From Verrucomicrobiota bacterium (lineage in GTDB: Bacteria > Verrucomicrobiota > Verrucomicrobiia > Chthoniobacterales > UBA10450): a DNA stretch of 64,000 nucleotides. Of this stretch, positions 1-64,000 are shown piece by piece. A model generated the notes under the pieces. That model made no database searches and was not told the DNA's origin. It was given only the letters and a program-made list of their open reading frames with translations. Position numbers and translations under genes: made by a program. The stretch is taken from contig QHNH01000027.1 of the NCBI GenBank assembly GCA_003218375.1, forward strand, positions 1 through 64,000. The letters are read 5' to 3'. Each line of letters opens with the position of its first letter. Positions within the stretch are counted from its first letter, which is position 1.

Positions 1-1848
<1,848 letters not shown>

Positions 1849-2063
1849 TCACGCCCTTTTTAGCAACCTATGTTCCGGCAAACGCCATTCGTGTAAGCTA
1901 TTGATTTTCCCTTACTAACAACGGACGCCATCCGGCAGCTACCCTCAAAAAGCGCCACTGTGTCGCTGGCCGAGAGACAGCTGCGTGCCCCGATGTCGCA
2001 GCGGCGTTGAACCCCCGACTTTACCCGAAATTCCGGTATGTGTCCTGCTTAAATTATCGCTCC

Positions 2064-2435
2064 ATGCAACCAGCAGGCGGCTCGACCATTTCCGTGCAGG
2101 CACCGGACAGCGACATCATCTTCGCCTGCTCGCATTGCTCAACCTCTTTCGTGGTCGACGCGGCCGCGGCTGGAATGACGCTCGATTGCCAGAAGTGTGG
2201 GAAACCGACCACGGTTCCGAAGATCACACTCGAAGCCGCCGCCGATAACGCGGTGAAAATCTCCGACCTTCAACATCAGTTGAAGGAAAACGAATCGCAG
2301 CGCACCGAGATCACGGGCTACATCAATCAGCTCAGCATCCAGCTTCACCGCTGGAAGCTGCGATTGCAGAGTCTGAACGAGCGCCAGGAGAAACTTCAGG
2401 CCGACCTTGCGTCACTCAGCGCGTCCACGCGCTGA
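2064..2435 (+). CDS. zinc-ribbon plus coiled-coil small protein
   Basis: A 123-residue protein of unknown role. Near residues 20-50 it has a CSHC and CQKC pair separated by about 19 residues, as in a zinc-ribbon (MJ0042-like) module. This is followed by a helical, charged segment rich in heptad-like Leu/Gln/Lys (DLQHQLKENESQR and on) that should form a coiled coil. The ATG at 2064 is preferred over an upstream TTG at 2007 because the zinc ribbon then starts near the N terminus. It lies divergent from dnaK across a 248-bp gap. The architecture fits cytoplasmic proteins of planctomycete/verrucomicrobial genomes, but no function can be assigned. Confidence 0.6.
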   Translation: MQPAGGSTISVQAPDSDIIFACSHCSTSFVVDAAAAGMTLDCQKCGKPTTVPKITLEAAADNAVKISDLQHQLKENESQRTEITGYINQLSIQLHRWKLRLQSLNERQEKLQADLASLSASTR

Positions 2436-2494
2436 GTGACAAACAAGGAGAGCGCTCTTCCAAACCGCGCTCGGTTAAGTATTGGAGTATCCTT

Positions 2495-4342
2495 TTACTT
2501 CCCGACAACGAAGAGGTGGCCAGCGTTCTGCGAGTAGATCTTTCCATCGCCGCCGAGCGAGGCCGGAGTATAGGCCGCACCCAAGGCTAGTTGTTGAAAG
2601 ATCTTTTGCTTCAGCGTGCCGCCCTGGTTAAGCGCGAACAGGTTGCCGTCTTCACTATTCGCATAGACGACGCCATTGACGTCAATGGCAGCACCGTTGA
2701 CACACCATTCGAATGAATTGGGATGATCCGAGACGCACGTGATCGACCCGTCTGGGTTTCGCGTGCAGCTCTGGGTGTTTGTGTTCTTGAACTTCCATTC
2801 GACTCCCAGAGTTGGGCTGAGCTGGGTGACGAAATACTCCTCTGGACTTGCCGGATTCGTGGCGGACCGATCTGTAGGACAGAACGTCGCGACGTTACAG
2901 TACGAGCCGAGGCCGCTGTAGTGGTTGTCCTTGATCACGACTGAGTAAGTCCCGTCGTGCTGGTAGACCGCGACCGTGCTATCCCAGCCAAAAGTGTACG
3001 CCTGCAGGAAGGCGCCATTTGCTCCTGCGAAACGCATGAGATGGCCCTGGGCGTAGTTATAACGGCTGTAGGCGCCGAACAAGACGCTGCCGTCGGGCGC
3101 AACGGTGGGCGTTGACGATTCGTCATCAAGAACCCGTCCTCCTCCATAGCGATTAGTCGCTGGATCGACGCCCGCACGCGCACCAGCGCGGCAGCCGCCG
3201 AGGAGGTTCCCGTTCGTGTCGGTCGCCCCGTTGAGCGGAAGCATGCTTCCGTCACTCGCCGGCGTCCCGTCGTTGCAGCCATCATGGAAATAGCCTCCGT
3301 TCAGGTACGAGCCCGGGAACGGTCCCGGTGCGTCGTTACCCCGAAGCGAGGTCGCCCATTTCAGAGTCAGGTTGGGATTGATCGCCAGCAGATATCCGTG
3401 CCGGGCCCCTTCGATGAAGGGCAAATGGGCGCGGGTGACGCTGTAGATGGTTCCATCGGGTGCGATCGCGGGCGCGACGTTGAGGCCTACGCGTTGCAGA
3501 CCGCAGACCACGTTTGGCGGAACCGCCGTGGGGCTGGGCGGAAATGGCAAGTCGGCCCCACTGAAAGTCCCGGCGCAGAGGTCGCCTGAATTTGGCGCGG
3601 CCGGATTAAGACCCGTGTAACTGAGGACGCTGATCGCATCAGTTGGCGTGACCTTCACCAACCAGGAATCAATGGCGTCGTGATCATAAAACTGGCCGTT
3701 ATCGTGGATCTTCAGCACGTTGTAGTAGATGTTCCCTGAGCTATCGGCTGTGAGCGGGCTAACCGTGAAGGTATGAGACTGCAGGCTGCCATCCGGGTTC
3801 AGGAATTGTGCGGGTATGAGGCGCGTTATGGCCGCGCCGTTACTTTTGTTTACTTTGAAAATCGATCCACCGAAACCCGGATCATAGAGATATCCGTTCG
3901 CCAGGACCGCGTGGTAAACCGGTTCCCAGAAATCGGCTTGTCCGCCCGGGGGCACCCAGTCGCTATCGAAGGTCCACAACTTCACCAGGTTCTTGCCCTG
4001 CCAGGTGAACTTGTTCTGATGCCAGGTCTGGGTGGCATAGGTTCCGACGGTGTAAGAGCCCGCTTTCGATTCCATGTAGACATCGTTTCCCTCGACCAGC
4101 GGGACCTGATAGTGGGCGAGCAAATCGCCACCATTGTGCGCCTGCTCGTCGGGCACGAGCGGGTCGTAGACGATATTTGCCAGGATCTTGTTTAGGTTCT
4201 GGCCGACGACATTCAAAAATCCCGTGTGTTGGGGATTCTGCATCCACTGCGGCCAGCCATCAGCGAAAGCTGCGGCGAGTCCGAGGGACAGACTGCATAG
4301 AGCAAGGGACAGGATGACGACCTGCCTGATTCTATTTTTCAT
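2495..4342 (-). CDS. secreted PQQ-type beta-propeller protein
   Basis: A 615-residue exported protein. The N terminus has a signal peptide (basic MKNRIR, hydrophobic run, likely cleavage after AAAFA). The mature part starts GWPQWMQNPQHTG, like PQQ-binding-like/BamB-like propellers. It has repeated blade-like stretches with Asp/Gly turns such as SSGNIYYN, APDGTIYSV, APDGSVLFG, DVNGVVYAN and GGDGKIYSQ. These suggest a beta-propeller of about seven or eight blades built from repeats ending in [DN]G.[IV]Y. Several cysteines (for example CSDHP, CTRNPDG) could form disulfides. No catalytic residues are recognisable; a structural or binding role outside the cytoplasm is inferred. It is followed upstream on the same strand by a low-complexity AACCCC-rich stretch. 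Confidence 0.75.
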   Translation of the reverse strand: MKNRIRQVVILSLALCSLSLGLAAAFADGWPQWMQNPQHTGFLNVVGQNLNKILANIVYDPLVPDEQAHNGGDLLAHYQVPLVEGNDVYMESKAGSYTVGTYATQTWHQNKFTWQGKNLVKLWTFDSDWVPPGGQADFWEPVYHAVLANGYLYDPGFGGSIFKVNKSNGAAITRLIPAQFLNPDGSLQSHTFTVSPLTADSSGNIYYNVLKIHDNGQFYDHDAIDSWLVKVTPTDAISVLSYTGLNPAAPNSGDLCAGTFSGADLPFPPSPTAVPPNVVCGLQRVGLNVAPAIAPDGTIYSVTRAHLPFIEGARHGYLLAINPNLTLKWATSLRGNDAPGPFPGSYLNGGYFHDGCNDGTPASDGSMLPLNGATDTNGNLLGGCRAGARAGVDPATNRYGGGRVLDDESSTPTVAPDGSVLFGAYSRYNYAQGHLMRFAGANGAFLQAYTFGWDSTVAVYQHDGTYSVVIKDNHYSGLGSYCNVATFCPTDRSATNPASPEEYFVTQLSPTLGVEWKFKNTNTQSCTRNPDGSITCVSDHPNSFEWCVNGAAIDVNGVVYANSEDGNLFALNQGGTLKQKIFQQLALGAAYTPASLGGDGKIYSQNAGHLFVVGK

Positions 4343-4495
4343 GGGGTTCTCCTTTCTGGAGAGGTTGGGGTTGGGGTTGCTAACGTTTAAGGGGAAAGTC
4401 AGTTTGGGGAAACGTCGCTCAATCTGTCAAGAATATTTTTGCTGGACTTGGGTCGCCGAAGGAAAACATCGCGCGACGGAGCGCGCGCTCCACCG

Positions 4496-7039
4496 CTACT
4501 CCGTTCGCAACGCGGTCATCGGCGTGACCTTCGTCGCGCGATGGGCGGGGAAGAAGCAGGCGAGTAACGACGCGGCGGCGAGCATCAAACTCGAAGCAAG
4601 CAGCGCGAACGGATCGTTCGGGCTCACTTCGTAGAGGATCTGGGAAAGCACTCGGCCGACGGCCAGGGCGAGGAGCAATCCGAAAACAACCGCGAGCCCG
4701 GTTTGCATCGCGCCCTGGCGCATGATCAACCCGAAGACATCGCTACGATGGGCGCCGAGCGCCATGCGAATCCCGATCTCGCGCGTGCGACACGCCACGG
4801 CGTAAGCTTTCACGCCATACACGCCGACCACGGCGAGGAGCAATGCGATCCCGCCGAAGACGCCAAAGAGCACCGCGCCCAACCGCACGATCCAGAGGCC
4901 CACACTTTTCTCGACGAGATCGGTAAAGGGCGCGATGCCGAGAACGGGCAGATCGGGATCGACCGTGCGCAGCATCTGGCGCACGCTCGGGATCATCGCG
5001 GCGACAGCGCGCCGGTCTTTGCTCGCGATCCGGACATGCAGATAAACGTTGCCGCTGTATCCCTGCGCCAGGGGCACGAATAACCGGCGCAATACCGTGT
5101 CGTTCTGCACGTCGTGGCGATGCGTGCTCACCACGCCCACCACTTCGAGGTCGTTAGGCGAACCGTCTCGCGGCGCCTGGGTGTAACGGACATGCTGACC
5201 GACCGCGTCCGTGTTCGGAAAAAGTTTCTTCGCCATCTGCTCATCGATGATGGCGACCCGCGGCGTCTCTTTGTTCTCCGCCTCGGCTTGGGTGAAATCC
5301 CGGCCGCGCAGGAGTCGCACGCCAACCGCATCGAAATAGCCTGGGGTGATCGCGGTGAAGAGACCGCTCGCTCCGGGGTCCGGCGCTTTCGGGTCGGTCG
5401 GCATCGTTTCGCGGGCCGACATGATCCGGCGCGTGTTCGTGAAATTGCCGTAAGGCAACATCGTTCCGAGCGCCGCCGCCTGCACGCCAGGCAGCTCACG
5501 CGCGCGCTGCACCGCGGTGAACATCAAATGCTTCGATTCCGCCGGCTCTTTTTTCACGAGCGAGAAATCCATTTCCGTGACGAGATCGCCTGCCGCGACG
5601 AATCCGGGATCGAGTCCGCCCGCCTTCATGGCGCCGCGGAAAAATAATCCGGCGGCGAAAAGCAGCATGAGCGACAAGGCAATCTGCGCCATGACCGAGA
5701 TGTGGCGCGGCGCGAAGAACCGGCTAAGCCGCCCGACGCGCGCCGGCTCGCCGACCTGTTGTTTCAAGTCGTTCACCAGATCGGCCTTCGTTGCTTTCAA
5801 GGCGGGGAGGAGACTGAAGAGCAACGTCGCGAGCAGACAGAAGAAGAACGTGACCGAAAGAACGGTCGGGCTCGGGCTCAGGTCGGCGACGAAGGAAAAA
5901 TTCAATGAGCCGAGCATCCGGCCGAGCGAATGGAGCAGCAGATTGTTGCACCAAACGCTGACGACGAGTCCAACCGCGCCGCCCACGATGGCGAGGAGCA
6001 TGCCTTCGCTCAACAACTGTCGCACGATGCGCCAGCGCGATGCGCCCAGCGCGATCCGAAGCGCGATCTCTTTCGCGCGGGTGGTGCCGCGCGCCAGCAA
6101 CATGTTCGCGAGATTAAGGCTCGCGATCAGCAGCACCGCGCCGGCCATGGCCATGAGGAGCGTCGCGATCAAGGCGATCGGGCCATCGTCTTCCGGCGAC
6201 GTGCTTAGGCTGAAGCGGGACGGCGTTTGGATTTGCAACTCGCGCGCGAAATCGGCGTCCGGCGGCTGGAGCGCGTTGAATCGCTGGCTCAACACTGGTA
6301 GCCGCGACTTCGCCATTTCAATCGTTAGGCCGGAGCGCAGGCGCGCAGTGAGATTGAGCGTGTAATTTTTCGGCTGCGACAAATCCGTCGCCATATCGGA
6401 ATCGCCGAAGGCCGAGCCGAGCCGCGAATACATCCCGAGCGGCACCCAGATATCGGGCGCGATCAGCGCGCTCACCCCGCTAAAACCGTCCGGCGAGATC
6501 CCGATCACGGTGTAAGGCTGGCTGTTGATCTGGAGCGCGCTGCCGACAAAATCCTCGCGGCCACCCTGGCGTTTCCAGAAACCGTAGCTCGCCACCACCA
6601 CCGCAATGTTCGCGTTCGGCCGGCATTCCTCCGCGTTGTAGAACCGGCCCCGGAACGGCTGGACGCCCATCATCGAGAAAAAGTTTTCCGAGGTGAGGAA
6701 GGCAAAACTGCGCCGCATCTCGTGCTCGCTCCCGATCCCCGCCACCGCGAATTCGAGCGCCGCCATATCGGCGAACACTTCCTTCCCGTTCTCGCGCAGC
6801 TCACGAAACTCCGTAAACGAAAACTGCCGGTAATCGTGGTTCGCGCTTTGCCGCGCCGTGAAAACATTGACCACTTCCTGCGGCCGGACTGGAACCATCG
6901 GCCGCAACACCACCCCGTTGATGAGCGCGAAGATCGCCGAGTTCACCCCGATGGCGAGCGCGAGCGTGATCACCGCCACGATCGTGAACCCTGGCGACTT
7001 GATGAGCTGCCGAAACGCAAAACGAAAATCCTGGATCAT
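4496..7039 (-). CDS. FtsX/MacB-family permease of the orphan duplicated (ADOP) type
   Basis: An 847-residue inner-membrane protein made of two MacB-like periplasmic domains, each followed by FtsX-type membrane helices. It starts MIQDFRFAFRQLIKSPGFT, the typical opening of duplicated permeases described first in Acidobacteria. A helix at about 20-40 is followed by the first extracellular domain. Helices around 290-430 carry LANMLLARGTTRAKEIALRI, and the C-terminal copy carries TREIGIRMALGAHRSDVFGL. Length matches the family (about 800-880). No ATPase gene is adjacent, as usual for this class. Proteins of this kind probably couple ATP hydrolysis by a distant MacB-like ATPase to envelope transport; the substrate is unknown. 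Confidence 0.88.
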   Translation of the reverse strand: MIQDFRFAFRQLIKSPGFTIVAVITLALAIGVNSAIFALINGVVLRPMVPVRPQEVVNVFTARQSANHDYRQFSFTEFRELRENGKEVFADMAALEFAVAGIGSEHEMRRSFAFLTSENFFSMMGVQPFRGRFYNAEECRPNANIAVVVASYGFWKRQGGREDFVGSALQINSQPYTVIGISPDGFSGVSALIAPDIWVPLGMYSRLGSAFGDSDMATDLSQPKNYTLNLTARLRSGLTIEMAKSRLPVLSQRFNALQPPDADFARELQIQTPSRFSLSTSPEDDGPIALIATLLMAMAGAVLLIASLNLANMLLARGTTRAKEIALRIALGASRWRIVRQLLSEGMLLAIVGGAVGLVVSVWCNNLLLHSLGRMLGSLNFSFVADLSPSPTVLSVTFFFCLLATLLFSLLPALKATKADLVNDLKQQVGEPARVGRLSRFFAPRHISVMAQIALSLMLLFAAGLFFRGAMKAGGLDPGFVAAGDLVTEMDFSLVKKEPAESKHLMFTAVQRARELPGVQAAALGTMLPYGNFTNTRRIMSARETMPTDPKAPDPGASGLFTAITPGYFDAVGVRLLRGRDFTQAEAENKETPRVAIIDEQMAKKLFPNTDAVGQHVRYTQAPRDGSPNDLEVVGVVSTHRHDVQNDTVLRRLFVPLAQGYSGNVYLHVRIASKDRRAVAAMIPSVRQMLRTVDPDLPVLGIAPFTDLVEKSVGLWIVRLGAVLFGVFGGIALLLAVVGVYGVKAYAVACRTREIGIRMALGAHRSDVFGLIMRQGAMQTGLAVVFGLLLALAVGRVLSQILYEVSPNDPFALLASSLMLAAASLLACFFPAHRATKVTPMTALRTE

Positions 7040-7099
7040 AAGCTTGGCCTTTCCCGTGAGATGCGACAGGCCGCGCCTTTGGATTCAATTGTCCCCGTT

Positions 7100-7183
7100 C
7101 TTCTGTCGCCGCCGTCCCGCGGGCGGCGTGAAGGCGAGCGATCGCTTCACCCCACGCTTCGCATAGCGAAGCGGCTACAGAAG
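7100..7183. repeat. interspersed palindromic repeat, family 1 copy a
   Basis: An intergenic palindromic element between the permease and the STAND gene. It contains a GC-rich hairpin (GCCGTCCCGCGGGCGGC) and an ACGCTTCGCATAGCGAAGC hairpin, followed by GGCTACAGAAG. A closely similar element lies at 42245-42324 next to the DNA ligase gene. The pairing and position suggest a REP-like element that may form an RNA hairpin; function unknown. Confidence 0.7.
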
Positions 7184-7186
7184 GTG

Positions 7187-9817
7187 TTATTTCGCCGACG
7201 GCGAGGGCGGGAGAAAGGCTTCGCCGCCGGGGATGCGTTTCAGGTCCCAGAGCTTGGCGGTGCCGTCGGCGCTGCCGGTGGTGAAGTTCGTGCCGCTGGG
7301 TGAGAACCTGAGCGACAAAAGGGCGTCGCGATGACCGCGGAGAATGGCGACACATTTCCTGGTTTCGTAATTCCAGAGCCGCGCGGTGTTATCGAAGCTC
7401 ACGGTCACCACGCCCGGACCGTAGAGCGTAAACCGCGCGGAGAAAACGGCCGCTTCGTGACCCGTCAGAGTGACGACGCCTTGCCGCGTTTGCGCATCCC
7501 AGACTTGCGCGGTCTTATCGTCGCTCGCGGTTACGAAGCGAGTGCCGCCGGGCTGAAACCCCACATCGCGCACCGCGTCCTGGTGCTTTACCTGACAGAG
7601 CCGTTCCCCGGTCTGCCGGTCCCAAAGGATCGCGTAGCCGTCGGCGCCCGCGGTCACGATCCAGCGCGCTTGCGAGTCCATCGCCACGCGGCGAACGGGC
7701 GCGCCGTGCCGGAGCACTTCGCTGTCCTCGGGTTTGTTCTTGCTGAATCTGGCTTTCTCGCCTGTCGGCAAAATCCAGAGCCGGGCCGTGCCGTCGGCAC
7801 TCGGCGTGACGAGCCAGGTTTTCTCCGGGGTTTCCACGAGGTCGGGGATCCAAACACTGTCGGTGTGGCCTTCGAGGAACATCACCGCGTTATGCGTCGC
7901 ATTTTCGACATTCCAAATCCCGACCTTCCCGTCGCGGCTGGTGGTGGCGAGCCAGTTTCCGTCCCGGGTCCAGGCGAGACCGGTCACCTGCTTTTTGTGT
8001 CCGATCAGGTAAAACGGATTCGCCGGTTCGGACGCTTTCCAGAGCGCGGCCTTGTTATCGTCGCTCGCGGTAGCGGCAAACCAGGCGTTCGGGTCCCAGC
8101 CGGGCTTGGGATTCAGGAGCGCGAAATTCACTTCGCTGCGATGACCAGTGAGCGGGAAATCTTTTTTGCCGACCAGGTCCCAAACACGCGCGGTGTGGTC
8201 CTGCCCGGCGGTGATTAGCGTGTTAACTCGCTGCCCATTCAACGGCCCGTAGCGGACGTGCCAGATCGAGCCCTTATGTCCAGAGAAAGTCTTGTCGGTC
8301 TTGTACTCGACCGCGTCTGAGGAATCGGCTTCGGGCAATGTCGACAATTTGGTTACCGGCGCCGGGGTCGGAGCGGGAAGATATTCCATGTCGCCGCCTT
8401 CTTTTCTATCGACCGATTCGAGCGCTTTTTGCTCGAGGAGTATTTTTTGTTCGTCTTTTTCCTTCCGTTCGTCGTTGAGTTTTTCCTGCACCTCACGGTT
8501 CCGATCGGCCAGGACGTAAACGATCGCTCCCACGATCGCCAGGAGGATGGCGAGGGCGATGCTGATGCGTTTCCGCCATCTGCGCATGGTGGCGCGGGCG
8601 TCGCTCAAGGCGCGCTGGCGCCGGATCCACGGAACGAGGAACTCGCTCGTGATGTCGTAAAAATAGGCTTCGTTACGCCGTTGTTTCCGGACGAGCCGCG
8701 ACCGGTCGGTGAGTTCGGCGAGCGCGCATTTGCCAATCGTTGGCGGAATCTTTTCCCCGGACTGGAGCCGCTCGAGCAGGTCGGATTCGAGGATGATGTT
8801 TCGCGTCCCGGCGCTGGTGACGAGATGGCGAAGAATAGCGATAGCCGGCTCGCGCAGTCCGGAGCTGAGGCGATCGAGCGAGCCGGTGAGATGGCCCTCG
8901 AGAAGTCGCTGCACGACTTCGGCGCGGTTCGGCGTGGCGTCGAACAGCGACTCCGCTTTGGGATCGCGCCAGAGCGAAAGGGCTGCAATCTGCACTTCGG
9001 TGAGATTGATGGCGCCGCTCTCGCTCCGTTCTTCGAGCGCGGCGCAGAGCTTGTTCGCTAGCTCGTCGGAAATAACGCGCCCGAAATGTTCCGGCGGAAT
9101 CTCGCCCATGAACGGCCCGCGGATCAGTTTTTTCAGGACGCTGGAATCCGGAAACGTCAGGCGGACATGCTGGTCGCGCAGGTTCGGGACGAGGGCGAAG
9201 AGCCTGGAAAGTTTCGCCAGGTAATCTTCCCGAAAAACGAAAAGCAATTTCACCGGCAGCGTTTCGTCGCGGAGAAGATCGGCCAGGAAATTGAGAAGCG
9301 TGCTCTGCGCCTGGGCGGCCTCGGCGAATTTTTCCCGGTTCTCGGGCGCTTCCTCAAACAGGGTCACGAATTCCTCGAACTGGTCGAAGATGAGGAGAGG
9401 AGCGCCGCCCGCGTGCTCGAGACCGAGCCGCGCGTGGATGTCCTTCGTCGAGAAGACGAGCCGCGTCCTGGATTCATCGTCGGCCGCAAGACGCGATGGC
9501 AAAAACGGCGCGGTGCCTTCGTCGGTGAGTGCGAGCCGTTCCACCACCAGCTCGGCGCCGGGCACCGGCTGGACGCGCAATCGTTCCGGGAGAAATCCTT
9601 CGTCGAGCATGGCGGGAATGAACCCGGCGTTGATCACGGAAGATTTTCCCACGCCCGATTCACCGTAGAGCAGCGTCCCGCGATAAATTGAGACCAGGCG
9701 AATGAGCCGCCGGGTTTCATCGCGCCGCTCGAAAAAGATCGGGCGATCGATGAAACGGAATTGCTCGATCCCGCGATAGGGCTCGCGCGGCCAGACGAGT
9801 TTGGGCAGCGTGATCAT
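7187..9817 (-). CDS. STAND NTPase with one membrane helix and a WD40 propeller
   Basis: An 876-residue protein in three parts. Residues about 1-410 are a STAND-type P-loop ATPase: Walker A GESGVGKSS (52-60), Walker B LLIFDQFEEF (141-150), and LLFVFREDYLAKL (191-203) as in the nSTAND1 family. Residues about 418-437 form a hydrophobic helix (ISIALAILLAIVGAIVYVL), followed by a charged linker. From about 508 there are eight WD-type repeats, most showing a GH near the start and a D..A.[LV]W end (for example HTARVWDL, NTARLWNY, GTAKLWDL). It overlaps the SIR2-like gene upstream by 4 bp (ATGA), so the two are translationally coupled. Known STAND proteins act as signal-sensing oligomerising switches. 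A membrane-anchored sensor for the SIR2 effector is inferred, not shown. Confidence 0.88.
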   Translation of the reverse strand: MITLPKLVWPREPYRGIEQFRFIDRPIFFERRDETRRLIRLVSIYRGTLLYGESGVGKSSVINAGFIPAMLDEGFLPERLRVQPVPGAELVVERLALTDEGTAPFLPSRLAADDESRTRLVFSTKDIHARLGLEHAGGAPLLIFDQFEEFVTLFEEAPENREKFAEAAQAQSTLLNFLADLLRDETLPVKLLFVFREDYLAKLSRLFALVPNLRDQHVRLTFPDSSVLKKLIRGPFMGEIPPEHFGRVISDELANKLCAALEERSESGAINLTEVQIAALSLWRDPKAESLFDATPNRAEVVQRLLEGHLTGSLDRLSSGLREPAIAILRHLVTSAGTRNIILESDLLERLQSGEKIPPTIGKCALAELTDRSRLVRKQRRNEAYFYDITSEFLVPWIRRQRALSDARATMRRWRKRISIALAILLAIVGAIVYVLADRNREVQEKLNDERKEKDEQKILLEQKALESVDRKEGGDMEYLPAPTPAPVTKLSTLPEADSSDAVEYKTDKTFSGHKGSIWHVRYGPLNGQRVNTLITAGQDHTARVWDLVGKKDFPLTGHRSEVNFALLNPKPGWDPNAWFAATASDDNKAALWKASEPANPFYLIGHKKQVTGLAWTRDGNWLATTSRDGKVGIWNVENATHNAVMFLEGHTDSVWIPDLVETPEKTWLVTPSADGTARLWILPTGEKARFSKNKPEDSEVLRHGAPVRRVAMDSQARWIVTAGADGYAILWDRQTGERLCQVKHQDAVRDVGFQPGGTRFVTASDDKTAQVWDAQTRQGVVTLTGHEAAVFSARFTLYGPGVVTVSFDNTARLWNYETRKCVAILRGHRDALLSLRFSPSGTNFTTGSADGTAKLWDLKRIPGGEAFLPPSPSAK

Positions 9818-10695
9818 ACCGGCATCGGCGTTTTCTTGATCAACTCGTAGAGCGCCGGCACGAACGACCAGACATCCTGCATGACGAAGCGGACGTAACG
9901 GCGCTGGTCGCTCCAGTAACGGACGATGAGCTGGTCCGGCTTGGGGTCGATCGAATAGGTCTCGGGAAAGAGCGCGGGATCGAGGTTCACCCGCATCGCT
10001 TTGAAAAGCAGGCGCAGATTGTAATCGATCAGGCTGTAACCGATGAAGAGCGTCGGCCAGCGTTTGAAACGGTAGAGGAAAGTTTCCGGCACCGGGTGGA
10101 ACGGCGCCTTGTCGCTCATCCGCAGGACGAACTGGATGTAATCCTCATCCGTCAACACGGCCGAGTCCGGCACATCGATGTCGCCATGAAGTTTGCACAC
10201 GAACGGATTCAGCGGCGTGGGATCGTCCGTCGGATCTTCGGTGGGATTTTTCGCGGACGGGCTGTAGACGCAGAGCTGCGGATCTTTGCCGGCGGCGCGC
10301 AGGCTTTGCTCGAAGAGCTGATCGTAGTTCGTCGTCATGACGAGTGGGAAATCGAGCGCGGCCAGGGCGTGTACGACGGGTGACGCGATCTTGTTCGCGT
10401 GCACTTCCTCCTTGATCCGCTTCATCAGGCGATTGCGCGAAAGGGTGTCTTCGTAATGCCACGCCACGCGTTTGAGGTCGCCTACGTCCCAGCCCGGGAA
10501 TCGTTTCAGGTATTCGCTCTCATCGGCGAGCGTGACCGAAAGTGCGCGACCCAGCGGCGGCCGGCGCTCCTCCGGATAAGCGTCGAGATATTTCTGGTCC
10601 ACGCCGGCCGGCGGCCCGTAATGAACGCCGGCGCCGAGGAACAAAATGCATTGCCCTTTGCCCACGGCTTCAGCGATCGCGGCAAGATCGTCCAT
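9814..10695 (-). CDS. SIR2-like domain protein, probable NAD-consuming effector
   Basis: A 293-residue protein with the hallmarks of the SIR2-like family found in anti-phage systems. These are a nucleotide-binding LFLGAG (19-23), TTNYDQLFE (121-129), the catalytic-type KLHGD with His at 170, and LFIGYSLIDYNLRLL near 215-230. It lacks the zinc-binding cysteine module of protein-deacetylating sirtuins, which favours NAD hydrolysis over deacetylation (inference from family knowledge). It is the first gene of a two-gene unit; its TGA overlaps the ATG of the STAND/WD40 gene. The gene lies immediately downstream of an integron-cassette cluster on the same strand, so acquisition with accessory DNA is plausible. 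Confidence 0.85.
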   Translation of the reverse strand: MDDLAAIAEAVGKGQCILFLGAGVHYGPPAGVDQKYLDAYPEERRPPLGRALSVTLADESEYLKRFPGWDVGDLKRVAWHYEDTLSRNRLMKRIKEEVHANKIASPVVHALAALDFPLVMTTNYDQLFEQSLRAAGKDPQLCVYSPSAKNPTEDPTDDPTPLNPFVCKLHGDIDVPDSAVLTDEDYIQFVLRMSDKAPFHPVPETFLYRFKRWPTLFIGYSLIDYNLRLLFKAMRVNLDPALFPETYSIDPKPDQLIVRYWSDQRRYVRFVMQDVWSFVPALYELIKKTPMPV

Positions 10696-10823
10696 GGCTT
10701 AATCAGTGCGCGGGCGGTGTTGAACCCGAAGAGGGAACGCGATCACCCTGTTGTTTTAGCGCAGTCCCGCCGGCGATTTCCATCCAAATCCGCGCCCGGG
10801 GCGGGAACGCGAACCTGCAGCGC

Positions 10824-11267
10824 TTACTTCTCGGACGTAGTAATCGTGTAAGAGAAATCGGCGGCGGGAGTGATCGTGAACGTGGCTTTCGCCTCGGGAA
10901 CGCGGCGCTCGGCGGCGATCACGATATCCCAGCGCTTTCCCCGAAGCACAAATTTCTGCGACACCACCCGCCATCTCCCGTCAATTTCTTTGATGGGCAC
11001 CGTGCGTTCGATGATCGACTCCTGCCTGTCGTGATCCATCCGGATCCACTGAAGAAACGCGCGGCTGGAAAGCTCCTCCCAGCCGACGAGCTGGATGACG
11101 AGACGGAACGAGCCCTCCTGTTTGTCGCGCGTCCAGTAACCGCCTGAAGCTACCGTTTCAATCTGCGGCGGCAACGCTTCCGCCTTCGCCGCCAGCTGCG
11201 GGTCCTCCCGACTCTGAGCCAGTAAAGCGCACGGCAATAGGAGGAGAAACCAACCAGCGATTTTCAT
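10824..11267 (-). CDS. small exported protein carried as a cassette
   Basis: A 147-residue protein with a signal peptide (MKIAGWFLLLLPCALLAQS, likely cleaved after LAQ). The mature domain is beta-rich with no recognised motif. Its start codon lies only 4 bp beyond the R' end of the attC site at 11271-11394, the normal position for an integron-cassette gene. No attC follows its stop, so this is the last, attC-less cassette of the minus-strand array or the junction with ordinary chromosome. The 128 bp between it and the SIR2-like gene show no recognisable feature. Function unknown. Confidence 0.6.
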   Translation of the reverse strand: MKIAGWFLLLLPCALLAQSREDPQLAAKAEALPPQIETVASGGYWTRDKQEGSFRLVIQLVGWEELSSRAFLQWIRMDHDRQESIIERTVPIKEIDGRWRVVSQKFVLRGKRWDIVIAAERRVPEAKATFTITPAADFSYTITTSEK

Positions 11268-11270
11268 TAC

Positions 11271-11394
11271 ATCTAATGAGACGCAAGATCAGCGACGGCC
11301 ACCGGGAGCGAGCGCTGCCACGATTAACTGATAACTAATAACAATTATCTCGCGCATACGCGCGTCAGCCGTTCGCTGGATCGTGTGGTTAGGC
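11271..11394 (-). other. attC recombination site A (124 nt)
   Basis: Read on the minus strand it starts with R'' GCCTAAC (11394-11388) and ends with R' ATTAGAT (11277-11271). The inner arms are CAGCGAACGGC (L'') and GCCGTCGCTG (L'). They are complementary except for one extra A, the extrahelical base expected in attC hairpins. The stop codon of the upstream GIY-YIG gene overlaps R'', and the next gene starts just after R'. The first base of R' is A rather than the usual G. The central part shares a nearly identical 33-nt stretch with site G at 59613-59735. Confidence 0.85.
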
Positions 11395-11819
11395 CACGTT
11401 CGTTGCATTGCCGGTACCGTTGAGTAAGTGAACGCGGTCTCTGACGCCGGAGATGATGAACTCCTCCAGCGCTGGAACCAACGCTCTCGTCCGGGGATCG
11501 GAAAACGCGATGGCGGCGATGGCCTCGATGATGAACGGCTCGCCGGAAAGGTCGTTCATGCGGTAGATGTCGGTGGCGCGGTGCGGATTGAGGTGCGCCC
11601 AGAGCCGATTGCCGATGTTGCTGAGTGACGCCTTGCCGATGTAGGCGCCGAGCCGCTTCGGATCGTTCTCGTGATGGGCGCAGAGAATATAGACGCCCGG
11701 GCCATCCTTGCATGGCCACACCTGGTCGTCCCATGGGACGTTGGCGATGACTGAACACGATTCGGAGTTGGAGGCGTTCAGCGCTCGCGAAAGATGGGTT
11801 CGTATTTGTCGAGAGACAT
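11389..11819 (-). CDS. GIY-YIG-type nuclease domain protein, apparent one-base frameshift
   Basis: The reading frame ending at 11389 encodes GPGVYILCAH, then GAYIGKASLSNIGNRLWAHL and finally PALEEFIISGVRDR. These match the GIY, YIG, Arg and Glu elements of the GIY-YIG nuclease fold. The frame has no convincing start of its own. An ATG at 11819, 17 bp after the zinc-ribbon gene, encodes MSLDKYEPIFRER and then hits a stop at about 11780. Restoring one C there (CGCGAGCG-CTGAAC) joins it smoothly to LNASNSESCS of the GIY-YIG frame. The gene is therefore either recently broken or carries a sequencing error. Its TAA stop lies inside R'' of attC site A, marking it as a cassette gene. Confidence 0.6.
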
Positions 11820-11836
11820 GTCCGTGGAATGATGCG

Positions 11837-12061
11837 TTACGAAACCCACTGATGCCCACTGCCTCTGGAGCACTTGCCGATAGTGGGATGGGAGTTGGTG
11901 GACATGCCTGTGCCGCACTTGATGCACTTGTATTGTTTGCGGCTGCCGTCATCAATAACCCACTCGTGGCCGCCGCCTTCGGAGCAGCGGCCGATAGTCG
12001 GATGCGAAGATGCGGAAATACCGGTGCCGCATTTGATGCACTTGTATTTGGTGTTGGGCAT
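11837..12061 (-). CDS. tandem-repeat zinc-ribbon protein
   Basis: A 74-residue protein made of two near-identical units. Each has YKCIKCGTG, then S..SHPTIG, a further cysteine in GRCSEGGGH or GKCSRGSGH, and a closing WV. Each unit supplies CxxC plus later Cys and His ligands, as in a small zinc ribbon. The start ATG at 12061 lies 35 bp after R' of attC site B, and the GIY-YIG gene follows 17 bp later. The two therefore share one cassette and may act together, for example in nucleic-acid recognition and cutting (inference). A longer frame (12126 to 11389) through this region reads the attC and is not real at its 5' end. Confidence 0.6.
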   Translation of the reverse strand: MPNTKYKCIKCGTGISASSHPTIGRCSEGGGHEWVIDDGSRKQYKCIKCGTGMSTNSHPTIGKCSRGSGHQWVS

Positions 12062-12095
12062 TGTGGTGGTTGGGTTACGAGGCGCTCGTGTAGTG

Positions 12096-12216
12096 GCCTA
12101 ACGAGAACAAGATGAGCGACGGCCACCGAGAGCGCGCGTTGCTTTCATTTCATCCGTCATGATTCATCCGCCTTGATCCACTGCGGGTGGCCGTTCGCTC
12201 CATCGCATGGTTAGGC
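12096..12216 (-). other. attC recombination site B (121 nt)
   Basis: On the minus strand R'' is GCCTAAC (12216-12210) and R' is GTTAGGC (12102-12096). L'' GAGCGAACGGCC pairs with L' GGCCGTCGCTC apart from one unpaired A, the classic extrahelical base. It separates the exported-protein cassette (12224-12742) from the zinc-ribbon/GIY-YIG cassette. R' and R'' fit the RYYYAAC/GTTRRRY consensus perfectly. Confidence 0.9.
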
Positions 12217-12223
12217 CTTTGGG

Positions 12224-12742
12224 TCATTTCGGTGGAAGGGGTGAGGTACGAGTGACTGATCCGTCTGGCTTCTCATCGCCACCGAAGTTCATTTGCGGTC
12301 GTTTCTCATTGAAACCCGGAAGCCGAAAGAGCAAGCGATCGTCGGCGAGTTCCCCGCCACGCTTCCACTCACGATAATGCTCGTCGGCAAGCAAACAGGG
12401 CACACCGCGATATGTAATGAGATGCCATTTGCGGTCGTAGTACTTTCCCGGGCCGCGAAGTTCGATCGCGTCGGCATTTACAACCACTCGGCCGCGAAGC
12501 GGGTAATTAGGTACTTTCTGAGTGTGTGTCGTAGTGCGTCCGTTGATCGTCATCGTGATGGTGGAGGGGCCAACGTCGCTGTAAAACCAATATTTGTAGT
12601 GGTCGCCTTGGATCTTCAGAGCGATACCCATGTAGCCAGTCCACCGACCGGAGAGAACCCAAGCACCGTCAACGTCGGGACGCGCTGCAGCGAACGGGGC
12701 ACTGGCCAAGAAAATCAGCGCAAAGGTCAGCAGGAATCGCAT
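12224..12742 (-). CDS. small exported protein carried as a cassette
   Basis: A 172-residue protein beginning MRFLLTFALIFLASAPFAAA, a clear signal peptide. The ATG at 12742 lies 3 bp after R' of attC site C; an upstream in-frame ATG at 12775 would translate the attC itself and is rejected. The mature part looks like a compact beta-rich domain (GAWVLSGRWTGYMGIALKI, then YKYWFYSDVG and others). It contains a single Cys and no recognised catalytic motif. The gene is followed within 10 bp by R'' of site B. It is probably a periplasmic or secreted cassette protein of unknown role. Confidence 0.6.
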   Translation of the reverse strand: MRFLLTFALIFLASAPFAAARPDVDGAWVLSGRWTGYMGIALKIQGDHYKYWFYSDVGPSTITMTINGRTTTHTQKVPNYPLRGRVVVNADAIELRGPGKYYDRKWHLITYRGVPCLLADEHYREWKRGGELADDRLLFRLPGFNEKRPQMNFGGDEKPDGSVTRTSPLPPK

Positions 12743-12744
12743 AG

Positions 12745-12867
12745 GCCTAACGAGAATAAGATGAGCGACGGGCACCGAAGGCGCGCGCGGCTTGCAGGGG
12801 AAGGGTGGAAGCGAGAGCGAGCGTGGGCACAGAACGGGTGCCCGTTCGCTCCATCGCTTGGTTAGAT
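12745..12867 (-). other. attC recombination site C (123 nt)
   Basis: On the minus strand R'' is ATCTAAC (12867-12861) and R' is GTTAGGC (12751-12745). L'' GAGCGAACGGGC pairs with L' GCCCGTCGCTC with a single extra A. Length and sequence match sites A and B closely, as expected for an array built by one integrase lineage. Confidence 0.9.
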
Positions 12868-13004
12868 GGTGGACGTGGTTTCACGATGCGGGTGGGACAA
12901 GACTGCTCTGGGAAAGATGGGGCTTCCGCCTCATGGCAAATAGCGAATCAGAATCGGGAGGGAACGCGACCGCAAAATGCGCGCTGCGTGGGAGGATGGC
13001 GCAT

Positions 13005-13115
13005 CTAGTGAGGGACATAATGCGAGAGCCAGAAATGCCGCATGATCAACGACAAGAGGATCGCAATGACGAATACCGTCAGAGGCCAAATCGGAGAGCT
13101 GAGTCCTCGCCTCAT
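13005..13115 (-). CDS. 36-residue single-helix membrane protein in a cassette
   Basis: A very short gene starting at 13115, 3 bp after the R' box at 13119-13125. The product starts MRRGLSSPIWPLTVFVIA and continues ILLSLIMRHFWL. This gives a positively charged N terminus and one membrane helix of about 20 residues. The remaining 137 bp of this cassette up to site C contains nothing else recognisable. The start-codon position directly behind R' and the coherent membrane-helix profile support it. Such tiny membrane proteins in cassettes can be toxins or stress peptides, but that is only a possibility. Confidence 0.45.
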   Translation of the reverse strand: MRRGLSSPIWPLTVFVIAILLSLIMRHFWLSHYVPH

Positions 13116-13118
13116 ACC

Positions 13119-13125
13119 ATCTAAC
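13119..13125 (-). other. attC right half (R' box), head of the minus-strand array
   Basis: Reading the minus strand, CATCTAATTCTCGTTAGAT ends in a GTTAGAT R' box. It closely resembles the L'-R' end of site C (CATCTTATTCTCGTTAGGC), but no matching R''/L'' half is visible upstream; an AT-rich hairpin (TTCGCCTTTAAAGACGAA) lies there instead. The site is therefore truncated and marks the upstream end of the array. The same sequence around this box recurs at the head of the other array near 56277. Confidence 0.6.
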
Positions 13126-13216
13126 GAGAATTAGATGAAAGTTCGTCTTTAAAGGCGAATATTTTTTCGTCTATCACGGTGCTACCTGCTTCGAGATTCG
13201 TTGTGGTAGCAGATCG

Positions 13217-13924
13217 TTATTCCTCGATGGCGCCGCCGAGGATTCGGAGATGTTTTCGGAATGTGTAGGTGGGATCGGCGGCGCGTTTGGCGAGATACTC
13301 GGAGAAGCCTAATTGGGAGCGCAGCTTTTCGCCGGAGAGAATGGCGTCGGCCTGAGCGCGTTCGCGTTGCCAAATAGTTCTTGCGGTTTCGAGGAGCTTT
13401 TCAATCGAGGCGCCGCCGATAAAAACGCAGCCGTCGTCATCGGCGAAAACGAGATCGGTGTTTTGGACTTCGAAATCGCCGAAGCGCGCGGAAGTCAAGG
13501 CATCGGCATCGCGCGGGTCGAGGCGTTGCGGACCGGATAGGCATGAGCCGTAGCTCCAAATCGGAAAGCCGATCTGGCGCAGCTCCGCCGTATCGCGATG
13601 CGTTCCCCAAACAACGATCGCGACCAGGCCAGCCGCTCGTGCTTCGAGCGCGGTCAGATCGCCGATGCAGCCTTCGTCGCGCCGGCCAGCATTATCGATC
13701 ACGAGAACGTCGCCGGCTTCCGCGGTTTCCATCGCTTCGAGAAAGACATCGACGCTCCCGAAATGTTTCGCGGGAAGGACACGGCCCGCGGCGCGGGCGC
13801 CGGGAATGATCGGCGCGATCCCGGAAGGGGCAACGCGAACCGGAATTTTCAACCGCAAGGCAGCATCAAATACGAGCGGAGTGGAGAGCTCTGCGAACTT
13901 TTCCGCCAGCGCCGCGTTCTTCAC
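13217..13924 (-). CDS. RraA-like / HMG aldolase family protein
   Basis: A 235-residue cytoplasmic protein of the RraA-like family. This family includes 4-hydroxy-4-methyl-2-oxoglutarate/oxaloacetate aldolases and the RNase E inhibitor RraA. Diagnostic parts are GDVLVIDNAG followed by CIGDLTALEARAAGLVAIVV, which supply the metal- and substrate-binding Gly/Asp-rich loops, and DLVFADDDGCVFI near residue 165. It is the first ordinary chromosomal gene outside the minus-strand cassette array and is transcribed toward it. Whether it acts as aldolase or otherwise cannot be decided from sequence. Confidence 0.8.
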   Translation of the reverse strand: MKNAALAEKFAELSTPLVFDAALRLKIPVRVAPSGIAPIIPGARAAGRVLPAKHFGSVDVFLEAMETAEAGDVLVIDNAGRRDEGCIGDLTALEARAAGLVAIVVWGTHRDTAELRQIGFPIWSYGSCLSGPQRLDPRDADALTSARFGDFEVQNTDLVFADDDGCVFIGGASIEKLLETARTIWQRERAQADAILSGEKLRSQLGFSEYLAKRAADPTYTFRKHLRILGGAIEE

Positions 13925-14002
13925 GAATCAACTTTGCTCGAAAGATCGGACGCAGCCAGTCCGAACGTTTTCTGAATCCGCCCGGCGTTTCCGCCGCATC
14001 AG

Positions 14003-14848
14003 ATGAGTATTATGACTAACGACCTGGCGATTGAGTCCGCGGCCGCGCTCGGACCGCCCGCTCAGCGTGGGAAATGGCGAGAAGCGATCGCGCGGCGCCA
14101 GTTGATCGCGTTCTTTGTCCTGGCATTTGTCTTCTCGTGGTATCCGTGGATCATCGCGATCTGGCGCGGGCGAACTTCCGGGCCGAATCCGCTCGGGCCG
14201 TTGATCGCGGCGCTCATCGTCACTGGATTGGTGGAAGGCCGCGCAGGCTTGCGAACGTTGCTCGGCCGGATGGTGCGGGCGCGCATCGGGGTGCGATGGT
14301 ATGCGATCGTCTTCCTGTTGCCGGTCGCGCTTTGCGCGATCGCGATGGCGATCATGGCGGCATTTGGCACGGGAGCGGTATTACCAACAGCGGTAGCCTG
14401 GCGGGAGCTGCCGGATCGATTTGTGTTCGTCTTTCTCTTCATCGGGCTCGGCGAAGAACCGGGCTGGCGCGGTTTCGCGCTGCCGCGTTTGCAGCAGAAG
14501 CACACGCCATTATTCGCCAGCCTGATCCTCGCGCCGATCTGGGCGCTCTGGCATCTGCCGTTGCTGGGAAACGAATTTCCCTTGCCGGTGATCCCGGCGT
14601 TTCTCATCAGCCTGCTCGGCGGAACCCTGATCCAGACCTGGCTCTTCAACCGCACCAAAGGCAGCGTTTTCGCCCAGATGCTTTTTCACGCGACGGTGAA
14701 CACCGTTGGCGCGGGCCTCATCTTCCCGCTCTTCAAGGGATCGACGTTCGTGGTCTTCTGGTACGTTTACGCGGCGCTGTGGATGATCGCGGGTGCGTTC
14801 ACCGTGTTTCTTTCGGGCGAGGCTGAAGTTCGTTCACCATCGCGGTGA
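14003..14848 (+). CDS. CPBP-family intramembrane glutamic endopeptidase
   Basis: A 281-residue polytopic membrane protein of the CPBP (Abi/CAAX-protease-like) family. The conserved motif EEPGWRGFALPRL (the EExxxR element) lies near residue 150, followed by APIWALWHLPL carrying the second conserved His. About seven or eight hydrophobic helices are visible. Family members cleave or modify membrane proteins and some give bacteriocin self-immunity; the substrate here is unknown. Its 3' end overlaps the convergent TPR-protein gene by about 50 bp. An alternative ATG lies three codons downstream. Confidence 0.85.
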   Translation: MSIMTNDLAIESAAALGPPAQRGKWREAIARRQLIAFFVLAFVFSWYPWIIAIWRGRTSGPNPLGPLIAALIVTGLVEGRAGLRTLLGRMVRARIGVRWYAIVFLLPVALCAIAMAIMAAFGTGAVLPTAVAWRELPDRFVFVFLFIGLGEEPGWRGFALPRLQQKHTPLFASLILAPIWALWHLPLLGNEFPLPVIPAFLISLLGGTLIQTWLFNRTKGSVFAQMLFHATVNTVGAGLIFPLFKGSTFVVFWYVYAALWMIAGAFTVFLSGEAEVRSPSR

Positions 14849-16868
14849 AACGCCGATCGCCGCGGACGGTATCCCAGGCCGGATCGTATTTGAGCTGGCC
14901 AAACGATAACCCGTTCGGAATCCGCGCCAGAAATTCGAGCTGGTCGAGGGCGCCGTTCGCGTCGCCCAGCCAGGCGTGGATCATCGCCAAATAAGAGAGC
15001 ACGGTCGCACCGTCGACCGCGTCGTCCGCGAGCGGCCGGAGTGCCACCGCGCGCCGTCCTTCGCGGAGAGCTTCGTCTTTGCGCGCGAGACCGGCATCGA
15101 GCAGGCCGAGCGTGGCCAGCAACATCGGATCGTCGGGTTGCTTGGCTAATTGCGCTTCGATGGCGGTCCGCGCACCGGTGAAGGCTTCGGCCGCCTTTGT
15201 TCTATCTCCGCTGGTTCGGGCGATCATGCCCTGCCAGTAGCTCACCGGAACCACCTTGCCGGCGCCGCCGACCAGTTCCTCCTTTTTCCACGACGCGAGA
15301 ACCCTGGCCGCCGCGTCGCAATCCCGCTCGTAGAGCGAGAGGCTAATTCGCGTCCAGGTGGTGGCGCCGTTCGGGTCGTAATCAGCCGGTAACAAATTCA
15401 GGAACGACCGGGCCGCTTTCAGGTCGCCCTTCTCGAGCTCGATCTGGGCATGGAGCAGTTGAGCATAATTGCGCGTGCTCGGATTCGCAGCCGCAGCTCG
15501 ATCGAAGAGCGCCGCTTCATCATCGTAGCGGCGCAACAGATCGTAAACGACGGAAAGCCCGTTCACGTTTCTCGGATTCAACGGATCGAGCTCGAACGCC
15601 TTTTCCAGATTTCTGACTGAGTCATCCCAATGTCCCTGGCGGCGGGCGATGGTACCGGCGAAATAAGAAACTTCCGCGCTGTTCGGGAGCGTGCGGCTGG
15701 CCAGGGCCAGCTCCTGGAACGCCCGGGTGTAATCGCGTTTGCCATGGTAGTAAACCAGCGCCTGGGCCAAATGCGCTTCGCCCAGGTCCGGGACCAGGGC
15801 GAGCGCTTTTTCGGCTGAGGCTTGGGCCAGATCGAGCCGGGCCGGCGTCCGATCGAGGCCATTCCAGTAAAGGTTGTCGTGGGCGATGGTTCGCCAGCAA
15901 TAGGCCAGCGCGAAGTTTGGATCGCGCGAGATCGCTTCATCGAGGAAGCGCACCGCCTGGAGCAGGGTTTCTTTCCAGTCGTCCGTGTCATGAAAAGTTT
16001 TGATCAATTCCTTGGCGCGCAAATAAAGATCGAAGGCGCGGATGTCACGGGTAGAGGATTCGATCGCGGCTTGTTCGCGGGGTGAGAGCTTCGCCGCGAG
16101 CTGGCGGGTAATGGCCTGCGCGATCTCAGTCTGAATGGCGAATATGTCGGCCAGCCCGCGATCATAAGTCTCGGCCCATTGATGCTCATCGGTCCGCGCA
16201 TCGATTAATTGCGCGGTGACCCGGACACGATCCCTGGTCCGCTGGACACTGCCTTCCAAAAGAAAAGTCACGCCGAGCCGCTGCCCGATTTCGCGCACGT
16301 TCCGCGGCGTGCCGGCCTTGTAGAGCATGACGGAGGTGCGACTGATGACTTTTAAGTCGGCGACCTTCGCCAGATTTGTCAGGATTTCATCCTGAATGCC
16401 GTCCGTGAAAAAAACATTTTCCTGTTCTCCACTCAGGTTGTTGAACGGGAGAACGGCAATTGATTTCTCGGGAATGGCCTGGGCCGGCTTGGAATCTTGT
16501 TGCGCGGGCGTCCAGGAGCGCCGCGCGAATTGGACCAGGAACAATGCCACCGCGATCGCGGCGGCCACGGCCGCGAAGGCCAGCAGTTTGCGGCCGGTAT
16601 GATGTCGGATCGATTCATGGAGCGGGACATCTTCCGTCCGCTTAATCCCCTCCGGAGTGAGCTCGAACGCCCAGGCGAGGATTAGCGCCACTGGAAATCC
16701 GAGCACGAGAAGGAGCACTACCACGCGCACCGCCCAGTTCGGGACGTCGAAGAACGGAAAAACCTGGGTGGCAATCTGGATGAGCACCCAGCTCACAACG
16801 GCGTAGGTGACGGCCACGCGATAAACGTTCCGCCGCTGCAACTCGCCCAGAAACCTGCGCCAGTCCAT
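14799..16868 (-). CDS. membrane-anchored TolB-like/TPR protein
   Basis: A 689-residue protein. It begins MDWRRFLGELQRRNVYRVAV, the standard opening of this family, so the start at 16868 is preferred over one 88 codons upstream. Three hydrophobic helices lie at about 14-35, 44-65 and 85-105. A FlgO/TolB-like domain follows (EKSIAVLPFNNLSG, TDGIQDEILTNLAKV, VTFLLEGSVQR). The C-terminal 400 residues are TPR-like helical repeats (for example FELDPLNPRNVNGLSVVYDL). Homologues often follow a winged-helix or adenylate-cyclase domain; here that domain is replaced by membrane helices. A scaffold or signalling role is inferred. Confidence 0.82.
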   Translation of the reverse strand: MDWRRFLGELQRRNVYRVAVTYAVVSWVLIQIATQVFPFFDVPNWAVRVVVLLLVLGFPVALILAWAFELTPEGIKRTEDVPLHESIRHHTGRKLLAFAAVAAAIAVALFLVQFARRSWTPAQQDSKPAQAIPEKSIAVLPFNNLSGEQENVFFTDGIQDEILTNLAKVADLKVISRTSVMLYKAGTPRNVREIGQRLGVTFLLEGSVQRTRDRVRVTAQLIDARTDEHQWAETYDRGLADIFAIQTEIAQAITRQLAAKLSPREQAAIESSTRDIRAFDLYLRAKELIKTFHDTDDWKETLLQAVRFLDEAISRDPNFALAYCWRTIAHDNLYWNGLDRTPARLDLAQASAEKALALVPDLGEAHLAQALVYYHGKRDYTRAFQELALASRTLPNSAEVSYFAGTIARRQGHWDDSVRNLEKAFELDPLNPRNVNGLSVVYDLLRRYDDEAALFDRAAAANPSTRNYAQLLHAQIELEKGDLKAARSFLNLLPADYDPNGATTWTRISLSLYERDCDAAARVLASWKKEELVGGAGKVVPVSYWQGMIARTSGDRTKAAEAFTGARTAIEAQLAKQPDDPMLLATLGLLDAGLARKDEALREGRRAVALRPLADDAVDGATVLSYLAMIHAWLGDANGALDQLEFLARIPNGLSFGQLKYDPAWDTVRGDRRFTAMVNELQPRPKETR

Positions 16869-16964
16869 CCACCGCCTTTTGTAGTTCGATGGGCGGCGAG
16901 AAGCGAGCCTAACGATTTTCGATTTCGATTGTAGTTCATCGGACGCTCTGACAGCCTTAGGCCT

Positions 16965-17117
16965 ATGAGCACACCACAAGAGAAGGTGAACCCCGCAGAC
17001 GCGAAAGAAACAGCCACCAAGCCAGAGGTAGCAGGTCGGGAGGCGGAGCCGGATAGTACCACCGTCCCGCAGGACGGGGCGATCTCGAGCACCACCGTCC
17101 CGCAGGACGACGCCTAA
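16965..17117 (+). CDS. 50-residue hydrophilic peptide with TTVPQD repeats
   Basis: A short frame starting MSTPQEKVNPADAKETATKP and ending with two copies of STTVPQD. It has no signal peptide. The neighbouring lipoprotein gene at 17329 carries the same TTVPQD unit twice, and short stretches downstream of both stops are also alike (TTTCGGCGA..AACGCGTT). That pattern suggests an old local duplication and supports expression of both. No function is known, and the frame could be a decayed copy. Confidence 0.4.
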   Translation: MSTPQEKVNPADAKETATKPEVAGREAEPDSTTVPQDGAISSTTVPQDDA

Positions 17118-17328
17118 GGAGAACGTCAGCACCGCGATTTCCTCGAAAGTGAGTTTCGGCGAAACGCGTTAAGCGCCAGAACAGCGCTTGTCTCCAGGCC
17201 TCTGGAGCGAGATCGCTGAGGCGCGAGTTTTATCTAAGCCAGAGCAAATTCCGTCGCGGAGGCCTGGGATTTAATGGCTTGCAGTTTTCGTTAGGCCTGA
17301 ACAGGCTCGGTGGCTCACCCATGGCCCT

Positions 17329-17466
17329 ATGAAAAAACTCGTCATCTCCGCGCTCGTTCTCCTAGTCGGCAGCCTTTTGTTCACCTCGTGCCAGACGACC
17401 GTCCCGCAAGACCAACCGCAACCGTCGACCACCACTGTCCCGCAGGACACGCCTTACGCGAAATAA
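17329..17466 (+). CDS. 45-residue lipoprotein with TTVPQD repeats
   Basis: The product is MKKLVISALVLLVGSLLFTS followed by a lipidated Cys (lipobox LFTSC). A 24-residue hydrophilic tail holds two TTVPQD units. It is a typical small cell-envelope lipoprotein in form. It is too short for the usual automatic gene calls. It lies between the 50-residue relative and the ferredoxin-like gene. Lipid attachment would be made by the Lgt encoded at 39096-40040. Confidence 0.55.
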   Translation: MKKLVISALVLLVGSLLFTSCQTTVPQDQPQPSTTTVPQDTPYAK

Positions 17467-17517
17467 CTTTCGGCGATAACGCGTTGACCGCCGGGTGGCG
17501 GCGGTCGATTTGACGAC

Positions 17518-17850
17518 ATGGCGCAACGCCAACGCTATCTTTTTGTCTGCACGAACCGGCGCGCGGATGACGACGCGAAGGGTTCCTGCTCGGTGCGCGG
17601 GTCTGAGGAAATCCGGGCGGCGCTGAAGGAACAGGTCGCCGCTCGCGGCCTGGCGAAGCTGGGGGCGCGGGTTTGTAAATCGAGCTGCCTCGACCAGTGT
17701 TCGAGCGGCGTGTGCATTCTGGTCGAGCCAGACCATTTCTTTTACGGGCGCGTGACCCTGGCGGACGTGCCCGAGATCGTCGAAGCCCTGGCGAGCGGCC
17801 AACGCGTCGAGCGTCTCGTGCTGACAAGCGAGGATCTGACGCGCGGCTAG
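17518..17850 (+). CDS. thioredoxin-like [2Fe-2S] ferredoxin
   Basis: A 110-residue cytoplasmic protein with four conserved cysteines in the spacing of thioredoxin-fold [2Fe-2S] ferredoxins. They occur in YLFVCTNRR, GSCSVRG, and VCKSSCLDQCSSGVCIL. YLFVCTNRR at the N terminus is characteristic. It probably carries electrons or acts as a redox sensor; no partner gene is adjacent. Confidence 0.85.
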   Translation: MAQRQRYLFVCTNRRADDDAKGSCSVRGSEEIRAALKEQVAARGLAKLGARVCKSSCLDQCSSGVCILVEPDHFFYGRVTLADVPEIVEALASGQRVERLVLTSEDLTRG

Positions 17851-18021
17851 ATCTTTTTCTCGAGCGCCGCCTTTTTGACGGAAACCGATCTGGTCGATCA
17901 ATTCTCACCGGGCTTTGACCCCCGCCAGGGGCGGTTTTCCCGCCCTTTTGATAGGTGCAAATAATTGCTTGCAGTCCCCGCGGCGACCGCACATCCTCGT
18001 GCCTCTGCTTAACCACAACCT

Positions 18022-18291
18022 ATGAAACGATCACTCATCTATTCCATCACCGTCATGTTGGCCGCGGGGCTCCTCGCCTCTTGCAACACCAGCAAGACTG
18101 AAACAGCAACCACCACCGCTCCTGAAAAGGCGCCGGCCAAAACTTCGACGACGAAGAAGTCCACGACCAAGAAGTCGACGACGACCGACACCACCAAGAA
18201 AGAGACGACCAAGAAGGAGACGACCAAGAAAGAGACGACCAAGAAGGAAACGAAGACCTCACCCTCTCCGTCGCCTTCGGCCACTCCGTAA
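18022..18291 (+). CDS. lipoprotein with KKETT repeats
   Basis: An 89-residue lipoprotein. A signal peptide with lipobox LLASC is followed by a Thr/Lys tail containing about five KKETT units, encoded by a 15-bp direct repeat, and a PSPSPSATP end. The tail is hydrophilic and probably extends into the periplasm or cell wall. A strong terminator follows at 18335-18377. Repeat number may vary between strains. Confidence 0.7.
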   Translation: MKRSLIYSITVMLAAGLLASCNTSKTETATTTAPEKAPAKTSTTKKSTTKKSTTTDTTKKETTKKETTKKETTKKETKTSPSPSPSATP

Positions 18292-18334
18292 GGACGAGTC
18301 ATCGCAGCCACGCGCTGCGTGCAGTGACAGCTTG

Positions 18335-18377
18335 GAGTTAGTCAGCCGTTCCAATCGGCTGACTAACTCTTTTTTTT
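18335..18377 (+). terminator. Rho-independent terminator
   Basis: A perfect 14-bp inverted repeat, GAGTTAGTCAGCCG and CGGCTGACTAACTC, with a 7-nt loop is followed by an eight-T run. It closes the transcript of the KKETT lipoprotein gene. Confidence 0.9.
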
Positions 18378-18462
18378 CGCCTCCCTCGGCACGCGGCTAG
18401 GCGTCCGCCGATTGCCGCGATTTCTTGGCGCGACAGGTCCGTAGCTCGTTTACATTGCGGGC

Positions 18463-18849
18463 ATGAAAGTTCCATTTACGCTGGGAGTGGTCGGTCACTT
18501 CGGACTGGCGGTGCGCAGTCCGAAGCGGAGTGCGAAATGGTTCGCGCGCGCGCTGGGCTTGAAAAAGCAATTCGAATTCGAGGGCGGCATCGCGATCGGG
18601 AATGACAATGTCACGATCGCCTTGCAGAAGGGGAAGCCGGCGCCGCGCACATTCGGACACATGTCGTTTCACCTCCCGAGCATGGCGGCATTGAAAAAAG
18701 CGCTGGCCCACTTGCAGAAACAGAGAATCGATCTCGAAGATCCGGGCGACGAGATCGGGCCGGAGGGTCCGGGCTCGCCGCACATGGGTCTTTGGTTCCA
18801 TGACTTGGATGGCTATCGGTGGGAGTTGAGTGTGCAGGGCAAGCGCTAA
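18463..18849 (+). CDS. VOC-family (glyoxalase-like) protein
   Basis: A 128-residue protein with the vicinal-oxygen-chelate fold. It begins with GVVGHFGLAVRSPKRSAKWF, which carries the first metal-ligand His and the paired-helix pattern. FGHMSFHL holds a second ligand, and the C-terminal DLDGYRWEL has the typical DPDG-like turn and a closing Glu. The family covers glyoxalase I, dioxygenases and antibiotic-resistance proteins; the substrate cannot be inferred. It is convergent with the nuclease-like gene at 18852, with stops 2 bp apart. Confidence 0.82.
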   Translation: MKVPFTLGVVGHFGLAVRSPKRSAKWFARALGLKKQFEFEGGIAIGNDNVTIALQKGKPAPRTFGHMSFHLPSMAALKKALAHLQKQRIDLEDPGDEIGPEGPGSPHMGLWFHDLDGYRWELSVQGKR

Positions 18850-18851
18850 CC

Positions 18852-19568
18852 TCAGGCTAATTCCAGGAGGCTGCGCGGAGGCAGAGAAGCGAGCTGCTCG
18901 AGCTCGAGCGAGTTCTCTTCGCATTTCACCGCCAGGCAAAGTTCACCATCCGGTGCGACGGCCCAGAGATAAGCCGGGCATCGGGCAACATAGAATTCAT
19001 GTCGCGGATGGTTTTGCGGGAAACCGCAATCTTCGTGCGCGTGCGGTCCGCGCCGCGAGCAGGCGCGCAAATCGGCGATCAATTTTTCTAACTCGAGCCG
19101 GCTGCGTTTTACCTCGACCGAAATGAGAATTTCGCCGGCCGACGATCGGACCAGGAGATCGCAACCATCGGCCGTCGCGCGGTGCTCCGGGCGGCTCGGC
19201 TGCAGGTTGAGGTGGCGCCTTAGCCAACCGCGTTCCAGGATCAGCCGGGCCGCGGTCGCGAGCTGGCAGAGATTTTCGCGTAACAGGCGAGGCGGTTGGT
19301 GCGAGAAAAGCCGATAGCTTTGCGGCGGATGCGCTTCATCGGCCGGCGGCAAGAGCTCGCTCGTGACTTCACCCCGCTCGTCGACCGCAAACAAATTCTC
19401 TTCGAGGCCGAGGAGAAAATATTGTGCCTCCCATTCCGCCACGGGCGGGCTGATCCGAACACCGGAAATCGGAACACGCTCTCCCATCGCCTGGCAGGTG
19501 GCGGCAAATTTTTCCTGCAACCACGCTTCCAGTTCGACCTTCAAATTCGAATCAAACAAGCCCTGCAT
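18852..19568 (-). CDS. uncharacterised protein, possible PD-(D/E)XK-type fold
   Basis: A 238-residue protein with no confidently recognised family. Near residues 135-165 it reads GCDLLVRSSAG, then ISVEVKRSRLELEKLI. This is a D...ExK arrangement on successive beta strands, as in PD-(D/E)XK nucleases, followed by a helix. Two further conserved-looking cysteine segments (RACSRRG, ARCPAY) lie nearby. The nuclease reading is tentative. It is transcribed toward the VOC gene and away from the secreted-protein gene at 19625. Confidence 0.55.
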   Translation of the reverse strand: MQGLFDSNLKVELEAWLQEKFAATCQAMGERVPISGVRISPPVAEWEAQYFLLGLEENLFAVDERGEVTSELLPPADEAHPPQSYRLFSHQPPRLLRENLCQLATAARLILERGWLRRHLNLQPSRPEHRATADGCDLLVRSSAGEILISVEVKRSRLELEKLIADLRACSRRGPHAHEDCGFPQNHPRHEFYVARCPAYLWAVAPDGELCLAVKCEENSLELEQLASLPPRSLLELA

Positions 19569-19624
19569 ATCACCTTGCCGCCGCCGGTGGGCTGGCGTTT
19601 ATTCCCGCTTCACAGAATTCAAAT

Positions 19625-20119
19625 ATGAAAACACTTCTCACACTCATCGCCATTGCCTTTCTCGCCACCATCCCGGTGGACGCAAAAACCTTCAAGCTTC
19701 CGAACGAAGACTTCGCCATCGCTTCCATCGACATGCCCGATTCGTGGAAACCGAAAGAGTTCGATAACGGCGTTGCCGGCCAGAGCGCGGATGACGCGGT
19801 TTACATTTCCGTGGTGGCCGTCGGCAGCGAAAAAGGCATGACCGCCGAGATCGAAGACACCTTCGACATGCTCAAGAAGCAGAAAGTCACGCTCGACGAG
19901 TCCACGAAAAAGGAAAACAAGTTCAAGATCAATGGACTCGACGCGACCGAGCTGCTCTACCAGGGCAAGGACGAGGATGGCCCGGCCGCCATCAGCATCT
20001 GTTTCGTTCCGATCAAGGATAAGATGATCATCTTCACCTACTGGGTCACGACCGCGAAGGAGAAGGAACACCTCAAGGAAGTTGGCACGATCGTAAACAG
20101 CCTGAAGCCTGCTTCCTGA
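19625..20119 (+). CDS. exported small protein
   Basis: A 164-residue protein with a signal peptide (MKTLLTLIAIAFLATIPVDA, cleavage after VDA). The mature domain resembles small PsbP/DUF1795-type secreted domains by pattern only: DFAIASIDMPDSW, then YISVVAVG, and an end with IIFTYWVTT and IVNSLKP. It stands alone, with its own terminator at 20161-20196. A periplasmic role is likely, specific function unknown. Confidence 0.65.
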   Translation: MKTLLTLIAIAFLATIPVDAKTFKLPNEDFAIASIDMPDSWKPKEFDNGVAGQSADDAVYISVVAVGSEKGMTAEIEDTFDMLKKQKVTLDESTKKENKFKINGLDATELLYQGKDEDGPAAISICFVPIKDKMIIFTYWVTTAKEKEHLKEVGTIVNSLKPAS

Positions 20120-20160
20120 CGAGCCACGAAGTCCCGACCTCACACCGGATAAATTATCAA

Positions 20161-20196
20161 AGCGCCAGCCGTGTTCTGCGGCTGGCGCTTTTTTTT
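20161..20196 (+). terminator. Rho-independent terminator
   Basis: An inverted repeat AGCGCCAGCCG / CGGCTGGCGCT with a 7-nt loop is followed by eight or more T residues. It lies 42 bp after the exported-protein stop. Confidence 0.9.
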
Positions 20197-20253
20197 AACC
20201 TCGGTTAGCGCAATTGACAGTGAGACGGCCGGAATGACATGCTCGCCTAACCA

Positions 20254-20577
20254 ATGGCCGCCCGTTCGTCACCCAGCGTTTTCTCTCCGGAAGGCGCGAT
20301 CGATCTCCACGTCTCTCCGGAATTGCGCGCGTCCCTGCGCGCGATCATCGACGACGAGAAACCAAAGCGGCTCGTTGTGGATCTCTCCCGGGTTCCGTAC
20401 ATCGACAGCTCCGGCCTCGCGGTTCTGATCGGCGCCATGCAGAGCCTGGAACTCGAAGGCGGTCTTTTCCTGCTCGCCGGCGCGCAGGAAGGCGTGCGAA
20501 TGATTCTTGAAAGTGCGCGGCTCGATCAATACTTCCGCCTGTTCCCCGATGTGAACGCGGCTATCGCCGCTTCGTGA
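20254..20577 (+). CDS. STAS-domain anti-sigma-factor antagonist
   Basis: A 107-residue single STAS domain of the SpoIIAA/RsbV type. The hallmark VPYIDSSGLAVLIGAMQ contains the Ser that is phosphorylated by the partner anti-sigma kinase. Upstream is VVDLSRV, the preceding strand. No anti-sigma kinase or sigma-factor gene is adjacent, so its partner is elsewhere in the genome. Confidence 0.88.
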   Translation: MAARSSPSVFSPEGAIDLHVSPELRASLRAIIDDEKPKRLVVDLSRVPYIDSSGLAVLIGAMQSLELEGGLFLLAGAQEGVRMILESARLDQYFRLFPDVNAAIAAS

Positions 20578-20589
20578 ATCAACGCCGGC

Positions 20590-21744
20590 TCACTCGTCAC
20601 GGAATAGCGCGAAAATCTCTTCCGCGAGATCGCTGACAGCAGTCTTCTCGTCATTGCTAAGAACCGCCACGGTCAATCCGTTCTTCAAGTCGAGCAGGAG
20701 ATAGGCAGCCGTGCCGTTCCAGCTCCCACTGTGTGAAACCAGGTGGCGTTTCTTCTCGATCACCCAGCCAAAACCGTAGCCATCGCCATCGTCATCCTTG
20801 ATCGGGTTGCCATTGTCATAACGGCCGTTCGTCCAGGCGAGTTCCTGCGATCGACGGCCGATGATCGTGTGAGCGCACAAGGCCTTGTCCCACAAACTCA
20901 GCTCGCGCACCGACGTGTAGACGCTGCCATCGCCGGTAATCACGGTCGGCGACGACGATCGCGTCACCTTGTCTTTGCCCTTTGTGACGTACCCTTTCAC
21001 CGCGTCCGCCGGCAACTTCGCGGTGCCGTCGAGAATGAAAGTACGAGTCATACCCGCGGGCTGGAAGAGATGTTCGGACGCGAACTGGGCGAATCTCTGA
21101 CCGCTTATTCTCTCCACGATCGAGGCCAGGAGCGCGTATTCGGAATTGTTGTATTCGTACTTCACTCCCGGCGCGCGCCGCGGTTTAGTGCCGTTCAACC
21201 ACTTGAGGTGGCCTTCATTGGTCAGCGCCGCGAATTCCTCGTCGCTCCCATCCCAATCGTCGCTCGTGTAATCGGCCAGGCCCGAAACGTGATGAAGCAG
21301 ATCGTTCACCGTGATCGGCCGCCCGTTCACCGGCACGTTGAAATCATTGACGTAGTCCGCGACCGGGCGTTCCAGCTTTAGTTTGCCTTTCTCGACCAAC
21401 GTCAGGATCGCGACTCCAGTCATCTGCTTCGAGACCGACGCGAGATCGAAAAGAGAATCCGGCGTGATCGGCGTCCCCGCCTTCATGTCCGCCAAGCCGT
21501 AGCCGCTCGTCAGCAAAGGCACGCCATTTCTGGAAACAAGGATCGCTACGCCTGGGCCGTCGCGATTGATCTTCTCTTCGACCAGAGCCTCGATGTCGCG
21601 GGCGCGTGAGGCCTCTTCGGTCGCACTCATGTGGAGCGTCGCCGCGAGGACCACGAGCGCCACACCCAATTTCAGAAAGAGAGACCCGAAAAGAGTCTTG
21701 TAACTTTCTCTCGGCGTCGTCAACCTGAGTCGACGCGCGGCCAT
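20590..21744 (-). CDS. serine hydrolase, beta-lactamase / penicillin-binding-protein-like
   Basis: A 384-residue exported enzyme of the serine beta-lactamase-like (class C / AmpH-EstB) family. The N terminus has a hydrophobic segment (LFLKLGVALVVLAATL) as signal or anchor. Catalytic SVSK (SxxK) follows DLASVSKQMTG, the YxN box is YNNSEYALL, and the C-terminal HxG is HSGSWNG. The start at 21744 is preferred over one 38 codons upstream, which would overlap the divergent gene at 21782. Members are D-Ala-D-Ala peptidases, esterases or amidases; the true substrate cannot be told. Confidence 0.85.
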   Translation of the reverse strand: MAARRLRLTTPRESYKTLFGSLFLKLGVALVVLAATLHMSATEEASRARDIEALVEEKINRDGPGVAILVSRNGVPLLTSGYGLADMKAGTPITPDSLFDLASVSKQMTGVAILTLVEKGKLKLERPVADYVNDFNVPVNGRPITVNDLLHHVSGLADYTSDDWDGSDEEFAALTNEGHLKWLNGTKPRRAPGVKYEYNNSEYALLASIVERISGQRFAQFASEHLFQPAGMTRTFILDGTAKLPADAVKGYVTKGKDKVTRSSSPTVITGDGSVYTSVRELSLWDKALCAHTIIGRRSQELAWTNGRYDNGNPIKDDDGDGYGFGWVIEKKRHLVSHSGSWNGTAAYLLLDLKNGLTVAVLSNDEKTAVSDLAEEIFALFRDE

Positions 21745-21781
21745 TTCGCGCTCTTCAGTAACCCCACAAGAGGAACCTTCC

Positions 21782-22363
21782 ATGAAATTAACGACGACAA
21801 TGTCCATGATGCTGGTGAGCTTGATCGTGGCGCTGGCAGCGAGCGCGATCACACCCACGCCGAGTCCATCTCAGTCCAAATCTCCGGATAAAAGCATACC
21901 GGCCAGTACTTCGCCAACCCCGAAGCCAACGCCAGAAATTCTGCCCAGTCCAAGCGACATCCCGACGCCGGCGGTGGCCGGCACCCCGGCCAATCAAGCC
22001 CCGCCCAAGCCGGTTCTTTATCTGTTGAGAACAGAGGCGTTTTCCACCGGTGGAAAAAATTTCATCCGCTATCGCTACGACGTCGCGAACAAGAGCGAAT
22101 ATCCGGCCGAGATGTTCGCGGCCGCGCCTGCCTTGCCGCCGTGTGGCAGCAACACCAACGCGTCCCGCACCTGGGTCGACTTCTTCGATTCGACCGGCAA
22201 ACGGATCTACGGATTCTGCGCCCTGAGCAAGCCGGACGATCTGGGGAAAATCTGGTTTGCGCTCGAGGAAGGAGTCATTCCGCCCAGCTACGTCTATATC
22301 GAGCTGAACGACCGCCAAACCAATACTAAATACAAATCAAACTTGGCGGACACCACGCTCTAA
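21782..22363 (+). CDS. exported Pro/Ser/Thr-rich protein
   Basis: A 193-residue protein. A signal peptide (MKLTTTMSMMLVSLIVALAA) is followed by a Pro/Ser/Thr-rich linker of about 50 residues (TPTPSPSQSK and on). A compact C-terminal domain contains FIRYRYDVANKSEYPAEMF, two Cys and WVDFFDSTGKRIYGFC. The C-terminal domain resembles no family I can name. Such PTS-rich linkers occur repeatedly in this window (SecG tail, TonB-like, S41-like). Confidence 0.65.
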   Translation: MKLTTTMSMMLVSLIVALAASAITPTPSPSQSKSPDKSIPASTSPTPKPTPEILPSPSDIPTPAVAGTPANQAPPKPVLYLLRTEAFSTGGKNFIRYRYDVANKSEYPAEMFAAAPALPPCGSNTNASRTWVDFFDSTGKRIYGFCALSKPDDLGKIWFALEEGVIPPSYVYIELNDRQTNTKYKSNLADTTL

Positions 22364-22369
22364 ACGCCG

Positions 22370-23176
22370 CTAGGTCAGCGCTTGGACGACGAGGGCGCGC
22401 ATCGGCGCACACACCGTTTCTCCAAAACGTTTCTTTAATGCGCCGGCGACAGCATTCGTGATGATCGGCAGCAACGATGGATCGCGTTCGGTGATCGCGA
22501 CCGCGACCGGATTGCCGTGGACCAATCCCTGGGCCGCGTCCTCCGGCCTGCTCGCGCCGCCAATTTTCGCGACGACCTCGACGCGAACATTCCGAAAGCC
22601 GGCCGATTCGAGCACGCGTCTGATTTCGTTCTGATCGTGATAACCGAACGGAACCTGATAGAAGGTCGGCGGGTCCTTCTCGAAAAAGCTGCTGATGGTC
22701 TCGTGCGCGATCCGGCCGAGATCGTTGTATTCCATCGAATCCCAGACGTTGAAGAGGAAGACGCCGCCCGGCTTCAGAACGCGGTGTGCTTCGCGCGCGC
22801 TCAGCGCTTTGTCCGGCACGAACATGATCCCGAACTGGCAGACCACCGCGTCGAATGACGCATCGTCGAACGGCAGGCTGGATGCATCGGCCTGACGCCA
22901 CTCGACCGCTTCGCCTTGCCTGAATTTTTGCGCGGCATTCTCGATCATCGGTTCGTTCAAATCCGTTGCGACCAATCTCGTCGCCGCGGGCAACCGCTCC
23001 CGCAGGATGCGAGTGAGAATTCCGGTGCCGGAGGCCAGCTCGAGGACGGAGCCGTTCGCGTCCACCTTCAACCGTGCCGCCAGGTCTTCGGCGTAGGGCT
23101 GAAGGAGAACCGGGCCGAGATACCGGTCGTAGGCGGCCGGAATCGATCCCGCAAACTGCGCGTTCTTGTTGTCCAT
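22370..23176 (-). CDS. class I SAM-dependent methyltransferase
   Basis: A 268-residue methyltransferase of the UbiE/ArsM-like group. Motif I is VLELASGTGILTRIL, followed by LVATDLNEPMIENA, FDAVVCQFGIMFVPD and HRVLKPGGVFLFNVW. Its start is 5 bp from the stop of uvrA on the same strand, so the two are probably cotranscribed. The substrate is unknown. Confidence 0.88.
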   Translation of the reverse strand: MDNKNAQFAGSIPAAYDRYLGPVLLQPYAEDLAARLKVDANGSVLELASGTGILTRILRERLPAATRLVATDLNEPMIENAAQKFRQGEAVEWRQADASSLPFDDASFDAVVCQFGIMFVPDKALSAREAHRVLKPGGVFLFNVWDSMEYNDLGRIAHETISSFFEKDPPTFYQVPFGYHDQNEIRRVLESAGFRNVRVEVVAKIGGASRPEDAAQGLVHGNPVAVAITERDPSLLPIITNAVAGALKKRFGETVCAPMRALVVQALT

Positions 23177-23181
23177 ATTCG

Positions 23182-26100
23182 TTATCGTTTCAGCAACGGT
23201 TTCAAATAGCGCCCGGTATAACTGCCGGCTAACTCCGCGATCTCTTCCGGCGCGCCAGTTCCCACGATTTTTCCGCCGCGTTCTCCTCCTTCCGGCCCGA
23301 GATCGATGATCCAGTCAGCGCACTTGATCATCTCGAGATTGTGCTCGATCACGACGAGCGTGTTTCCGGAATCGCGCAGCTTCATCAGGACCTGGAGCAG
23401 CTTTTCGATGTCGGCGAAATGCAGGCCGGTTGTCGGCTCATCGAGAATGTAGATCGTGCGGCCGGTCGCGCGTTTGGCCAGCTCGGTCGCGAGCTTCACC
23501 CGCTGCGCTTCGCCGCCCGAAAGCGTCGTCGCCGCCTGGCCGAGCCGCAGATATCCCAAGCCCACGTCGAGCAGCGCGACGAGCTTGTCGGAAACGGTCG
23601 GCACATTCCGGAAAAAGCGCGCGGCTTCGTCCACGGTCAGGTTCAGCACGTCGGCGATATTTTTTCCCTTGTAAGTGATCTCGAGCGTCTCGCGATTGTA
23701 ACGCTGCCCGCGGCAGACTTCGCACTCGACGTATACGTCCGGCAGAAAATGCATCTCGATCTTGATCAGCCCGCCGCCCTCGCAATTCTCGCAACGGCCG
23801 CCTTTGACGTTGAAACTAAAACGGCCCGCGTCGTATCCGCGGATCCGCGCCGCGGGAAGTTGGCTGAACAACTCGCGGATCGGCGTGAATGCGCCGGTGT
23901 AGGTGATCGGGTTTGAGCGCGGGGTGCGGCCGATCGCGCTTTGATCGATCACGATCGCTTTGTCGAGTTGATCGAGCCCCCGCACCGCGCCGTGCGCTCC
24001 GGGCTTGTCCTTCGAGTTGTAGAAATGTCGGAAGAGCGCGCGCCGCAAAATATCGTCCACCAGCGTGGACTTTCCGCTCCCGGAAACGCCGGTAACGCAG
24101 GTCAGACAACCGATCGGAAACGAGGCGGCGATCTTCTTCAAATTGTTTTCCGCCGCCCCAGTCACGGTCAGCCAGCCATCGCCCATCTGGGTCGAACGCG
24201 GCTTCGCCCGTTCTTTGGGAACCGCGATCCGGGCGCGACCAGAAAGATAATCCGCCGTCGGCGAATTCTTCGCGTTCAGAACTTCGGCGAGCGCGCCTTG
24301 CGCTACGATTTCGCCGCCGCGCGGTCCCGCGCCCGGCCCGAGATCGAGGATGTGGTCGGCCGCGCGAATCGTTTCTTCATCGTGCTCGACGACGATGACG
24401 GAGTTCCCCAGATCGCGGAGGCGGCGCAGGGTCGTGAGCAGCCGCGCGTTATCCCGCTGATGAAGTCCGATGCTCGGTTCATCGAGAACGTAAAGGACGC
24501 CCGCCAGTCCCGAACCGATCTGGGTCGCCAGCCGGATTCGCTGCGCTTCCCCGCCGGAGAGCGTCCCGCTCTCGCGATTGAGGGAAAGATAATTGAGTCC
24601 CACTTCGACGAGGAACTGGAGCCGCGAATCAATCTCGCGCACAACATCGGCCACGATGTGCCGTTGCTGGTCCGTCAGAGCGAGCTGCCGAATGTATTCC
24701 GCGGCCGCATCGATCGTCAGCTCGCTGAACTGATGGATGTTCAGCTCGCGGCCCTCTAAATCCTCGATCGTCACCGCGAGGATTTCCGGCTTCAACCGCG
24801 CGCCCTGGCACGTCTGGCACGGCACGCGCGTCATGAATGCCCGAATCCGGTTTCGCGTAAACTCGCTCTCCGTTTCGGCGTAGAGCCGCTCCATCTGCGG
24901 GATGAGACCTTCAAACGGCCGCGCCACCTTCGGCGTTTTTCCATTGCCGCCCGTGTTGATCTGGATCGGCTCGTCGCCCGTCCCGTAGTAAAGTGCCTTC
25001 TTAAAATTTTCCGGCAAATCCGCGAACGGAATGCAGTCATCGACCCCGAAATGCTTCACGAGCGCGCTTTGCAGGCTGCGGTAGTAAGCGAGCATCGGCT
25101 TCGTCCCCCGGCGCCAGGGCTTGATCGCGCCTTCCTTCAACGACTTCTCCGGATCCGACATCAGCTCCGCATCACAAACCAGTTGCGTCCCCAATCCATG
25201 ACACGCCGGGCACGCGCCCAGGTGGCTGTTGAATGAAAAATGTTTCGGCGTCAGCTCGCCTAACGAGTAATCGGTATCTGCATTCCCGTAGTCCGTCGTG
25301 TACCGCACCTGCTCCCATTCTTCTCTTAGTTCGACGTTGGGCGTTGGGCGTTGGGCGTTCGGCGTTTCCCCCTCTCCCGATTTCAGGACCACCATCCTGT
25401 TCCCGCCCCACCGCAGCGCCGTCTCCACCGAATCCGCCAGCCGCGTCCGCACCCCGTCGCGCATCACCAGCCGATCCACCACCGCCTCGATCGTGTGCCG
25501 CTCCGTCTTCTTTAGCCGGATCGGCTCCGGCTTACCCAGCTCCACGATCTCGCCATCAATCCGAATCCGGACAAATCCCTCCCGCTTCACCTTCTCGACT
25601 ACATCACGAAACTCGCCCTTCTGGTTTTGGACCAGCGGCGCCAGCAAAATGATTTTCGTCTCGGCCGGGAACGCGAGAATCTGATCCACGATTTGCTGCG
25701 GCGTTTGCCGATGAATCGCCTGGCCGGTCACCGGATCGTGCGGGTGGCCCACCGCCGAAAACAGGACGCGGAGATAATCGAAAATCTCGGTGGTGGTCGC
25801 GATCGTCGAACGCGGATTCGCCCCGGCGCTGCGTTGCTCGATCGCGATCGCCGGCGACAGGCCTTCGATGAAATCGACATCCGGTTTTTCCATCTGGTCG
25901 AGGAATTGCCGGGCGTAAGCGGAGAGGCTTTCCACATAACGGCGCTGCCCTTCGGCATAGAGCGTATCGAAGGCGAGCGACGATTTTCCCGAGCCGCTCA
26001 GGCCCGTGATAACGACCAGTTTTTCCCTCGGAATCTCGACGTGGAGATTCTTTAGATTATGCTGGCGTGCTCCGCTGATCTGGATAGTTTGCGCAGGCAT
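23182..26100 (-). CDS. uvrA: excinuclease ABC subunit A
   Basis: A 972-residue DNA-damage recognition ATPase of nucleotide-excision repair, partner of UvrB. NBD-I: Walker [12 protein letters not shown], signature [12 protein letters not shown] and Walker [18 protein letters not shown]: Walker [12 protein letters not shown], signature [12 protein letters not shown] and [13 protein letters not shown]. Zinc-module cysteines are [25 protein letters not shown] and CEVCRGQ. The ATG at 26100 ([19 protein letters not shown]) is chosen over one 48 codons upstream. A short insertion around 25328-25371, encoding the [10 protein letters not shown] part, comes from a GTTGGGC tandem repeat inside the gene; otherwise it appears intact. 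Confidence 0.95.
25328..25371. repeat. GTTGGGC tandem repeat inside uvrA
   Basis: Tandem copies of a 7-8 bp unit (GTTGGGC) interrupt the uvrA coding sequence. They are read in frame as an extra [10 protein letters not shown]-like loop that bacterial UvrA normally lacks. The insertion sits in a loop just before the conserved YTTDYGN segment, so the protein probably tolerates it. Confidence 0.65.
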
Positions 26101-26169
26101 CGGACGACAAATGTCGAACCTGTCAGTCAAGCACAACCGTCCCGTTTCTCCAGCCCGAAAGCCCCGATC

Positions 26170-26427
26170 ATGAGCGAAAACGACCGCAGCATTTCCCACG
26201 AAGAATTGGTCCAGTTGCAGAAAAAATTCAGCGAGATCAAACACGCGATTAACAACGCGCTCGCCGTGATGATGGCGCTCTCCGAGATGTCGCAGCGACG
26301 TCCCGATTACTCCGAAAAGCTGGCGAGCACGGTGCTAACGAAAGCGCCCCAGATCGTGTCGGGATTGCAGGAATTCACCCAGGCCTTGAACGAGAAGGCC
26401 GGCCCGAAACCCGAAGCGGTGCCGTAA
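26170..26427 (+). CDS. small helical protein of unknown function
   Basis: An 85-residue, wholly helical protein starting [20 protein letters not shown]. It contains [19 protein letters not shown], reminiscent of the dimerisation helix of histidine kinases (EIKH.INN..AV), but no ATPase domain follows. It is divergent from uvrA (69 bp between starts). A dimerisation or phosphotransfer-like role is only a guess. Confidence 0.6.
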
Positions 26428-26428
26428 C

Positions 26429-26513
26429 AAGCTCCAAATTCCAAGCTCCAAACGCCGCTGCGACCTTGGTGCTTGATGTTTGGTGCTTCCCTGGAGCTTG
26501 GAATTTGGAGCTT
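26429..26513. repeat. AAGCTCCAA inverted repeat, family 2 copy a
   Basis: Two arms of about 21 bp (AAGCTCCAAATTCCAAGCTCC and GGAGCTTGGAATTTGGAGCTT) flank a CGACCTTGGTGCTTGATG centre. Copies of the family also lie at 29176-29301 and 50754-50863. All sit between genes and can fold into long hairpins. Confidence 0.75.
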
Positions 26514-26521
26514 CTAAAGAG

Positions 26522-26992
26522 CTACCGTTTCGGAGAAGCGGAAACGGAAGGTGCCGCGCTCGGCTTCGTCGAAATAGCGGGAGTAGTTCCCGGCGCGATT
26601 GAAACCGCCGCTGATGGCGCCGGACTGACTGTCGCGGTTCCAGTCGCAGCAGAGCTCGGCGAAACTGAAACGCCCGGGACAGGGGTGACAGAAGCGGCGG
26701 GCACGGGCGTTGATTCCGCTTCCAATCTGCGGCTCAGGTTGCTCGGCGAATTCGCCTTGCGGGCATAGAGAATCGACAGAAAAAAAGTGAGCAGGAAGAA
26801 AATCGCGGCGAGCCAGCCAGTGATTTTGGTAAGCACGTTGGTGGTCTGGGCGCCGAAGATATTTTCGGTTACGCCTCCGCCGAAAGCCGCGCCGAGGCCT
26901 TCGCTTTTCGGCCGTTGCATCAGGATGACGAGCATCATGAGCACCGCGACAAAGACATAAATCCCCAGGAGAATGTTAATCAGAAGGGTCAT
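26522..26992 (-). CDS. secG: SecG, Sec translocon subunit with long C-terminal tail
   Basis: A 156-residue inner-membrane protein. The first 75 residues are a canonical SecG with two membrane helices, the conserved VLMQRPKSEGLGAAFGGG loop and the second helix after TKITGWLAA. The remaining 80 residues are a Pro/Ser/Thr/Ala-rich tail not found in E. coli SecG. Bacterial SecG is usually 70-130 residues. SecG assists SecYE/SecA preprotein export. The tail may be periplasmic or cytoplasmic depending on topology. Confidence 0.9.
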   Translation of the reverse strand: MTLLINILLGIYVFVAVLMMLVILMQRPKSEGLGAAFGGGVTENIFGAQTTNVLTKITGWLAAIFFLLTFFLSILYARKANSPSNLSRRLEAESTPVPAASVTPVPGVSVSPSSAATGTATVSPAPSAAVSIAPGTTPAISTKPSAAPSVSASPKR

Positions 26993-26998
26993 TTGGGA

Positions 26999-27122
26999 CG
27001 GGCAATATGACGAGCAAATGACGAATGTCGAATCTCGAATGTCGAAACAAGATGGACGCCCTTACCCAGTGATTCGTGCTTCGTCATTCCTTCGGCATTC
27101 ATCATTCGTGCTTCGTCATTTT
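26999..27122. repeat. TGACGAAT-type interspersed repeat, family 3 copy a
   Basis: Alternating ATGACGAA / GTCGAATC units and their complements (ATTCGTGCTTCGTCAT) form a loose inverted repeat between secG and mazG. A related copy lies at 43380-43497 upstream of the DNA ligase. Confidence 0.7.
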
Positions 27123-27896
27123 TATCTCATTCCAGATCTCATCCAGTTCTTCGAGCTCAGCATCGCCCAGCTTCTTTCCCCGGATTCGCAACTCGTCTTC
27201 CAGGCGATTAAAACGCGCCACGAATTTGTCCGTCGCCTGCTGGAGTGCGCCTTCTGCATCGAGCCCGCTCTTGCGCGTGAGATTCACGACGGCGAAAAGC
27301 AGATCGCCGATCTCATCGGCAATCGCGGCGTTATCGCCGGACGCGAGCGCGTCCTTTGTCTCTGCCAATTCTTCATCGACCTTTGCCACGACGTCGGACA
27401 ATTGCGTCCAGTCAAAGTTCACCCGGGCCGCCTTCTTCTGCGCTTTTTGCGCCCGTACCAGGGCCGGCAGCGCGGCCGGAAGGTTGGACAGATAATGGCC
27501 GCCAGTCGCGCCATTCTTTTCCTCGTGCTTGATGGCTTCCCATTGTTTCACCACGCCCTCCGCGTCGCGAACTTCGCTCTTGGCGAAAACGTGCGGATGC
27601 CGCCGGATCAATTTGGCCGTCACTTCCTCCAGCACCTCGCCGATGTGGAAACGCCCGGTCTCGTTCGCGATTTCCGAGTGCATCAGGGCCAGCAGAATTA
27701 GATCGCCCAGTTCTTCGCGCAGATTTGCATCGTCGCCAGCGTGAATGGCGCCGGCCACTTCGTACGCTTCCTCGATCAGCGGCGGGAGCAACGATTCGTT
27801 TGTCTGCTCGCGGTCCCAGGGGCAACCGCCAGGAGCACGGAGTTTCGCGACGATCTCGCAGAGCTTCGCGAACGCTGTGTCGCTCAGATCTTCCAC
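27102..27896 (-). CDS. mazG: MazG nucleoside triphosphate pyrophosphohydrolase
   Basis: A 264-residue house-cleaning enzyme that hydrolyses NTPs/dNTPs. Two MazG domains are visible. The first has LRAPGGCPWDREQT, LIEEAYEVAGAI and EELGDLILLALMHSEIA; the second has KVDEELAETKDAL and EIGDLLFAVVNLTRK. The frame has no ATG near the expected N terminus. A GTG at 27896, overlapping the end of the DUF2270 gene by 13 bp, gives VEDLSDTAFAKL and normal length. Confidence 0.9.
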   Translation of the reverse strand: MEDLSDTAFAKLCEIVAKLRAPGGCPWDREQTNESLLPPLIEEAYEVAGAIHAGDDANLREELGDLILLALMHSEIANETGRFHIGEVLEEVTAKLIRRHPHVFAKSEVRDAEGVVKQWEAIKHEEKNGATGGHYLSNLPAALPALVRAQKAQKKAARVNFDWTQLSDVVAKVDEELAETKDALASGDNAAIADEIGDLLFAVVNLTRKSGLDAEGALQQATDKFVARFNRLEDELRIRGKKLGDAELEELDEIWNEIKMTKHE

Positions 27897-28603
27897 AACG
27901 ATCGGTGGGTCCGAAACTCGGAGACTTCGCCGGTCGTTTTCTTGCCGACGTAGATGGTGATGCCGATGACGCTGGCGAGGGTGCCGACGAAAATGAACGC
28001 GACCAGCCACGAGGGAATGTGACCGACCCGCATTGCCCGATAAAACGCCGGCAGGCCATCGAGCGTCATCGAGGCGTGGAGGAAAATCTTTGTCACCCAC
28101 GCCACCATGATGAGGATGAAAATGAAAACGTAATTCCGTTTCAGCCGCCGCCCGACGGCTTCCAGCCGGCTGATCTTGAACGAGGGCAAAATCAAATCTT
28201 CGCAGACGAGCTTCTTCCATTCGCCCTGGAGCATCTCGCGGTTCTCCATCACCATCGGGACGAGAAAATGCGCTTCGAGCATGCGGACCCGGGCGCGAAA
28301 GGCATCGTAGAAACGATAGCGGCGCGCCTCGATCCAGAGCATGCCCCAGACGATCGCGAGGTTGAAAAAGAAAATCAGGTGCGGCACCTCGCGGTTCGCA
28401 AAAGCGATCGTGATAATGGCGGTGCTGCTGGTGATGGCCCAGTTGGTGGTGATGTCGAGCCGCTGGCGCCAGATCATGATGCGCCCCAGCTCGCCACGAT
28501 AGAAATGCGACATCGCGTTGACGTAGCCGGGATCGTAGAGGCTTTTCTGCCACGAGATCGTTGCCTCGTCCGTTGTGCCAGTGGGATTGTTTTGAGTTGC
28601 CAC
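27884..28603 (-). CDS. DUF2270-type integral membrane protein
   Basis: A 239-residue protein with the conserved opening SHFYRGELGRIMIWRQRLD and four predicted membrane helices (TNWAITSSTAIITIAF, LIFFFNLAIVWGMLW, YVFIFILIMVAWV, WLVAFIFVGTLASVIGIT). These features fit DUF2270. It overlaps mazG, so cotranscription is likely. Function unknown; related proteins are common in soil bacteria. Confidence 0.78.
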   Translation of the reverse strand: MATQNNPTGTTDEATISWQKSLYDPGYVNAMSHFYRGELGRIMIWRQRLDITTNWAITSSTAIITIAFANREVPHLIFFFNLAIVWGMLWIEARRYRFYDAFRARVRMLEAHFLVPMVMENREMLQGEWKKLVCEDLILPSFKISRLEAVGRRLKRNYVFIFILIMVAWVTKIFLHASMTLDGLPAFYRAMRVGHIPSWLVAFIFVGTLASVIGITIYVGKKTTGEVSEFRTHRSLWKI

Positions 28604-28670
28604 GAGTGCCCCGATAATTCGATAACTCGGATTCGCCCGTCAATCCAATCAATCGCCGGGCCATTTTTCA

Positions 28671-29138
28671 ATGTCCGCGTTGCTCTCCGAAATTCTCGAC
28701 CCGAAACTCGTGGTGCTGGAATTGCGCGAGCAGACGGCCGCGGAAGCGATCCTCGAGATCGTGGAACGGCTGCGCGATAACGGCCTGGTCCACGATTTCT
28801 ACAAACTGGCGGACGCGGTCATGGAACGGGAGGGCCGAACCTCCACGAACACCGGCGAAGGTGTCGCGTTTCCGCACGCGCGGACCGATCTGGTGGATCG
28901 CCTCGTTCTCGGAATCGGCCGGAGCAAGGAGGGAATTTCCTTCGGATATTCCAGCGAACTCGTGCACCTGATTTTTTTAGTCGGCGTCCCGCAGCGGATG
29001 GTGACGAGCTATCTGGTCTGCTTGGGTGCGCTGGCGCGGGTGGTAAAAGACAGGGCCCGGCGCGACGCGCTCATGGCGGCGACAACCGCCGAGGAATTCG
29101 TCGAGCTGATGCGCGAAAGCTCGCTGGCGGTAGAATAA
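28671..29138 (+). CDS. PTS EIIA (PtsN-like) domain protein
   Basis: A 155-residue single EIIA domain of the fructose/nitrogen-regulatory type. The phosphoacceptor His is in TGEGVAFPHAR (His 69), followed by HLIFLVGVP as in PtsN. Such proteins receive phosphate from NPr/HPr and regulate potassium uptake or carbon/nitrogen balance. No other PTS gene is in the window. Confidence 0.85.
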   Translation: MSALLSEILDPKLVVLELREQTAAEAILEIVERLRDNGLVHDFYKLADAVMEREGRTSTNTGEGVAFPHARTDLVDRLVLGIGRSKEGISFGYSSELVHLIFLVGVPQRMVTSYLVCLGALARVVKDRARRDALMAATTAEEFVELMRESSLAVE

Positions 29139-29175
29139 GCAATCCATTATTCCGTGCCGCAGACCAGGGCTGCCA

Positions 29176-29301
29176 AAAGCTCCAAATTCCAAGCTCCAAG
29201 CACCAGAGAATACTCAAATTCCAAGCTCCAAACTCGGCTGCAACCTTGATGTTTGATGTTTGGAGCTTCTCTGGAGCTTGGATCTTGGAGCTTGGAGCTT
29301 T
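29176..29301. repeat. AAGCTCCAA inverted repeat, family 2 copy b
   Basis: Degenerate copies of AAGCTCCAAATTCCAAGCTCC and the complement GGAGCTTGGATCTTGGAGCTT around a CAACCTTGATGTTTGATG centre, between the PTS-IIA gene and the glycosyltransferase gene. Confidence 0.75.
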
Positions 29302-29322
29302 TCGGACCGCGCTTCGCCAGCC

Positions 29323-30075
29323 TCAGGATGACAACGCTTTTTCACGCGCTGCTGAGGTTGCGGCGCGGCCGTAATACCAGCGGTGCAATCGATGCGGTGA
29401 AACGCCCAGGTTATACAGCACAATGAACAAACCGTTCTGGATCGTCGTCCGCCAGGCGCCTTTCCGCAGATGACGCCGCCCTGACGACGCCACCGGCGGA
29501 TCGAGCACCGCGATTTTTCCCGCGGCGCGTAACCGCCGGGAGAATTCCACGTCTTCCATCAACGGAATCTTCGCGAAACCGCCCAGGCGTTGAAACATCT
29601 CGCGCCGGACGAAAATGGATTGATCGCCGTAGAGCGTCCCTCCGCGCCGGGTCAGGAAACGCGCGACCGATTCCAGCCACATCAAACGCGGGTGGCGCCC
29701 ATCGAATTTTCGAAAAAATGCGCCGCCCACCACTTTCGGGTCGGCCAGCGCGATCTCGATGGCTTCGAGGTGCGCGTCCTCCAGCAAGGTATCGCAATGC
29801 TGGAAAAGGATTACGTCGCCGCTGCTGGCGGCGGCGCCGAGATTCATCTGTTCGCCGCGATTCGGCGTCGGGCAGGCGAGGAACGTTGCGCCCGAGGCGA
29901 GCGCGATCCGCTCCGCTTTTTCGTCGCCGGAAGCGTCCACGACGATCGTTTCCGCGACCCGTTCCTGCGCCGCCAAGCCGGGCACGAGCGATTGGAGATT
30001 CTCCGCGTCGCGCCAGGACGGAATGACTACGCTGATTCGTAAAGGGGATTCTCGAACGTCCGCAAGCCGATTCAC
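29323..30075 (-). CDS. family 2 glycosyltransferase
   Basis: A 250-residue GT-A glycosyltransferase of the TIGR04283-like group. ISVVIPSWRDAENLQSLV is followed by ETIVVDASGDEKAE, ATFLACPTPNRGEQMN and ILFQHCDT as the DxD-like site. LMEDVEFSRRLRAAG is the acceptor-binding ED motif. The product is a sugar transfer to an unknown acceptor. It starts with GTG overlapping the rhomboid stop by one base, so the two are cotranslated. Confidence 0.88.
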   Translation of the reverse strand: MNRLADVRESPLRISVVIPSWRDAENLQSLVPGLAAQERVAETIVVDASGDEKAERIALASGATFLACPTPNRGEQMNLGAAASSGDVILFQHCDTLLEDAHLEAIEIALADPKVVGGAFFRKFDGRHPRLMWLESVARFLTRRGGTLYGDQSIFVRREMFQRLGGFAKIPLMEDVEFSRRLRAAGKIAVLDPPVASSGRRHLRKGAWRTTIQNGLFIVLYNLGVSPHRLHRWYYGRAATSAAREKALSS

Positions 30076-30902
30076 TACGGCTTTTTTAGCAGAAGATTCC
30101 GGGCGCGGTCGAGCGCGCGTCGCTCTGAAGCAGTGAGGCTGTTGATTCCGAACTTGGAAATCTTTTCGAGAACCGGGTCGATCGATTCGTGGATGCTCTC
30201 CGGTTCGACTGTCCGGCGCGGCACGTCTCGCGTGACGATGTGGAACTTTGGCTTCGGCTTAAAAAATTGGATACGGCCGAAAAAGTCGAAGATTGAAATG
30301 CCCCGCTGGAGCAGGCGGATAAAAACAAAAGAAGCGGCACAAACTATCCACAGCACGGAGAGATGCCCCCACTCATGCCGCGGCAGTTGCTGCATCGATC
30401 CCAGGAACAATCCCACAAAGGCGAGCCACTTGAGCGGCACCCAACCGAACCATTGAACATTCGGATACAGCGTCGCGAAGGCGATAAACAAGCCAATCGA
30501 AAATTCGTACGATTCGTAATAGAGCCAATGCACGCCAAAAAGGCTCCACCCTGAAATCACCACAGGTGGAATGAGGAGGAGAGTGCCAATCAGCTGAAGG
30601 AAGCGGCGGCGGCCGAGATACTTTTCAACTTCGCTCCCCGACCAGAACATAAAGAGAACGTTGAAGATCGAGAAGAACGTCACTTCCTGAATGAAGGTGC
30701 AGGTGAACGGTTGCCAGAGCGCGCCCCGGATGAAACTCGGAAAGAAGAAGGCAAACGGGGTAATATCGATGCTCGCCGTCTTTAGGATGGTCGTGACAAA
30801 AATGCCGAGCAGATAGGCGGCCGCGAGAAAAGCCGCCACGCGGACCGGATACTTCCCGATCCAGGCGATAGGTTGGTCCTCGGAGGTCGTAACTCCGAAC
30901 AT
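30075..30902 (-). CDS. rhomboid-like membrane protein, probably inactive
   Basis: A 275-residue protein with six predicted helices in the rhomboid arrangement. RGALWQPFTCTFIQ and FFSIFNVLFMFWSGSEVEKY are typical. The catalytic GxSG in helix 4 is not found (SYEFSIGLFIAF stands there), although a His is present in the loop ahead of it. The C-terminal 30 residues (SLTASERRALDRAR) form the small cytoplasmic domain often appended to these proteins. A non-proteolytic role is inferred. Confidence 0.75.
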   Translation of the reverse strand: MFGVTTSEDQPIAWIGKYPVRVAAFLAAAYLLGIFVTTILKTASIDITPFAFFFPSFIRGALWQPFTCTFIQEVTFFSIFNVLFMFWSGSEVEKYLGRRRFLQLIGTLLLIPPVVISGWSLFGVHWLYYESYEFSIGLFIAFATLYPNVQWFGWVPLKWLAFVGLFLGSMQQLPRHEWGHLSVLWIVCAASFVFIRLLQRGISIFDFFGRIQFFKPKPKFHIVTRDVPRRTVEPESIHESIDPVLEKISKFGINSLTASERRALDRARNLLLKKP

Positions 30903-31034
30903 GCGGCAATTAACGTTGCGCCCGCGTCATGCGCAAGCAGCTCGCCGCGAAAATTTGCTTGGACAACGCCCCGAAGCGGCGAAAATGACGATCCACTTTC
31001 CGCCTTTCGCGAATGACCTCGAGGCCGCTCATCC

Positions 31035-32846
31035 ATGGATAACCTGGCGCCCGCCATTTCTCCGCCGCAGGGAGTCGGCGATTCGAAGCCGGCAAACCGC
31101 GCGGTGCTCGACTGGGTCCAGGAAGTGGCGCGGCTCACCGAGCCGGAAAACATTTTCTGGTGTGACGGCTCGGAGAAAGAGAACGCGTGGCTCCTGGAGC
31201 AGGCGCAACGGCTCGGCGTTGTCCTCAAACTAAACGAGCAAAAAAAACCGGGCTCCTACTTGCACCGGTCGAATCCGAACGACGTGGCGCGGGTGGAACA
31301 ATTCACGTTGATTTGCACTCCAACGAAAGAAGAAGCCGGCCCGACGAACAACTGGGCGGCGCCGGCGGAGACCTACACAAAACTGCACGAGATGCTGCGC
31401 GGGGTGATGCGCGGCCGGACGATGTTTGTGGTGCCTTACATCATGGGGCCGCCGGATTCGCCGCTCACCAAGGTCGGATTCGAGATCACCGATTCGATCT
31501 ACGTCGTCTTGAGCATGCGCATCATGACGCGAATGGGCTCGGTCGCGGTGAAGCGTCTCGGTGACGATCCTAACGGCGAATGGAACCGCGGCGTGCATTC
31601 CCTCCTCGATGTTAATCCGGAGCGCCGCCTCATCTGCCATTTCCCGCAGGACAACGCGATCATCTCGGTCGGCTCCGGTTACGGCGGCAACGTTTTGTTG
31701 AGCAAGAAATGTCTCGCGCTCCGGATCGGTTCCTACCTCGCGCGGAAGCAAGGCTGGCTCGCCGAGCACATGCTCATCCTCGGCGTGGAAGCACCGGACG
31801 GCCGGAAGCATTACGTCGCCGCGGCGTTTCCGAGCGCGTGCGGCAAAACAAATTTCGCGATGCTGATTCCGCCACCTCATTTCAAAGGCTGGAAAGTCAC
31901 GACGATCGGCGATGACATCGCCTGGATGCAAATCGGCAAGGATGGCCGGCTCTACGCGGTGAATCCGGAGAACGGCTATTTCGGCGTCGTGCCGGGGACC
32001 AGTTACAAGTCGAACCCGAACGCGATGAAATCGATCGAGCGCGATACGCTCTATACGAACGTCGCGCTCACCGATGACGGCGATGTCTGGTGGGAAGGCA
32101 AGGATGGCGCGCCGCCCGCGCACGCGATCGATTGGAAAGGCAACGATTGGATGCCGGCTTCGAAGGAAAAAGCAGCGCATCCGAACAGTCGGTTCGCGGT
32201 GCCGATGCGCAACAACCCCGTGCTCGATCCCGACGTGGAGAAAGGCGAGGGCGTCCCGATCAGCGCGATTATTTTCGGGGGACGGCGGAGCGACACGATG
32301 CCGCTGGTCTTCCAGGCGTTCGATTGGGTCCACGGCGTTTATGTCGGCGCGACCATGGCCTCGGAAACAACGGCGGCCGCGACCGGCGCGGTGGGCCAGG
32401 TCCGGCGCGATCCGATGGCGATGCTTCCGTTTTGCGGCTACAGCATGGGAAATTATTTCCGGCACTGGCTCGAGATCGGCCCGCGGTTGAAGAATCCGCC
32501 GCTGATTTTCCACGTGAACTGGTTCCGGAAAAATCCCGGTGGAAAATTTCTCTGGCCGGGATTCGGCGACAACATGCGTGTGCTCCAATGGATCATCGGA
32601 CGTTGTGAAGGGAAGGCTGGCGCAGACGAATCGCCGATCGGATACATTCCGCGGCCGAAGGATCTCGACCTGGATGAGATCGACGGCGTCTCGCAGGAAC
32701 AACTCGGCGAACTGCTCGCCGTGAACCCGGCGGAATGGAAAACCGAGCTCGAAGGCCAGGCGAAGTTTTTCGAGACGCTCAAGCCCGACATGCCCGAACG
32801 TTTGCTGGCCGAGCGGGAAAAGGTCGAGAAGCGGTTCGCTTCCTAA
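31035..32846 (+). CDS. pckG: phosphoenolpyruvate carboxykinase (GTP)
   Basis: A 603-residue gluconeogenic enzyme converting oxaloacetate and GTP to phosphoenolpyruvate. The P-loop is AFPSACGKTNFAM and the metal/substrate loop is ITDSIYVVLSMRIMTRMG. DDIAWMQ supplies the second metal site, and PVSAII-type FGGRRSDTMPLV and YSMGNYFRHWLE follow. Length matches the GTP-dependent family (about 600). It stands alone, preceded by the divergent rhomboid gene. Confidence 0.96.
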   Translation: MDNLAPAISPPQGVGDSKPANRAVLDWVQEVARLTEPENIFWCDGSEKENAWLLEQAQRLGVVLKLNEQKKPGSYLHRSNPNDVARVEQFTLICTPTKEEAGPTNNWAAPAETYTKLHEMLRGVMRGRTMFVVPYIMGPPDSPLTKVGFEITDSIYVVLSMRIMTRMGSVAVKRLGDDPNGEWNRGVHSLLDVNPERRLICHFPQDNAIISVGSGYGGNVLLSKKCLALRIGSYLARKQGWLAEHMLILGVEAPDGRKHYVAAAFPSACGKTNFAMLIPPPHFKGWKVTTIGDDIAWMQIGKDGRLYAVNPENGYFGVVPGTSYKSNPNAMKSIERDTLYTNVALTDDGDVWWEGKDGAPPAHAIDWKGNDWMPASKEKAAHPNSRFAVPMRNNPVLDPDVEKGEGVPISAIIFGGRRSDTMPLVFQAFDWVHGVYVGATMASETTAAATGAVGQVRRDPMAMLPFCGYSMGNYFRHWLEIGPRLKNPPLIFHVNWFRKNPGGKFLWPGFGDNMRVLQWIIGRCEGKAGADESPIGYIPRPKDLDLDEIDGVSQEQLGELLAVNPAEWKTELEGQAKFFETLKPDMPERLLAEREKVEKRFAS

Positions 32847-33149
32847 TCTTTTTCAGCCGCTTCGCTCTGCGTTTCTTTAGCGCCAAAGGCGCGCTCTCAT
32901 ACCAGCCTGGGGCAACGCCCCAGGGATTCGAGTCACGAGCAACCGGCAGCGCTGAAGGCGCGATTCATTCGGTCCTTCGATGGCGAACCGCGCGTTGAAT
33001 CGCGCTTTCAGCGCTCGTTGCATCATCCGATCCAATCCTGGGGCGTTGCCCCAGGCTGGAATGAAGGTCGCGCCTTTGGTGCTGAAACAACAATGCTGTT
33101 TTCCACGTCGAAAATTTGCGAACGCGTCCGCGCAATCGGATAGTCTCCG
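32847..33149. repeat. 303-bp gene-free stretch filled by a nested palindromic repeat
   Basis: Two identical-type hairpins CCTGGGGCAACGCCCCAGG (32906-32924) and CCTGGGGCGTTGCCCCAGG (33037-33055) flank an inner inverted repeat. That inner repeat pairs 32948-32967 with 32996-33015, 19 of 20 bases. It resembles a composite REP/BIME-like element. The last 50 bp precede the uvrA-like GTG start; no gene was seen. Confidence 0.75.
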
Positions 33150-35177
33150 GTGGGTTCGACGACCGCCGAAAAAACATGCATTACCGCACCGCCCGATCGC
33201 GGCTGCGTCGAGATTCGCGGCGCCCGCCAAAACAATCTCAAGGGAATCGATCTTGATCTTCCGCTGGGAAAATTAAGCGTCATCACCGGGCCGAGCGGCA
33301 GCGGCAAATCGAGCCTCGCCTTCGACACGATCTACGCGGAGGGCCAGCGACGTTACGTCGAAACTTTCAGCCCGTACATGCGGCAGTTCCTCGATCGGAT
33401 GGACAAACCGCGCGTGGACGAAATTCGCGGCATTCCGCCCGCCATCGCGATCGAGCAGGCGAACCCGGTGAAAAGCTCGCGTTCCACCGTCGGGACGATG
33501 ACGGAGATCAACGATTACCTGAAGCTCCTCATGCCGCGGATCGCGCGCGGCTTTTGCCCAAACTGCGGCCGCGAAATCCGCCCCGAGACCGCGCAATCGA
33601 TCGCGGACCATATTTTTCAGGAGCTCCCCGACCAAAATATTCTGATCACTTTCTGGGTCGCGGTCCCGCCGAAAACAGAGCCGCGCGCGTTCTTCGACTT
33701 CATCCAGCAACAAGGCTATCTCCGCGTCTGGATCGACAACGAAATCGTCCGCGTCGATTCGGACAAAAAAATCAAACGCCTCGGCGCCCGCGTCCAGGTC
33801 ATCCAGGACCGCATTGCGATCTCAGAATCAAACCGGCCCCGTTTGATCGAAGCCATCGAAACCGCCCTTCGTTTCGGCAAGGACAAGATCAATGTCATCC
33901 CCATTTCGAAATCCGAAATCCGAAATCCGAAACCCGAAATGCCTTTCTCCACCGGCTGGCACTGCGCCCATTGCGATCTCGATATTCGCCCGCCGACGCC
34001 GGGTCTCTTCAGTTTCAATAATCCACTCGGCGCCTGCCCGGAGTGCCGCGGCTTTGGACGAACGATTGCGATCGATCTGAACAAGGCGATCCCCGACCGC
34101 TCGCTCTCGATCGCGCAAGGCGCGGTCCGCGTTTTCCGCGGCGAGGAGATGGGCAATTCGCAGCGCGACCTGATGCGGGCCTGCGTGCGGGAGGAGATCG
34201 ATGCCCGCATTCCGTTCGAGGATTTGCCGAAGGCCGACCAGGATTTCGTCATCAACGGCGAGGCGCGCGACGAGGACACCGACGTGGAGGAGCTGGCGGA
34301 GAACGATCGCTGGTACGGCGTCCGCGGATTTTTCAAATGGCTCGAGAGCAAGACCTACAAAATGCATGTCCGCGTTTTGCTCAGCCGCTATCGCGCTTAC
34401 ACGACCTGTCCGAAGTGCAACGGAGGGCGCTTCCAGCCCGAGACACTGAATTATCGCGTCGTGTCTTCGGCATCTGTAGCGGCGGTCTATGACCGCCGAA
34501 ATGGCGGACCGGCCAGCGCTGGAATCGGCGGTCATAGACCGCCGCTACAGGAGACCGCGCGGACTCTGCCGGAAGTGGCGCTGCTTTCCATCAGCGACGC
34601 ACGTAAGCTTTTTTCGGAACTCGTCCTGCCGCCTAACGACTCAACGGCCGAGATGCTGCGGAACGAAGTCATCGCGCGGCTCCGTTATCTTTGCGAAGTC
34701 GGGCTCGGTTATCTCACCCTGGATCGTTCGACGCGCACACTGAGCGGCGGCGAAGTGCAACGGGTGAACCTAACTACCTGCCTGGGCGCGTCGCTGGTTA
34801 ACACGCTCTTCGTCATGGACGAGCCGAGCGTGGGCCTGCATCCGCGTGATGTCGGACGCCTCGTGCGCGTGATGCACGATCTGCGGGACAAGGGGAACAC
34901 GCTGCTCGTGGTGGAGCACGAGGAGGCGATCATCCGGGCCTCCGATCACGTCATCGATATCGGCCCCGGCCGCGGCGAGTACGGCGGCGAATTGGTTTTC
35001 AATGGTCCATTGCAGGAAATGCTGGGGAGCGCACGCGCCTCGCGTGCTGGTTTCGGCGCCTCGCCGAAACAATCTTCCGCAGACAAAGTTCGCAATGGCG
35101 AGGGCGCCATTGCCAGCACGCGAGGCGCGTGCGCTCCCCAGACATCTCGACGCGATTGCTTTGTCTGTCGGCTCTGA
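33150..35177 (+). CDS. UvrA-like protein, unit 1, N-terminal part (interrupted)
   Basis: A 675-residue UvrA paralogue piece. It holds a complete NBD-I: Walker [49 protein letters not shown], signature [11 protein letters not shown] and Walker [13 protein letters not shown]. After [11 protein letters not shown] the frame runs into a repeat element (35022-35141) and stops at 35177. The Walker A half of NBD-II is absent from the locus. Three repeats interrupt this frame: an ATCCGAA repeat at 33905-33944, a 24-bp inverted repeat at 34474-34550, and the final one. The start is GTG. Intact UvrA activity from this piece alone is unlikely. Confidence 0.75.
33905..33944. repeat. AAATCCG tandem repeat inside the uvrA-like gene
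   Basis: Five or so copies of a 7-bp unit AATCCGA are read in frame as [12 protein letters not shown] between two otherwise well-conserved UvrA segments. The unit is a common simple repeat in intergenic DNA of related genomes; here it lies within coding sequence. Confidence 0.65.
34474..34550. repeat. 24-bp perfect inverted repeat read in frame in the uvrA-like gene
   Basis: Left arm 34474-34497 (CTGTAGCGGCGGTCTATGAC and on) and right arm 34527-34550 are exact reverse complements. They add about 25 residues ([13 protein letters not shown], then GHRPPLQ) to the UvrA-like protein without breaking the frame. Such sequences normally occur between genes in this lineage. Confidence 0.85.
35022..35141. 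repeat. 29-bp perfect inverted repeat at the break of the uvrA-like gene
   Basis: Arms 35022-35050 and 35113-35141 are exact reverse complements (left arm starts CTGGGGAGCGCACGCGCCTC). They enclose two smaller hairpins (TTTCGGCGCCTCGCCGAAA and AATGGCGAGGGCGCCATT), giving a cloverleaf. The element sits exactly where the UvrA homology stops, so its insertion was probably accompanied by loss of the NBD-II Walker A region. Confidence 0.85.
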
Positions 35178-35285
35178 CAAGTTTCGAGTTCAACGAAACT
35201 CCACATATGCATTCACAATTTTCTTTCGCAGACAGGACGCGCCTGTTCGCGCTATTCGCAGCAATGCAAATCGCGGCTATAGCTG

Positions 35286-38200
35286 TTGCCGCAGTCGAAC
35301 GAGCAAGGGCCGGGCGCGTGCAAATCGGTCACGGGCGCGCATCGGATCGGCGAGGTGGTGATGGTGGACCAGACCCAGCTCGCCCGCACCCCGCGCTCGA
35401 CCCCGGTCCTTTATCTCGGGCTTTACGATCGCGTCCGCGAAATGTTCGCCGCCCAATCCGAGGCGATGGCGCAAGGACTCACGGCGAGCGCGTTCTCGTT
35501 CAATTCCGGCAGCGGCCGTTGCGAGCGCTGTTGCGGCACCGGGTTCGAGAAGATCGAGATGCAATTCCTGAGCGATCTTTATGTGCGCTGCGCCGAATGC
35601 GAAGGCCGCCGTTTCCAGCCGCACGTCCTGCGCGTCAAGGTCTTCGGGAAATCGATCCACGATGTCCTGGAAATGACGGTCAGCGAAGCGATCCAGTTCT
35701 TCGCCCGAATCGGTGAATCGCAAAAGCTGGGAGACAAACTCGAGGTGCTGGGTGAGGTGGGGCTCGGATATCTGCGCCTGGGCCAGCCGCTCAACACTTT
35801 ATCCGGCGGCGAATCGCAGCGGTTGAAACTAGTCCGGCATCTCTCCGACGAGAGCGAGAATGCGCACGGCAATCTCTTCATCTTCGACGAACCGACGACC
35901 GGGTTGCATTTCGATGACGTCGCGATCCTGATGCGGATGTTTCAGCGATTGGTCGAAAGCGGCAACACCCTTGTCGTGATCGAGCACAATCTGGAAGTGA
36001 TCAAGGGGGCTGATTGGATTATCGATCTCGGGCCGGAAGCGGGTGACGAAGGCGGACAACTGGTCGCCGCTGGAACGCCGGAGGCCATCGCGAAAGTGGA
36101 GGCATCGCACACGGGCAGATATCTGCAAAAGATTCTGGGGAGCGGTCGCCGCGGCGACCTGGCCCGTGGGCTTCGCGGCGCCTCGCCGCGAATCATGAGT
36201 GCTGTCTATCATGATGATGATGAAACATCGCTCCGCGCCGCCGAAGAACCGTTCGGCGAGGCGCCAAACGGGGCACGCGAGGCGCGTGCGCGCACCAGAA
36301 ATGGAAGTAACGCCATCCGAATTCACGGGGCGCGCGAGCACAATCTCAAGGACATCTCGCTCGACATACCGCGCGACCAGATGGTCGTGATCACCGGCCT
36401 GAGCGGTTCCGGGAAATCGACGGTCGCGTTCGACATCCTGTTCGCGGAAGGGCAACGCCGTTTTCTCGACAGCATGTCGCCGTATGCGCGCCAGTTCGTC
36501 GAGCAACTCGAAAAACCGGATGTGGACCTCGTTGAAGGGGTGCCGCCGAGCGTGGCGATCGAGCAGCGGGTCACGCGTGGCGGCGGCAAATCGACGGTCG
36601 CGACCGTGACCGAGGTTTACCATTTCCTCCGGCTTCTTTTCGCGAAAACCGGGACGCAATTTTGTCCCGACTGCGATCTCCCCGTGGAAAAACAGAGCGT
36701 TGCCGCGATTGTGCGCCAGCTCGAAACCGCGGTGAAACGCGGCCCGCTCAAGGTCCTGGCGCCGCTCGTGAAAGCGCGAAAAGGATTTCATACCGACGTG
36801 GCGCGCTGGGCCGAGCGCCAGGGATTCGACACCCTTTTCGTCGACGGGCAGCTGATTCCGGTCGCGCAATTTCGCAAACTGGAGCGGTTCAAGGAACACA
36901 CCATCGATGTCGTCGTCGGCGCGATCGACGCGAAGCGAATCCTGAAAGCGCGCAATCTAATCCAGCGCGCGCTCGACATCGGCCGCGGCACTGCGCATCT
37001 GCTCGACGCCAAGCATCGTCTCACCGTGATGAGCACGGAGATGAGTTGCCCCGGGTGCGGCCGCGCCTTCGAGGAACTCGATCCACGGCTGTTTTCATTC
37101 AATTCGCCGCACGGCGCCTGCGAAGAGTGCGGCGGGTTCGGGGAGATTTGGGATCGCGACAAACAGACAGGTAACGAAGACACAGGCGATTCCGTCCTCG
37201 AAAATGAATTGGCGGCAGAGCGCGAATCCGAGTGGATCGACGAAGAGGAGGCGGTCCCATGTCCGGCCTGTCATGGTTCGCGTTTGAATCCGATTGCGCG
37301 ACATGTGCGGCTGCAGAACCGGACGATCGACAATTTCACGGCGCTCTCGGCCGGTGAAGCGTTGCAGTTGATCGGCAAGCTGCGTTTCCGCGGGAACCAG
37401 AAAACCGTGGCTGACGATCTGGTGCCGGAGATTTCACAGCGACTCCGTTTCATGCAGAACGTCGGGCTTGGTTATCTGGCGCTGGGGCGTTCGGCGAAAA
37501 CGTTGAGCGGCGGCGAATCACAGCGGATCCGTCTCGCGGCGCAGCTCGGCTCGAATCTGCGCGGTGTATTGTATGTCCTCGACGAACCGACCATCGGCCT
37601 CCATCCGCGCGATAATCTGCGGTTGCTCGAAACGCTGACGGCGTTGCGGCAGAAAGGAAACTCACTCGTCATTGTCGAGCACGACGAAGAAACGATGCGC
37701 CGGGCTGATCACATCATCGATCTCGGGCCGGGCGCGGGGATGCACGGTGGCGAAGTCGTGGTCCAAGGCACGCTGAGCGAGATCGAGAAAAATGGGAGCT
37801 CGGAAACCGGGCGTTGCCTGAAGAACCCGCTCTGTCACCCCACCCGGATGGAGCGGCGTTCGTTAGGCGGAGTCGAGCAATGGATCGAGATCCGCGGGGC
37901 GCGCGCGAACAATTTGAAAAACGTGAATGTGCGGTTTCCCGTCGGCCGGCTCTCGGTCATCACGGGGATATCTGGCTCCGGAAAATCAACCTTGATGCGT
38001 TCGGTCCTGCTGCCGGGCGTAAAAGAAGTTTTGAAAAACAAGCGCGGCGCGCAGCAAGAATTCGTTTCCACTATCGCTGGCGCCGACGCTTTCGAAACCG
38101 TTTACGAAGTCGACCAGTCGCCGATCGGCAAAACCTCGCGCTCGACGCCGGCGACCTACATAAAAGTCTTCGACGAAATTCGGAAACTTTACGGGCAACT

Positions 38201-38951
38201 GCCGGTCTCGCGGGTGCGCGGCTATTCGCCGAGCCGGTTTTCGTTCAACACCGAAGGCGGACGTTGCGAGACCTGCGCGGGCCAGGGCGCGATCAAGCTG
38301 GAGATGAGTTTTCTCCCGAGCAGTTATGTGCCGTGCGAAGATTGCGGCGGACGGCGTTACAACGCGCAAACGCTCGAGGTGCTCTACAACGAGAAAAGCA
38401 TCGGCGACGTGATGGAAATGACGATCGAACAGGCCGCGGCCTTCTTTTCCACAAACCAAAAAATCGCGCGGCCGCTCTCGCTCCTCGTTGATACCGGACT
38501 GGGGTATCTGAAACTGGGGCAGCCGAGCCCGACGTTGAGCGGCGGCGAAGCGCAACGGCTGAAACTGGCGACGGAGCTCACCCGCGGAATCGGCCGCGCC
38601 CAAAACGAGCGCATCCGAAAAATGCGCAAACCAAAATCAACGCTCTATCTTTTGGAGGAGCCGACGATCGGGCTGCACATGGCGGACGTGGAGTTGCTCC
38701 TCAAGGTGCTGCACCGGCTCGTCGACGAGGGCAACACCGTGATCGTGATCGAGCACAACGTCAGCATCATGGGCGAAGCCGATTACATCGTCGATATGGG
38801 ACCGGAAGCGGGCGCGGAAGGCGGAGAGGTCGTCGTGACCGGCACGCCGGAAGAGGTCGCGAAGAATCGGGTGAGCCGGACCGCGCCATTTCTGCGCGAA
38901 GTGTTGAAGACGAAGCCGCGTAAAACTGCGGTGTCATCCCGAGCCGCGTAG
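35286..38951 (+). CDS. UvrA-like protein, C-terminal part of unit 1 fused to complete unit 2
   Basis: A 1221-residue frame. Its first 290 residues are the C-terminal half of a UvrA NBD-II ([52 protein letters not shown]), lacking Walker A. A repeat-derived linker (36142-36296) follows. Then comes an essentially full Uvr[28 protein letters not shown] and [40 protein letters not shown] and [11 protein letters not shown], with CETCAGQG and CEDCGGRR. Walker B of the last NBD reads LLEEP, not LDEP. The frame is in phase with 33150-35177, but TGA and TAG codons intervene. The TTG start is uncertain; ATG at 35361 is the next in-frame choice. Confidence 0.78.
36142..36296. repeat. repeat-derived linker inside the uvrA-like gene
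   Basis: A GC-rich stretch with GCGGCGCCTCGCCGCG and GGCGAGGCGCCAAAC units resembles the repeat at 35022-35141. It is read in frame as a low-complexity linker (GASPR...[13 protein letters not shown]) between the truncated first UvrA unit and the second. Confidence 0.6.
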
Positions 38952-38953
38952 AC

Positions 38954-39034
38954 TCTCGGAAGGACGTGCTTCCGCACGTCCGACTTTGATCTCCTGCGTT
39001 GAAAAGTGGGACGTGCAGAAGCACGTCCCTCCGA
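38954..39034. repeat. GGACGTGC palindromic repeat between uvrA-like gene and lgt
   Basis: GGACGTGCTTCCGCACGTCC at the left and GGGACGTGCAGAAGCACGTC at the right fold singly and together. The element would be translated if lgt began at 39006, which argues for the later lgt start. Confidence 0.7.
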
Positions 39035-39095
39035 GCGACCGTGCCACGTCGCTATTGCCGCTCGCGGCAACATCGCTGAAGATCGCGTCGCCAAA

Positions 39096-40040
39096 ATGCT
39101 CGCGTATTACCTGCACAATCTCGATCCGTTCATTTTCCGGATCACAGACAATGTCGGGCCGCGCTGGTACGGGATGGCGTATGTGCTCGCTTTCGTCTTC
39201 GCGTTTCTGCTCCTGCGCGTGCTTTCGAAGCGCGGCTATCTCGATCTGCCGCCGGCCGTTCTCGGCGATTTCGTCACCTGGGTGGCGCTTTTCGGAGTGA
39301 TGATCGGCGGCCGGCTTGGCTACGTTCTTTTTTATAAGCCCCAGATGTTGCAGGACCCGCTTTCGATCTTGCGGGTCTGGGAAGGCGGCATGTCGAGCCA
39401 CGGCGGGATCATCGGCGTGGTGGTTTTCACGCTCATCTATTCGCGCCGGCACAAACTCCCCTGGACCAATCCAGGCGATAACCTTTGTGTCGTCGCCCCG
39501 ATCGGATTGTTTCTCGGGCGCTGCGCGAATTTCATCAACGGCGAGCTCTATGGCCGCGTCACGAATGTTTCCTGGGCGATGCAATTTCCAAAGGAACTTC
39601 TCGACGTAGGGAATGCCGCGGAAGGCGATCGCGCTCTCGCTGCGGCGCAGCAGATAGATCCCTCATTCAAATCCGTCGAATCTATCGTCGAGGCGGTCCA
39701 CACAAATCCTCGTGTGGCTGATGCGCTTCGCGGGATTCTTACGCCGCGGCATCCTTCGCAGCTTTACGAAGCAGCGCTCGAAGGGATCGCTCTCTTCGCA
39801 ATTCTTTGGTTTGTCCGCACGCGCTTCCGCACTCCGAATGGATTTCTCACTGGCTTGTTCCTCGTCGTCTATTCGATCTTTCGGATTATCGTCGAAAATT
39901 TTCGCGAACCGGACGCGCCCCTGGTTGGGATCTTCACGCGCGGACAATTCTTTTCCTTCTTCACCGTCGCGATCGGGATTGGCTTCATGATCGTGGCCAA
40001 GAAGCATCCGACCTACCCACGCAAACTGAAAGCGCTATAG
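39096..40040 (+). CDS. lgt: prolipoprotein diacylglyceryl transferase
   Basis: A 314-residue inner-membrane enzyme that adds diacylglycerol to the lipobox Cys of prolipoproteins, such as those at 17329 and 18022. The signature GLFLGRCANFINGELYGR holds the essential Arg, Asn and Glu. HPSQLYEA and a C-terminal FREPD are also typical. About seven helices are visible. The start at 39096 (MLAYYLHNLDPFIF) avoids translating the repeat at 38954-39034. An acidic 40-residue insertion (around EGDRALAAAQQI) is larger than in E. coli. Confidence 0.93.
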   Translation: MLAYYLHNLDPFIFRITDNVGPRWYGMAYVLAFVFAFLLLRVLSKRGYLDLPPAVLGDFVTWVALFGVMIGGRLGYVLFYKPQMLQDPLSILRVWEGGMSSHGGIIGVVVFTLIYSRRHKLPWTNPGDNLCVVAPIGLFLGRCANFINGELYGRVTNVSWAMQFPKELLDVGNAAEGDRALAAAQQIDPSFKSVESIVEAVHTNPRVADALRGILTPRHPSQLYEAALEGIALFAILWFVRTRFRTPNGFLTGLFLVVYSIFRIIVENFREPDAPLVGIFTRGQFFSFFTVAIGIGFMIVAKKHPTYPRKLKAL

Positions 40041-40047
40041 CAACGAA

Positions 40048-40122
40048 ATGGAGACGGCCTGCCCTCAGGCCGTTGGGAGAAGCGTCGTTTCCGGCACGAG
40101 GGCGGGCCAGCTCCAATTTTCA
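40048..40122. repeat. GGCCTGCCCTCAGGCC-containing repeat between lgt and the TolQ-like gene
   Basis: GACGGCCTGCCCTCAGGCCG can form a hairpin, and GAGGGCGGGCCAGCTCC continues the GC-rich element. It separates lgt from the TolQ-like gene and would be translated if that gene started at 40048. Confidence 0.5.
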
Positions 40123-40173
40123 TCACTTTTCCTTTCCGAAAAAATCTCGTATTGGTTCGGCGAGTTGGCGCAC

Positions 40174-40929
40174 ATGCTTCTTCCGACAATCCTGGCGACC
40201 GGCGGGCTGACCTTCGCGTTCGAGCACTGCACGATCGCCGGCAAAATCGTCCTCGCGCTCCTCGCGGTGGTTTCGATCTTCAGCTGGTCGATCATGATCA
40301 CGAAGCTGCGCGTGATCCAGTTCGCCCGGAAACAGACCGCGCGGTTTCGCGCCGCGTTTCGAAAGGATCGTCAGCCGCTCCGCCTCTTTGAGAACCACGC
40401 GAAATTTCCGGGCGCACCGCTCTTCAACGTTTACCGCGCCGGCTGCGAAGAGATGACTTTTCAACTGCTTGGCTCCGCCGAAGTAGACGAGACCTTCCGG
40501 GCCCGGCTCGGGATCGCGGAGAAAATCGCGCCCGCGCAAATGCATGCGGTGAATGCGGCCATGGAACGCGCTGTCGGCGAGACGGCGCTCGGCCTGGAGT
40601 CGCAGATGATCCTCCTCGCCACGGCGGTGAGCGGCTCTCCGTTTCTCGGGTTGCTCGGCACGGTCTGGGGCGTGATGGACACTTTCACGGACGTCGCGGT
40701 CGCGGGCTCACCGAATCTCACCACGATGGCGCCGGGAATCTCCGGCGCGCTCATCACCACCGTGACCGCGCTCTGCGTCGCGATCCCGGCGATGTTCGGC
40801 TACAATTTTTTGGTCACCAGCATTCGCGGGATGATCGTGGAGATGGATAACTTCGCCGCCGAGCTGGCCTCGGAGTTCGAGCATAAGTACGTGGATCACA
40901 GCGTGCGCGATCCGGAGTTTCGGCGATGA
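40174..40929 (+). CDS. TolQ/ExbB-type proton-channel protein
   Basis: A 251-residue inner-membrane protein of the MotA/TolQ/ExbB family. Helix 1 lies around LALLAVVSIFSWSIMI. The conserved block with helices 2 and 3 is SPFLGLLGTVWGVMDTF, APGISGALITTVTALCVAIPAMFGYNF. With the ExbD/TolR- and TonB-like products of the next two genes it should form a proton-motive-force-driven envelope motor. An earlier ATG at 40048 would include the GC-rich repeat at 40048-40122 and is rejected. Confidence 0.9.
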   Translation: MLLPTILATGGLTFAFEHCTIAGKIVLALLAVVSIFSWSIMITKLRVIQFARKQTARFRAAFRKDRQPLRLFENHAKFPGAPLFNVYRAGCEEMTFQLLGSAEVDETFRARLGIAEKIAPAQMHAVNAAMERAVGETALGLESQMILLATAVSGSPFLGLLGTVWGVMDTFTDVAVAGSPNLTTMAPGISGALITTVTALCVAIPAMFGYNFLVTSIRGMIVEMDNFAAELASEFEHKYVDHSVRDPEFRR

Positions 40930-41008
40930 GGTTGAAGCGTTACATCGTTAAAGCGTTACATCGGGAACGCGACCTGCCTTTCCAACACTTCAACTCTTTA
41001 ACGCTCCC

Positions 41009-41428
41009 ATGAGACGCTATTCCCAACGGCACTCGCTTTCGACGCTCTCGGAAATCAACATCACCCCGTTGCTCGATCTCGCGTTCGTGTTGCTGATCAT
41101 TTTCATGATCACGACGCCGTTGCTCGAGAACAGCGTGAACCTGATTATTCCTTCGAGCAGCGCGACCAACGCGCCGGTGAAACAGGGACAAGTCCAAACC
41201 ATTTCGATCGATCGCCGCGAAACGATCAAGATTAACAATAAGCCCGTGACTGTGGCCGAACTCGAGGGCCGGCTTATGGAGCTGAAGCGCGCGAACCCCG
41301 AGGTGGCGATCGTTATTCGGCCCGACCGCGATCTGCCGGTGCAGAAACTGATTTCGTTGATGGATGCGTTGCAACGCGCCCAAATCAACAAGGTCGGCAT
41401 CGCGACGAAGGCGGAAACGAACAAGTGA
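41009..41428 (+). CDS. ExbD/TolR-type protein
   Basis: A 139-residue inner-membrane protein with a single N-terminal helix. It begins EINITPLLDLAFVLLIIFMI, which contains the essential proton-path Asp (LLDL). The periplasmic domain (VAIVIRPDRDLPVQKLISLM) has the ExbD/TolR fold. It is the second gene of a TolQ-TolR-TonB-like operon, and its stop overlaps the start of the third gene (TGATG). Confidence 0.92.
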   Translation: MRRYSQRHSLSTLSEINITPLLDLAFVLLIIFMITTPLLENSVNLIIPSSSATNAPVKQGQVQTISIDRRETIKINNKPVTVAELEGRLMELKRANPEVAIVIRPDRDLPVQKLISLMDALQRAQINKVGIATKAETNK

Positions 41429-42240
41429 TGCGACGAGACGCGCGCTTCTGGCGAAACGTTGCGATTATCACGGCGGCGCATCTCGTGCTCCTGCTGGCGC
41501 TGGCGCGCGGCGGTCGAGAGGCGGACCGGGCGAACCTGGAAACAGTCGTTTGGATGAACAGCGAGGCCGCCGCTGCCGCCGAACCAAAGAGCACGCCGGC
41601 GCCCTCACCGGCCATGACGCTTCACGAAAAACTTGACGAACCGCCTGCTGCTTCCGTTACGAAGAGCGAAATCCAGTTGCCGTCGCCCACTCCTAATCCG
41701 ACCATCGCCGCCAAGCTCAGTCCAACTCCAACGCCGAAGAGTTCGCCGAAACCAACCGCAAAGCCGACGCCGAAGAAGAGCGCCGAGCCGACGATCACAC
41801 CGAAGCCATCTCCGAAAAAAGAGAAAGACGATTCGGAAAAGAAGTCCGCGACTCCGAAGAAAGAATCGGGCGCGTCATCGAATCAAAATTCCGACAAGAC
41901 CGACAGTTCTGGCAAAGGATCGGGCAATGAGACGAAGCAGCCATCGGAATTCGCGTGGTATGGGACGATGCTGCACGATCGTTTCCACAAAGCGTGGGAA
42001 CAGCCGAAGAGCATCGTCGCAACTGGGGCGAAGATGTCGACGATCGTGAAGATCCGGATCGAGAAGGACGGGCGTGTCTCGAAGTTCACAATCGTGAAGC
42101 CGTCAGGGAACGTGGTGGTCGATGAATCGGTCGCCGCCATCGCGCAACGTGTGACGCAAGTCGACGCCTTGCCAGAAGGGTTGGCTAAAGGCGCGTATTA
42201 CGAAGTGAAGATCGATTTCGAATTGAACGCGGAAAAGTAA
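41428..42240 (+). CDS. TonB/TolA-like energy-transducing protein
   Basis: A 270-residue protein anchored by one N-terminal helix (VAIITAAHLVLLLAL). A long Pro/Lys/Thr/Ser-rich linker of about 120 residues spans the periplasm. The C-terminal TonB-like domain (WYGTMLHDRFHKAWEQPKS, then TIVKIRIEKDGRVSKFTIVK) follows. This is the architecture expected downstream of TolQ/TolR-like genes. Outer-membrane partner unknown. A GTG one codon upstream is an alternative start. Confidence 0.85.
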   Translation: MRRDARFWRNVAIITAAHLVLLLALARGGREADRANLETVVWMNSEAAAAAEPKSTPAPSPAMTLHEKLDEPPAASVTKSEIQLPSPTPNPTIAAKLSPTPTPKSSPKPTAKPTPKKSAEPTITPKPSPKKEKDDSEKKSATPKKESGASSNQNSDKTDSSGKGSGNETKQPSEFAWYGTMLHDRFHKAWEQPKSIVATGAKMSTIVKIRIEKDGRVSKFTIVKPSGNVVVDESVAAIAQRVTQVDALPEGLAKGAYYEVKIDFELNAEK

Positions 42241-42244
42241 TTTT

Positions 42245-42324
42245 TCTGTAGCCGTCGCCCTGCGGGCGACGTGAGAGCAAGCCTAGCCACTCACACGCTT
42301 CGCACAGCGAAGCGGCTACAGAAG
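42245..42324. repeat. interspersed palindromic repeat, family 1 copy b
   Basis: CTGTAGCCGTCGCCCTGCGG at the left and CAGCGAAGCGGCTACAGAAG at the right end in complementary CTGTAGCC / GGCTACAG. The inner ACGCTTCGCACAGCGAAGC hairpin matches copy a at 7100-7183. It lies between convergent genes and may help end transcription. Confidence 0.75.
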
Positions 42325-42339
42325 AGGGCGGCAGAAGAG

Positions 42340-43368
42340 TCATAGCAGCGCCAATGATTTTCCTTCGCGATGCTCGACCTGGTCCATTGTGCATTGGCGA
42401 GGCGATTTGTCGGGCCGATAACGCAGGATCTTAGTTCCGTGCCGGAAACGGCCGCCGGTGAAATGATCGTAGGTGACCTCGACCACAATCTTCGGATCGA
42501 CCGATTCCCATTCGCCGGTTCGTTCGGTGCTCCACCGGCTCGGACCGCCGGGCGCGTTGCCGGTAAATCCCGGTGGTTTCCTAAGCGCTTCGAACTTTTT
42601 CGTCAACCCGCGGCGCTCGCTCGCTTTGAATGCCGAGGTGAATCCGACGTGGTGGAGCAGGCCGCCGTCATCGTAGAGGCCGAGCAGCAACGAGCCCAGC
42701 ACGTGGGCCCCGCTGGCGTAACGAAAACCGCCGACCACGCAATCGGCGGTGCGAATCTGTTTCACTTTCACCATGGCGGTCCGTTCGCCGGAGGCATAAG
42801 GCGCGTCGAGCTGCTTGGCGATCACGCCGTCCAGGTTGCCGCCGACTTTGTCGAACCATTTCTTCGCTTTCGCCAGATCGGTGGTGGCGGGGGATAACCG
42901 GATCGCGCCTTTCGCCTTCAAGTTTTTGCCCGAGAAAACTTCGAGTTGTTTGCGGCGTTCGCGCAGCGGCAAACGAAGCAGCGACTTACCACTCATGTCG
43001 GCGAGCAGATCGAAAACGATCAGGAGCGCGGGATGCGCGATGGCGAGTTTTTGCACGCGACTGGCCGTGGGATGGAGGCGCAGCTGAAGTTCGTCGAAGG
43101 AAAGGACGCCGCCGACTGGAATGGCAAGTTCGCCATCGACCACAAAACGTTTCGCGGCGATGCGCTGAAGCCGCTCGACCACATCGGGGAAATAACGCGC
43201 CAGCGGCTGACCGGCTTTCGATTGCAGGAAAACTTTCTCGCCATCGCGAAAAGCAATGCAACGAAAGCCGTCCCACTTCGGCTCGTATTGCCAATCGTCG
43301 CCGACCGGAATTTCATCGACGGACCGCGCTTCCATTGGCGGCAGCGGGGGTTTCAGTGAGAGCGACAT
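42340..43368 (-). CDS. ATP-dependent DNA ligase
   Basis: A 342-residue ligase of the LigD-ligase-domain type. The adenylated Lys is in EPKWDGFRC (motif I), followed by LARYFPDVV, FVVDGELAIP (motif III), LIVFDLL, DGVIAKQLD (motif IV) and ERTAMVKVKQ (motif V). The C-terminal OB domain (RYASGAHVLGSLLLGLYDD) is complete. No polymerase or nuclease domain of LigD is attached and no Ku gene is adjacent, so NHEJ involvement is not shown. Confidence 0.92.
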   Translation of the reverse strand: MSLSLKPPLPPMEARSVDEIPVGDDWQYEPKWDGFRCIAFRDGEKVFLQSKAGQPLARYFPDVVERLQRIAAKRFVVDGELAIPVGGVLSFDELQLRLHPTASRVQKLAIAHPALLIVFDLLADMSGKSLLRLPLRERRKQLEVFSGKNLKAKGAIRLSPATTDLAKAKKWFDKVGGNLDGVIAKQLDAPYASGERTAMVKVKQIRTADCVVGGFRYASGAHVLGSLLLGLYDDGGLLHHVGFTSAFKASERRGLTKKFEALRKPPGFTGNAPGGPSRWSTERTGEWESVDPKIVVEVTYDHFTGGRFRHGTKILRYRPDKSPRQCTMDQVEHREGKSLALL

Positions 43369-43379
43369 GGCGTTGAGTA

Positions 43380-43497
43380 AATGACGAATGCCGAATGACG
43401 AATGACGAAGGAATGACGAAGTCCGAATGTCGAAAGCAACGCGCGGTAGCGTTCCGGTTCGTCATTCGTCATTCGAGCTTCGTCATTCATTTCCTGT
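43380..43497. repeat. TGACGAAT-type interspersed repeat, family 3 copy b
   Basis: Several ATGACGAA units and their complements (TTCGTCATTCGTCATTCGAG) form an inverted repeat between the ligase and the gene at 43487, related to 26999-27122. Confidence 0.7.
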
Positions 43498-44107
43498 ATC
43501 TTCGCGGCTCGAGCTTTGGCGGGCGTTTCCCTTTTCGCACGGCGCCGGCGACGGAAATGTAGGCGAGCTCGCGGCGGTCGATGGCGCAGCGGAGCAGCAA
43601 TCCGCCCCGGCTCATGTCGCCGCGTCCGACGAAATCGGCCGGGAAACAGAGTCGTTGACCGAAATGTTCGAGAAGCACGTCGACGTATTTGGCGGTGGCG
43701 ATGCTGCCGAGGAGAACGATTTGGGTATCCGGTGGCAACGTTTTCGCGAGCCGTTTCACGTCGCGCTCGAGCGGGGCCCGATAACGCGGGTCGGCCTCGT
43801 GGATATCGACCGCGGCGAATTCCTGGAGATCAGCGAGAACGATTGGCGTCGCGGCCGGAACCAATCCGCGCGTCGGCGTGATAACGAGAACGGATGAGCG
43901 TTTTCGTCGCGGCGGCGCGAAGGCGTTCGCATAAGCGAGCTTGCCGCGGAAATAGAGCCCGCTCAGAAACGCGAACACTTCGCCGAGCGTCGGTGGCTGG
44001 GAACTTCTCAGTCGAACCGCCAGGTCGAATTGGGCGCGCTCGCTCATGATGAGCTTTGCGCGCAGGCCGCCGGCATACGCAGGAGAGAGAAGAAAGACGC
44101 GGTTCAT
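43487..44107 (-). CDS. protein of unknown function next to DNA ligase
   Basis: A 206-residue cytoplasmic protein beginning MNRVFLLSPAYAGGLRAKLI. The start at 44107 is preferred over one five codons upstream. Other recognisable stretches are GEVFAFLSGLYFRGKLAYAN, VLVITPTRGLVP and QIVLLGSIATAKYVDVLLEH. No catalytic motif is known to me. It is on the same strand as, and upstream of, the DNA ligase, with only a repeat between, which hints at a DNA-related role. Confidence 0.68.
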   Translation of the reverse strand: MNRVFLLSPAYAGGLRAKLIMSERAQFDLAVRLRSSQPPTLGEVFAFLSGLYFRGKLAYANAFAPPRRKRSSVLVITPTRGLVPAATPIVLADLQEFAAVDIHEADPRYRAPLERDVKRLAKTLPPDTQIVLLGSIATAKYVDVLLEHFGQRLCFPADFVGRGDMSRGGLLLRCAIDRRELAYISVAGAVRKGKRPPKLEPRRYRK

Positions 44108-44193
44108 CGGTCCAAGAAGCAATCGTCATTTGGCGTCGGATCAAGAGCGACCACACTTGCTTTGAACTCGGTTCCCGAGGACGCTGCGTTCCC

Positions 44194-45477
44194 GTGAAAA
44201 TTCTCGTCGTGGGCAGCGGCGGACGCGAACATGCGCTGGTCTGGAAACTCGCGCAATCCGCCGGAGTCGATAATATTTTCTGCGCGCCCGGCAACGCCGG
44301 CACGGCACTCCTTGCCGAGAATGTCGAGATCAAGGCGGGCGACCTGGCGGCCCTGGCGCGCTTCGCAAAAGAAAATCGCATCGACCTGACGGTCATCGGA
44401 CCGGACGATTCTTTAGCGGTAGGAATCGTCGATGTTTTTGAAGGAGAACGACTCCGGGTTTTCGGGCCATCGAAGACCGCCGCGCGGCTGGAGTCATCGA
44501 AGATTTTCGCGAAGGAATTGATGCGCGCGAAACGGATCCCGACGGCGCGCGCCGCGATCTTCGAGAAACAGGAAGCGGCAATTGCGTTCCTGAAGGAGTC
44601 GCATTTTCCGATCGTGATCAAGGCGGATGGGCTCGCGCTCGGAAAAGGAGTCATCGTCGCACAAGAGTTCGAAGAAGCGCGCGCGGCCGTCGATGCGATG
44701 CTGAGCGAGGGGCGATTCGGCGAAGCGGGGCGGCGCCTCCTGATCGAGGAATGCCTGGCGGGCTCGGAATGTTCGCTGCACGCCCTCGTGGACGGCAAAA
44801 ATTTTCTGATGCTCGCGAGCGCGCGCGATCACAAGCGCGCCTTCGACGGCGACGCGGGCCCGAACACTGGCGGCATGGGAGCATTCAGTCCGGCGAATAA
44901 TTTTGGCGCGGAAGCGCAGGCACAATTCGAGGGTGCGGTGATGCGGCCGTTGCTGGATGGCTTGCGCGAGAGCGGCGTCATCTTTCGCGGTCTCCTTTTT
45001 CCAGGTTTGATGATCACCGGGGACGGTCCGCGAGTGCTGGAATTCAATTGCCGGTTTGGCGATCCGGAGACGCAGGCGATTTTGCCGCGGCTGAAATCGG
45101 ATTTGGTGCCGCTGCTCGAAGCGACGATCGAAGGCCATCTGGATCACGCGACCATCGAATGGGACAAGCGGCCCGCGGTCACGGTCGTGATGGCTTCGGG
45201 TGGATATCCGGGGAAGTATGAGACCGCGAAAACGATTTCCGGCCTGGAGCGTGCTGCCTCGGAGGATGTGCAAATTTTCCATGCCGGTACGCGCCGGAAA
45301 AACGGCCAAGTGATCACGAGCGGCGGCCGCGTTCTCGCCGTGACGGCGCTGGGCGAAACCGTAGCCGCGGCGCGCGCTCGCGCCTACGAAGCGGTTTCGA
45401 AAATCGATTTCGAGAATTGTCACTACCGGCGAGATATTGCCCTGAGCGCCGTGGGCGGTAAGATCGTAGGCCACTGA
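44194..45477 (+). CDS. purD: phosphoribosylamine-glycine ligase
   Basis: A 427-residue enzyme of de novo purine synthesis (GARS), ATP-grasp fold. It starts (GTG) VKILVVGSGGREHALVWKL. FPIVIKADGLALGKGVIV is the ATP-grasp lysine loop, and GPNTGGMGAFSP and LEFNCRFGDPETQ are diagnostic. GTG at 44194 gives normal length; an upstream ATG at 44056 would overlap the divergent gene. Its stop overlaps the start of the following S41-like gene. Confidence 0.95.
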   Translation: MKILVVGSGGREHALVWKLAQSAGVDNIFCAPGNAGTALLAENVEIKAGDLAALARFAKENRIDLTVIGPDDSLAVGIVDVFEGERLRVFGPSKTAARLESSKIFAKELMRAKRIPTARAAIFEKQEAAIAFLKESHFPIVIKADGLALGKGVIVAQEFEEARAAVDAMLSEGRFGEAGRRLLIEECLAGSECSLHALVDGKNFLMLASARDHKRAFDGDAGPNTGGMGAFSPANNFGAEAQAQFEGAVMRPLLDGLRESGVIFRGLLFPGLMITGDGPRVLEFNCRFGDPETQAILPRLKSDLVPLLEATIEGHLDHATIEWDKRPAVTVVMASGGYPGKYETAKTISGLERAASEDVQIFHAGTRRKNGQVITSGGRVLAVTALGETVAAARARAYEAVSKIDFENCHYRRDIALSAVGGKIVGH

Positions 45478-46601
45478 TGTCGCGGCTTATTTTACTTTTG
45501 GTCTGCACGCTCTGCGTCAGCGCCGCGATAAATTTATCCGCGCAACCGCCGGCCAAGGGATCGCCGTCTCCGCCGCCGGAGTCGTCCGCCACGCCTTCAG
45601 CTTCGCCCTCTCCGACGCCGACTCCAACGACGCGCTCGCTGATCGACACGATGGATTCCGCCGACCTGAAGGAAGCAATCCAGTTACTGAAGAACAACTA
45701 CATCAAACCGGATGCGTTGAACGAAACGGAGCTGAGCCGCGCGGCTTTCGAAGGAATCCTGACGCGGCTGGGACGCGGCGTAGTTCTTCTTTCGAATGCG
45801 AACGGGGAACCGGCGGAACCGGCGGCGCCGTTTTACGGCGAGGTCCTGGAAAGTCATGTCGGCTATCTTCGTCTCGGCGCGCTCAACCGGGCGAACCTCG
45901 ACGCGCTCGATGCGAACCTGCAAACTTTCGCAGCGAAGAAAGTGGACGCGGTGGTGCTCGACTTCAGGGCGAGCCCCGCGACGAATGATTTCCCGGTCGC
46001 GTCCGAGTTTGCCAAGCGGTTTTGCCCGAAGAACAAGCCGCTCTTTACCCTGCGTAAAACGACCGCGCGGCAGGAGCGCGCCTTCACCTCGGACCGGGAC
46101 CCATCCTATCAAGGTTTGATCATCATCCTGGCGGACGGCGACACGGCCGGCGCCGCGGAAGCGATCGCCGGCGTGATTCGGATTTACGACAAGGCGCTCA
46201 TCATCGGGCAGCAGACCGCCGGTCGCGCGGTGGAATATTCGGACCTGAAATTGCCGAGCGGGAAAGTGCTGCGGGTGGCGGTCGGTGAGGCGATCCTGCC
46301 GGAGGGGCAGCCGCTTTTTCCGGGCGGTCTGAAACCGGATGTGCCGGTCGAGATGGCGGCCGTCGACAAGCGCGAAATCTTTCAGGCCAGCCGCGACAAA
46401 GGGATGACGCCGTTCGTGGTGGAGAATTCGCGGCCGCACTTGAATGAGGCGGCATTGATCTCGGGAAGGAACCCGGAGCTGGAGGCGATGGAGGCGGCGC
46501 AGCGTCGAAATAAAAATCCGGAAAAGAGCGGCACTCACGACGCGGTCTTGCAGCGAGCGCTCGATCTGGTGACGTCGATCGGGATTTTCCAGAAGAAATA
46601 G
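45477..46601 (+). CDS. exported S41-peptidase-like protein, probable pseudoenzyme
   Basis: A 374-residue exported protein. It has a signal peptide (LILLLVCTLCVSAAINLSA) and a Pro/Ser/Thr linker. An S41 (C-terminal processing) peptidase-like core follows: YIKPDALNETELSRAAFEGI, HVGYLRLG and VDAVVLDFRASP. In the loop that normally carries the nucleophile (S/T-A-S-A-S/A-E) it reads ADGDTAGAAEAIAG, with Gly where Ser is expected. Proteolysis is therefore doubtful. Its start overlaps purD by one base. Confidence 0.75.
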   Translation: MSRLILLLVCTLCVSAAINLSAQPPAKGSPSPPPESSATPSASPSPTPTPTTRSLIDTMDSADLKEAIQLLKNNYIKPDALNETELSRAAFEGILTRLGRGVVLLSNANGEPAEPAAPFYGEVLESHVGYLRLGALNRANLDALDANLQTFAAKKVDAVVLDFRASPATNDFPVASEFAKRFCPKNKPLFTLRKTTARQERAFTSDRDPSYQGLIIILADGDTAGAAEAIAGVIRIYDKALIIGQQTAGRAVEYSDLKLPSGKVLRVAVGEAILPEGQPLFPGGLKPDVPVEMAAVDKREIFQASRDKGMTPFVVENSRPHLNEAALISGRNPELEAMEAAQRRNKNPEKSGTHDAVLQRALDLVTSIGIFQKK

Positions 46602-46648
46602 CGACCTATCTTGGAAAAGTCAGCGCGCGAGGTTAGCATTGCGCTCGG

Positions 46649-47365
46649 GTGAATCCGCTCGAAGAACGCATCGGCTACAAGTTCCGCAATTCGCTGTTGC
46701 TGGCGGAGGCGCTCACTCACCCGAGCTTGCGCCACGAGACGCACCGGACTCATTTCGACAATCAGCGGCTGGAGTTTCTTGGCGATGCCGTTTTGCAGCT
46801 GGTCGTGACCGAGCATCTTTACGGATATTTCACCGCCGAAGCGGAAGGCAAGCTGACCAAACTGCGGGCGCGCCTGGTCTCCCGGGAAGCGTTGGCGGTC
46901 CACGCGGCGGCGATCAACCTGGGACACTATCTCATGATGGGCCGCGGCGAAGAAGCCAGCGGCGGGCGCTTGCGCAACTCGACCCTGGCCGACGCGTTCG
47001 AGGCGCTGGTCGGTGCGATTTTTCTCGATAGCGATCTGGCGATGGCGAGAAAATTTATCCTGGAACAAACCGCCGACGACCTGGCGCAGCTCGTGGAAGA
47101 ACCGATCGACGTTAATCCGAAGGGACAGCTCCAGGAGTTGCTCCAGGCGATCTCGCCGCGAAGTCCCGTTTACGAAGTGATGTCGCAGACCGGGCCGGAA
47201 CATGCCAAGACGTTCGTCGTGCGCGCTGTATGGGAAGGCATCGAGCTGGGGCAGGGAACCGGACGCAGTAAGAAACAGGCTGAAACCGCGGCGGCGATCG
47301 AAGCGATGAGGGAACGGCGCTGGGAGAAGGAGTCGGCGTTGGCAGAGCGCGAGCAAGGAACATAG
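46649..47365 (+). CDS. rnc: ribonuclease III
   Basis: A 238-residue double-strand-specific RNase. The catalytic signature is QRLEFLGDAVLQ and the second acidic site is LADAFEALVGAIFLD. The C-terminal dsRNA-binding domain is PKGQLQELLQ, ending in GRSKKQAETAAA. It uses a GTG start. Length is normal for the family. Confidence 0.95.
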   Translation: MNPLEERIGYKFRNSLLLAEALTHPSLRHETHRTHFDNQRLEFLGDAVLQLVVTEHLYGYFTAEAEGKLTKLRARLVSREALAVHAAAINLGHYLMMGRGEEASGGRLRNSTLADAFEALVGAIFLDSDLAMARKFILEQTADDLAQLVEEPIDVNPKGQLQELLQAISPRSPVYEVMSQTGPEHAKTFVVRAVWEGIELGQGTGRSKKQAETAAAIEAMRERRWEKESALAEREQGT

Positions 47366-47458
47366 GCTTGTAGCCTGTGTGGCCAACGGGTTTTCAACCC
47401 GTTGATTTCTTTGAAGCGGATTACAAGTCCGCTGGCCGCACAGGCTACAAGCCTGTGT
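47360..47458. repeat. CAGGCTACAAGCCTGTG inverted repeat after rnc
   Basis: Left arm CATAGGCTTGTAGCCTGTGT and right arm ACAGGCTACAAGCCTGTGT, nearly complementary, flank an AACGGGTTTTCAACCCGTT hairpin. It lies between the convergent rnc and thiD genes and may serve as a two-way terminator. Confidence 0.7.
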
Positions 47459-47461
47459 TCC

Positions 47462-48259
47462 TCAAAGGCGCGGCGAGTGATTGAGCGCGTGGACTGCGTC
47501 CCACGCGTGATGTTGGGCAATCGCAGCCGTGACGAATTTCTTCGCGCGTCGGATCGCTTCTTCGAGCGATAACCCGGCGGCGAGGCCGGCGGTAATCGCT
47601 GCTGAATAAGTGCACCCGGTTCCATGCGTCGCGATGCCGCGGGAAAAAGGCGCGGAGAATTCGATCACCTTTCCGTCAGCAAAAAGCAGATCCATGGCGC
47701 TATCGCCCGCGAGATGGCCGCCTTTTAACAGGACCGGCACGCGATATTTTTCCGTAAGGATTTCGCCGGCTTCGCGCATGGCAGGTAGATTACGGATCGA
47801 TTTGCCGATTAGCAGGCTGGCTTCGCCGAGGTTCGGCGTCAAGAGCGCGGCGAGCGGAAACAACTCCCGCTCGTAAGTTTCCATCGCGTCGTCCTGGAGC
47901 AGCGCGTCCCCGCTCGTCGCGATCATCACCGGATCGATGACGAGCGGCGTCGATCGGTGAGTGCGAAGTGTGCTAGCGATTTCTGCGATGATGCTGGCGG
48001 AGAAAAGCAGCCCGGTCTTGATCGCGGCGACCGGGAAACTGCGGAGGAGCACTTCGATTTGATCGCGCACCAGCTCAGCACTAACCGGCTCGATTTTCGA
48101 AACCTTACCCGGCGTTTCCGCGACCACGCAGGTGACCGCGGTCAATCCGTAAACACCGAGGGCGCTAAATGTTTTCAGATCGGCCTGGATGCCGGCGCCG
48201 GCGCTGCTGTCCGAACCGGCGATGGTGAGCGCGACCGGGACTTTGGATTTCGCCGGCAT
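47462..48259 (-). CDS. thiD: bifunctional hydroxymethylpyrimidine / phosphomethylpyrimidine kinase
   Basis: A 265-residue ribokinase-fold enzyme of thiamine synthesis. It begins VPVALTIAGSDSSAGAGIQA with the substrate-binding GSDSSAGAGIQAD. VVIDPVM-type LVIDPVMIATSG lies at the centre, and THGTGCTYSAAI holds the ATP site. Start 48259 chosen over an ORF 143 codons longer. HGTGC carries the catalytic Cys. Confidence 0.93.
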   Translation of the reverse strand: MPAKSKVPVALTIAGSDSSAGAGIQADLKTFSALGVYGLTAVTCVVAETPGKVSKIEPVSAELVRDQIEVLLRSFPVAAIKTGLLFSASIIAEIASTLRTHRSTPLVIDPVMIATSGDALLQDDAMETYERELFPLAALLTPNLGEASLLIGKSIRNLPAMREAGEILTEKYRVPVLLKGGHLAGDSAMDLLFADGKVIEFSAPFSRGIATHGTGCTYSAAITAGLAAGLSLEEAIRRAKKFVTAAIAQHHAWDAVHALNHSPRL

Positions 48260-48296
48260 CTTCTTCAAAAGACGGGCCGCAGGCCCGTGGCTACAG

Positions 48297-48530
48297 TTAA
48301 GCGCCGTCGGCGCCGATCGCTTCGACCGGGCAGCCTTCCATCGCTTCCTTGCAGAGCGCTTCTTCCTCGGGACTCTCGGGCTGCTTGTAAACGAAGGAGT
48401 GGCCGCCATCGTCGTTGCGCTTGTAATTCGCCGGTGCGGTTTCGCGGCAAAGATCGCAATCGATGCATTGATCGTCGACGTAGTAGGGGCCGGAAACGTT
48501 CTCCGGATATTTGTTTGCGGGGTCGGCCAT
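48297..48530 (-). CDS. [4Fe-4S] ferredoxin
   Basis: A 77-residue ferredoxin with one cluster site: CIDCDLC (CxxCxxC) followed by a fourth ligand in GCPVEAIG. The additional Cys in EEALCKEAM is four positions off a second cluster and is not a clear ligand. It lies between thiD and a divergent small membrane protein. Confidence 0.85.
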   Translation of the reverse strand: MADPANKYPENVSGPYYVDDQCIDCDLCRETAPANYKRNDDGGHSFVYKQPESPEEEALCKEAMEGCPVEAIGADGA

Positions 48531-48647
48531 ATTCTTCCGTTAAAAGCGAACTGGAAGGTAGAAAGAAACCCCTCGGGCGCAATAGAAATCTGGCCCGGAA
48601 CCCAGCCAGGCGCGACCAAGCGCGAGGCCAACGGCGAAGAGTGGGAG

Positions 48648-48911
48648 ATGGCCCGCGTCGCGCCGACCAAAAAAGAGAAAACCAACACGCTGCGGGCGTT
48701 CGTGGTGGAGCTGGCCGTCTACGCGGTTTTCGTGACCGGATATTTCTTCCTGGTCCTCCATTATCTCTCGGGCTGGCTCCAGAATCTTCATTTATACCAC
48801 GTTAAGATTTACGCGTTCGCGACCATCGTCCTGATCATCGGTCAGGCGGTGTTTCTCGAAAGCGTCACCACCTGGCTGCTGCGACTTCTGCGCGGCGGCC
48901 GCTCGGAATAA
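48648..48911 (+). CDS. small membrane protein, start uncertain
   Basis: An 87-residue protein with two predicted helices (AVYAVFVTGYFFLVLHYL and IYAFATIVLIIGQAVFLE). The reading frame is open far upstream. Part of that upstream frame (ANWKVERNPSGAIEIWPG) looks protein-like, so the true start may be 100 or more bp earlier with a non-ATG codon. It ends 3 bp before the TauE-like gene and is probably in the same transcript. Confidence 0.5.
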   Translation: MARVAPTKKEKTNTLRAFVVELAVYAVFVTGYFFLVLHYLSGWLQNLHLYHVKIYAFATIVLIIGQAVFLESVTTWLLRLLRGGRSE

Positions 48912-48914
48912 CCA

Positions 48915-49841
48915 ATGTTCTTCCCGATCTCGATCTCCACCATCAACCCGATCTATCTGGTCGCGATCGGATTTCTCATTGGCGTTCTCGGCGGATTCTT
49001 CGGCGTGGGCGGAAGCTTCATCGCGGGCCCGGCCCTGCGCGCGGTGGGATTGGAATGGAATTTCGCAGTCGGCACGGACCTGGCCCACATCGTGGGCAAG
49101 TCGGTGGTGGCGGCGAAGCGGCACCGCGCGCTCGGCAACGTGGATTTAAAGCTGGGCCTGATCATGGCCATCGGGACCATGGGCGGTGCGGAAGTGGGCG
49201 CGCAATTGATCCAAATGTTGAAACGCGCCGGGAATGTGAACTTCGTCGTCAGCATCGTCTCGATCGTGATCTATTTCAGCATTTCGACCTTCATGATCTG
49301 GGAAGCGTGGCGAACGCTGCAGTATCAAAAGAAACGGCGGCCACGCACGAAGGTGCCGGGAACGGCGGCCAAGCAGGACGAGTCATCCTTTAGCCACCGC
49401 ACCCAGGCGATCCAGCGTCTGAAACTTTGGCCGATGATTTCGCTCCCGGCTTCCGGGGTGAAAGCGATCTCGCTCTGGGTCATCATCCTGGTTTCGTTTG
49501 TCGGCGGTTTATTCAGTGGATTCCTCGGCGGCGGCGCCGGCTACATCCGGATGCCGATGCTGGTCTACGTGCTGGGAATTCCCACTCACCTCGCCGTGGG
49601 CACGGATCTTTTCGAGATCATCATCTCGGCGAGCTACGGCACGTTCAGCCACGCGATCAAAGGCAACGTCGACATTCTGATCGCGCTGGTCATGCACACC
49701 GGCGCGGCGATCGGGGCGCAGATCGGCGCGATCTCGACCCAATATTTTGCAGGGCCGAAAATCCGGCTGGCCTTCGTGCCGTTGCCGTTGATCGGCGCGG
49801 CCATCGTCATTTACACCCTCGTCACCGGACACAAACTGTAG
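48915..49841 (+). CDS. TauE/SafE-family anion transporter
   Basis: A 308-residue polytopic membrane protein. Each half carries the family's glycine-rich helix start: IGVLGGFFGVGGSFIAGP and GGLFSGFLGGGAGYIRMP, each followed by AVGTDL. This two-fold pseudo-repeat is diagnostic for sulfite/sulfonate exporters and related carriers. A Lys/Arg-rich cytoplasmic loop separates the halves. It is followed 4 bp later by the universal stress protein gene. Confidence 0.9.
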   Translation: MFFPISISTINPIYLVAIGFLIGVLGGFFGVGGSFIAGPALRAVGLEWNFAVGTDLAHIVGKSVVAAKRHRALGNVDLKLGLIMAIGTMGGAEVGAQLIQMLKRAGNVNFVVSIVSIVIYFSISTFMIWEAWRTLQYQKKRRPRTKVPGTAAKQDESSFSHRTQAIQRLKLWPMISLPASGVKAISLWVIILVSFVGGLFSGFLGGGAGYIRMPMLVYVLGIPTHLAVGTDLFEIIISASYGTFSHAIKGNVDILIALVMHTGAAIGAQIGAISTQYFAGPKIRLAFVPLPLIGAAIVIYTLVTGHKL

Positions 49842-49845
49842 CCGT

Positions 49846-50739
49846 ATGCGGATCCTCATTTGCAGCGATGGCACCGACCCGGCGGACAAACCGGTCCTGC
49901 TCGCCGCCCTCGTGGCGGCGCCGACCAAGGCCGAGTCCACGCTGCTCGGAATCACGGAGACGGCCGGGGACGAAAAACCGTTGCGCGACGCCTTGGAAAG
50001 CGAAGCGAAAAAGCTGAGAAAATTCGGCGTCTCGCCGGAGATTGTCGTGCGTGCCGGCGAACCGATCCGCGAAATTTTGGAACAAACGAAGACAACCGCC
50101 TACGACATGACGATCATCGGCGCGCGCCGTAAAAGCAGCAGCGGACCCTATTGGCGCGCGGGAAAAACCTACGAAGTCATCAAGGCAATCCCGACGCCGG
50201 TGCTGCTCGCGACCGGGATCTGCGAGACGCTGAAGAGTTTCATCGTCTGCACCGGCGGGAAAAAATATATCGACGCCGCCGTGGAATTAACCGGCAAACT
50301 CGCCGCGGCCGTCGGCGCGTCTGTCACCCTGTTGCACGTCATGGCGGAACCGCCCGCGATTTACGCCGACCTCGTCCAGCTCGAAGAAGATGTCGAGCGG
50401 CTGCTCCAATCCGGTTCCGAGCTCGGGCGAAATTTGCTCGCGCAAAAGCAGCGCCTGGAGAAGCTCGGCCTCCTCGTCGAGGTGCGCGTCCGCCATGGTT
50501 TTGTGATCGACCAAATCTTCGCTGATGTGAGCGAACGCGGCCATGACCTCATCGTGACCGGCTCCTCGCCGACCCGCGGTCCGCTCGGCCATTACATCAT
50601 GGGAGACCTCACCCGCGGCATCGTGAATCGCGCAAACGTCCCGGTCCTCGTCGCGCGCTCGGCGAAGGGGGCCAACGCGCCGGCCGGTTTCTGGAATACG
50701 TTGAAACAGCTGTATGCGTCGAGCTGGGGAAGGACGTAG
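49846..50739 (+). CDS. universal stress protein, tandem Usp domains
   Basis: A 297-residue protein built of two Usp-like domains. The second domain has the conserved ATP-binding GHDLIVTGSSPTRG, then GHYIMGDLTRGIVNRANVPV (G-2x-G-9x-GS/T-type region). The first domain is more divergent (YDMTIIGARRKSSSGPYW). It is probably cotranscribed with the TauE-like transporter. Confidence 0.85.
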   Translation: MRILICSDGTDPADKPVLLAALVAAPTKAESTLLGITETAGDEKPLRDALESEAKKLRKFGVSPEIVVRAGEPIREILEQTKTTAYDMTIIGARRKSSSGPYWRAGKTYEVIKAIPTPVLLATGICETLKSFIVCTGGKKYIDAAVELTGKLAAAVGASVTLLHVMAEPPAIYADLVQLEEDVERLLQSGSELGRNLLAQKQRLEKLGLLVEVRVRHGFVIDQIFADVSERGHDLIVTGSSPTRGPLGHYIMGDLTRGIVNRANVPVLVARSAKGANAPAGFWNTLKQLYASSWGRT

Positions 50740-50753
50740 CTTCGCTACGAAAA

Positions 50754-50863
50754 CTTCAAATCCCAAGCTCCAAGCTCCAAAGAAGCTCCAAACTTCGCTA
50801 CCACCTTGGTGTTTGATGTTTGGTGCTTCTCTGGTGCTTGGAGCTTGGTGCTTGGAGCTTTTC
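50754..50863. repeat. AAGCTCCAA inverted repeat, family 2 copy c
   Basis: Arms made of CCAAGCTCCAAGCTCCAAAG and TGGTGCTTGGAGCTTGGTGC around the ACCACCTTGGTGTTTGATG centre. It lies between the convergent Usp and trpC genes. Confidence 0.75.
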
Positions 50864-51632
50864 ACAATCCTCCATCCCGCTGGAGAAATCCGCCCTGTCC
50901 GCGCATCAACGCCTCGCCGATCAAGACCGCATCCACGCCGCAGGCTTTTATTCGCGCCAGATCTTCCGCCGTCCTGATTCCGCTTTCGCTCACCAGTACG
51001 ATTTCCTCTGGCACTTGCTCGCTCAACTTTTCCGTCACGCCCAAATCGACTTCGAAGGTCGTGAGATTGCGGTTGTTAATGCCGATGATTTGCGCCGGCG
51101 CTTCCAAGGCGCGATCGAGTTCAGCCAGGGTATGGACTTCGACCACGGCATCGAGCTGATACGTCCTCGCCGTTTCCAGAAGAGAATTGAGCTGGGCATC
51201 ATCCAAGGCTGCCACGATGAGGAGGATCGCATCGGCGCCCGCCATGGCGGCTTCCATGATCTGAAGCGGATCGAGGATGAAATCTTTGCGAAGAAGCGGT
51301 TGCGGAACCGCGGCGCGAATCGTCCCGAGATAACGGAGATGACCCTGGAAGAATCGCTCGTCTGTCAGGACCGATATCGCTTCCACGCCGGCGCGCGCAT
51401 AATTTTTTGCGATCGCGACCGGATCGAATGACTCGACAATCACGCCGGCCGACGGCGACGCTTTTTTCACTTCGGCGATCAACGCCAGCTTTCCTTCGCC
51501 TGGCTGGAGGGCGGATGCGAACCCGCGGAAATCGTTCCGGAGCAGCGCGGCCCGATGCAATTCATCGCGCCGCGGGCGCAACGCTTCGATCTCTTCGCGC
51601 TTTGCGCGCAAAATTTCCTGGAGACGATTCAT
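50862..51632 (-). CDS. trpC: indole-3-glycerol phosphate synthase
   Basis: A 256-residue TIM-barrel enzyme of tryptophan synthesis. It carries LIAEVKKASPSAGVI (catalytic Lys), VEAISVLTDERFFQG, LLRKDFILDP, IIGINNRNLTTF and EIVLVSESGI. Length and all the conserved residues are normal. No other trp gene is adjacent. Confidence 0.95.
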   Translation of the reverse strand: MNRLQEILRAKREEIEALRPRRDELHRAALLRNDFRGFASALQPGEGKLALIAEVKKASPSAGVIVESFDPVAIAKNYARAGVEAISVLTDERFFQGHLRYLGTIRAAVPQPLLRKDFILDPLQIMEAAMAGADAILLIVAALDDAQLNSLLETARTYQLDAVVEVHTLAELDRALEAPAQIIGINNRNLTTFEVDLGVTEKLSEQVPEEIVLVSESGIRTAEDLARIKACGVDAVLIGEALMRGQGGFLQRDGGL

Positions 51633-51710
51633 TGTTTCTCTTTTCCTCTAGCGCCGAATCGTGCCGGTTGCACGCTGCCGCGCGAATGGCATGCTCCCGC
51701 CGCCGATTTC

Positions 51711-51786
<76 letters not shown>

Positions 51787-52072
51787 TCGCATACGTTCCG
51801 TTTCTGCACTGAGCGGTCCGCTGTTAACAAAAAAATTTATCGAGCTTTCTCGACTTTCTTTTTGGCCCAGCTTCAGAACAGCGTCGCTCCTTTCTACTCG
51901 CTCTGTTGAGTTTACGTCCCTCCAACGGGCCCGAAGTCGACATGGCCCGCGCGGGTGCGAGGCCAAGGCGGCGCCTTACATTACGAAAATGTAAGCATCC
52001 AACCTGCGGGCACCGTTCCGAATACAGCTTCGTCTCTGTCCAATCCCAATTCAGGAAAGGATCCACACAACT

Positions 52073-55000
52073 ATGCGAATCAATCCCGCTTTTAAATCCG
52101 GCGTTTTCAATCCACGCCTCGTTCTCACTTTCATCCTCTTCGCGATCGGCGCTGCGCTGGCGATGTTCAGCTGGGCCTCCAATCCGGCAACGAGTAACGT
52201 CACCGTTCCCGGAAGCGCCGGCCAAAAAGTCGTCGTGAACTGGACCGGCGATATTCCGCCGCTCGTCAACGGCACGAGCGATTGCACCAATCTCGCCGAT
52301 ACTCCGGCCGCCGATCAGCATGTGTCGACGGTCAATGTCCCCGCGGGCCTCTACAATTCGGTGAACGCGAAATTCACTTTCCGCATCGAGTGGGATGAAA
52401 ACGCCGGCAATGACGAAATCCTGACGGTGCTAAATCCGGATGGGACCACGCTCGCCTCGAGCGATGGCGGCGATCCGCACGAAGAAATCACGGCGACGAA
52501 TCTTCCCGCCGGCGCCTATAAGATCATTGCCTGCGGTTTTATCAGCGGACCTTCTCCCCAGTCCTACGTTGGCAAGCTCACGATCGATACCTCCGTGGGC
52601 GGCCCGCCTACGCCTCCACCTACGCCTACTCCCGCGCCCGCCGCGCCCGGCGTGCCTCGCTATTACAATTACGCGCCGCCAGCCACGATCGGCGAAGCTG
52701 CCGGCGAGCCCTCGATCGGTTACAATCTCAGCAGCAAAAAGGCGATGTATATCGCCGGCCTTCAGACTTTGCGGGTGACGTTCCCGGAAAATATTACGCC
52801 GGCTGGTTCGGTCCCGGCCGCGTGCGACGCACTCTGGGACGATGTTTCCTATGTGGTGACGAAGACTAAGTCGCTCGATCCGATTCTCTTTACCGACCAA
52901 AGAACGGGGCGCACTTTTGTTTCGCAGTTGGATAGCGTGGTCCCGCCGGCGTCTCCGGTCCTGATTGGTCTCAACAGTTTGATGGCTTACACGGATGACG
53001 ATGGGGTGAGCTGGACGCCGGCGCAGGTTAATCCGCCGGATGGAAGCTACGATCACCAGTCAGTCGGCGCCGGTCCGTATCCCGCGTCCATTCCGCTGGG
53101 CAATCCGGTTAACAAAGGCGACGCGGTTTATTATTGTTCGCAAGCCGGAGTAACGGCGTTCTGTTCGCGTAGTGACGACGGCGGCCTGAACTTCGGCCGT
53201 GCCACCGCGATCTATAATGCCGTAACGGACGGCTGCGGCGGAATCCATGGCCACGTCAAAGTCGCGCCCGATGGCACCGTCTATGTGCCGAACCGCGGCT
53301 GTTCCGGCGTGCAGGCAGTTACTGTTTCGAACGATGCGGGAACCACCTGGACCGTGCGCCCGGTGAAGAACGCCAGCTTCACGGCCGGCGCGCCTCCCGG
53401 GATTCTCGATCCGTCCATCGGCATCGCGAATGACGGGACGCTTTACTTTTCCTACATCAACACGGACGGCCACGCGCACGTCGCGGTGAGCAAGGACAAA
53501 GGTGTAACCTGGATCAACGATTTCGACATCGGCGCGAGCCAGAAGGTGGGCAACGCGGTGTTCATCGAAGCAGTAGCCGGCGATAAGGATCGGGCCGCGG
53601 TCGGTTTCATTGGCACGACGCAAATCGGCGACCACCAGGCCGCGGACTTCAACGGAACCTGGTATGCCTTTCTCGCCCACACCTATGATGGCGGCGCGCA
53701 TTGGACCACAGTCAACGCTACTCCGAACCATCCGGTCCAGAAGGAAGCCTGTATCTGGAACCAGGGCGGCAGCAACCAGTGCCGCAATCTCCTCGACTTC
53801 AATGAAATCACGATGGACGAAAAAGGCCGGGTCCTTTACAGCTACGCCGACGGTTGCATCGATGATTGCGAGGAAGGTGGTCCCAACTCCTATAGCTCGA
53901 AAGCTACCATCGCGCGGCAATCCGGCGGCAAAGGATTGCTCTCCCAGTTTGATCCCAGCGAGCCGGTGGCGCCGCAGGCGGCTTGTCTCTCCGGCCGACG
54001 CGACGATCTCGCCTCTTACTTGAAATGGATCACGCCGGACAACGGCGGCAGCGACATTAGTGCTTACAAAATCTACCGCGGCACCACCGCGAATAACCTG
54101 GTCCTGATCGGGCAACAGGTCGGCGACAAGAACACCTATAACGATCGCACCGCCGACCCAGCCGTTTCAAATTACACTTATAAGATCAGGGGCGTGAATG
54201 GCTCCGGCGAAGGCGTGTTCAGCAACCTTGTTACCTTGCCGCTGGGCAAGCGCCTGGAAAAAACCGGCTCTTGCAGTGCGCCGGGCGTGACCGCGGTTAC
54301 CGATCCAGTCGGTGACGAGACCGACGGCGTGACCGAACACGACCTTACCTCGGTCTCCATGGCGGAGCCCGTTTCCAACCCGACGACCGGCGCCGCGGAC
54401 AACATCGTCTTCACGATCAAAGTGCAGGATCTCAACCCGGTCCCTCCGGGCTGGCGCTGGTCGGTTCGCTTCACCGTCGCGGGATACAACCCGCCCGCCG
54501 CCCCCGTTGTAGGAGCGCAGGAAGATTGGTTCGTCTCGATGATTTCATCGGATAACGCCGCGCCCGCATTCACCTACGGCACCACCGGCGTGTTCCAAGG
54601 AGCCGCGCGCTTCTTCAGCACGATCGGCAACCTCGCTGGCTCGAGTAAGTACGACGTGGATGGCACCATTACTCTCGTCTTGCCCAAGGAGACCTTCCGA
54701 TCACATGCCGTGTGCACCGGCACCTGCGCCCCGCTCGCTCCTGGCACAGCGGTTAGTATCGCTCTTGGCAGCGTCCGCTTCTCGCCGCCTTCGGAAGTGC
54801 CCGGTAGCGGTGGCACCAACGAAACCATTCCGGATACGACGGGTGCCGCGAGCTATCAGTTGCGGCCGGTAAACCTTTGCCTGCCTAACACCGCGCCGGT
54901 CGCCAGGCTCACGGCCGATAAAGGGAGCGGCACCGCCCCGTTGACAGTGACTCTTAATGGCAGCGCTTCCTCGGACGAGGACGCGATCGATACCGTCGCG

Positions 55001-55951
55001 ACCTATACCTTCAACTTCAATGACGGCAGCGATGACGTCGTCCAAAGTTCGCCGACGCTCGTGCACGCCTTTAACCAGGGCGGCCTCTACGACGTGAAGC
55101 TGGTCGTGACCGACTCACGCGGAAAAGTAAGCTCGAATACGGCCCATGCTTTAGTGGAAGTGGAACAGACCATCACTCCGAGCGCCGCGCAGTTATTGAA
55201 CATCTCGAGCCGGCTCCGGGCCCAGACCGGAGACAACACCCTCATCGGCGGCTTCATTGTCACCGGAAGTAATGCAAAGAAAGTGGTCGTTCGCGCTCTC
55301 GGGCCATCGACCCAGGTCCCGGGCTTCCTCGCCGATCCTGTCCTGGAATTGCACGACTCCACGGGCGCGCTCGTGACGAGCAACGACAACTGGGGCGATT
55401 CGCTCGAGGCCGCGCAGATTCAGGCGACGGGCTTGGCTCCGGTAGATTCCAAGGAGTCAGCCATTCTGCGGATCCTTAATCCAGGCGCTTACACCGCCGT
55501 CGTGCGCGGCAAGAACAACAGCATCGGCACCGCCGTGGTCGAGGCCTATGACTTGGATCCAACGAATAACTCCAAGCTGGCTAACCTCGCCACGCGCGGC
55601 TTTGTCCAGACCGGGGATAACATTCTGATCGCCGGTTTCATCACCGGAAACCGGAACACGAACATCAACGTGCTCCTGCGCGCGATGGGACCATCGCTCG
55701 CCGGTCAGGTTCCCACGGCCCTGGCCGATCCGATCATGGAGCTGCACGACAGCAACGGTGCGACCCTGGCGACAAACGATAACTGGCAGGACACCCAGAA
55801 AACCCAAATCGAGCAGACCGGTATTCCGCCTGGCAATCCGAAAGAATCCGCGATTGTCAGCTCGCTGCCGCCCGGGGCTTACACCGCCCTCGTCCGCGGC
55901 GTGAACAACGCCGTCGGCAACGCCGTGGTAGAAGTCTACAATCTGCCTTAA
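52073..55951 (+). CDS. giant exported multidomain protein (BNR-like, FnIII, PKD, tandem C-terminal repeats)
   Basis: A 1292-residue exported protein. N-terminal helix/signal ends near residue 40. A pre-peptidase-C-like beta domain (about 50-170) and a Pro/Thr linker follow. Then comes a sialidase/BNR-like propeller (about 200-640), with GIHGHVKVAPDGTVYVPNRG and VAVSKDKGVTWINDFD as Asp-box-type repeats. A fibronectin-III-like domain (about 650-730), an unassigned beta domain, and a PKD domain (APLTVTLNGSASSDE, FNFNDGSDD, about 950-1030) follow. It ends in two repeats starting about 1034 and 1170 (QTGDN.LI.GFI, RA.GPS, ELHDS.GA, SNDNW, GAYTA.VRG). Secretion and carbohydrate binding are inferred; a GGAAAGG ribosome site precedes the ATG. 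Confidence 0.85.
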   Translation: MRINPAFKSGVFNPRLVLTFILFAIGAALAMFSWASNPATSNVTVPGSAGQKVVVNWTGDIPPLVNGTSDCTNLADTPAADQHVSTVNVPAGLYNSVNAKFTFRIEWDENAGNDEILTVLNPDGTTLASSDGGDPHEEITATNLPAGAYKIIACGFISGPSPQSYVGKLTIDTSVGGPPTPPPTPTPAPAAPGVPRYYNYAPPATIGEAAGEPSIGYNLSSKKAMYIAGLQTLRVTFPENITPAGSVPAACDALWDDVSYVVTKTKSLDPILFTDQRTGRTFVSQLDSVVPPASPVLIGLNSLMAYTDDDGVSWTPAQVNPPDGSYDHQSVGAGPYPASIPLGNPVNKGDAVYYCSQAGVTAFCSRSDDGGLNFGRATAIYNAVTDGCGGIHGHVKVAPDGTVYVPNRGCSGVQAVTVSNDAGTTWTVRPVKNASFTAGAPPGILDPSIGIANDGTLYFSYINTDGHAHVAVSKDKGVTWINDFDIGASQKVGNAVFIEAVAGDKDRAAVGFIGTTQIGDHQAADFNGTWYAFLAHTYDGGAHWTTVNATPNHPVQKEACIWNQGGSNQCRNLLDFNEITMDEKGRVLYSYADGCIDDCEEGGPNSYSSKATIARQSGGKGLLSQFDPSEPVAPQAACLSGRRDDLASYLKWITPDNGGSDISAYKIYRGTTANNLVLIGQQVGDKNTYNDRTADPAVSNYTYKIRGVNGSGEGVFSNLVTLPLGKRLEKTGSCSAPGVTAVTDPVGDETDGVTEHDLTSVSMAEPVSNPTTGAADNIVFTIKVQDLNPVPPGWRWSVRFTVAGYNPPAAPVVGAQEDWFVSMISSDNAAPAFTYGTTGVFQGAARFFSTIGNLAGSSKYDVDGTITLVLPKETFRSHAVCTGTCAPLAPGTAVSIALGSVRFSPPSEVPGSGGTNETIPDTTGAASYQLRPVNLCLPNTAPVARLTADKGSGTAPLTVTLNGSASSDEDAIDTVATYTFNFNDGSDDVVQSSPTLVHAFNQGGLYDVKLVVTDSRGKVSSNTAHALVEVEQTITPSAAQLLNISSRLRAQTGDNTLIGGFIVTGSNAKKVVVRALGPSTQVPGFLADPVLELHDSTGALVTSNDNWGDSLEAAQIQATGLAPVDSKESAILRILNPGAYTAVVRGKNNSIGTAVVEAYDLDPTNNSKLANLATRGFVQTGDNILIAGFITGNRNTNINVLLRAMGPSLAGQVPTALADPIMELHDSNGATLATNDNWQDTQKTQIEQTGIPPGNPKESAIVSSLPPGAYTALVRGVNNAVGNAVVEVYNLP

Positions 55952-56286
55952 CCGTCGCGAGCGAACACTCGCACTGCCTGTGACGCGGTCGCGGCCATCA
56001 AGTGCCGCGAGCGCTTCCTACTTTCGATTTTCGATTTTTGATCGCCTTCTACTTTCCACTTCCTACTTTCGGTTTCGGACCTCCGACTTCCGATCGCCGA
56101 CCTCTGAACTCTACCTCGACGTCCGGATCGCGTCCCAGACTCGGTCCAGCAGTTTCGGATTGCGCGGCGCGGCCTGGGGGGATAGTTTCATTTACCTCCC
56201 CATGCTGACACCCGCCCCGTCGAACCTCAAGCTGATTAGACCCCAAAAATGCGCCTTTAAAGGCCCAATTATTGGGCCTAATTCTC
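55952..56286. other. gene-free stretch leading into the plus-strand cassette array
   Basis: About 335 bp without a supported gene. A CTTTCGATTTTCGATTTTTG and CCTACTTTCG-type simple repeat (about 56020-56110) is followed by unstructured DNA. Then come two hairpins next to the array head: GCCTTTAAAGGC and GGCCCAATTATTGGGCC. Confidence 0.6.
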
Positions 56287-56293
56287 GTTAGAT
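56287..56293 (+). other. attC right half (R' box), head of the plus-strand array
   Basis: GTTAGAT preceded by CTAATTCTC. The stretch 56276-56297 is almost the same as the reverse strand at the head of the other array (around 13119-13125, 21 nt shared). No matching R''/L'' is visible upstream, so this is a truncated attC or specialised array boundary. Confidence 0.55.
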
Positions 56294-56680
56294 GGTATCG
56301 TCGCTTCCACGGCTCGCGCGATCAGTCCTGATCCTGTTCGCAGTTTGCTTCCTTGGAGCTTGCGCCGTTCACGTCTTCGATCTGTGGCGGCACGGTTGGT
56401 TGCCTTACCACTTGCGCCGTTGGCGCTCAACGCCTACTGGACCGCCCTCACGTTTCTCGATGCGCTCGCTGCGGTCCTGTTGCTTTGGCAGCCGCGCATT
56501 GGGCTCGCCTTGGCTATCCTCATCATCACATCTGACGTGACGCTCAATCTCTTCGCCCAGTTCTACCTTCGCTTGCATCTCCGGTCAGATGCTTTGTCGT
56601 TGCAGTTTCTCTTTTGTGTCGCTGTCCTTGCGGCCACGTTTTATGCTCGACGCACGGGAGCAGCCACGCCAACCATCTAA
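56292..56680 (+). pseudogene. cassette gene for a small membrane protein, one-base deletion
   Basis: Frame 1 starts at 56292, directly after R'. It reads MVSSLPRLARSVLILFAVCF, then HVFDLWRHGWLPYH. After CACTT the protein continues in the next frame as APLALNAYWTALTFLDALAA and later DVTLNLFAQFYLRL, ending at TAA 56680 inside R'' of the next attC. Inserting one C restores HFAPL and a single polytopic membrane protein of about 129 residues. Recent decay or sequence error are both possible. Confidence 0.5.
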
Positions 56681-56686
56681 CCATGC

Positions 56687-56694
56687 GATCCAGC
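56687..56694 (+). repeat. 8-bp target-site duplication, left copy
   Basis: GATCCAGC immediately left of the IS end; the identical GATCCAGC occurs at 58696-58703. The eight-base length is typical for IS1595-family elements. Confidence 0.93.
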
Positions 56695-56764
56695 GGCAAT
56701 AATATCTTTGACTGACCGTAAGGTCAGTGGGAATCTTGGCCGTGACAGGGCGGACAATCACGGC

Positions 56765-56920
56765 TTAATCGCGCGGCTTAGTTGCCACCGTGCGCGGTTG
56801 TGGTGGCGTTTTTATCATCCGCCTAACGAGCGATTCGAACCGCTTGGCGGCGGCAGTGCCGGAACGGGCGTCCTTCGCAAGCCGTTCAAGCGTTTCCTCG
56901 CGCGTTTCGTGTTTCTTCAT
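56765..56920 (-). CDS. 51-residue passenger peptide of the IS
   Basis: A short basic protein starting MKKHETREETLERLAKDARS and continuing GTAAAKRFESLVRRMIK, mostly helical. The ATG lies 15 bp beyond the stop of the 242-residue gene on the same strand, and the reading frame is well inside the IS. Codon use and coherent amphipathic pattern suggest it is real; no function is known. Confidence 0.45.
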   Translation of the reverse strand: MKKHETREETLERLAKDARSGTAAAKRFESLVRRMIKTPPQPRTVATKPRD

Positions 56921-56935
56921 GGTTCAGTTCACCAT

Positions 56936-57664
56936 CTAGTGCGTGCTGTTGTGAAACGAAGTCTGTTTGAAGTCTTGTACCGCCGGATCGTACAGCGCGC
57001 AAAACTTCATGGTCTGCTCCTCCTTCGGCAATTCGTGACTGTAGTAATGAACCACGCCGTAAACATAAACAAAAAGTTTCTTGTCCACGATTTTTGCAAT
57101 GGCATCAGCAGTCAAGGGTGGCCCGCCCAACGCAGTCATTTTGATTGCCAGTCCGGCAGGAATCATTGTTTTAACCGGCGGGCTGTCGCGGGAAAGCGGC
57201 GGCGGGTCACTGGTCAACTTCTCTGTCCGCGTAATCAACGCGCTTTCCTGTTCAACGTCGATTGCATCCGACTTGCCTAAGTTTTGTATGATCATTGTTC
57301 CACTAAGTTGTTGTCCAGGAACGAGGCTGCCTAATGACACGCCAGTTAAAAATAAGGATGGACGATTAGCCTGCGGAGCATCCTTCTTCCACTCCCTGTC
57401 CTGCAACCAGCAGCAACCCGTTAACACGGCGAACAGAATGGCCGTGCCGCTTGTCCAAATACATAGTGACCTATGACCAAGAGCACCGAACATGCCCGCA
57501 ATAATCGTGGCTATGAGGCAAAGAGAACCCGCAATGTACACAATCGTTTCCATCCAGCTCCTTACGTGATGACTGGTCGCGAGTTGGCTACCGGGCTTAC
57601 TATTTTTTTTGTCATTGGAGTCGGAATTGGCGCGTTTGCTTTCGCGATACTTTCTTCTTTTCAC
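56936..57664 (-). CDS. membrane protein of unknown function carried by the IS
   Basis: A 242-residue protein that starts 27 bp after the transposase stop. The first 37 residues are very basic (MKRRKYRESKRANS and on). Two membrane helices follow (TIVYIAGSLCLIATIIAGMF and LCIWTSGTAILFAVLTGCCW). A 120-residue soluble domain contains GTMIIQNLGKSDAIDVEQ, a pattern seen in beta-sandwich domains. An internal ATG near the first helix is an alternative start. As a passenger gene it is transcribed with the transposase. Confidence 0.6.
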   Translation of the reverse strand: MKRRKYRESKRANSDSNDKKNSKPGSQLATSHHVRSWMETIVYIAGSLCLIATIIAGMFGALGHRSLCIWTSGTAILFAVLTGCCWLQDREWKKDAPQANRPSLFLTGVSLGSLVPGQQLSGTMIIQNLGKSDAIDVEQESALITRTEKLTSDPPPLSRDSPPVKTMIPAGLAIKMTALGGPPLTADAIAKIVDKKLFVYVYGVVHYYSHELPKEEQTMKFCALYDPAVQDFKQTSFHNSTH

Positions 57665-57691
57665 TAGATGCTACGCTGTCTGCCACGTCTC

Positions 57692-58648
57692 TTACGCCGG
57701 ACAAGGGCCATCACCGCCCTCTGCCGCAATGAGCTTCGCATATCGCAATCCTTTGCCGACAACGCCACTGAGCGCCTTAATAAAGCGCCCTTGGTCGTTG
57801 TCTTTGCGCTCGTTGAATCGGAAAGCTTGCTCATCGCAATACCGGAACAAATGAAACGGTTCGACATTCACATATGTCCCCTTGAGGGAGCGTTTCAAAA
57901 GCGACCAGAAGTTTTCCAGCCCGTTCGTATGGACTTGGCCCTTGGCGTAGCACTCCAAATGGTCAATCACTTGGCGGTCGTAATCCTTTTCAAGATCGTC
58001 ATAGGACATGAGCGCATCCGTGTTCACGGTCGAGCCTGCTTCGACGTGCTGGCGAACGTTGCCGCAAAGCTCGGGTCTGCGGGTATTCGGAACCACCTTC
58101 AACACGATACGCGAGAGAGTTTCGCCCTCTGTGCGTTGCAGGATGCCTTGCACGGGGGTTTTCTTAATGCCAGCGTCTCCAACACCCGTGCGGCGATTCT
58201 TGTGCATGTAGCGAGCCTTTGCGCCGATGTAGGTCTCATCAGCTTCACACGTCCCGCTCATTTTGCCGCCGAAACCTTGCTGCATGGCGAGCCGGATACG
58301 TTGCAGCATGAACCATGCGGTTTTCTGAGTCACGCCAAGCGCGCGATGCAGTTCGTAAGAGCTAACGCCGTTTTTGCAGTTCGACGCGAGCCACATTGCC
58401 GGAAGCCACTTATCCAAACCAATCGGGGAATCTTCAAAGATTGTTCCAACCTTGGCCGAAAACTTTTGCTTCGGGTGAGGCGTGCGGCATTTCCAGACCT
58501 TCGCGTTTTCAAGGAACGTCACCTTGTCGGAATTGCAGCGCGGGCAACGCACTCCTTTAGGCCAGCGAATCTGTTTAAAGAACTCAAAAGCGTTCTCGGG
58601 ATTGCTGAAATACGTTACCGCTTCCAAGAGGGTTTCCGGTGCTTGCAT
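57692..58648 (-). CDS. IS1595-family transposase
   Basis: A 318-residue DDE-type transposase. An N-terminal zinc ribbon (KGVRCPRCNSDKV, then WKCRTPHPKQKFS) is followed by TIFEDSPIGLDKWLPAMWL. The catalytic core includes GTCEADETYIGAKA (first Asp), VNTDALMSYD (second Asp) and VHTNGLENFWSLLKRSLKGTY (terminal Asn-Glu motif). The order CxxC, DE, D, NxE is diagnostic for the IS1595/ISXO2 group. Its start lies 47 bp inside the right end of the element. Confidence 0.95.
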   Translation of the reverse strand: MQAPETLLEAVTYFSNPENAFEFFKQIRWPKGVRCPRCNSDKVTFLENAKVWKCRTPHPKQKFSAKVGTIFEDSPIGLDKWLPAMWLASNCKNGVSSYELHRALGVTQKTAWFMLQRIRLAMQQGFGGKMSGTCEADETYIGAKARYMHKNRRTGVGDAGIKKTPVQGILQRTEGETLSRIVLKVVPNTRRPELCGNVRQHVEAGSTVNTDALMSYDDLEKDYDRQVIDHLECYAKGQVHTNGLENFWSLLKRSLKGTYVNVEPFHLFRYCDEQAFRFNERKDNDQGRFIKALSGVVGKGLRYAKLIAAEGGDGPCPA

Positions 58649-58695
58649 ACGGGGAGAATACCAGCATGAAACGGTCTGTCAAGTATATTATTGCC

Positions 58696-58703
58696 GATCC
58701 AGC
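58696..58703 (+). repeat. 8-bp target-site duplication, right copy
   Basis: GATCCAGC right after the IS end, identical to 56687-56694; it continues as GAACGGGC, the native attC L'' sequence. Confidence 0.93.
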
Positions 58704-58801
58704 GAACGGGCTGGCAGCTTTGATTCCTCACTTTCCATGAAATTCCACCCTCAACCCGCAGCGATGCGCCCTCTCGCCAGCCGTCGCTGATCTTGTTGAT
58801 T

Positions 58802-58999
58802 CACTCGCGCGACTCGTTCAACCTGCGGTCTTAAAGTCTATGTCACGGCTTGCCAGTCCGTTCCATTGTAGCCCTCTGCCCCACTACCCGAAAGTCCGGT
58901 CTCGTTAGACGCAGATGACCACGTTCGCTATAAGGCGCAGTCTCGTTTGATGTTCCGGAGTAACTGTGCGCGACGGACAATAGAGTAAAATGGAGCCGC
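58802..58999. other. 198-bp stretch between site F and the DUF3592 gene
   Basis: Without a supported gene. It contains one further R'-like box GTTAGAC (58904-58910, inside CCGGTCTCGTTAGACGC) with no visible partner half, suggesting the remnant of another attC. Confidence 0.4.
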
Positions 59000-59494
59000 A
59001 TGAGTCACTTCTTTGTTCGCCTTCCGAATGAGCCCTCGCCTGCGGATGGCGGCGCACTCAAGAGACGGCTCGCGCAGGCACTGGTAGCGACGCCAGGGAT
59101 CATCCTGTTGCTCCTCGCTCTGCACGGGGTTGTCGCGGATTATCGCCACATGCAAGATGTGAGTCGGCGCGCGGAGGCGCGAACGGCGCTAGCAGAGGCC
59201 ACGATTGTCGAGACGCACGGCCTGGTCTCCGGGAAAGGTCTTCGTATCGCGGAAGGAGCCGGAACGTTCAGCTTCACCACTGTTTCCGGCCAGGAGGTGC
59301 GGGTTCCATATCGAGGCTTCAGCGGCAGCCTTGGCACGAAGCTTCCCGTCCGCTACGATCCTCGCAACCCTGAGAACTGCGCCCTGGGAGACAACCGGTG
59401 GGGGTTTTCCGACCTTCTCGGTAACGCGCCTTTTTTCCTCATGGGCCTATGTTTTCTGTTCTTGGCAATGAAGCTGGGACGCCGGAATCCGTGA
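59000..59494 (+). CDS. DUF3592-type membrane protein carried as a cassette
   Basis: A 164-residue protein with two membrane helices (LVATPGIILLLLALHGVVA and LLGNAPFFLMGLCFLFLAMK). The extracytoplasmic domain between them contains FTTVSGQEVRVPY and LPVRYDPRNPENCAL, the DUF3592 signature (VxYxPxNP). The family's function is unknown. It is followed by attC site G and belongs to the plus-strand cassette array. Confidence 0.75.
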   Translation: MSHFFVRLPNEPSPADGGALKRRLAQALVATPGIILLLLALHGVVADYRHMQDVSRRAEARTALAEATIVETHGLVSGKGLRIAEGAGTFSFTTVSGQEVRVPYRGFSGSLGTKLPVRYDPRNPENCALGDNRWGFSDLLGNAPFFLMGLCFLFLAMKLGRRNP

Positions 59495-59612
59495 GCACCG
59501 GATCTGGGCAGTTGGTGGATTCGGGATCACAAGTTGTTTCGACGTGGTGGCAGTTTTTTCGCTCTCGGCATCGCAAGCATTCGATGTAGTATGCAACTCG
59601 TGCAGCTCCAAC

Positions 59613-59735
59613 GTCTAACCAGGCGATGCAGCGAACCGCTGGCGCGCGCGTGCGCGAGTTAATTGTTATTAGTTACCAGTTAATCGTGGCAGAGTTTGCT
59701 GTCACCAGCCGTGGCTGAGATTGAGCTCGTTAGGC
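59613..59735 (+). other. attC recombination site G (123 nt)
   Basis: R'' is GTCTAAC (59613-59619) and R' is GTTAGGC (59729-59735). Inner arms are CAGCGAACCGCTGG and CCAGCCGTGGCTG. The centre holds a TTAATTGTTATTAGTTACCA stretch continuing AGTTAATCGTGGCAG, which is almost identical to site A (11271-11394) on the other strand. The acetyltransferase gene starts 8 bp after R'. Confidence 0.92.
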
Positions 59736-59743
59736 GCTTACGC

Positions 59744-60301
59744 ATGCAGCTTTTCCGTCCCGGTCCCGAACACCTTGCGAGCTACGTGGCCGCGCTCGAG
59801 CGCGGGTGGTCTGCCGACAACGAGCGCGGGGTCGAAGCCACGCGCGAAGAGCTCTCCCGCATTCATGCCGATGCAGCGGCGTTTCTCGCCAGCATGGAAG
59901 ACCGCGAAGCTAAGGGTCCTCCCGTCACTCTCCCAGACGGTTCGGCGGCCAAGCGCCTCCCGGGCGTCAGGCGCTGGCTCTGGGACGGGGAGTTCTGCGG
60001 AAGCATCGGGTTGCGGTGGCAGCCGGGGACTACGGCGCTTCCGCCCCATTGTCTGGGGCATATCGGCTACGCGGTCGTGCCGTGGAAGCAGCGCCTCGGG
60101 TATGCCAAGTCAGCGCTACGTCTCATACTTCCTGAAGCCAGGGCAATCGGCCTTTCGTACGTGGAGATCACCACTGATCCGGCCAACATCGCTTCCCAGC
60201 GCGTCATCGAAGCGAATGGAGGCATCCTGGTCGAGCACTTCATCAAGCCGCAGCAGTTCGGCTGCAAGCCCGGCCTGCGCTTTCGCATCACGTTGACATG
60301 A
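59744..60301 (+). CDS. GNAT-family N-acetyltransferase carried as a cassette
   Basis: A 185-residue acetyltransferase. GHIGYAVVPWKQRLGYAKSA is the acetyl-CoA-binding region (motif A, V/I-x-x-x-x-R/Q-x-x-G), and TDPANIASQRVIEANGGIL is motif B. The start at 59744 (MQLFRPGPEHLASYV) is 8 bp after R' of site G; one 16 codons earlier would translate the attC. GNAT genes are among the commonest cassette genes; the substrate could be an antibiotic, peptide or protein N terminus. Confidence 0.8.
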   Translation: MQLFRPGPEHLASYVAALERGWSADNERGVEATREELSRIHADAAAFLASMEDREAKGPPVTLPDGSAAKRLPGVRRWLWDGEFCGSIGLRWQPGTTALPPHCLGHIGYAVVPWKQRLGYAKSALRLILPEARAIGLSYVEITTDPANIASQRVIEANGGILVEHFIKPQQFGCKPGLRFRITLT

Positions 60302-60371
60302 CAGCGACGAGCCCCTCCATTCCATCCAAGACCTCAAATAACTCCCACACTCTATTTCTTGGATAACGGTC

Positions 60372-60770
60372 ATGAATCAGCTCCTGCGGTTCTCTGGTTC
60401 GGTTAAGCGTGATCCAGCCATCGAGGCCTGGATGAAGGCGCACCCAGGGGAATTGGGTGTGATCGCGCGGCACTGGTTTGAGGTTATGCGCAAGTGTGGA
60501 GACGATGTGCGAGAACTGTTGCATGATGGCCATCCGACGGCGTGTATAGCTGACGCCGCATTCGGGTACGTCAACGCCTTCAAAGCTCATGTGAATGTCG
60601 GGTTCTTTCGCGGCGCCGAAATTGCCGATCCGGAGGGTCTGTTGGAAGGCACAGGCAAGTTTATGCGTCACGTGAAGCTCCGACCCGGCCGTGACTTCAA
60701 TGCTAAAGCTCTAACGAAGCTAATCGAGACTGCATACACCGACATGAAAGAACGCGTGCGAGCGGAATGA
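60372..60770 (+). CDS. DUF1801-type small protein in a cassette
   Basis: A 132-residue protein with CIADAAFGYVNAFKAHVNVG and GFFRGAEIADPEGLLEGTGK, then RHVKLRPGRD. These match the DUF1801/YdhG-like family of unknown function. It follows the GNAT gene by 70 bp with no attC between them, so both may share one cassette. Confidence 0.72.
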   Translation: MNQLLRFSGSVKRDPAIEAWMKAHPGELGVIARHWFEVMRKCGDDVRELLHDGHPTACIADAAFGYVNAFKAHVNVGFFRGAEIADPEGLLEGTGKFMRHVKLRPGRDFNAKALTKLIETAYTDMKERVRAE

Positions 60771-60809
60771 CAACGATCGCGTTCCTGTTACCCGTCGAAT
60801 GAAAGAAAG

Positions 60810-60816
60810 GCCTAAC
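60810..60816 (+). other. attC left half (R'' box)
   Basis: GCCTAAC followed by CAGGCGATG, as at the start of site G. No L' or R' follows; the next gene begins 15 bp later. It is a truncated attC, presumably left by deletion between cassettes. Confidence 0.6.
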
Positions 60817-60830
60817 CAGGCGATGCCCCC

Positions 60831-61541
60831 ATGACTTTCACCGAACATCCGCGTTTGCTCGCGCGCGTCGCGGGTGCGTTCTACCTGATCATCACGGCGT
60901 GCGCCTTGTTTGCCTACTTGTATGTTCGCGATCAGGTGATCGTCACTGACAACATGGCTCAGACCGCAGCTAACTTCCAGGCGCAGGAGAAGCTCTATCG
61001 ATTGGGCTTTGCTGCCGCCGTCATCGTCGTCATCTGCAATCTGCCCCTCGGATTTATCCTGTTCGAGCTTCTCAAGGTGGTGAATCCGCGCCTCGCCAAG
61101 CTCGCCCTGGTCTTCATCACCGCATCAGCCACGATCGAGGCCGTCAATCTCTTCAACTATATCGAGCCTTTGTTCACATTCAGCCTTCCCGAATACGCCA
61201 CCGCCTTCGACGCGGCCGGACGACAGGCTCTTGCGCGCGGTCCGATAAGGATGTTTGGTTATGCCTTCAGCGTGAGCCTGACGTTCTTTGGCGTGTTCTG
61301 CTCGCTGATTGGATTTCTCATCTTTCGGTCGAAGTTTCTTCCGGCAATCATAGGCGTGCTGATGATGGTTGCCGGCGTGACTTACTGGATCAACAGCTTC
61401 CGGCTTTTCCTCGCATTGCCGATCCCTTACATTCCGTGGGTCACGCTCGTCGCCGAATTGTCACTGGCCCTTTGGCTCCTTGTTGTCGGCGTCAACGAGG
61501 CGAAATGGCGGGCGCAGGCCGGCCAGGGCGGCACTAAGTGA
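60831..61541 (+). CDS. DUF4386-type membrane protein in a cassette
   Basis: A 236-residue protein with about six helices. The opening RLLARVAGAFYLIITACALF and AKLALVFITASATIEAVNLF are characteristic of DUF4386. The TGA is followed 2 bp later by an R'' box ATCTAAC (61543-61549). DUF4386 proteins are often found in cassettes and stress islands; function unknown. Confidence 0.78.
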   Translation: MTFTEHPRLLARVAGAFYLIITACALFAYLYVRDQVIVTDNMAQTAANFQAQEKLYRLGFAAAVIVVICNLPLGFILFELLKVVNPRLAKLALVFITASATIEAVNLFNYIEPLFTFSLPEYATAFDAAGRQALARGPIRMFGYAFSVSLTFFGVFCSLIGFLIFRSKFLPAIIGVLMMVAGVTYWINSFRLFLALPIPYIPWVTLVAELSLALWLLVVGVNEAKWRAQAGQGGTK

Positions 61542-61542
61542 C

Positions 61543-61549
61543 ATCTAAC
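61543..61549 (+). other. attC left half (R'' box), end of the plus-strand array
   Basis: ATCTAAC followed by CAATCGAGTTG. No L'/R' half follows; ordinary chromosome resumes with the membrane protein at 61599. Confidence 0.55.
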
Positions 61550-61564
61550 CAATCGAGTTGACCG

Positions 61565-61594
61565 TTTGGAGTGCGATCCTAGGATCACTCCAAA
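61565..61594. repeat. imperfect palindrome before the polytopic membrane protein
   Basis: Arms TTTGGAGT and ACTCCAAA flank GATCCTAGGATC, a perfect 12-bp palindrome, with a 2-base bulge. It ends 4 bp before the ATG at 61599 and may affect its translation or terminate the array transcript. Confidence 0.5.
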
Positions 61595-61598
61595 CCCG

Positions 61599-63485
61599 AT
61601 GAGTAACCTTCTGCGCATTTCTTTCGCGGCGTTTTTGCTGGCCGGGGTGGGAGCATTCCTGGCGCCGCGGCGAATTTTGCGCGAGACGTGGCGGAGAATC
61701 AGAGCGCTCGGCCGGTGGCTAGATGAAGAGACGCCGCGCCGTCGCAGGATGGTCTTCATCCTGATCTGGATCGTCGCGCTTATCCCGATGCTGCACCTGA
61801 CTTACCTCGTGCGGCATTATGCGGTCGAGGTGCCGACGCTCGATGACTGGGAAATGGCGCCGCTGATCGTCGATGCACATAGCGGCCATTTGAAATGGAC
61901 CGACATCTTCGCGCAGCAGCAAGAGGCCCGCACGGTTCTCCCGAAACTGATCTTCATTCTCTCGGCCGCGGGTGGCCACTGGGATGTGCGCGACCAGATG
62001 ATGCTATCGGTGAGTTGCTGCTGGCTTACGGTCGCGGGCATTTTCGTTTTGTTGCGGCGCGCGGGCCTCGGTCCCGGCGCGGTCGCCATTTGTTTCTGGC
62101 TGGCGGCGCTCACGATTTTTACGCCGGCGAAATATGAGATCTGGATTTTCGCCTCCGGGTTCCCTTCCTTTTTGCCGGCGCTTTTCCTGGTGGCCGGGCT
62201 TGTGGTTATGGGTGCTAATATTTCGACGGCTTGGAAATTCGTTTTGAGTGGACTGTTCGCTACCGCGAGCAGTTTCAGTTTGCCGCACGGATTGCTCGCA
62301 TGGGGCCTCACCTTCCCGGTGCTCCTCCTCATTCGCCAGGTTCCGCGGTGGCGATCATGGCTTATCGCCTGGATCGGTCTCGGCGCGATCTGCATGGCCA
62401 CGTATTTTTGGGGCTATCAAAAGCCGGCTTACCTGCCCGAGTTCGCTCCGGCCGCTCCGCTGGGTGAATACGTTCGCTTCATGCTGGAATTCCTCGGCGG
62501 CGGTCTCGCCTACGCGTGGAAAGATCGCCCGGCTTTGTCGGCTGCGCTCTTCGGCGCGGTGCAATGCGCGCTCTTTTTCGCGGCGCTCGTTTACTGGGCG
62601 CGGCGAATTCGCGACCGGGCGTTTATCGCGAAGACCGCACCGTGGTTCGCGCTCGGATTGTATTCCTTCGGGAGCGCTGTTCTGGCGGCGCTCGGTCGAG
62701 TGGGCTATGGCGCGTCCTACGCGCTGGCGTCGCGCTACGTGACTTTTTCGATTTACTTTACGATCGCCGTCATCGCGCTGGTGGCGATTATCGTTCGGGA
62801 AATTCTTAGCCGACACGCTCCGGTCCCTGCGCGCGGGTGGACTTACGCGATCTGTGCCGTGCTCGTTATCGGCTACCTGGTTCCCTACAAAGTGTGCGCG
62901 TACAACACCTCGTTTTTTCTGCGCGCTCTCTCGGCCAAGGACAGGCTCGCTCGCGCGGCGGTCCTTCTTAGCCCCGCGATCGACACCTCGGAGATCATCA
63001 AGAAAACAGCGTATCCCAACGACGCCAGGCCGGTGATTGAAGGCGCCGACGCGCTAGATCGGTTGAAACTGCTGCGGCCGCCGCTGGTCCGCGCCAATCG
63101 TCTTGACGCGATTCCGCATGAAGTTGCCGATGGCATTCATGCGTCGGGCGCGTGCGAAGCAATTACGGCAAGCGACGGGCAACTCGTGCGGGCGAACGGC
63201 TGGGCAGTCCTGAACGCGAAGGGGCGCCCGCCCGACAGCGTGGCGGTAGCATACCAAACGGCGCCCGACCAGGAATGGATTCTCTGCGCGATTTCCGATT
63301 CGTTTGAAATGCGGCCTGAAATCGTGAAACGCTTCAAGAGCATGGACCAAGTCTGGTCCGGTTGGAGCGCGACCTTTCCGCGAAGCGCGTTTCCTGCAAA
63401 CGCGAAGCTGTCGTTCTGGGCGCTGGATGCGGACGAGCCGAAATTGTATCGGCTGAAAGACGAGGCCGTCTTGACGCCTCGTTAG
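61599..63485 (+). CDS. polytopic membrane protein of unknown function
   Basis: A 628-residue inner-membrane protein with about ten to twelve helices, including FILIWIVALIPMLHLTYLV and WLIAWIGLGAICMATYFWGY. The first periplasmic loop carries an acidic pair (PTLDDWEMAPL), a feature seen in membrane glycosyltransferases of the GT-C type. No DxD or mannosyltransferase signature is certain. The start at 61599 is preferred over one 11 codons upstream because of the palindrome there. Confidence 0.7.
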   Translation: MSNLLRISFAAFLLAGVGAFLAPRRILRETWRRIRALGRWLDEETPRRRRMVFILIWIVALIPMLHLTYLVRHYAVEVPTLDDWEMAPLIVDAHSGHLKWTDIFAQQQEARTVLPKLIFILSAAGGHWDVRDQMMLSVSCCWLTVAGIFVLLRRAGLGPGAVAICFWLAALTIFTPAKYEIWIFASGFPSFLPALFLVAGLVVMGANISTAWKFVLSGLFATASSFSLPHGLLAWGLTFPVLLLIRQVPRWRSWLIAWIGLGAICMATYFWGYQKPAYLPEFAPAAPLGEYVRFMLEFLGGGLAYAWKDRPALSAALFGAVQCALFFAALVYWARRIRDRAFIAKTAPWFALGLYSFGSAVLAALGRVGYGASYALASRYVTFSIYFTIAVIALVAIIVREILSRHAPVPARGWTYAICAVLVIGYLVPYKVCAYNTSFFLRALSAKDRLARAAVLLSPAIDTSEIIKKTAYPNDARPVIEGADALDRLKLLRPPLVRANRLDAIPHEVADGIHASGACEAITASDGQLVRANGWAVLNAKGRPPDSVAVAYQTAPDQEWILCAISDSFEMRPEIVKRFKSMDQVWSGWSATFPRSAFPANAKLSFWALDADEPKLYRLKDEAVLTPR

Positions 63486-63496
63486 GCCACTGACCG

Positions 63497-64000
63497 ATGA
63501 AGCCGCACGAACACGACATCATGCGTTCGGTCGAGGACCATTATTGGTGGTACCAGGCGCTCCGGCAGCACGTCCTCCATTCGCTTGCCTCTGCCAGCCC
63601 GGCCTTTTCGCTGCTGGATGCTGGTTGCGGCACCGGAGGAATGCTCGCAACCGTCCGCGAAAAATTTCCGCATGCTGAGCTGACAGGGATCGACGAAAGC
63701 GGGCATGCGGTCGAACTCGCAGCCGGCCGCAACACCGGCGCCCGCCTTCTTCGCGCCAGCGTCCATGAGCTTCCGTTTCCTGAGAATGCCTTCGATTTCG
63801 TGCTATCGCTCGATGTCTGGAGCCACGCCGGCGTGGACGACGCGCTGGCTGCCCACGAAACGTGTCGCGTGTTGCGGCCGGGCGGCAGCTTGATTTTGAA
63901 TTTGGCGGCGTTCGAATTCCTGAAGGGCGCGCACGATTGCGCCGTGGACGTGGACCGGCGTTACTCGCGTCCCCAGGTCCGGGCGCTTTTGCAGGGCGCG
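63497..64000 (+). CDS. class I methyltransferase, 3' end outside window
   Basis: The first 168 residues of a SAM-dependent methyltransferase. It has the N-terminal EDHYWWYQALRQHV often seen in sugar/lipid methyltransferases, then FSLLDAGCGTGGMLATV (motif I) and FDFVLSLDVWSH. CRVLRPGGSLILNLAAF follows, and then base 64000 is reached. It lies 11 bp after the membrane-protein gene on the same strand and probably shares its transcript. Confidence 0.88.
   Translation, partial: MKPHEHDIMRSVEDHYWWYQALRQHVLHSLASASPAFSLLDAGCGTGGMLATVREKFPHAELTGIDESGHAVELAAGRNTGARLLRASVHELPFPENAFDFVLSLDVWSHAGVDDALAAHETCRVLRPGGSLILNLAAFEFLKGAHDCAVDVDRRYSRPQVRALLQGA

Follow-up and report, generated by a model that had tools for sequence, protein, structure and literature searches.

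What kind of element lies between positions 11271 and 12216 of the window (the whole 64,000-nucleotide stretch of Verrucomicrobiota DNA analysed here), and does its nuclease gene still give rise to a protein? The initial annotation had called the zinc-ribbon and nuclease genes found here a cassette without recognising any integron character, and the word turns out to be literally true, as the pair sits between two attC sites. As an integron gene cassette the region belongs to an ordinary class of elements; what is unusual is the pair of genes it carries, one of which is broken.

The integron array and its leader

Sites of the attC type were sought with a detector built for this analysis around the R box consensus. 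It gave 8 rows in the window (5 sites, both strands counted), compared to a mean of 2.2 per shuffled 64 kb over five block shuffles; the sites are 11271-11394, 12096-12216, 12745-12867, 59613-59735 and 6287-6359, the last being probably a chance match. Repeats at 11271, 12095 and 12744 and at 11362, 12184 and 12835 are the two halves of the first three of these, all on the minus strand, with complementary R''/R' and L''/L' boxes 3' of the cassette genes. The site closing cassette 1 (12745-12867) was recognised from the repeat, from pattern and detector matches and from its fold, while in the site closing cassette 2 (12096-12216) the R'' and R' boxes are complementary at 7 of 7 positions and both are paired in the fold. 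The site closing cassette 3 (11271-11394) has a degenerate R' box (ATTAGAT, which does not begin with G) and the weakest fold, and all three hairpins are only modestly above shuffled sequence (z of -1.1, -1.9 and -1.7 for the sites at 11271, 12096 and 12745). The direction of the genes follows from the extra L'' base of the attC sites, as judged by eye.

With its edges taken from the R' boxes, that of cassette 2 being its left edge, cassette 3 spans 825 bp (11277-12101, minus strand). The array comprises three attC sites and five open reading frames, all on the minus strand and two of them in cassette 3, and the stop codon of the nuclease gene falls within the R'' box of the attC site at 11271-11394. 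Cassette 1 encodes 36 amino acids (13005-13115) with, by eye, a single membrane segment; cassette 2 encodes 172 amino acids (12224-12742) with a signal-peptide-like start by eye, and a Pfam scan of the 183 residues read from an upstream GTG gave no match. Beyond the last attC lies a frame of 147 amino acids (10824-11267, minus strand, signal-peptide-like by eye), after which the detector finds no attC and which is perhaps a fourth cassette that has lost its site. No sigma-70-type promoter was found by scanning the region (1.1 expected by chance), intrinsic-terminator scanning of it gave 2 sites (2.4 expected by chance), and neither the cassette DNA nor the ribbon protein matched the plasmid collection.

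The array is headed by an attI-like leader (13121-13157, minus strand), a palindrome centred on TTTAAA beside an R-type box (CTAACGAGAATTAG on the plus strand). Its hairpin and T run (13141-13160, plus strand) scan as an intrinsic terminator facing opposite to the cassette direction. Across the 3.96 Mb genome there are 39 matches to the attC-end pattern at up to 3 mismatches (1 to the reversed control) and 8 to a gapped leader pattern (control 0), the latter also occurring once each in 4 of the 7 other genomes of the genus. A looser leader pattern, run on stretches chosen for their attC matches, added two more, giving ten leader-headed arrays (two each on contigs C2 and C21, and one each on C19, C25, C32, C40, C42 and C52). 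All ten leaders have attC ends in the same orientation on the cassette side, the nearest 256-478 nt away (up to 4 mismatches), whereas the opposite side, as far as the examined stretch reaches, has none. For the four leaders elsewhere in the genus, attC ends lie near two (L111 and L114), with none in the 3 kb examined for the others (L110 and L112). In their attC sites, gene orientation, stop codon inside attC and lack of an integrase at the array, these elements resemble integron cassettes and CALINs. CALINs, however, are clusters of attC sites without an integrase that are not normally defined by an attI-like leader, whereas ten arrays here have one each (eight attC-bearing stretches, L047, L051, L052, L053, L055, L056, L061 and L062, had none by the patterns used), and cassette 3, unlike the usual cassette, carries two genes.

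No integrase was found at this array, and no full-length integron integrase in the genome, where the search yielded one fragment and two frames that look XerC/D-like by eye; the integrase model also matched in 14 of 14 control genomes and gave no matches above the cut-off in the 8 genomes of the genus. As only integrase fragments remain, the arrays appear to be frozen, and this one is probably no longer moved by its own integrase, with the proviso that the assembly is 97.8% complete and so an integrase could be missing from it. Integrase scraps are found some 70 nt from the leaders on C32 and at 56252-56291 of the window, and in the sister genome G214 two leaders stand directly before degraded integrase genes (L151 and L165). 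Stop-free long integrase matches occur in sister species (L149, L150 and L152), with no leader in the stretch examined. At a further locus, L163 (contig C4 of G099), an integrase remnant on the minus strand lies on the cassette side of the leader, unlike the usual integron layout. The term “attI-like” thus goes by position. The window holds a second array on the plus strand (56123-59735), comprising a 19-residue integrase scrap (56123-56179), the leader at 56252-56291, a degenerate attC end near 56677 and the attC site at 59613-59735.

The two genes of cassette 3 and their relatives

The first gene (11837-12061, minus strand) was described by the initial annotation as a double zinc ribbon of 74 residues, which is borne out by the open reading frame from 12061 to 11837 and by the identity of its two repeats at 23 of 31 residues. 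In a six-row alignment (A1), C8, C11, C26 and H32 and the corresponding C46, C49, C64 and H70 are invariant, P21 and W34 and likewise P59 and W72 are kept, and the window protein is 32-35% identical to the other members. It shares with its double-ribbon relatives the two C-x2-C...C...H ribbons, the conserved P and W and a length of about 74 amino acids, but lacks their LGxVG linker. Counting partial matches and its own genome, 8 of 384 genomes of the class matched the ribbon; beyond its own, both ribbons are present in five (L003-L007) and a single one in L008, and L009 showed no ribbon upon translation. A two-row query (L006 and L007) found 7 loci in the genome_contigs set, 2 of them on the query's own contigs and the other 5 labelled Bacteroidetes, Rikenellaceae, Caldisericota, Bacteroidales and Treponema; one locus has three ribbons, and in one the ribbons end a longer protein. 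The Treponema protein (L085, 3134-4231) carries a C-terminal double zinc ribbon on a longer sequence that is membrane-like by eye.

The second gene is read from a frame without a start codon (11389-11781, minus strand, ending in TAA at 11391-11389) that was recognised from profile matches and codon scores. Its product, P0001, has Y30, Y46, R58, E106 and N120 in the order of the motif residues Y, Y, R, E and N of GIY-YIG nucleases. Together with P0002 (the nuclease of locus L080) and a protein from genome G124 it shows 25 invariant columns, including W-P, GVY, YIGK, R, LEEF and N-G-x-G, and going by these residues it is likely to belong to the GIY-YIG superfamily (UvrC N-domain, I-TevI; PF01541). 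A profile of the three proteins (A3) has as its best eight matches in the PDB the N-domains of UvrC together with the intron endonuclease 1ln0/1mk0 (E 0.008-0.05), and nanobodies follow at 0.1. The order of the motif residues supports the earlier assignment to the GIY-YIG type, although in Pfam both P0001 (E 0.035) and P0002 (E 0.048) fall below the cut-off. The window protein differs from other members in standing alone, in a cassette where neither a methylase nor a sensing domain was seen. P0001 and P0002 are 31% identical over 104 amino acids (E 0.12 when 12 loci were searched), and P0002 as query did not retrieve the window's gene from the 384 class genomes. Both AlphaFold models were very poor (pLDDT 34 and 39) and the fold search with them was uninformative.

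Close relatives of the nuclease are scarce. The window's nuclease part matched only its own genome among the 384 class genomes, with nothing close in the plasmids, in the phages or in the PDB at E <= 1, and none of the 126 pattern stretches in genome_contigs or the 13 in viral_contigs was confirmed. At E <= 0.1, 16 of 387 phylum genomes matched, its own included; the strongest match outside its own genome (E 0.0017) lies inside a 635-residue frame, and in another (L065) no GIY-YIG motif is visible. The A3 profile matched 53 of the 387 genomes, two of them (its own and G124) by construction, and most of the 30 matches given loci lie in frames of about 490-600 amino acids, the size of UvrC. Searching with P0002 matched 6 of 384 class genomes with partial matches counted (the source G357, G124, G383, G160, G092 and G248), and with the L080-type nuclease as query two scans of viral_contigs gave no match. 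The G124 relative is intact; two others are broken, one split over frames (L105 in G383) and one an N-terminal fragment (L121 in G160).

Comparison with known GIY-YIG systems gave partial likenesses. P0001 matches the PADLOC model PDC-S14 at E of about 1e-4 through its GIY-YIG part only; it was rejected as a full-length PDC-S14, being far shorter, with at best residues 26-122 of 129 aligning to model positions 70-152 of 320. Another A3 member matches PADLOC UzuA at 0.0013. CMoRE (PMC12923530) and SNIPE (PMC13190303) are longer single anti-phage proteins; the window nuclease has the GIY-YIG domain in common with both but lacks the C-terminal sensing domain of the former and the DUF4041 and membrane domains of the latter, and it differs from both and from PDC-S14 in having as its partner in the cassette a zinc-ribbon protein that is encoded separately. 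In Aeromonas, a class 4-like integron is reported to have a GIY-YIG cassette, orf6 (PMC10609294), which is likened to ours by its description; the term “zinc ribbon” is absent from the main text of that paper.

Pairing of ribbon and nuclease genes

The initial annotation regarded the two genes as a compact nuclease module. In another, distant Verrucomicrobium (L080) a GIY-YIG gene likewise adjoins a double-ribbon gene of this family, in reversed order and with a gap of 89 nt. Beyond the window, 10 different loci with a double ribbon (L003-L005 and L080-L086) were tested for one or two neighbours each, and 4 of them have a DNA-attacking neighbour, namely GIY-YIG in L080, GmrSD in both L081 (Pfam E 2.3e-25) and L083 (2.6e-32), and in L086 a member of the UDG superfamily (Pfam 2.7e-5, just over the cut-off). 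Pfam gave no match for the tested neighbours in L003, L004, L005, L081 (upstream), L082 and L085. The GmrSD protein of L083 matches PADLOC defence models, P0002 and the L080 ribbon gave no PADLOC match at E <= 0.01, and no clear ribbon lies near the nuclease relatives in G124 and G383. The L080 pairing and the 4 of 10 neighbours give partial support to a nuclease module, in which the two proteins may act together. Among the titles listed in a literature search on GIY-YIG proteins with integrons, defence or zinc ribbons, none concerned a ribbon and GIY-YIG pair.

The genomic surroundings include a gene for a SIR2-like protein (Pfam E 4.1e-22) that overlaps by 4 bases the gene immediately downstream, which encodes a long protein with repeats that are WD40-like by eye (together 7187-10695); these could be a defence-type pair. 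Within the genus, the RraA-like match is present in 4 of 7 genomes besides its own (over 35 residues only in G257). None of the SIR2, WD40-like and cassette genes of the window turned up in the stretches from G099, G214 and G647, and the genus comparison showed no empty insertion site.

The frame switch and its explanation

The stop codon of the ribbon gene is followed after 17 nt by an ATG at 11819, which opens 13 codons and a TGA (11778-11819, minus strand) out of frame with the nuclease frame. Codon scores were drawn from the 19 long open reading frames of the window (11,486 codons) against off-frame codons. From 11819 to 11784 the ATG frame scores +4.4 bits (compared to an in-frame mean of +3.9, and attained by 59 of 5,644 off-frame windows), the nuclease frame -10.3 and the third frame -3.5. 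From 11781 to 11724 the nuclease frame sums to +3.1 (the others to -17.0 and -4.0), and from 11721 to 11392 it reaches +37.8. As 11819-11784 thus scores as coding in another frame, the gene probably began at 11819 and was probably broken by a single-base lesion, the plainest reading of the switch. In 36-base windows starting from about 11792 to about 11768 the third frame is some 1-6 bits above the nuclease frame, which is ahead only from about 11762 onward; with the third frame leading just past the ATG frame, the switch can be located only to the interval from 11784 to about 11760. The initial annotation had proposed a start at 11819 cut off by one missing base near 11780: the out-of-frame ATG and its coding score agree with the start. 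Its figure of about 143 residues for the restored protein is arithmetically right (142-143). It had also reasoned that homologues beginning only at the GIY motif would speak against a lost 5' end, and both intact relatives (147 and 150 amino acids from the chosen Met) have 63 and 66 residues before GVY, with motifs in common there. A programmed -1 frameshift was considered and rejected as the short frame contains no slippery heptamer. The frame-switch region is present in one copy in the genome, and searches of the 384 class genomes and of the plasmid, phage, genome_contigs and viral_contigs sets brought up no second copy.

Might the nuclease nevertheless be made? Ribosomes could restart at a CTG (11781) that overlaps the TGA of the 13-codon frame, or start at a GTG (11721) just before the conserved WP, but CTG is a rare start codon, coding-like scores in the nuclease frame reach back beyond 11721, to about 11760 at least, and restarting leaves 36 nt of gene-like codon usage in the ATG frame to be explained, again with no slippery heptamer, so that we hold such expression to be improbable. 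An error in the assembly, leaving the gene intact in the organism, is rather unlikely: a 52-contig draft with a single affected site would be compatible with it, whereas the 19 long frames of the window, though picked for their length, are unbroken over their 11,486 codons, no long homopolymer is seen at the site by eye, and other decay is present in the form of the degenerate R' box and the integrase scraps.

Other explanations concern the pair rather than the lesion. Large chromosomal integrons often carry toxin-antitoxin pairs, and a small two-gene unit with the smaller gene first could be one that holds the cassette in the array; the reversed gene order and 89-nt gap in L080, and the lack of any such family among the Pfam, NCBIfam and PADLOC matches, make this a poor candidate to our minds. 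That two genes with unrelated jobs share a cassette by chance deserves some weight while still being doubtful, as the pair is known at two loci only and loss of an attC site could yield two-gene cassettes; against this, both families are rare (the ribbon in 8 and the L080-type nuclease in 6 of 384 genomes, partial matches included) and yet they are adjacent in two distant genomes.

We therefore favour, with reasonable though far from full confidence, the reading that this is cassette 3 of a small frozen integron array, carrying a ribbon gene and a frame-broken GIY-YIG gene that formed a DNA-attacking pair when intact. The nuclease gene would once have run intact from 11819 and lost its frame through a single-base change, and with that frame lost the strain would now produce nothing more than the 74-residue zinc protein and a stub of 13 residues; the nuclease itself is probably not made. 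From domain knowledge and the neighbouring genes, we infer that the intact pair would attack incoming DNA, with cutting done by the GIY-YIG domain and binding, either of nucleic acid or of the nuclease partner, by the ribbons. A wider suggestion, which is speculative and unlikely, is that the ribbon is a portable partner of unrelated DNA-attacking enzymes (GIY-YIG, GmrSD and UDG-superfamily), that the cassette is a mobile restriction-like pair, and that attI itself, of which the at least ten leader-headed arrays would then carry copies, has spread without its integrase.

What had been a vague “nuclease cassette” has become a located integron cassette in which both the gene pair and the lesion are specified. 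The frameshift is less worth following up than are the pairing and the arrays headed by leaders. Repeated attI-like leaders in a genome that yielded no integrase are relevant to the multiplication and freezing of integron arrays, and the pairing, if it is kept in more genomes, would be a small candidate defence module with an intact relative in L080.

Follow-up and report, generated by a model that had tools for sequence, protein, structure and literature searches.

A probable decayed chromosomal integron headed by a palindromic attI in a Verrucomicrobiota bacterium

A block of inserted DNA in a 64,000-nt window of contig QHNH01000027.1, from a Verrucomicrobiota bacterium assigned through its relatives to Chthoniobacterales (Spartobacteria), is interpreted here as a decayed chromosomal integron. 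The block (55958-61550, plus strand) lies between two chromosomal genes and comprises an integrase remnant, an attI site, cassettes and an insertion sequence. We further think that most of the attI-headed arrays in the GTDB family of this genome are integrons that lost intI, possibly served in trans by an integrase encoded elsewhere; to this reading as a whole we assign a probability of roughly 0.85. An earlier note, made from the letters of the window, was right to describe a cassette array, but under-read its left edge.

The whole analysis is computational, and recombination between attI and attC is a prediction from sequence. Coordinates without a prefix refer to the window, C-numbers to contigs of the genome under study (G000), which is a draft assembly of 52 contigs and 97.8% complete, G-numbers to genomes and L-numbers to loci. 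A palindromic attI-type site at the start of a cassette array is called a head. Two covariance models were used, namely R1 for attC, built from 13 attC sites of the genome itself (the one at 59613-59735 among them), and R2 for attI, whose training set included the window site at 56233-56294; both derive partly from the genome under study, and their E-values are rough. The Rfam search returned a single tRNA only.

At the left edge of the block, the site at 56233-56294 (plus strand; 68.4 bits with R2, in whose training set it stands) consists of an imperfect palindrome followed by the core CCTAATTCTC-GTTAGAT, with an R box at 56287-56293. Divergent from it, on the minus strand at 56122-56190, a frame reads the first 23 codons of intI (MKLSPQAAPRNPKLLDRVWDAIR) and is then truncated, with a stop soon after. 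The stretch 56123-56294, which covers attI and the start of intI, aligns with C32:2200-2366 over 172 bp at 94.8% identity. That locus displays the canonical divergent layout, with three attC sites, an attI-type site and a divergent intI frame coding for 44 aa of the IntI N-terminus, approximately 70-75% identical to the intact IntI of relatives, before it is broken off. This identity, together with the 23-codon frame, indicates that the box at 56287, previously listed as part of a truncated attC, is indeed present but represents the R box of an attI that adjoins a divergent intI. An origin of the head as the right end of an attC was ruled out, as it lacks an R'' box and adjoins intact intI in relatives. 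On sequence grounds, the left edge is taken to be an intact attI and not a broken attC.

The designation "CALIN-like" given earlier is hence accurate in an operational sense, as this is a cassette array with no integron-integrase nearby, but it does not describe a bare attC cluster: an attI with its R box stands at the 5' edge and attC sites close the cassettes, as in a complete integron, while the intI beside attI is down to 23 codons. The presence of its own attI and intI start speaks for a decayed integron rather than a bare cluster. By default, IntegronFinder 2 requires at least two attC sites per cluster to call a CALIN (PMC9024848); counted with the genome-built model R1, the array holds one intact site and one split by an insertion sequence.

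The intact attC (59613-59735, 123 nt, plus strand) scored 106.8 bits (E 1.1e-28) with R1, in agreement with the complete site proposed before. R1 found 42 matches genome-wide, and the motif YCTAACC-nGCGATG ... TCGCTSATCTT ... CTCGTTAGRY is present on many unlinked contigs, which shows that the site is not a chance match, despite its membership in the R1 training set. The attC sites of the block are genuine.

The split attC was also recovered as proposed. Its 5' part (R'' and L'', 56675-56694, plus strand) ends in the 8-bp target duplication GATCCAGC, found at 56687-56694 and again at 58696-58703; between the two copies lies an insertion sequence of 2,001 bp (56695-58695, minus strand), the ends of which are matching terminal repeats (GGCAATAATAT) in inverted orientation. 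Its transposase gene (57692-58648) matches PF12762 (E 1.4e-37) and also PF12760, and the DDE_Tnp_IS1595 transposase, terminal repeats and duplication place the element in the IS1595 family. A passenger ORF inside it (56936-57664, minus strand, 242 aa) has no Pfam match. Once joined, the flanks of the element align with other attC sites, and the part of the site 3' of it scores 60.8 bits by itself with R1 (58696-58797). The 3' part extends over 58696-58910 (plus strand), with an inserted repeat of approximately 72 bp (58796-58875); beyond this, the box at 58904-58910, also reported earlier, is present and is probably the R' end of the split site. The repeat occurs in five places, being near full length at C2:9672-9743, C28:173328-173407 and C42:191498-191570, and partial at C40:20777-20808, in addition to the window copy. 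At several of these it sits within the right arm of an attC, 5' of R'. It may mark a subtype of attC that carries an extension, or be a small mobile insert.

Regarding the cassette genes, that of cassette 1 (56292-56680, plus strand) opens with an ATG frame at 56292 and continues in a frame at 56345-56680 in the ORF list, so that it is apparently frameshifted; it has no Pfam match, and its stop falls inside the R'' box of the split attC. Cassette 2 (59000-59494) encodes a DUF3592-like membrane protein, just below the Pfam cut-off (23.3 versus 25.3 bits). The remaining genes, all on the plus strand as well, exceeded their cut-offs and, like the former, carry the family names assigned in the earlier note: a GNAT acetyltransferase in cassette 3 (59744-60301; PF13302, E 2.5e-10), a DUF1801 protein (60372-60770; PF08818, E 9.6e-11) and a DUF4386 membrane protein (60831-61541; PF14329, E 6.1e-42). 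In G022 (L187), the gene of a GNAT homologue, 63% identical, stands directly 3' of an attC that belongs to another array, which would fit cassette movement. After the DUF1801 gene, the attC is reduced to R'' and 10 nt (60810-60826, plus strand) and joined to the next gene; 14 nt of it (TAACCAGGCGATGC) are identical to the intact attC, and these two copies are the only ones in the window, in support of the truncated site suggested for this position. After the DUF4386 gene, at the junction of array and chromosome, there is R'' alone (ATCTAACC, 61543-61550, plus strand), as expected from the box noted at 61543. As the R' crossover side is gone from both truncated sites, the last genes would be fixed in place.

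The array is oriented opposite to the first array of the window, as had been stated, the attC sites of the latter lying on the minus strand at 11258-12881. That array (11258-13177, minus strand) has three attC sites and is headed by a palindromic attI (13118-13177), beside which no intI remnant was found. A segment of 7.7 kb (7089-14798) that includes it is missing in G020.

We compared the locus with that of three relatives, L137 (Spartobacteria MAG palsa_1414), L138 (a Chthoniobacterales MAG) and L139 (palsa_1379). In all of them, the gene to the right of the block (61566-63485) has an orthologue and the trpC region upstream is retained, with approximately 69-82% DNA identity, and all of them lack the block. 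In L137, homology stops at 55957, where the PKD gene ends, and restarts near 61551, directly 3' of the last R'' remnant. A syntenic region without attC sites in relatives had been put forward as evidence against a cassette array; what was found is that the flanks are syntenic, that no attC is present at the three loci, and that the entire block is absent, a pattern in favor of an insertion. This block includes the intI fragment and attI as well as the cassette genes. In G026 (L144 3400-4660), a different insert lies upstream of the orthologous membrane gene; by eye, it seems to contain a trypsin-like protease gene, and no array was seen.

Sites like the left edge are not restricted to this locus. 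Most cassette arrays of the genome start with a relative of it, that is, an imperfect palindrome followed by TCTAATTCTC-GTTAGRY, with approximately 19 heads in total. A strict 44-nt pattern of the head gave no match because the arms vary, and a DNA search followed by the covariance model succeeded. With R2, heads were found in 31 of the 32 family genomes with a completeness of 90% or more and, under stricter filters, in 4 of 85 genomes elsewhere in the order. For 62 heads from seven genomes, a same-strand attC lies within 1.5 kb downstream in 44 cases and upstream in two, and none has one on the opposite strand. No head was seen at the attC clusters C42:186201 and C28:172000. Downstream of the heads at C42:70606, C10:172521 and C27:95725 no attC was detected; these could be vacant sites or be followed by a gene without attC. 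The heads at L037 2802, L210 6584 and L213 7261 lie inside longer arrays, with attC on both sides, as if cassettes or whole integrons had been joined end to end.

Integrases are distributed more sparsely. IntI was detected in 40 of 83 family genomes at E 1e-40 or better, 33 of them above the curated cut-off, and the profile search detected none above the cut-off in the genome under study; since this is a draft of 52 contigs, it may have left an integrase unassembled. The tyrosine recombinases encoded on C3 and C40 are not regarded as IntI, as they reach 40-83 bits in separate pieces against a cut-off of 265, leave the middle part of the model unmatched, and have similar counterparts in all 14 control genomes. 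In G038, the completeness of which is given as 100%, R2 yields 16 matches before removal of palindrome duplicates, and the only recombinases are Xer-like, below 80 bits; G026 likewise has no intact IntI. Where intI is intact, the palindromic site occurs in two layouts. In the first, it lies on the other strand, approximately 130 nt upstream of the gene (e.g., G022, G037, G042); in the second, seen in G007, G020, G036, G080 and G008, it shares the strand of intI and follows the match to this gene by 50-70 nt. In loci L121, L122, L127, L129 and L135, which have the second layout, intI is upstream of the array and co-directional with it. This adjacency to intact intI indicates, on sequence grounds, that the head is attI. 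Among relatives, all three states are found, namely intact intI, fragments and none.

Such an excess of heads over integrases raises the alternative that heads are dispersed, permanent docking sites that never had an intI of their own, where arrays form and dissolve under one integrase acting in trans. The approximately 19 heads of a genome without intact intI would agree with this, as would the 18 R2 matches of G022 against two intact intI genes, and the lack of any intI remnant upstream of the other heads of the studied genome. Yet intI fragments adjoin heads at C32, C21 and G022:C4, and no vacant head was found at an orthologous place. Moreover, at C2:45162 (L035) there are an attI, three attC sites and no intI, whereas G020:C24 (L182), with a common upstream flank, has an intact co-directional intI between that flank and an attI of another arm type, followed by eight attC sites, so that either intI was lost at C2:45162 or the locus was taken twice. 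We therefore regard permanent docking sites as unlikely. The related idea of a dispersed integron, in which an integrase acting in trans would read palindromic attI sites through their paired or folded arms and up to some 20 sites per genome would recruit cassettes to many loci, in place of a single platform for each integrase, seems to us similarly doubtful. Returning to the decay of integrons, the absence of remnants at the other heads of the genome means that integrase loss is documented at two loci only, and the remaining heads may possibly have been seeded in trans.

The palindrome arms differ strongly between heads but stay complementary, for example GACGAA/TTCGTC, GACGCCT/AGGCGTC, ATCCCGCC/GCGGGAT and GACCC/GGGCC. 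Left arms pair with their own right arms at a mean of -10.6 kcal/mol versus -7.4 for random pairing (z -9), a value reached in none of 20,000 permutations; with one representative per arm cluster, z was -6.3 (26 clusters) and -5.1 (19 clusters), again with 0 of 20,000 each. Relatedness among heads is not fully removed by these permutations. In an RNAalifold analysis of 21 sequences, six of eight pairs were changed on both sides. The attI of this family is an imperfect palindrome with covarying arms, and the most likely reason for the symmetry is either a pair of boxes bound by the integrase or a site that folds. The palindrome could instead act on transcription, as a terminator or insulator, with no part in recombination and merely neighboring the attI core, given that a terminator with inverted GTTRRRY motifs has been reported at the edge of a phage CALIN (PMC9892861). 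We consider this improbable: no T run follows the palindrome, box-like motifs (TTAG/CTAA) stand at its ends and immediately adjoin the R box, and it is kept in both layouts, between intI and the array in one and upstream of intI on the other strand in the other.

The weakest alternative, for which we see very little chance, is a bare CALIN, formed when an integrase in trans inserted cassettes off target, at a genomic site other than attI (attG). This would suit a genome without integrase, and attG insertion has been described as a way for arrays to arise outside integrons (cited in PMC12901181); it is disfavored for 55958-61550, as the cassettes are joined to an attI and an intI 5' remnant shared with C32, both within the inserted block, and not to a chance GTT or any site unlike attI.

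Altogether, we propose the following history for the decayed integron. An integron with divergent intI, attI and a plus-strand cassette array would have sat between the two chromosomal genes, and IntI would have built the array by inserting cassettes into the R box of attI (56287), at G|TT. Later, in an order that we infer, intI would have been shortened to 23 codons, one cassette gene frameshifted, one attC split by the IS1595 element, and two attC sites truncated to their R'' ends, locking the last genes in place. The family as a whole carries many arrays, each with its own palindromic attI, in numbers far above those of its integrases.

The origin of CALINs, by loss of intI or by off-target insertion, is an open question (PMC8618304). 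An attI covariance model sorts arrays begun at attI from others, making this question directly testable across dozens of genomes, and the array set gives a way to study how such arrays persist once their integrase is gone. Outside class 1 integrons, attI sites are poorly described and IntegronFinder performs no attI search (PMC9024848); the title of Hansson et al. 1997, as cited in PMC12901181, calls attI non-palindromic, and a covarying palindrome would extend what is known of integrase substrates. No match for a palindromic or multi-copy attI was found in the open-licence papers searched. Each ingredient is known; what we did not find described in these papers is an attI palindrome with covarying arms, or a genome with many orphan arrays that are each headed by attI.

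With regard to known systems, the block resembles a CALIN as defined by IntegronFinder (PMC9024848) in being an attC array without intI and with few attC sites, and differs in having its own attI and intI 5' remnant, and attC sites of which one is intact, one split by the element and two truncated. With sedentary chromosomal integrons of the Vibrio type it shares the divergent intI start, the attI and cassettes in one orientation, but its intI is 23 codons, its array is short, and its attI is an imperfect palindrome. As in the second layout described above, Treponema chromosomal integrons (PMC3607928) have intI transcribed towards attI, and in T. phagedenis intI was lost and attC sites were left; the family studied here differs in its many attI-headed arrays per genome and in having both layouts. 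Cassettes at attG sites (Loot et al. 2024, via PMC12901181) likewise lie outside a canonical integron, but attG sites diverge from classical att sites, while the heads form one recognizable family, also found beside intact intI. Finally, the CALIN of the Shewanella prophage M16-3 (PMC9892861) is also an integrase-less array that starts with a copy of attI; it is a single case beside a complete integron, whereas the arrays described here occur genome- and family-wide, with a covarying palindrome.
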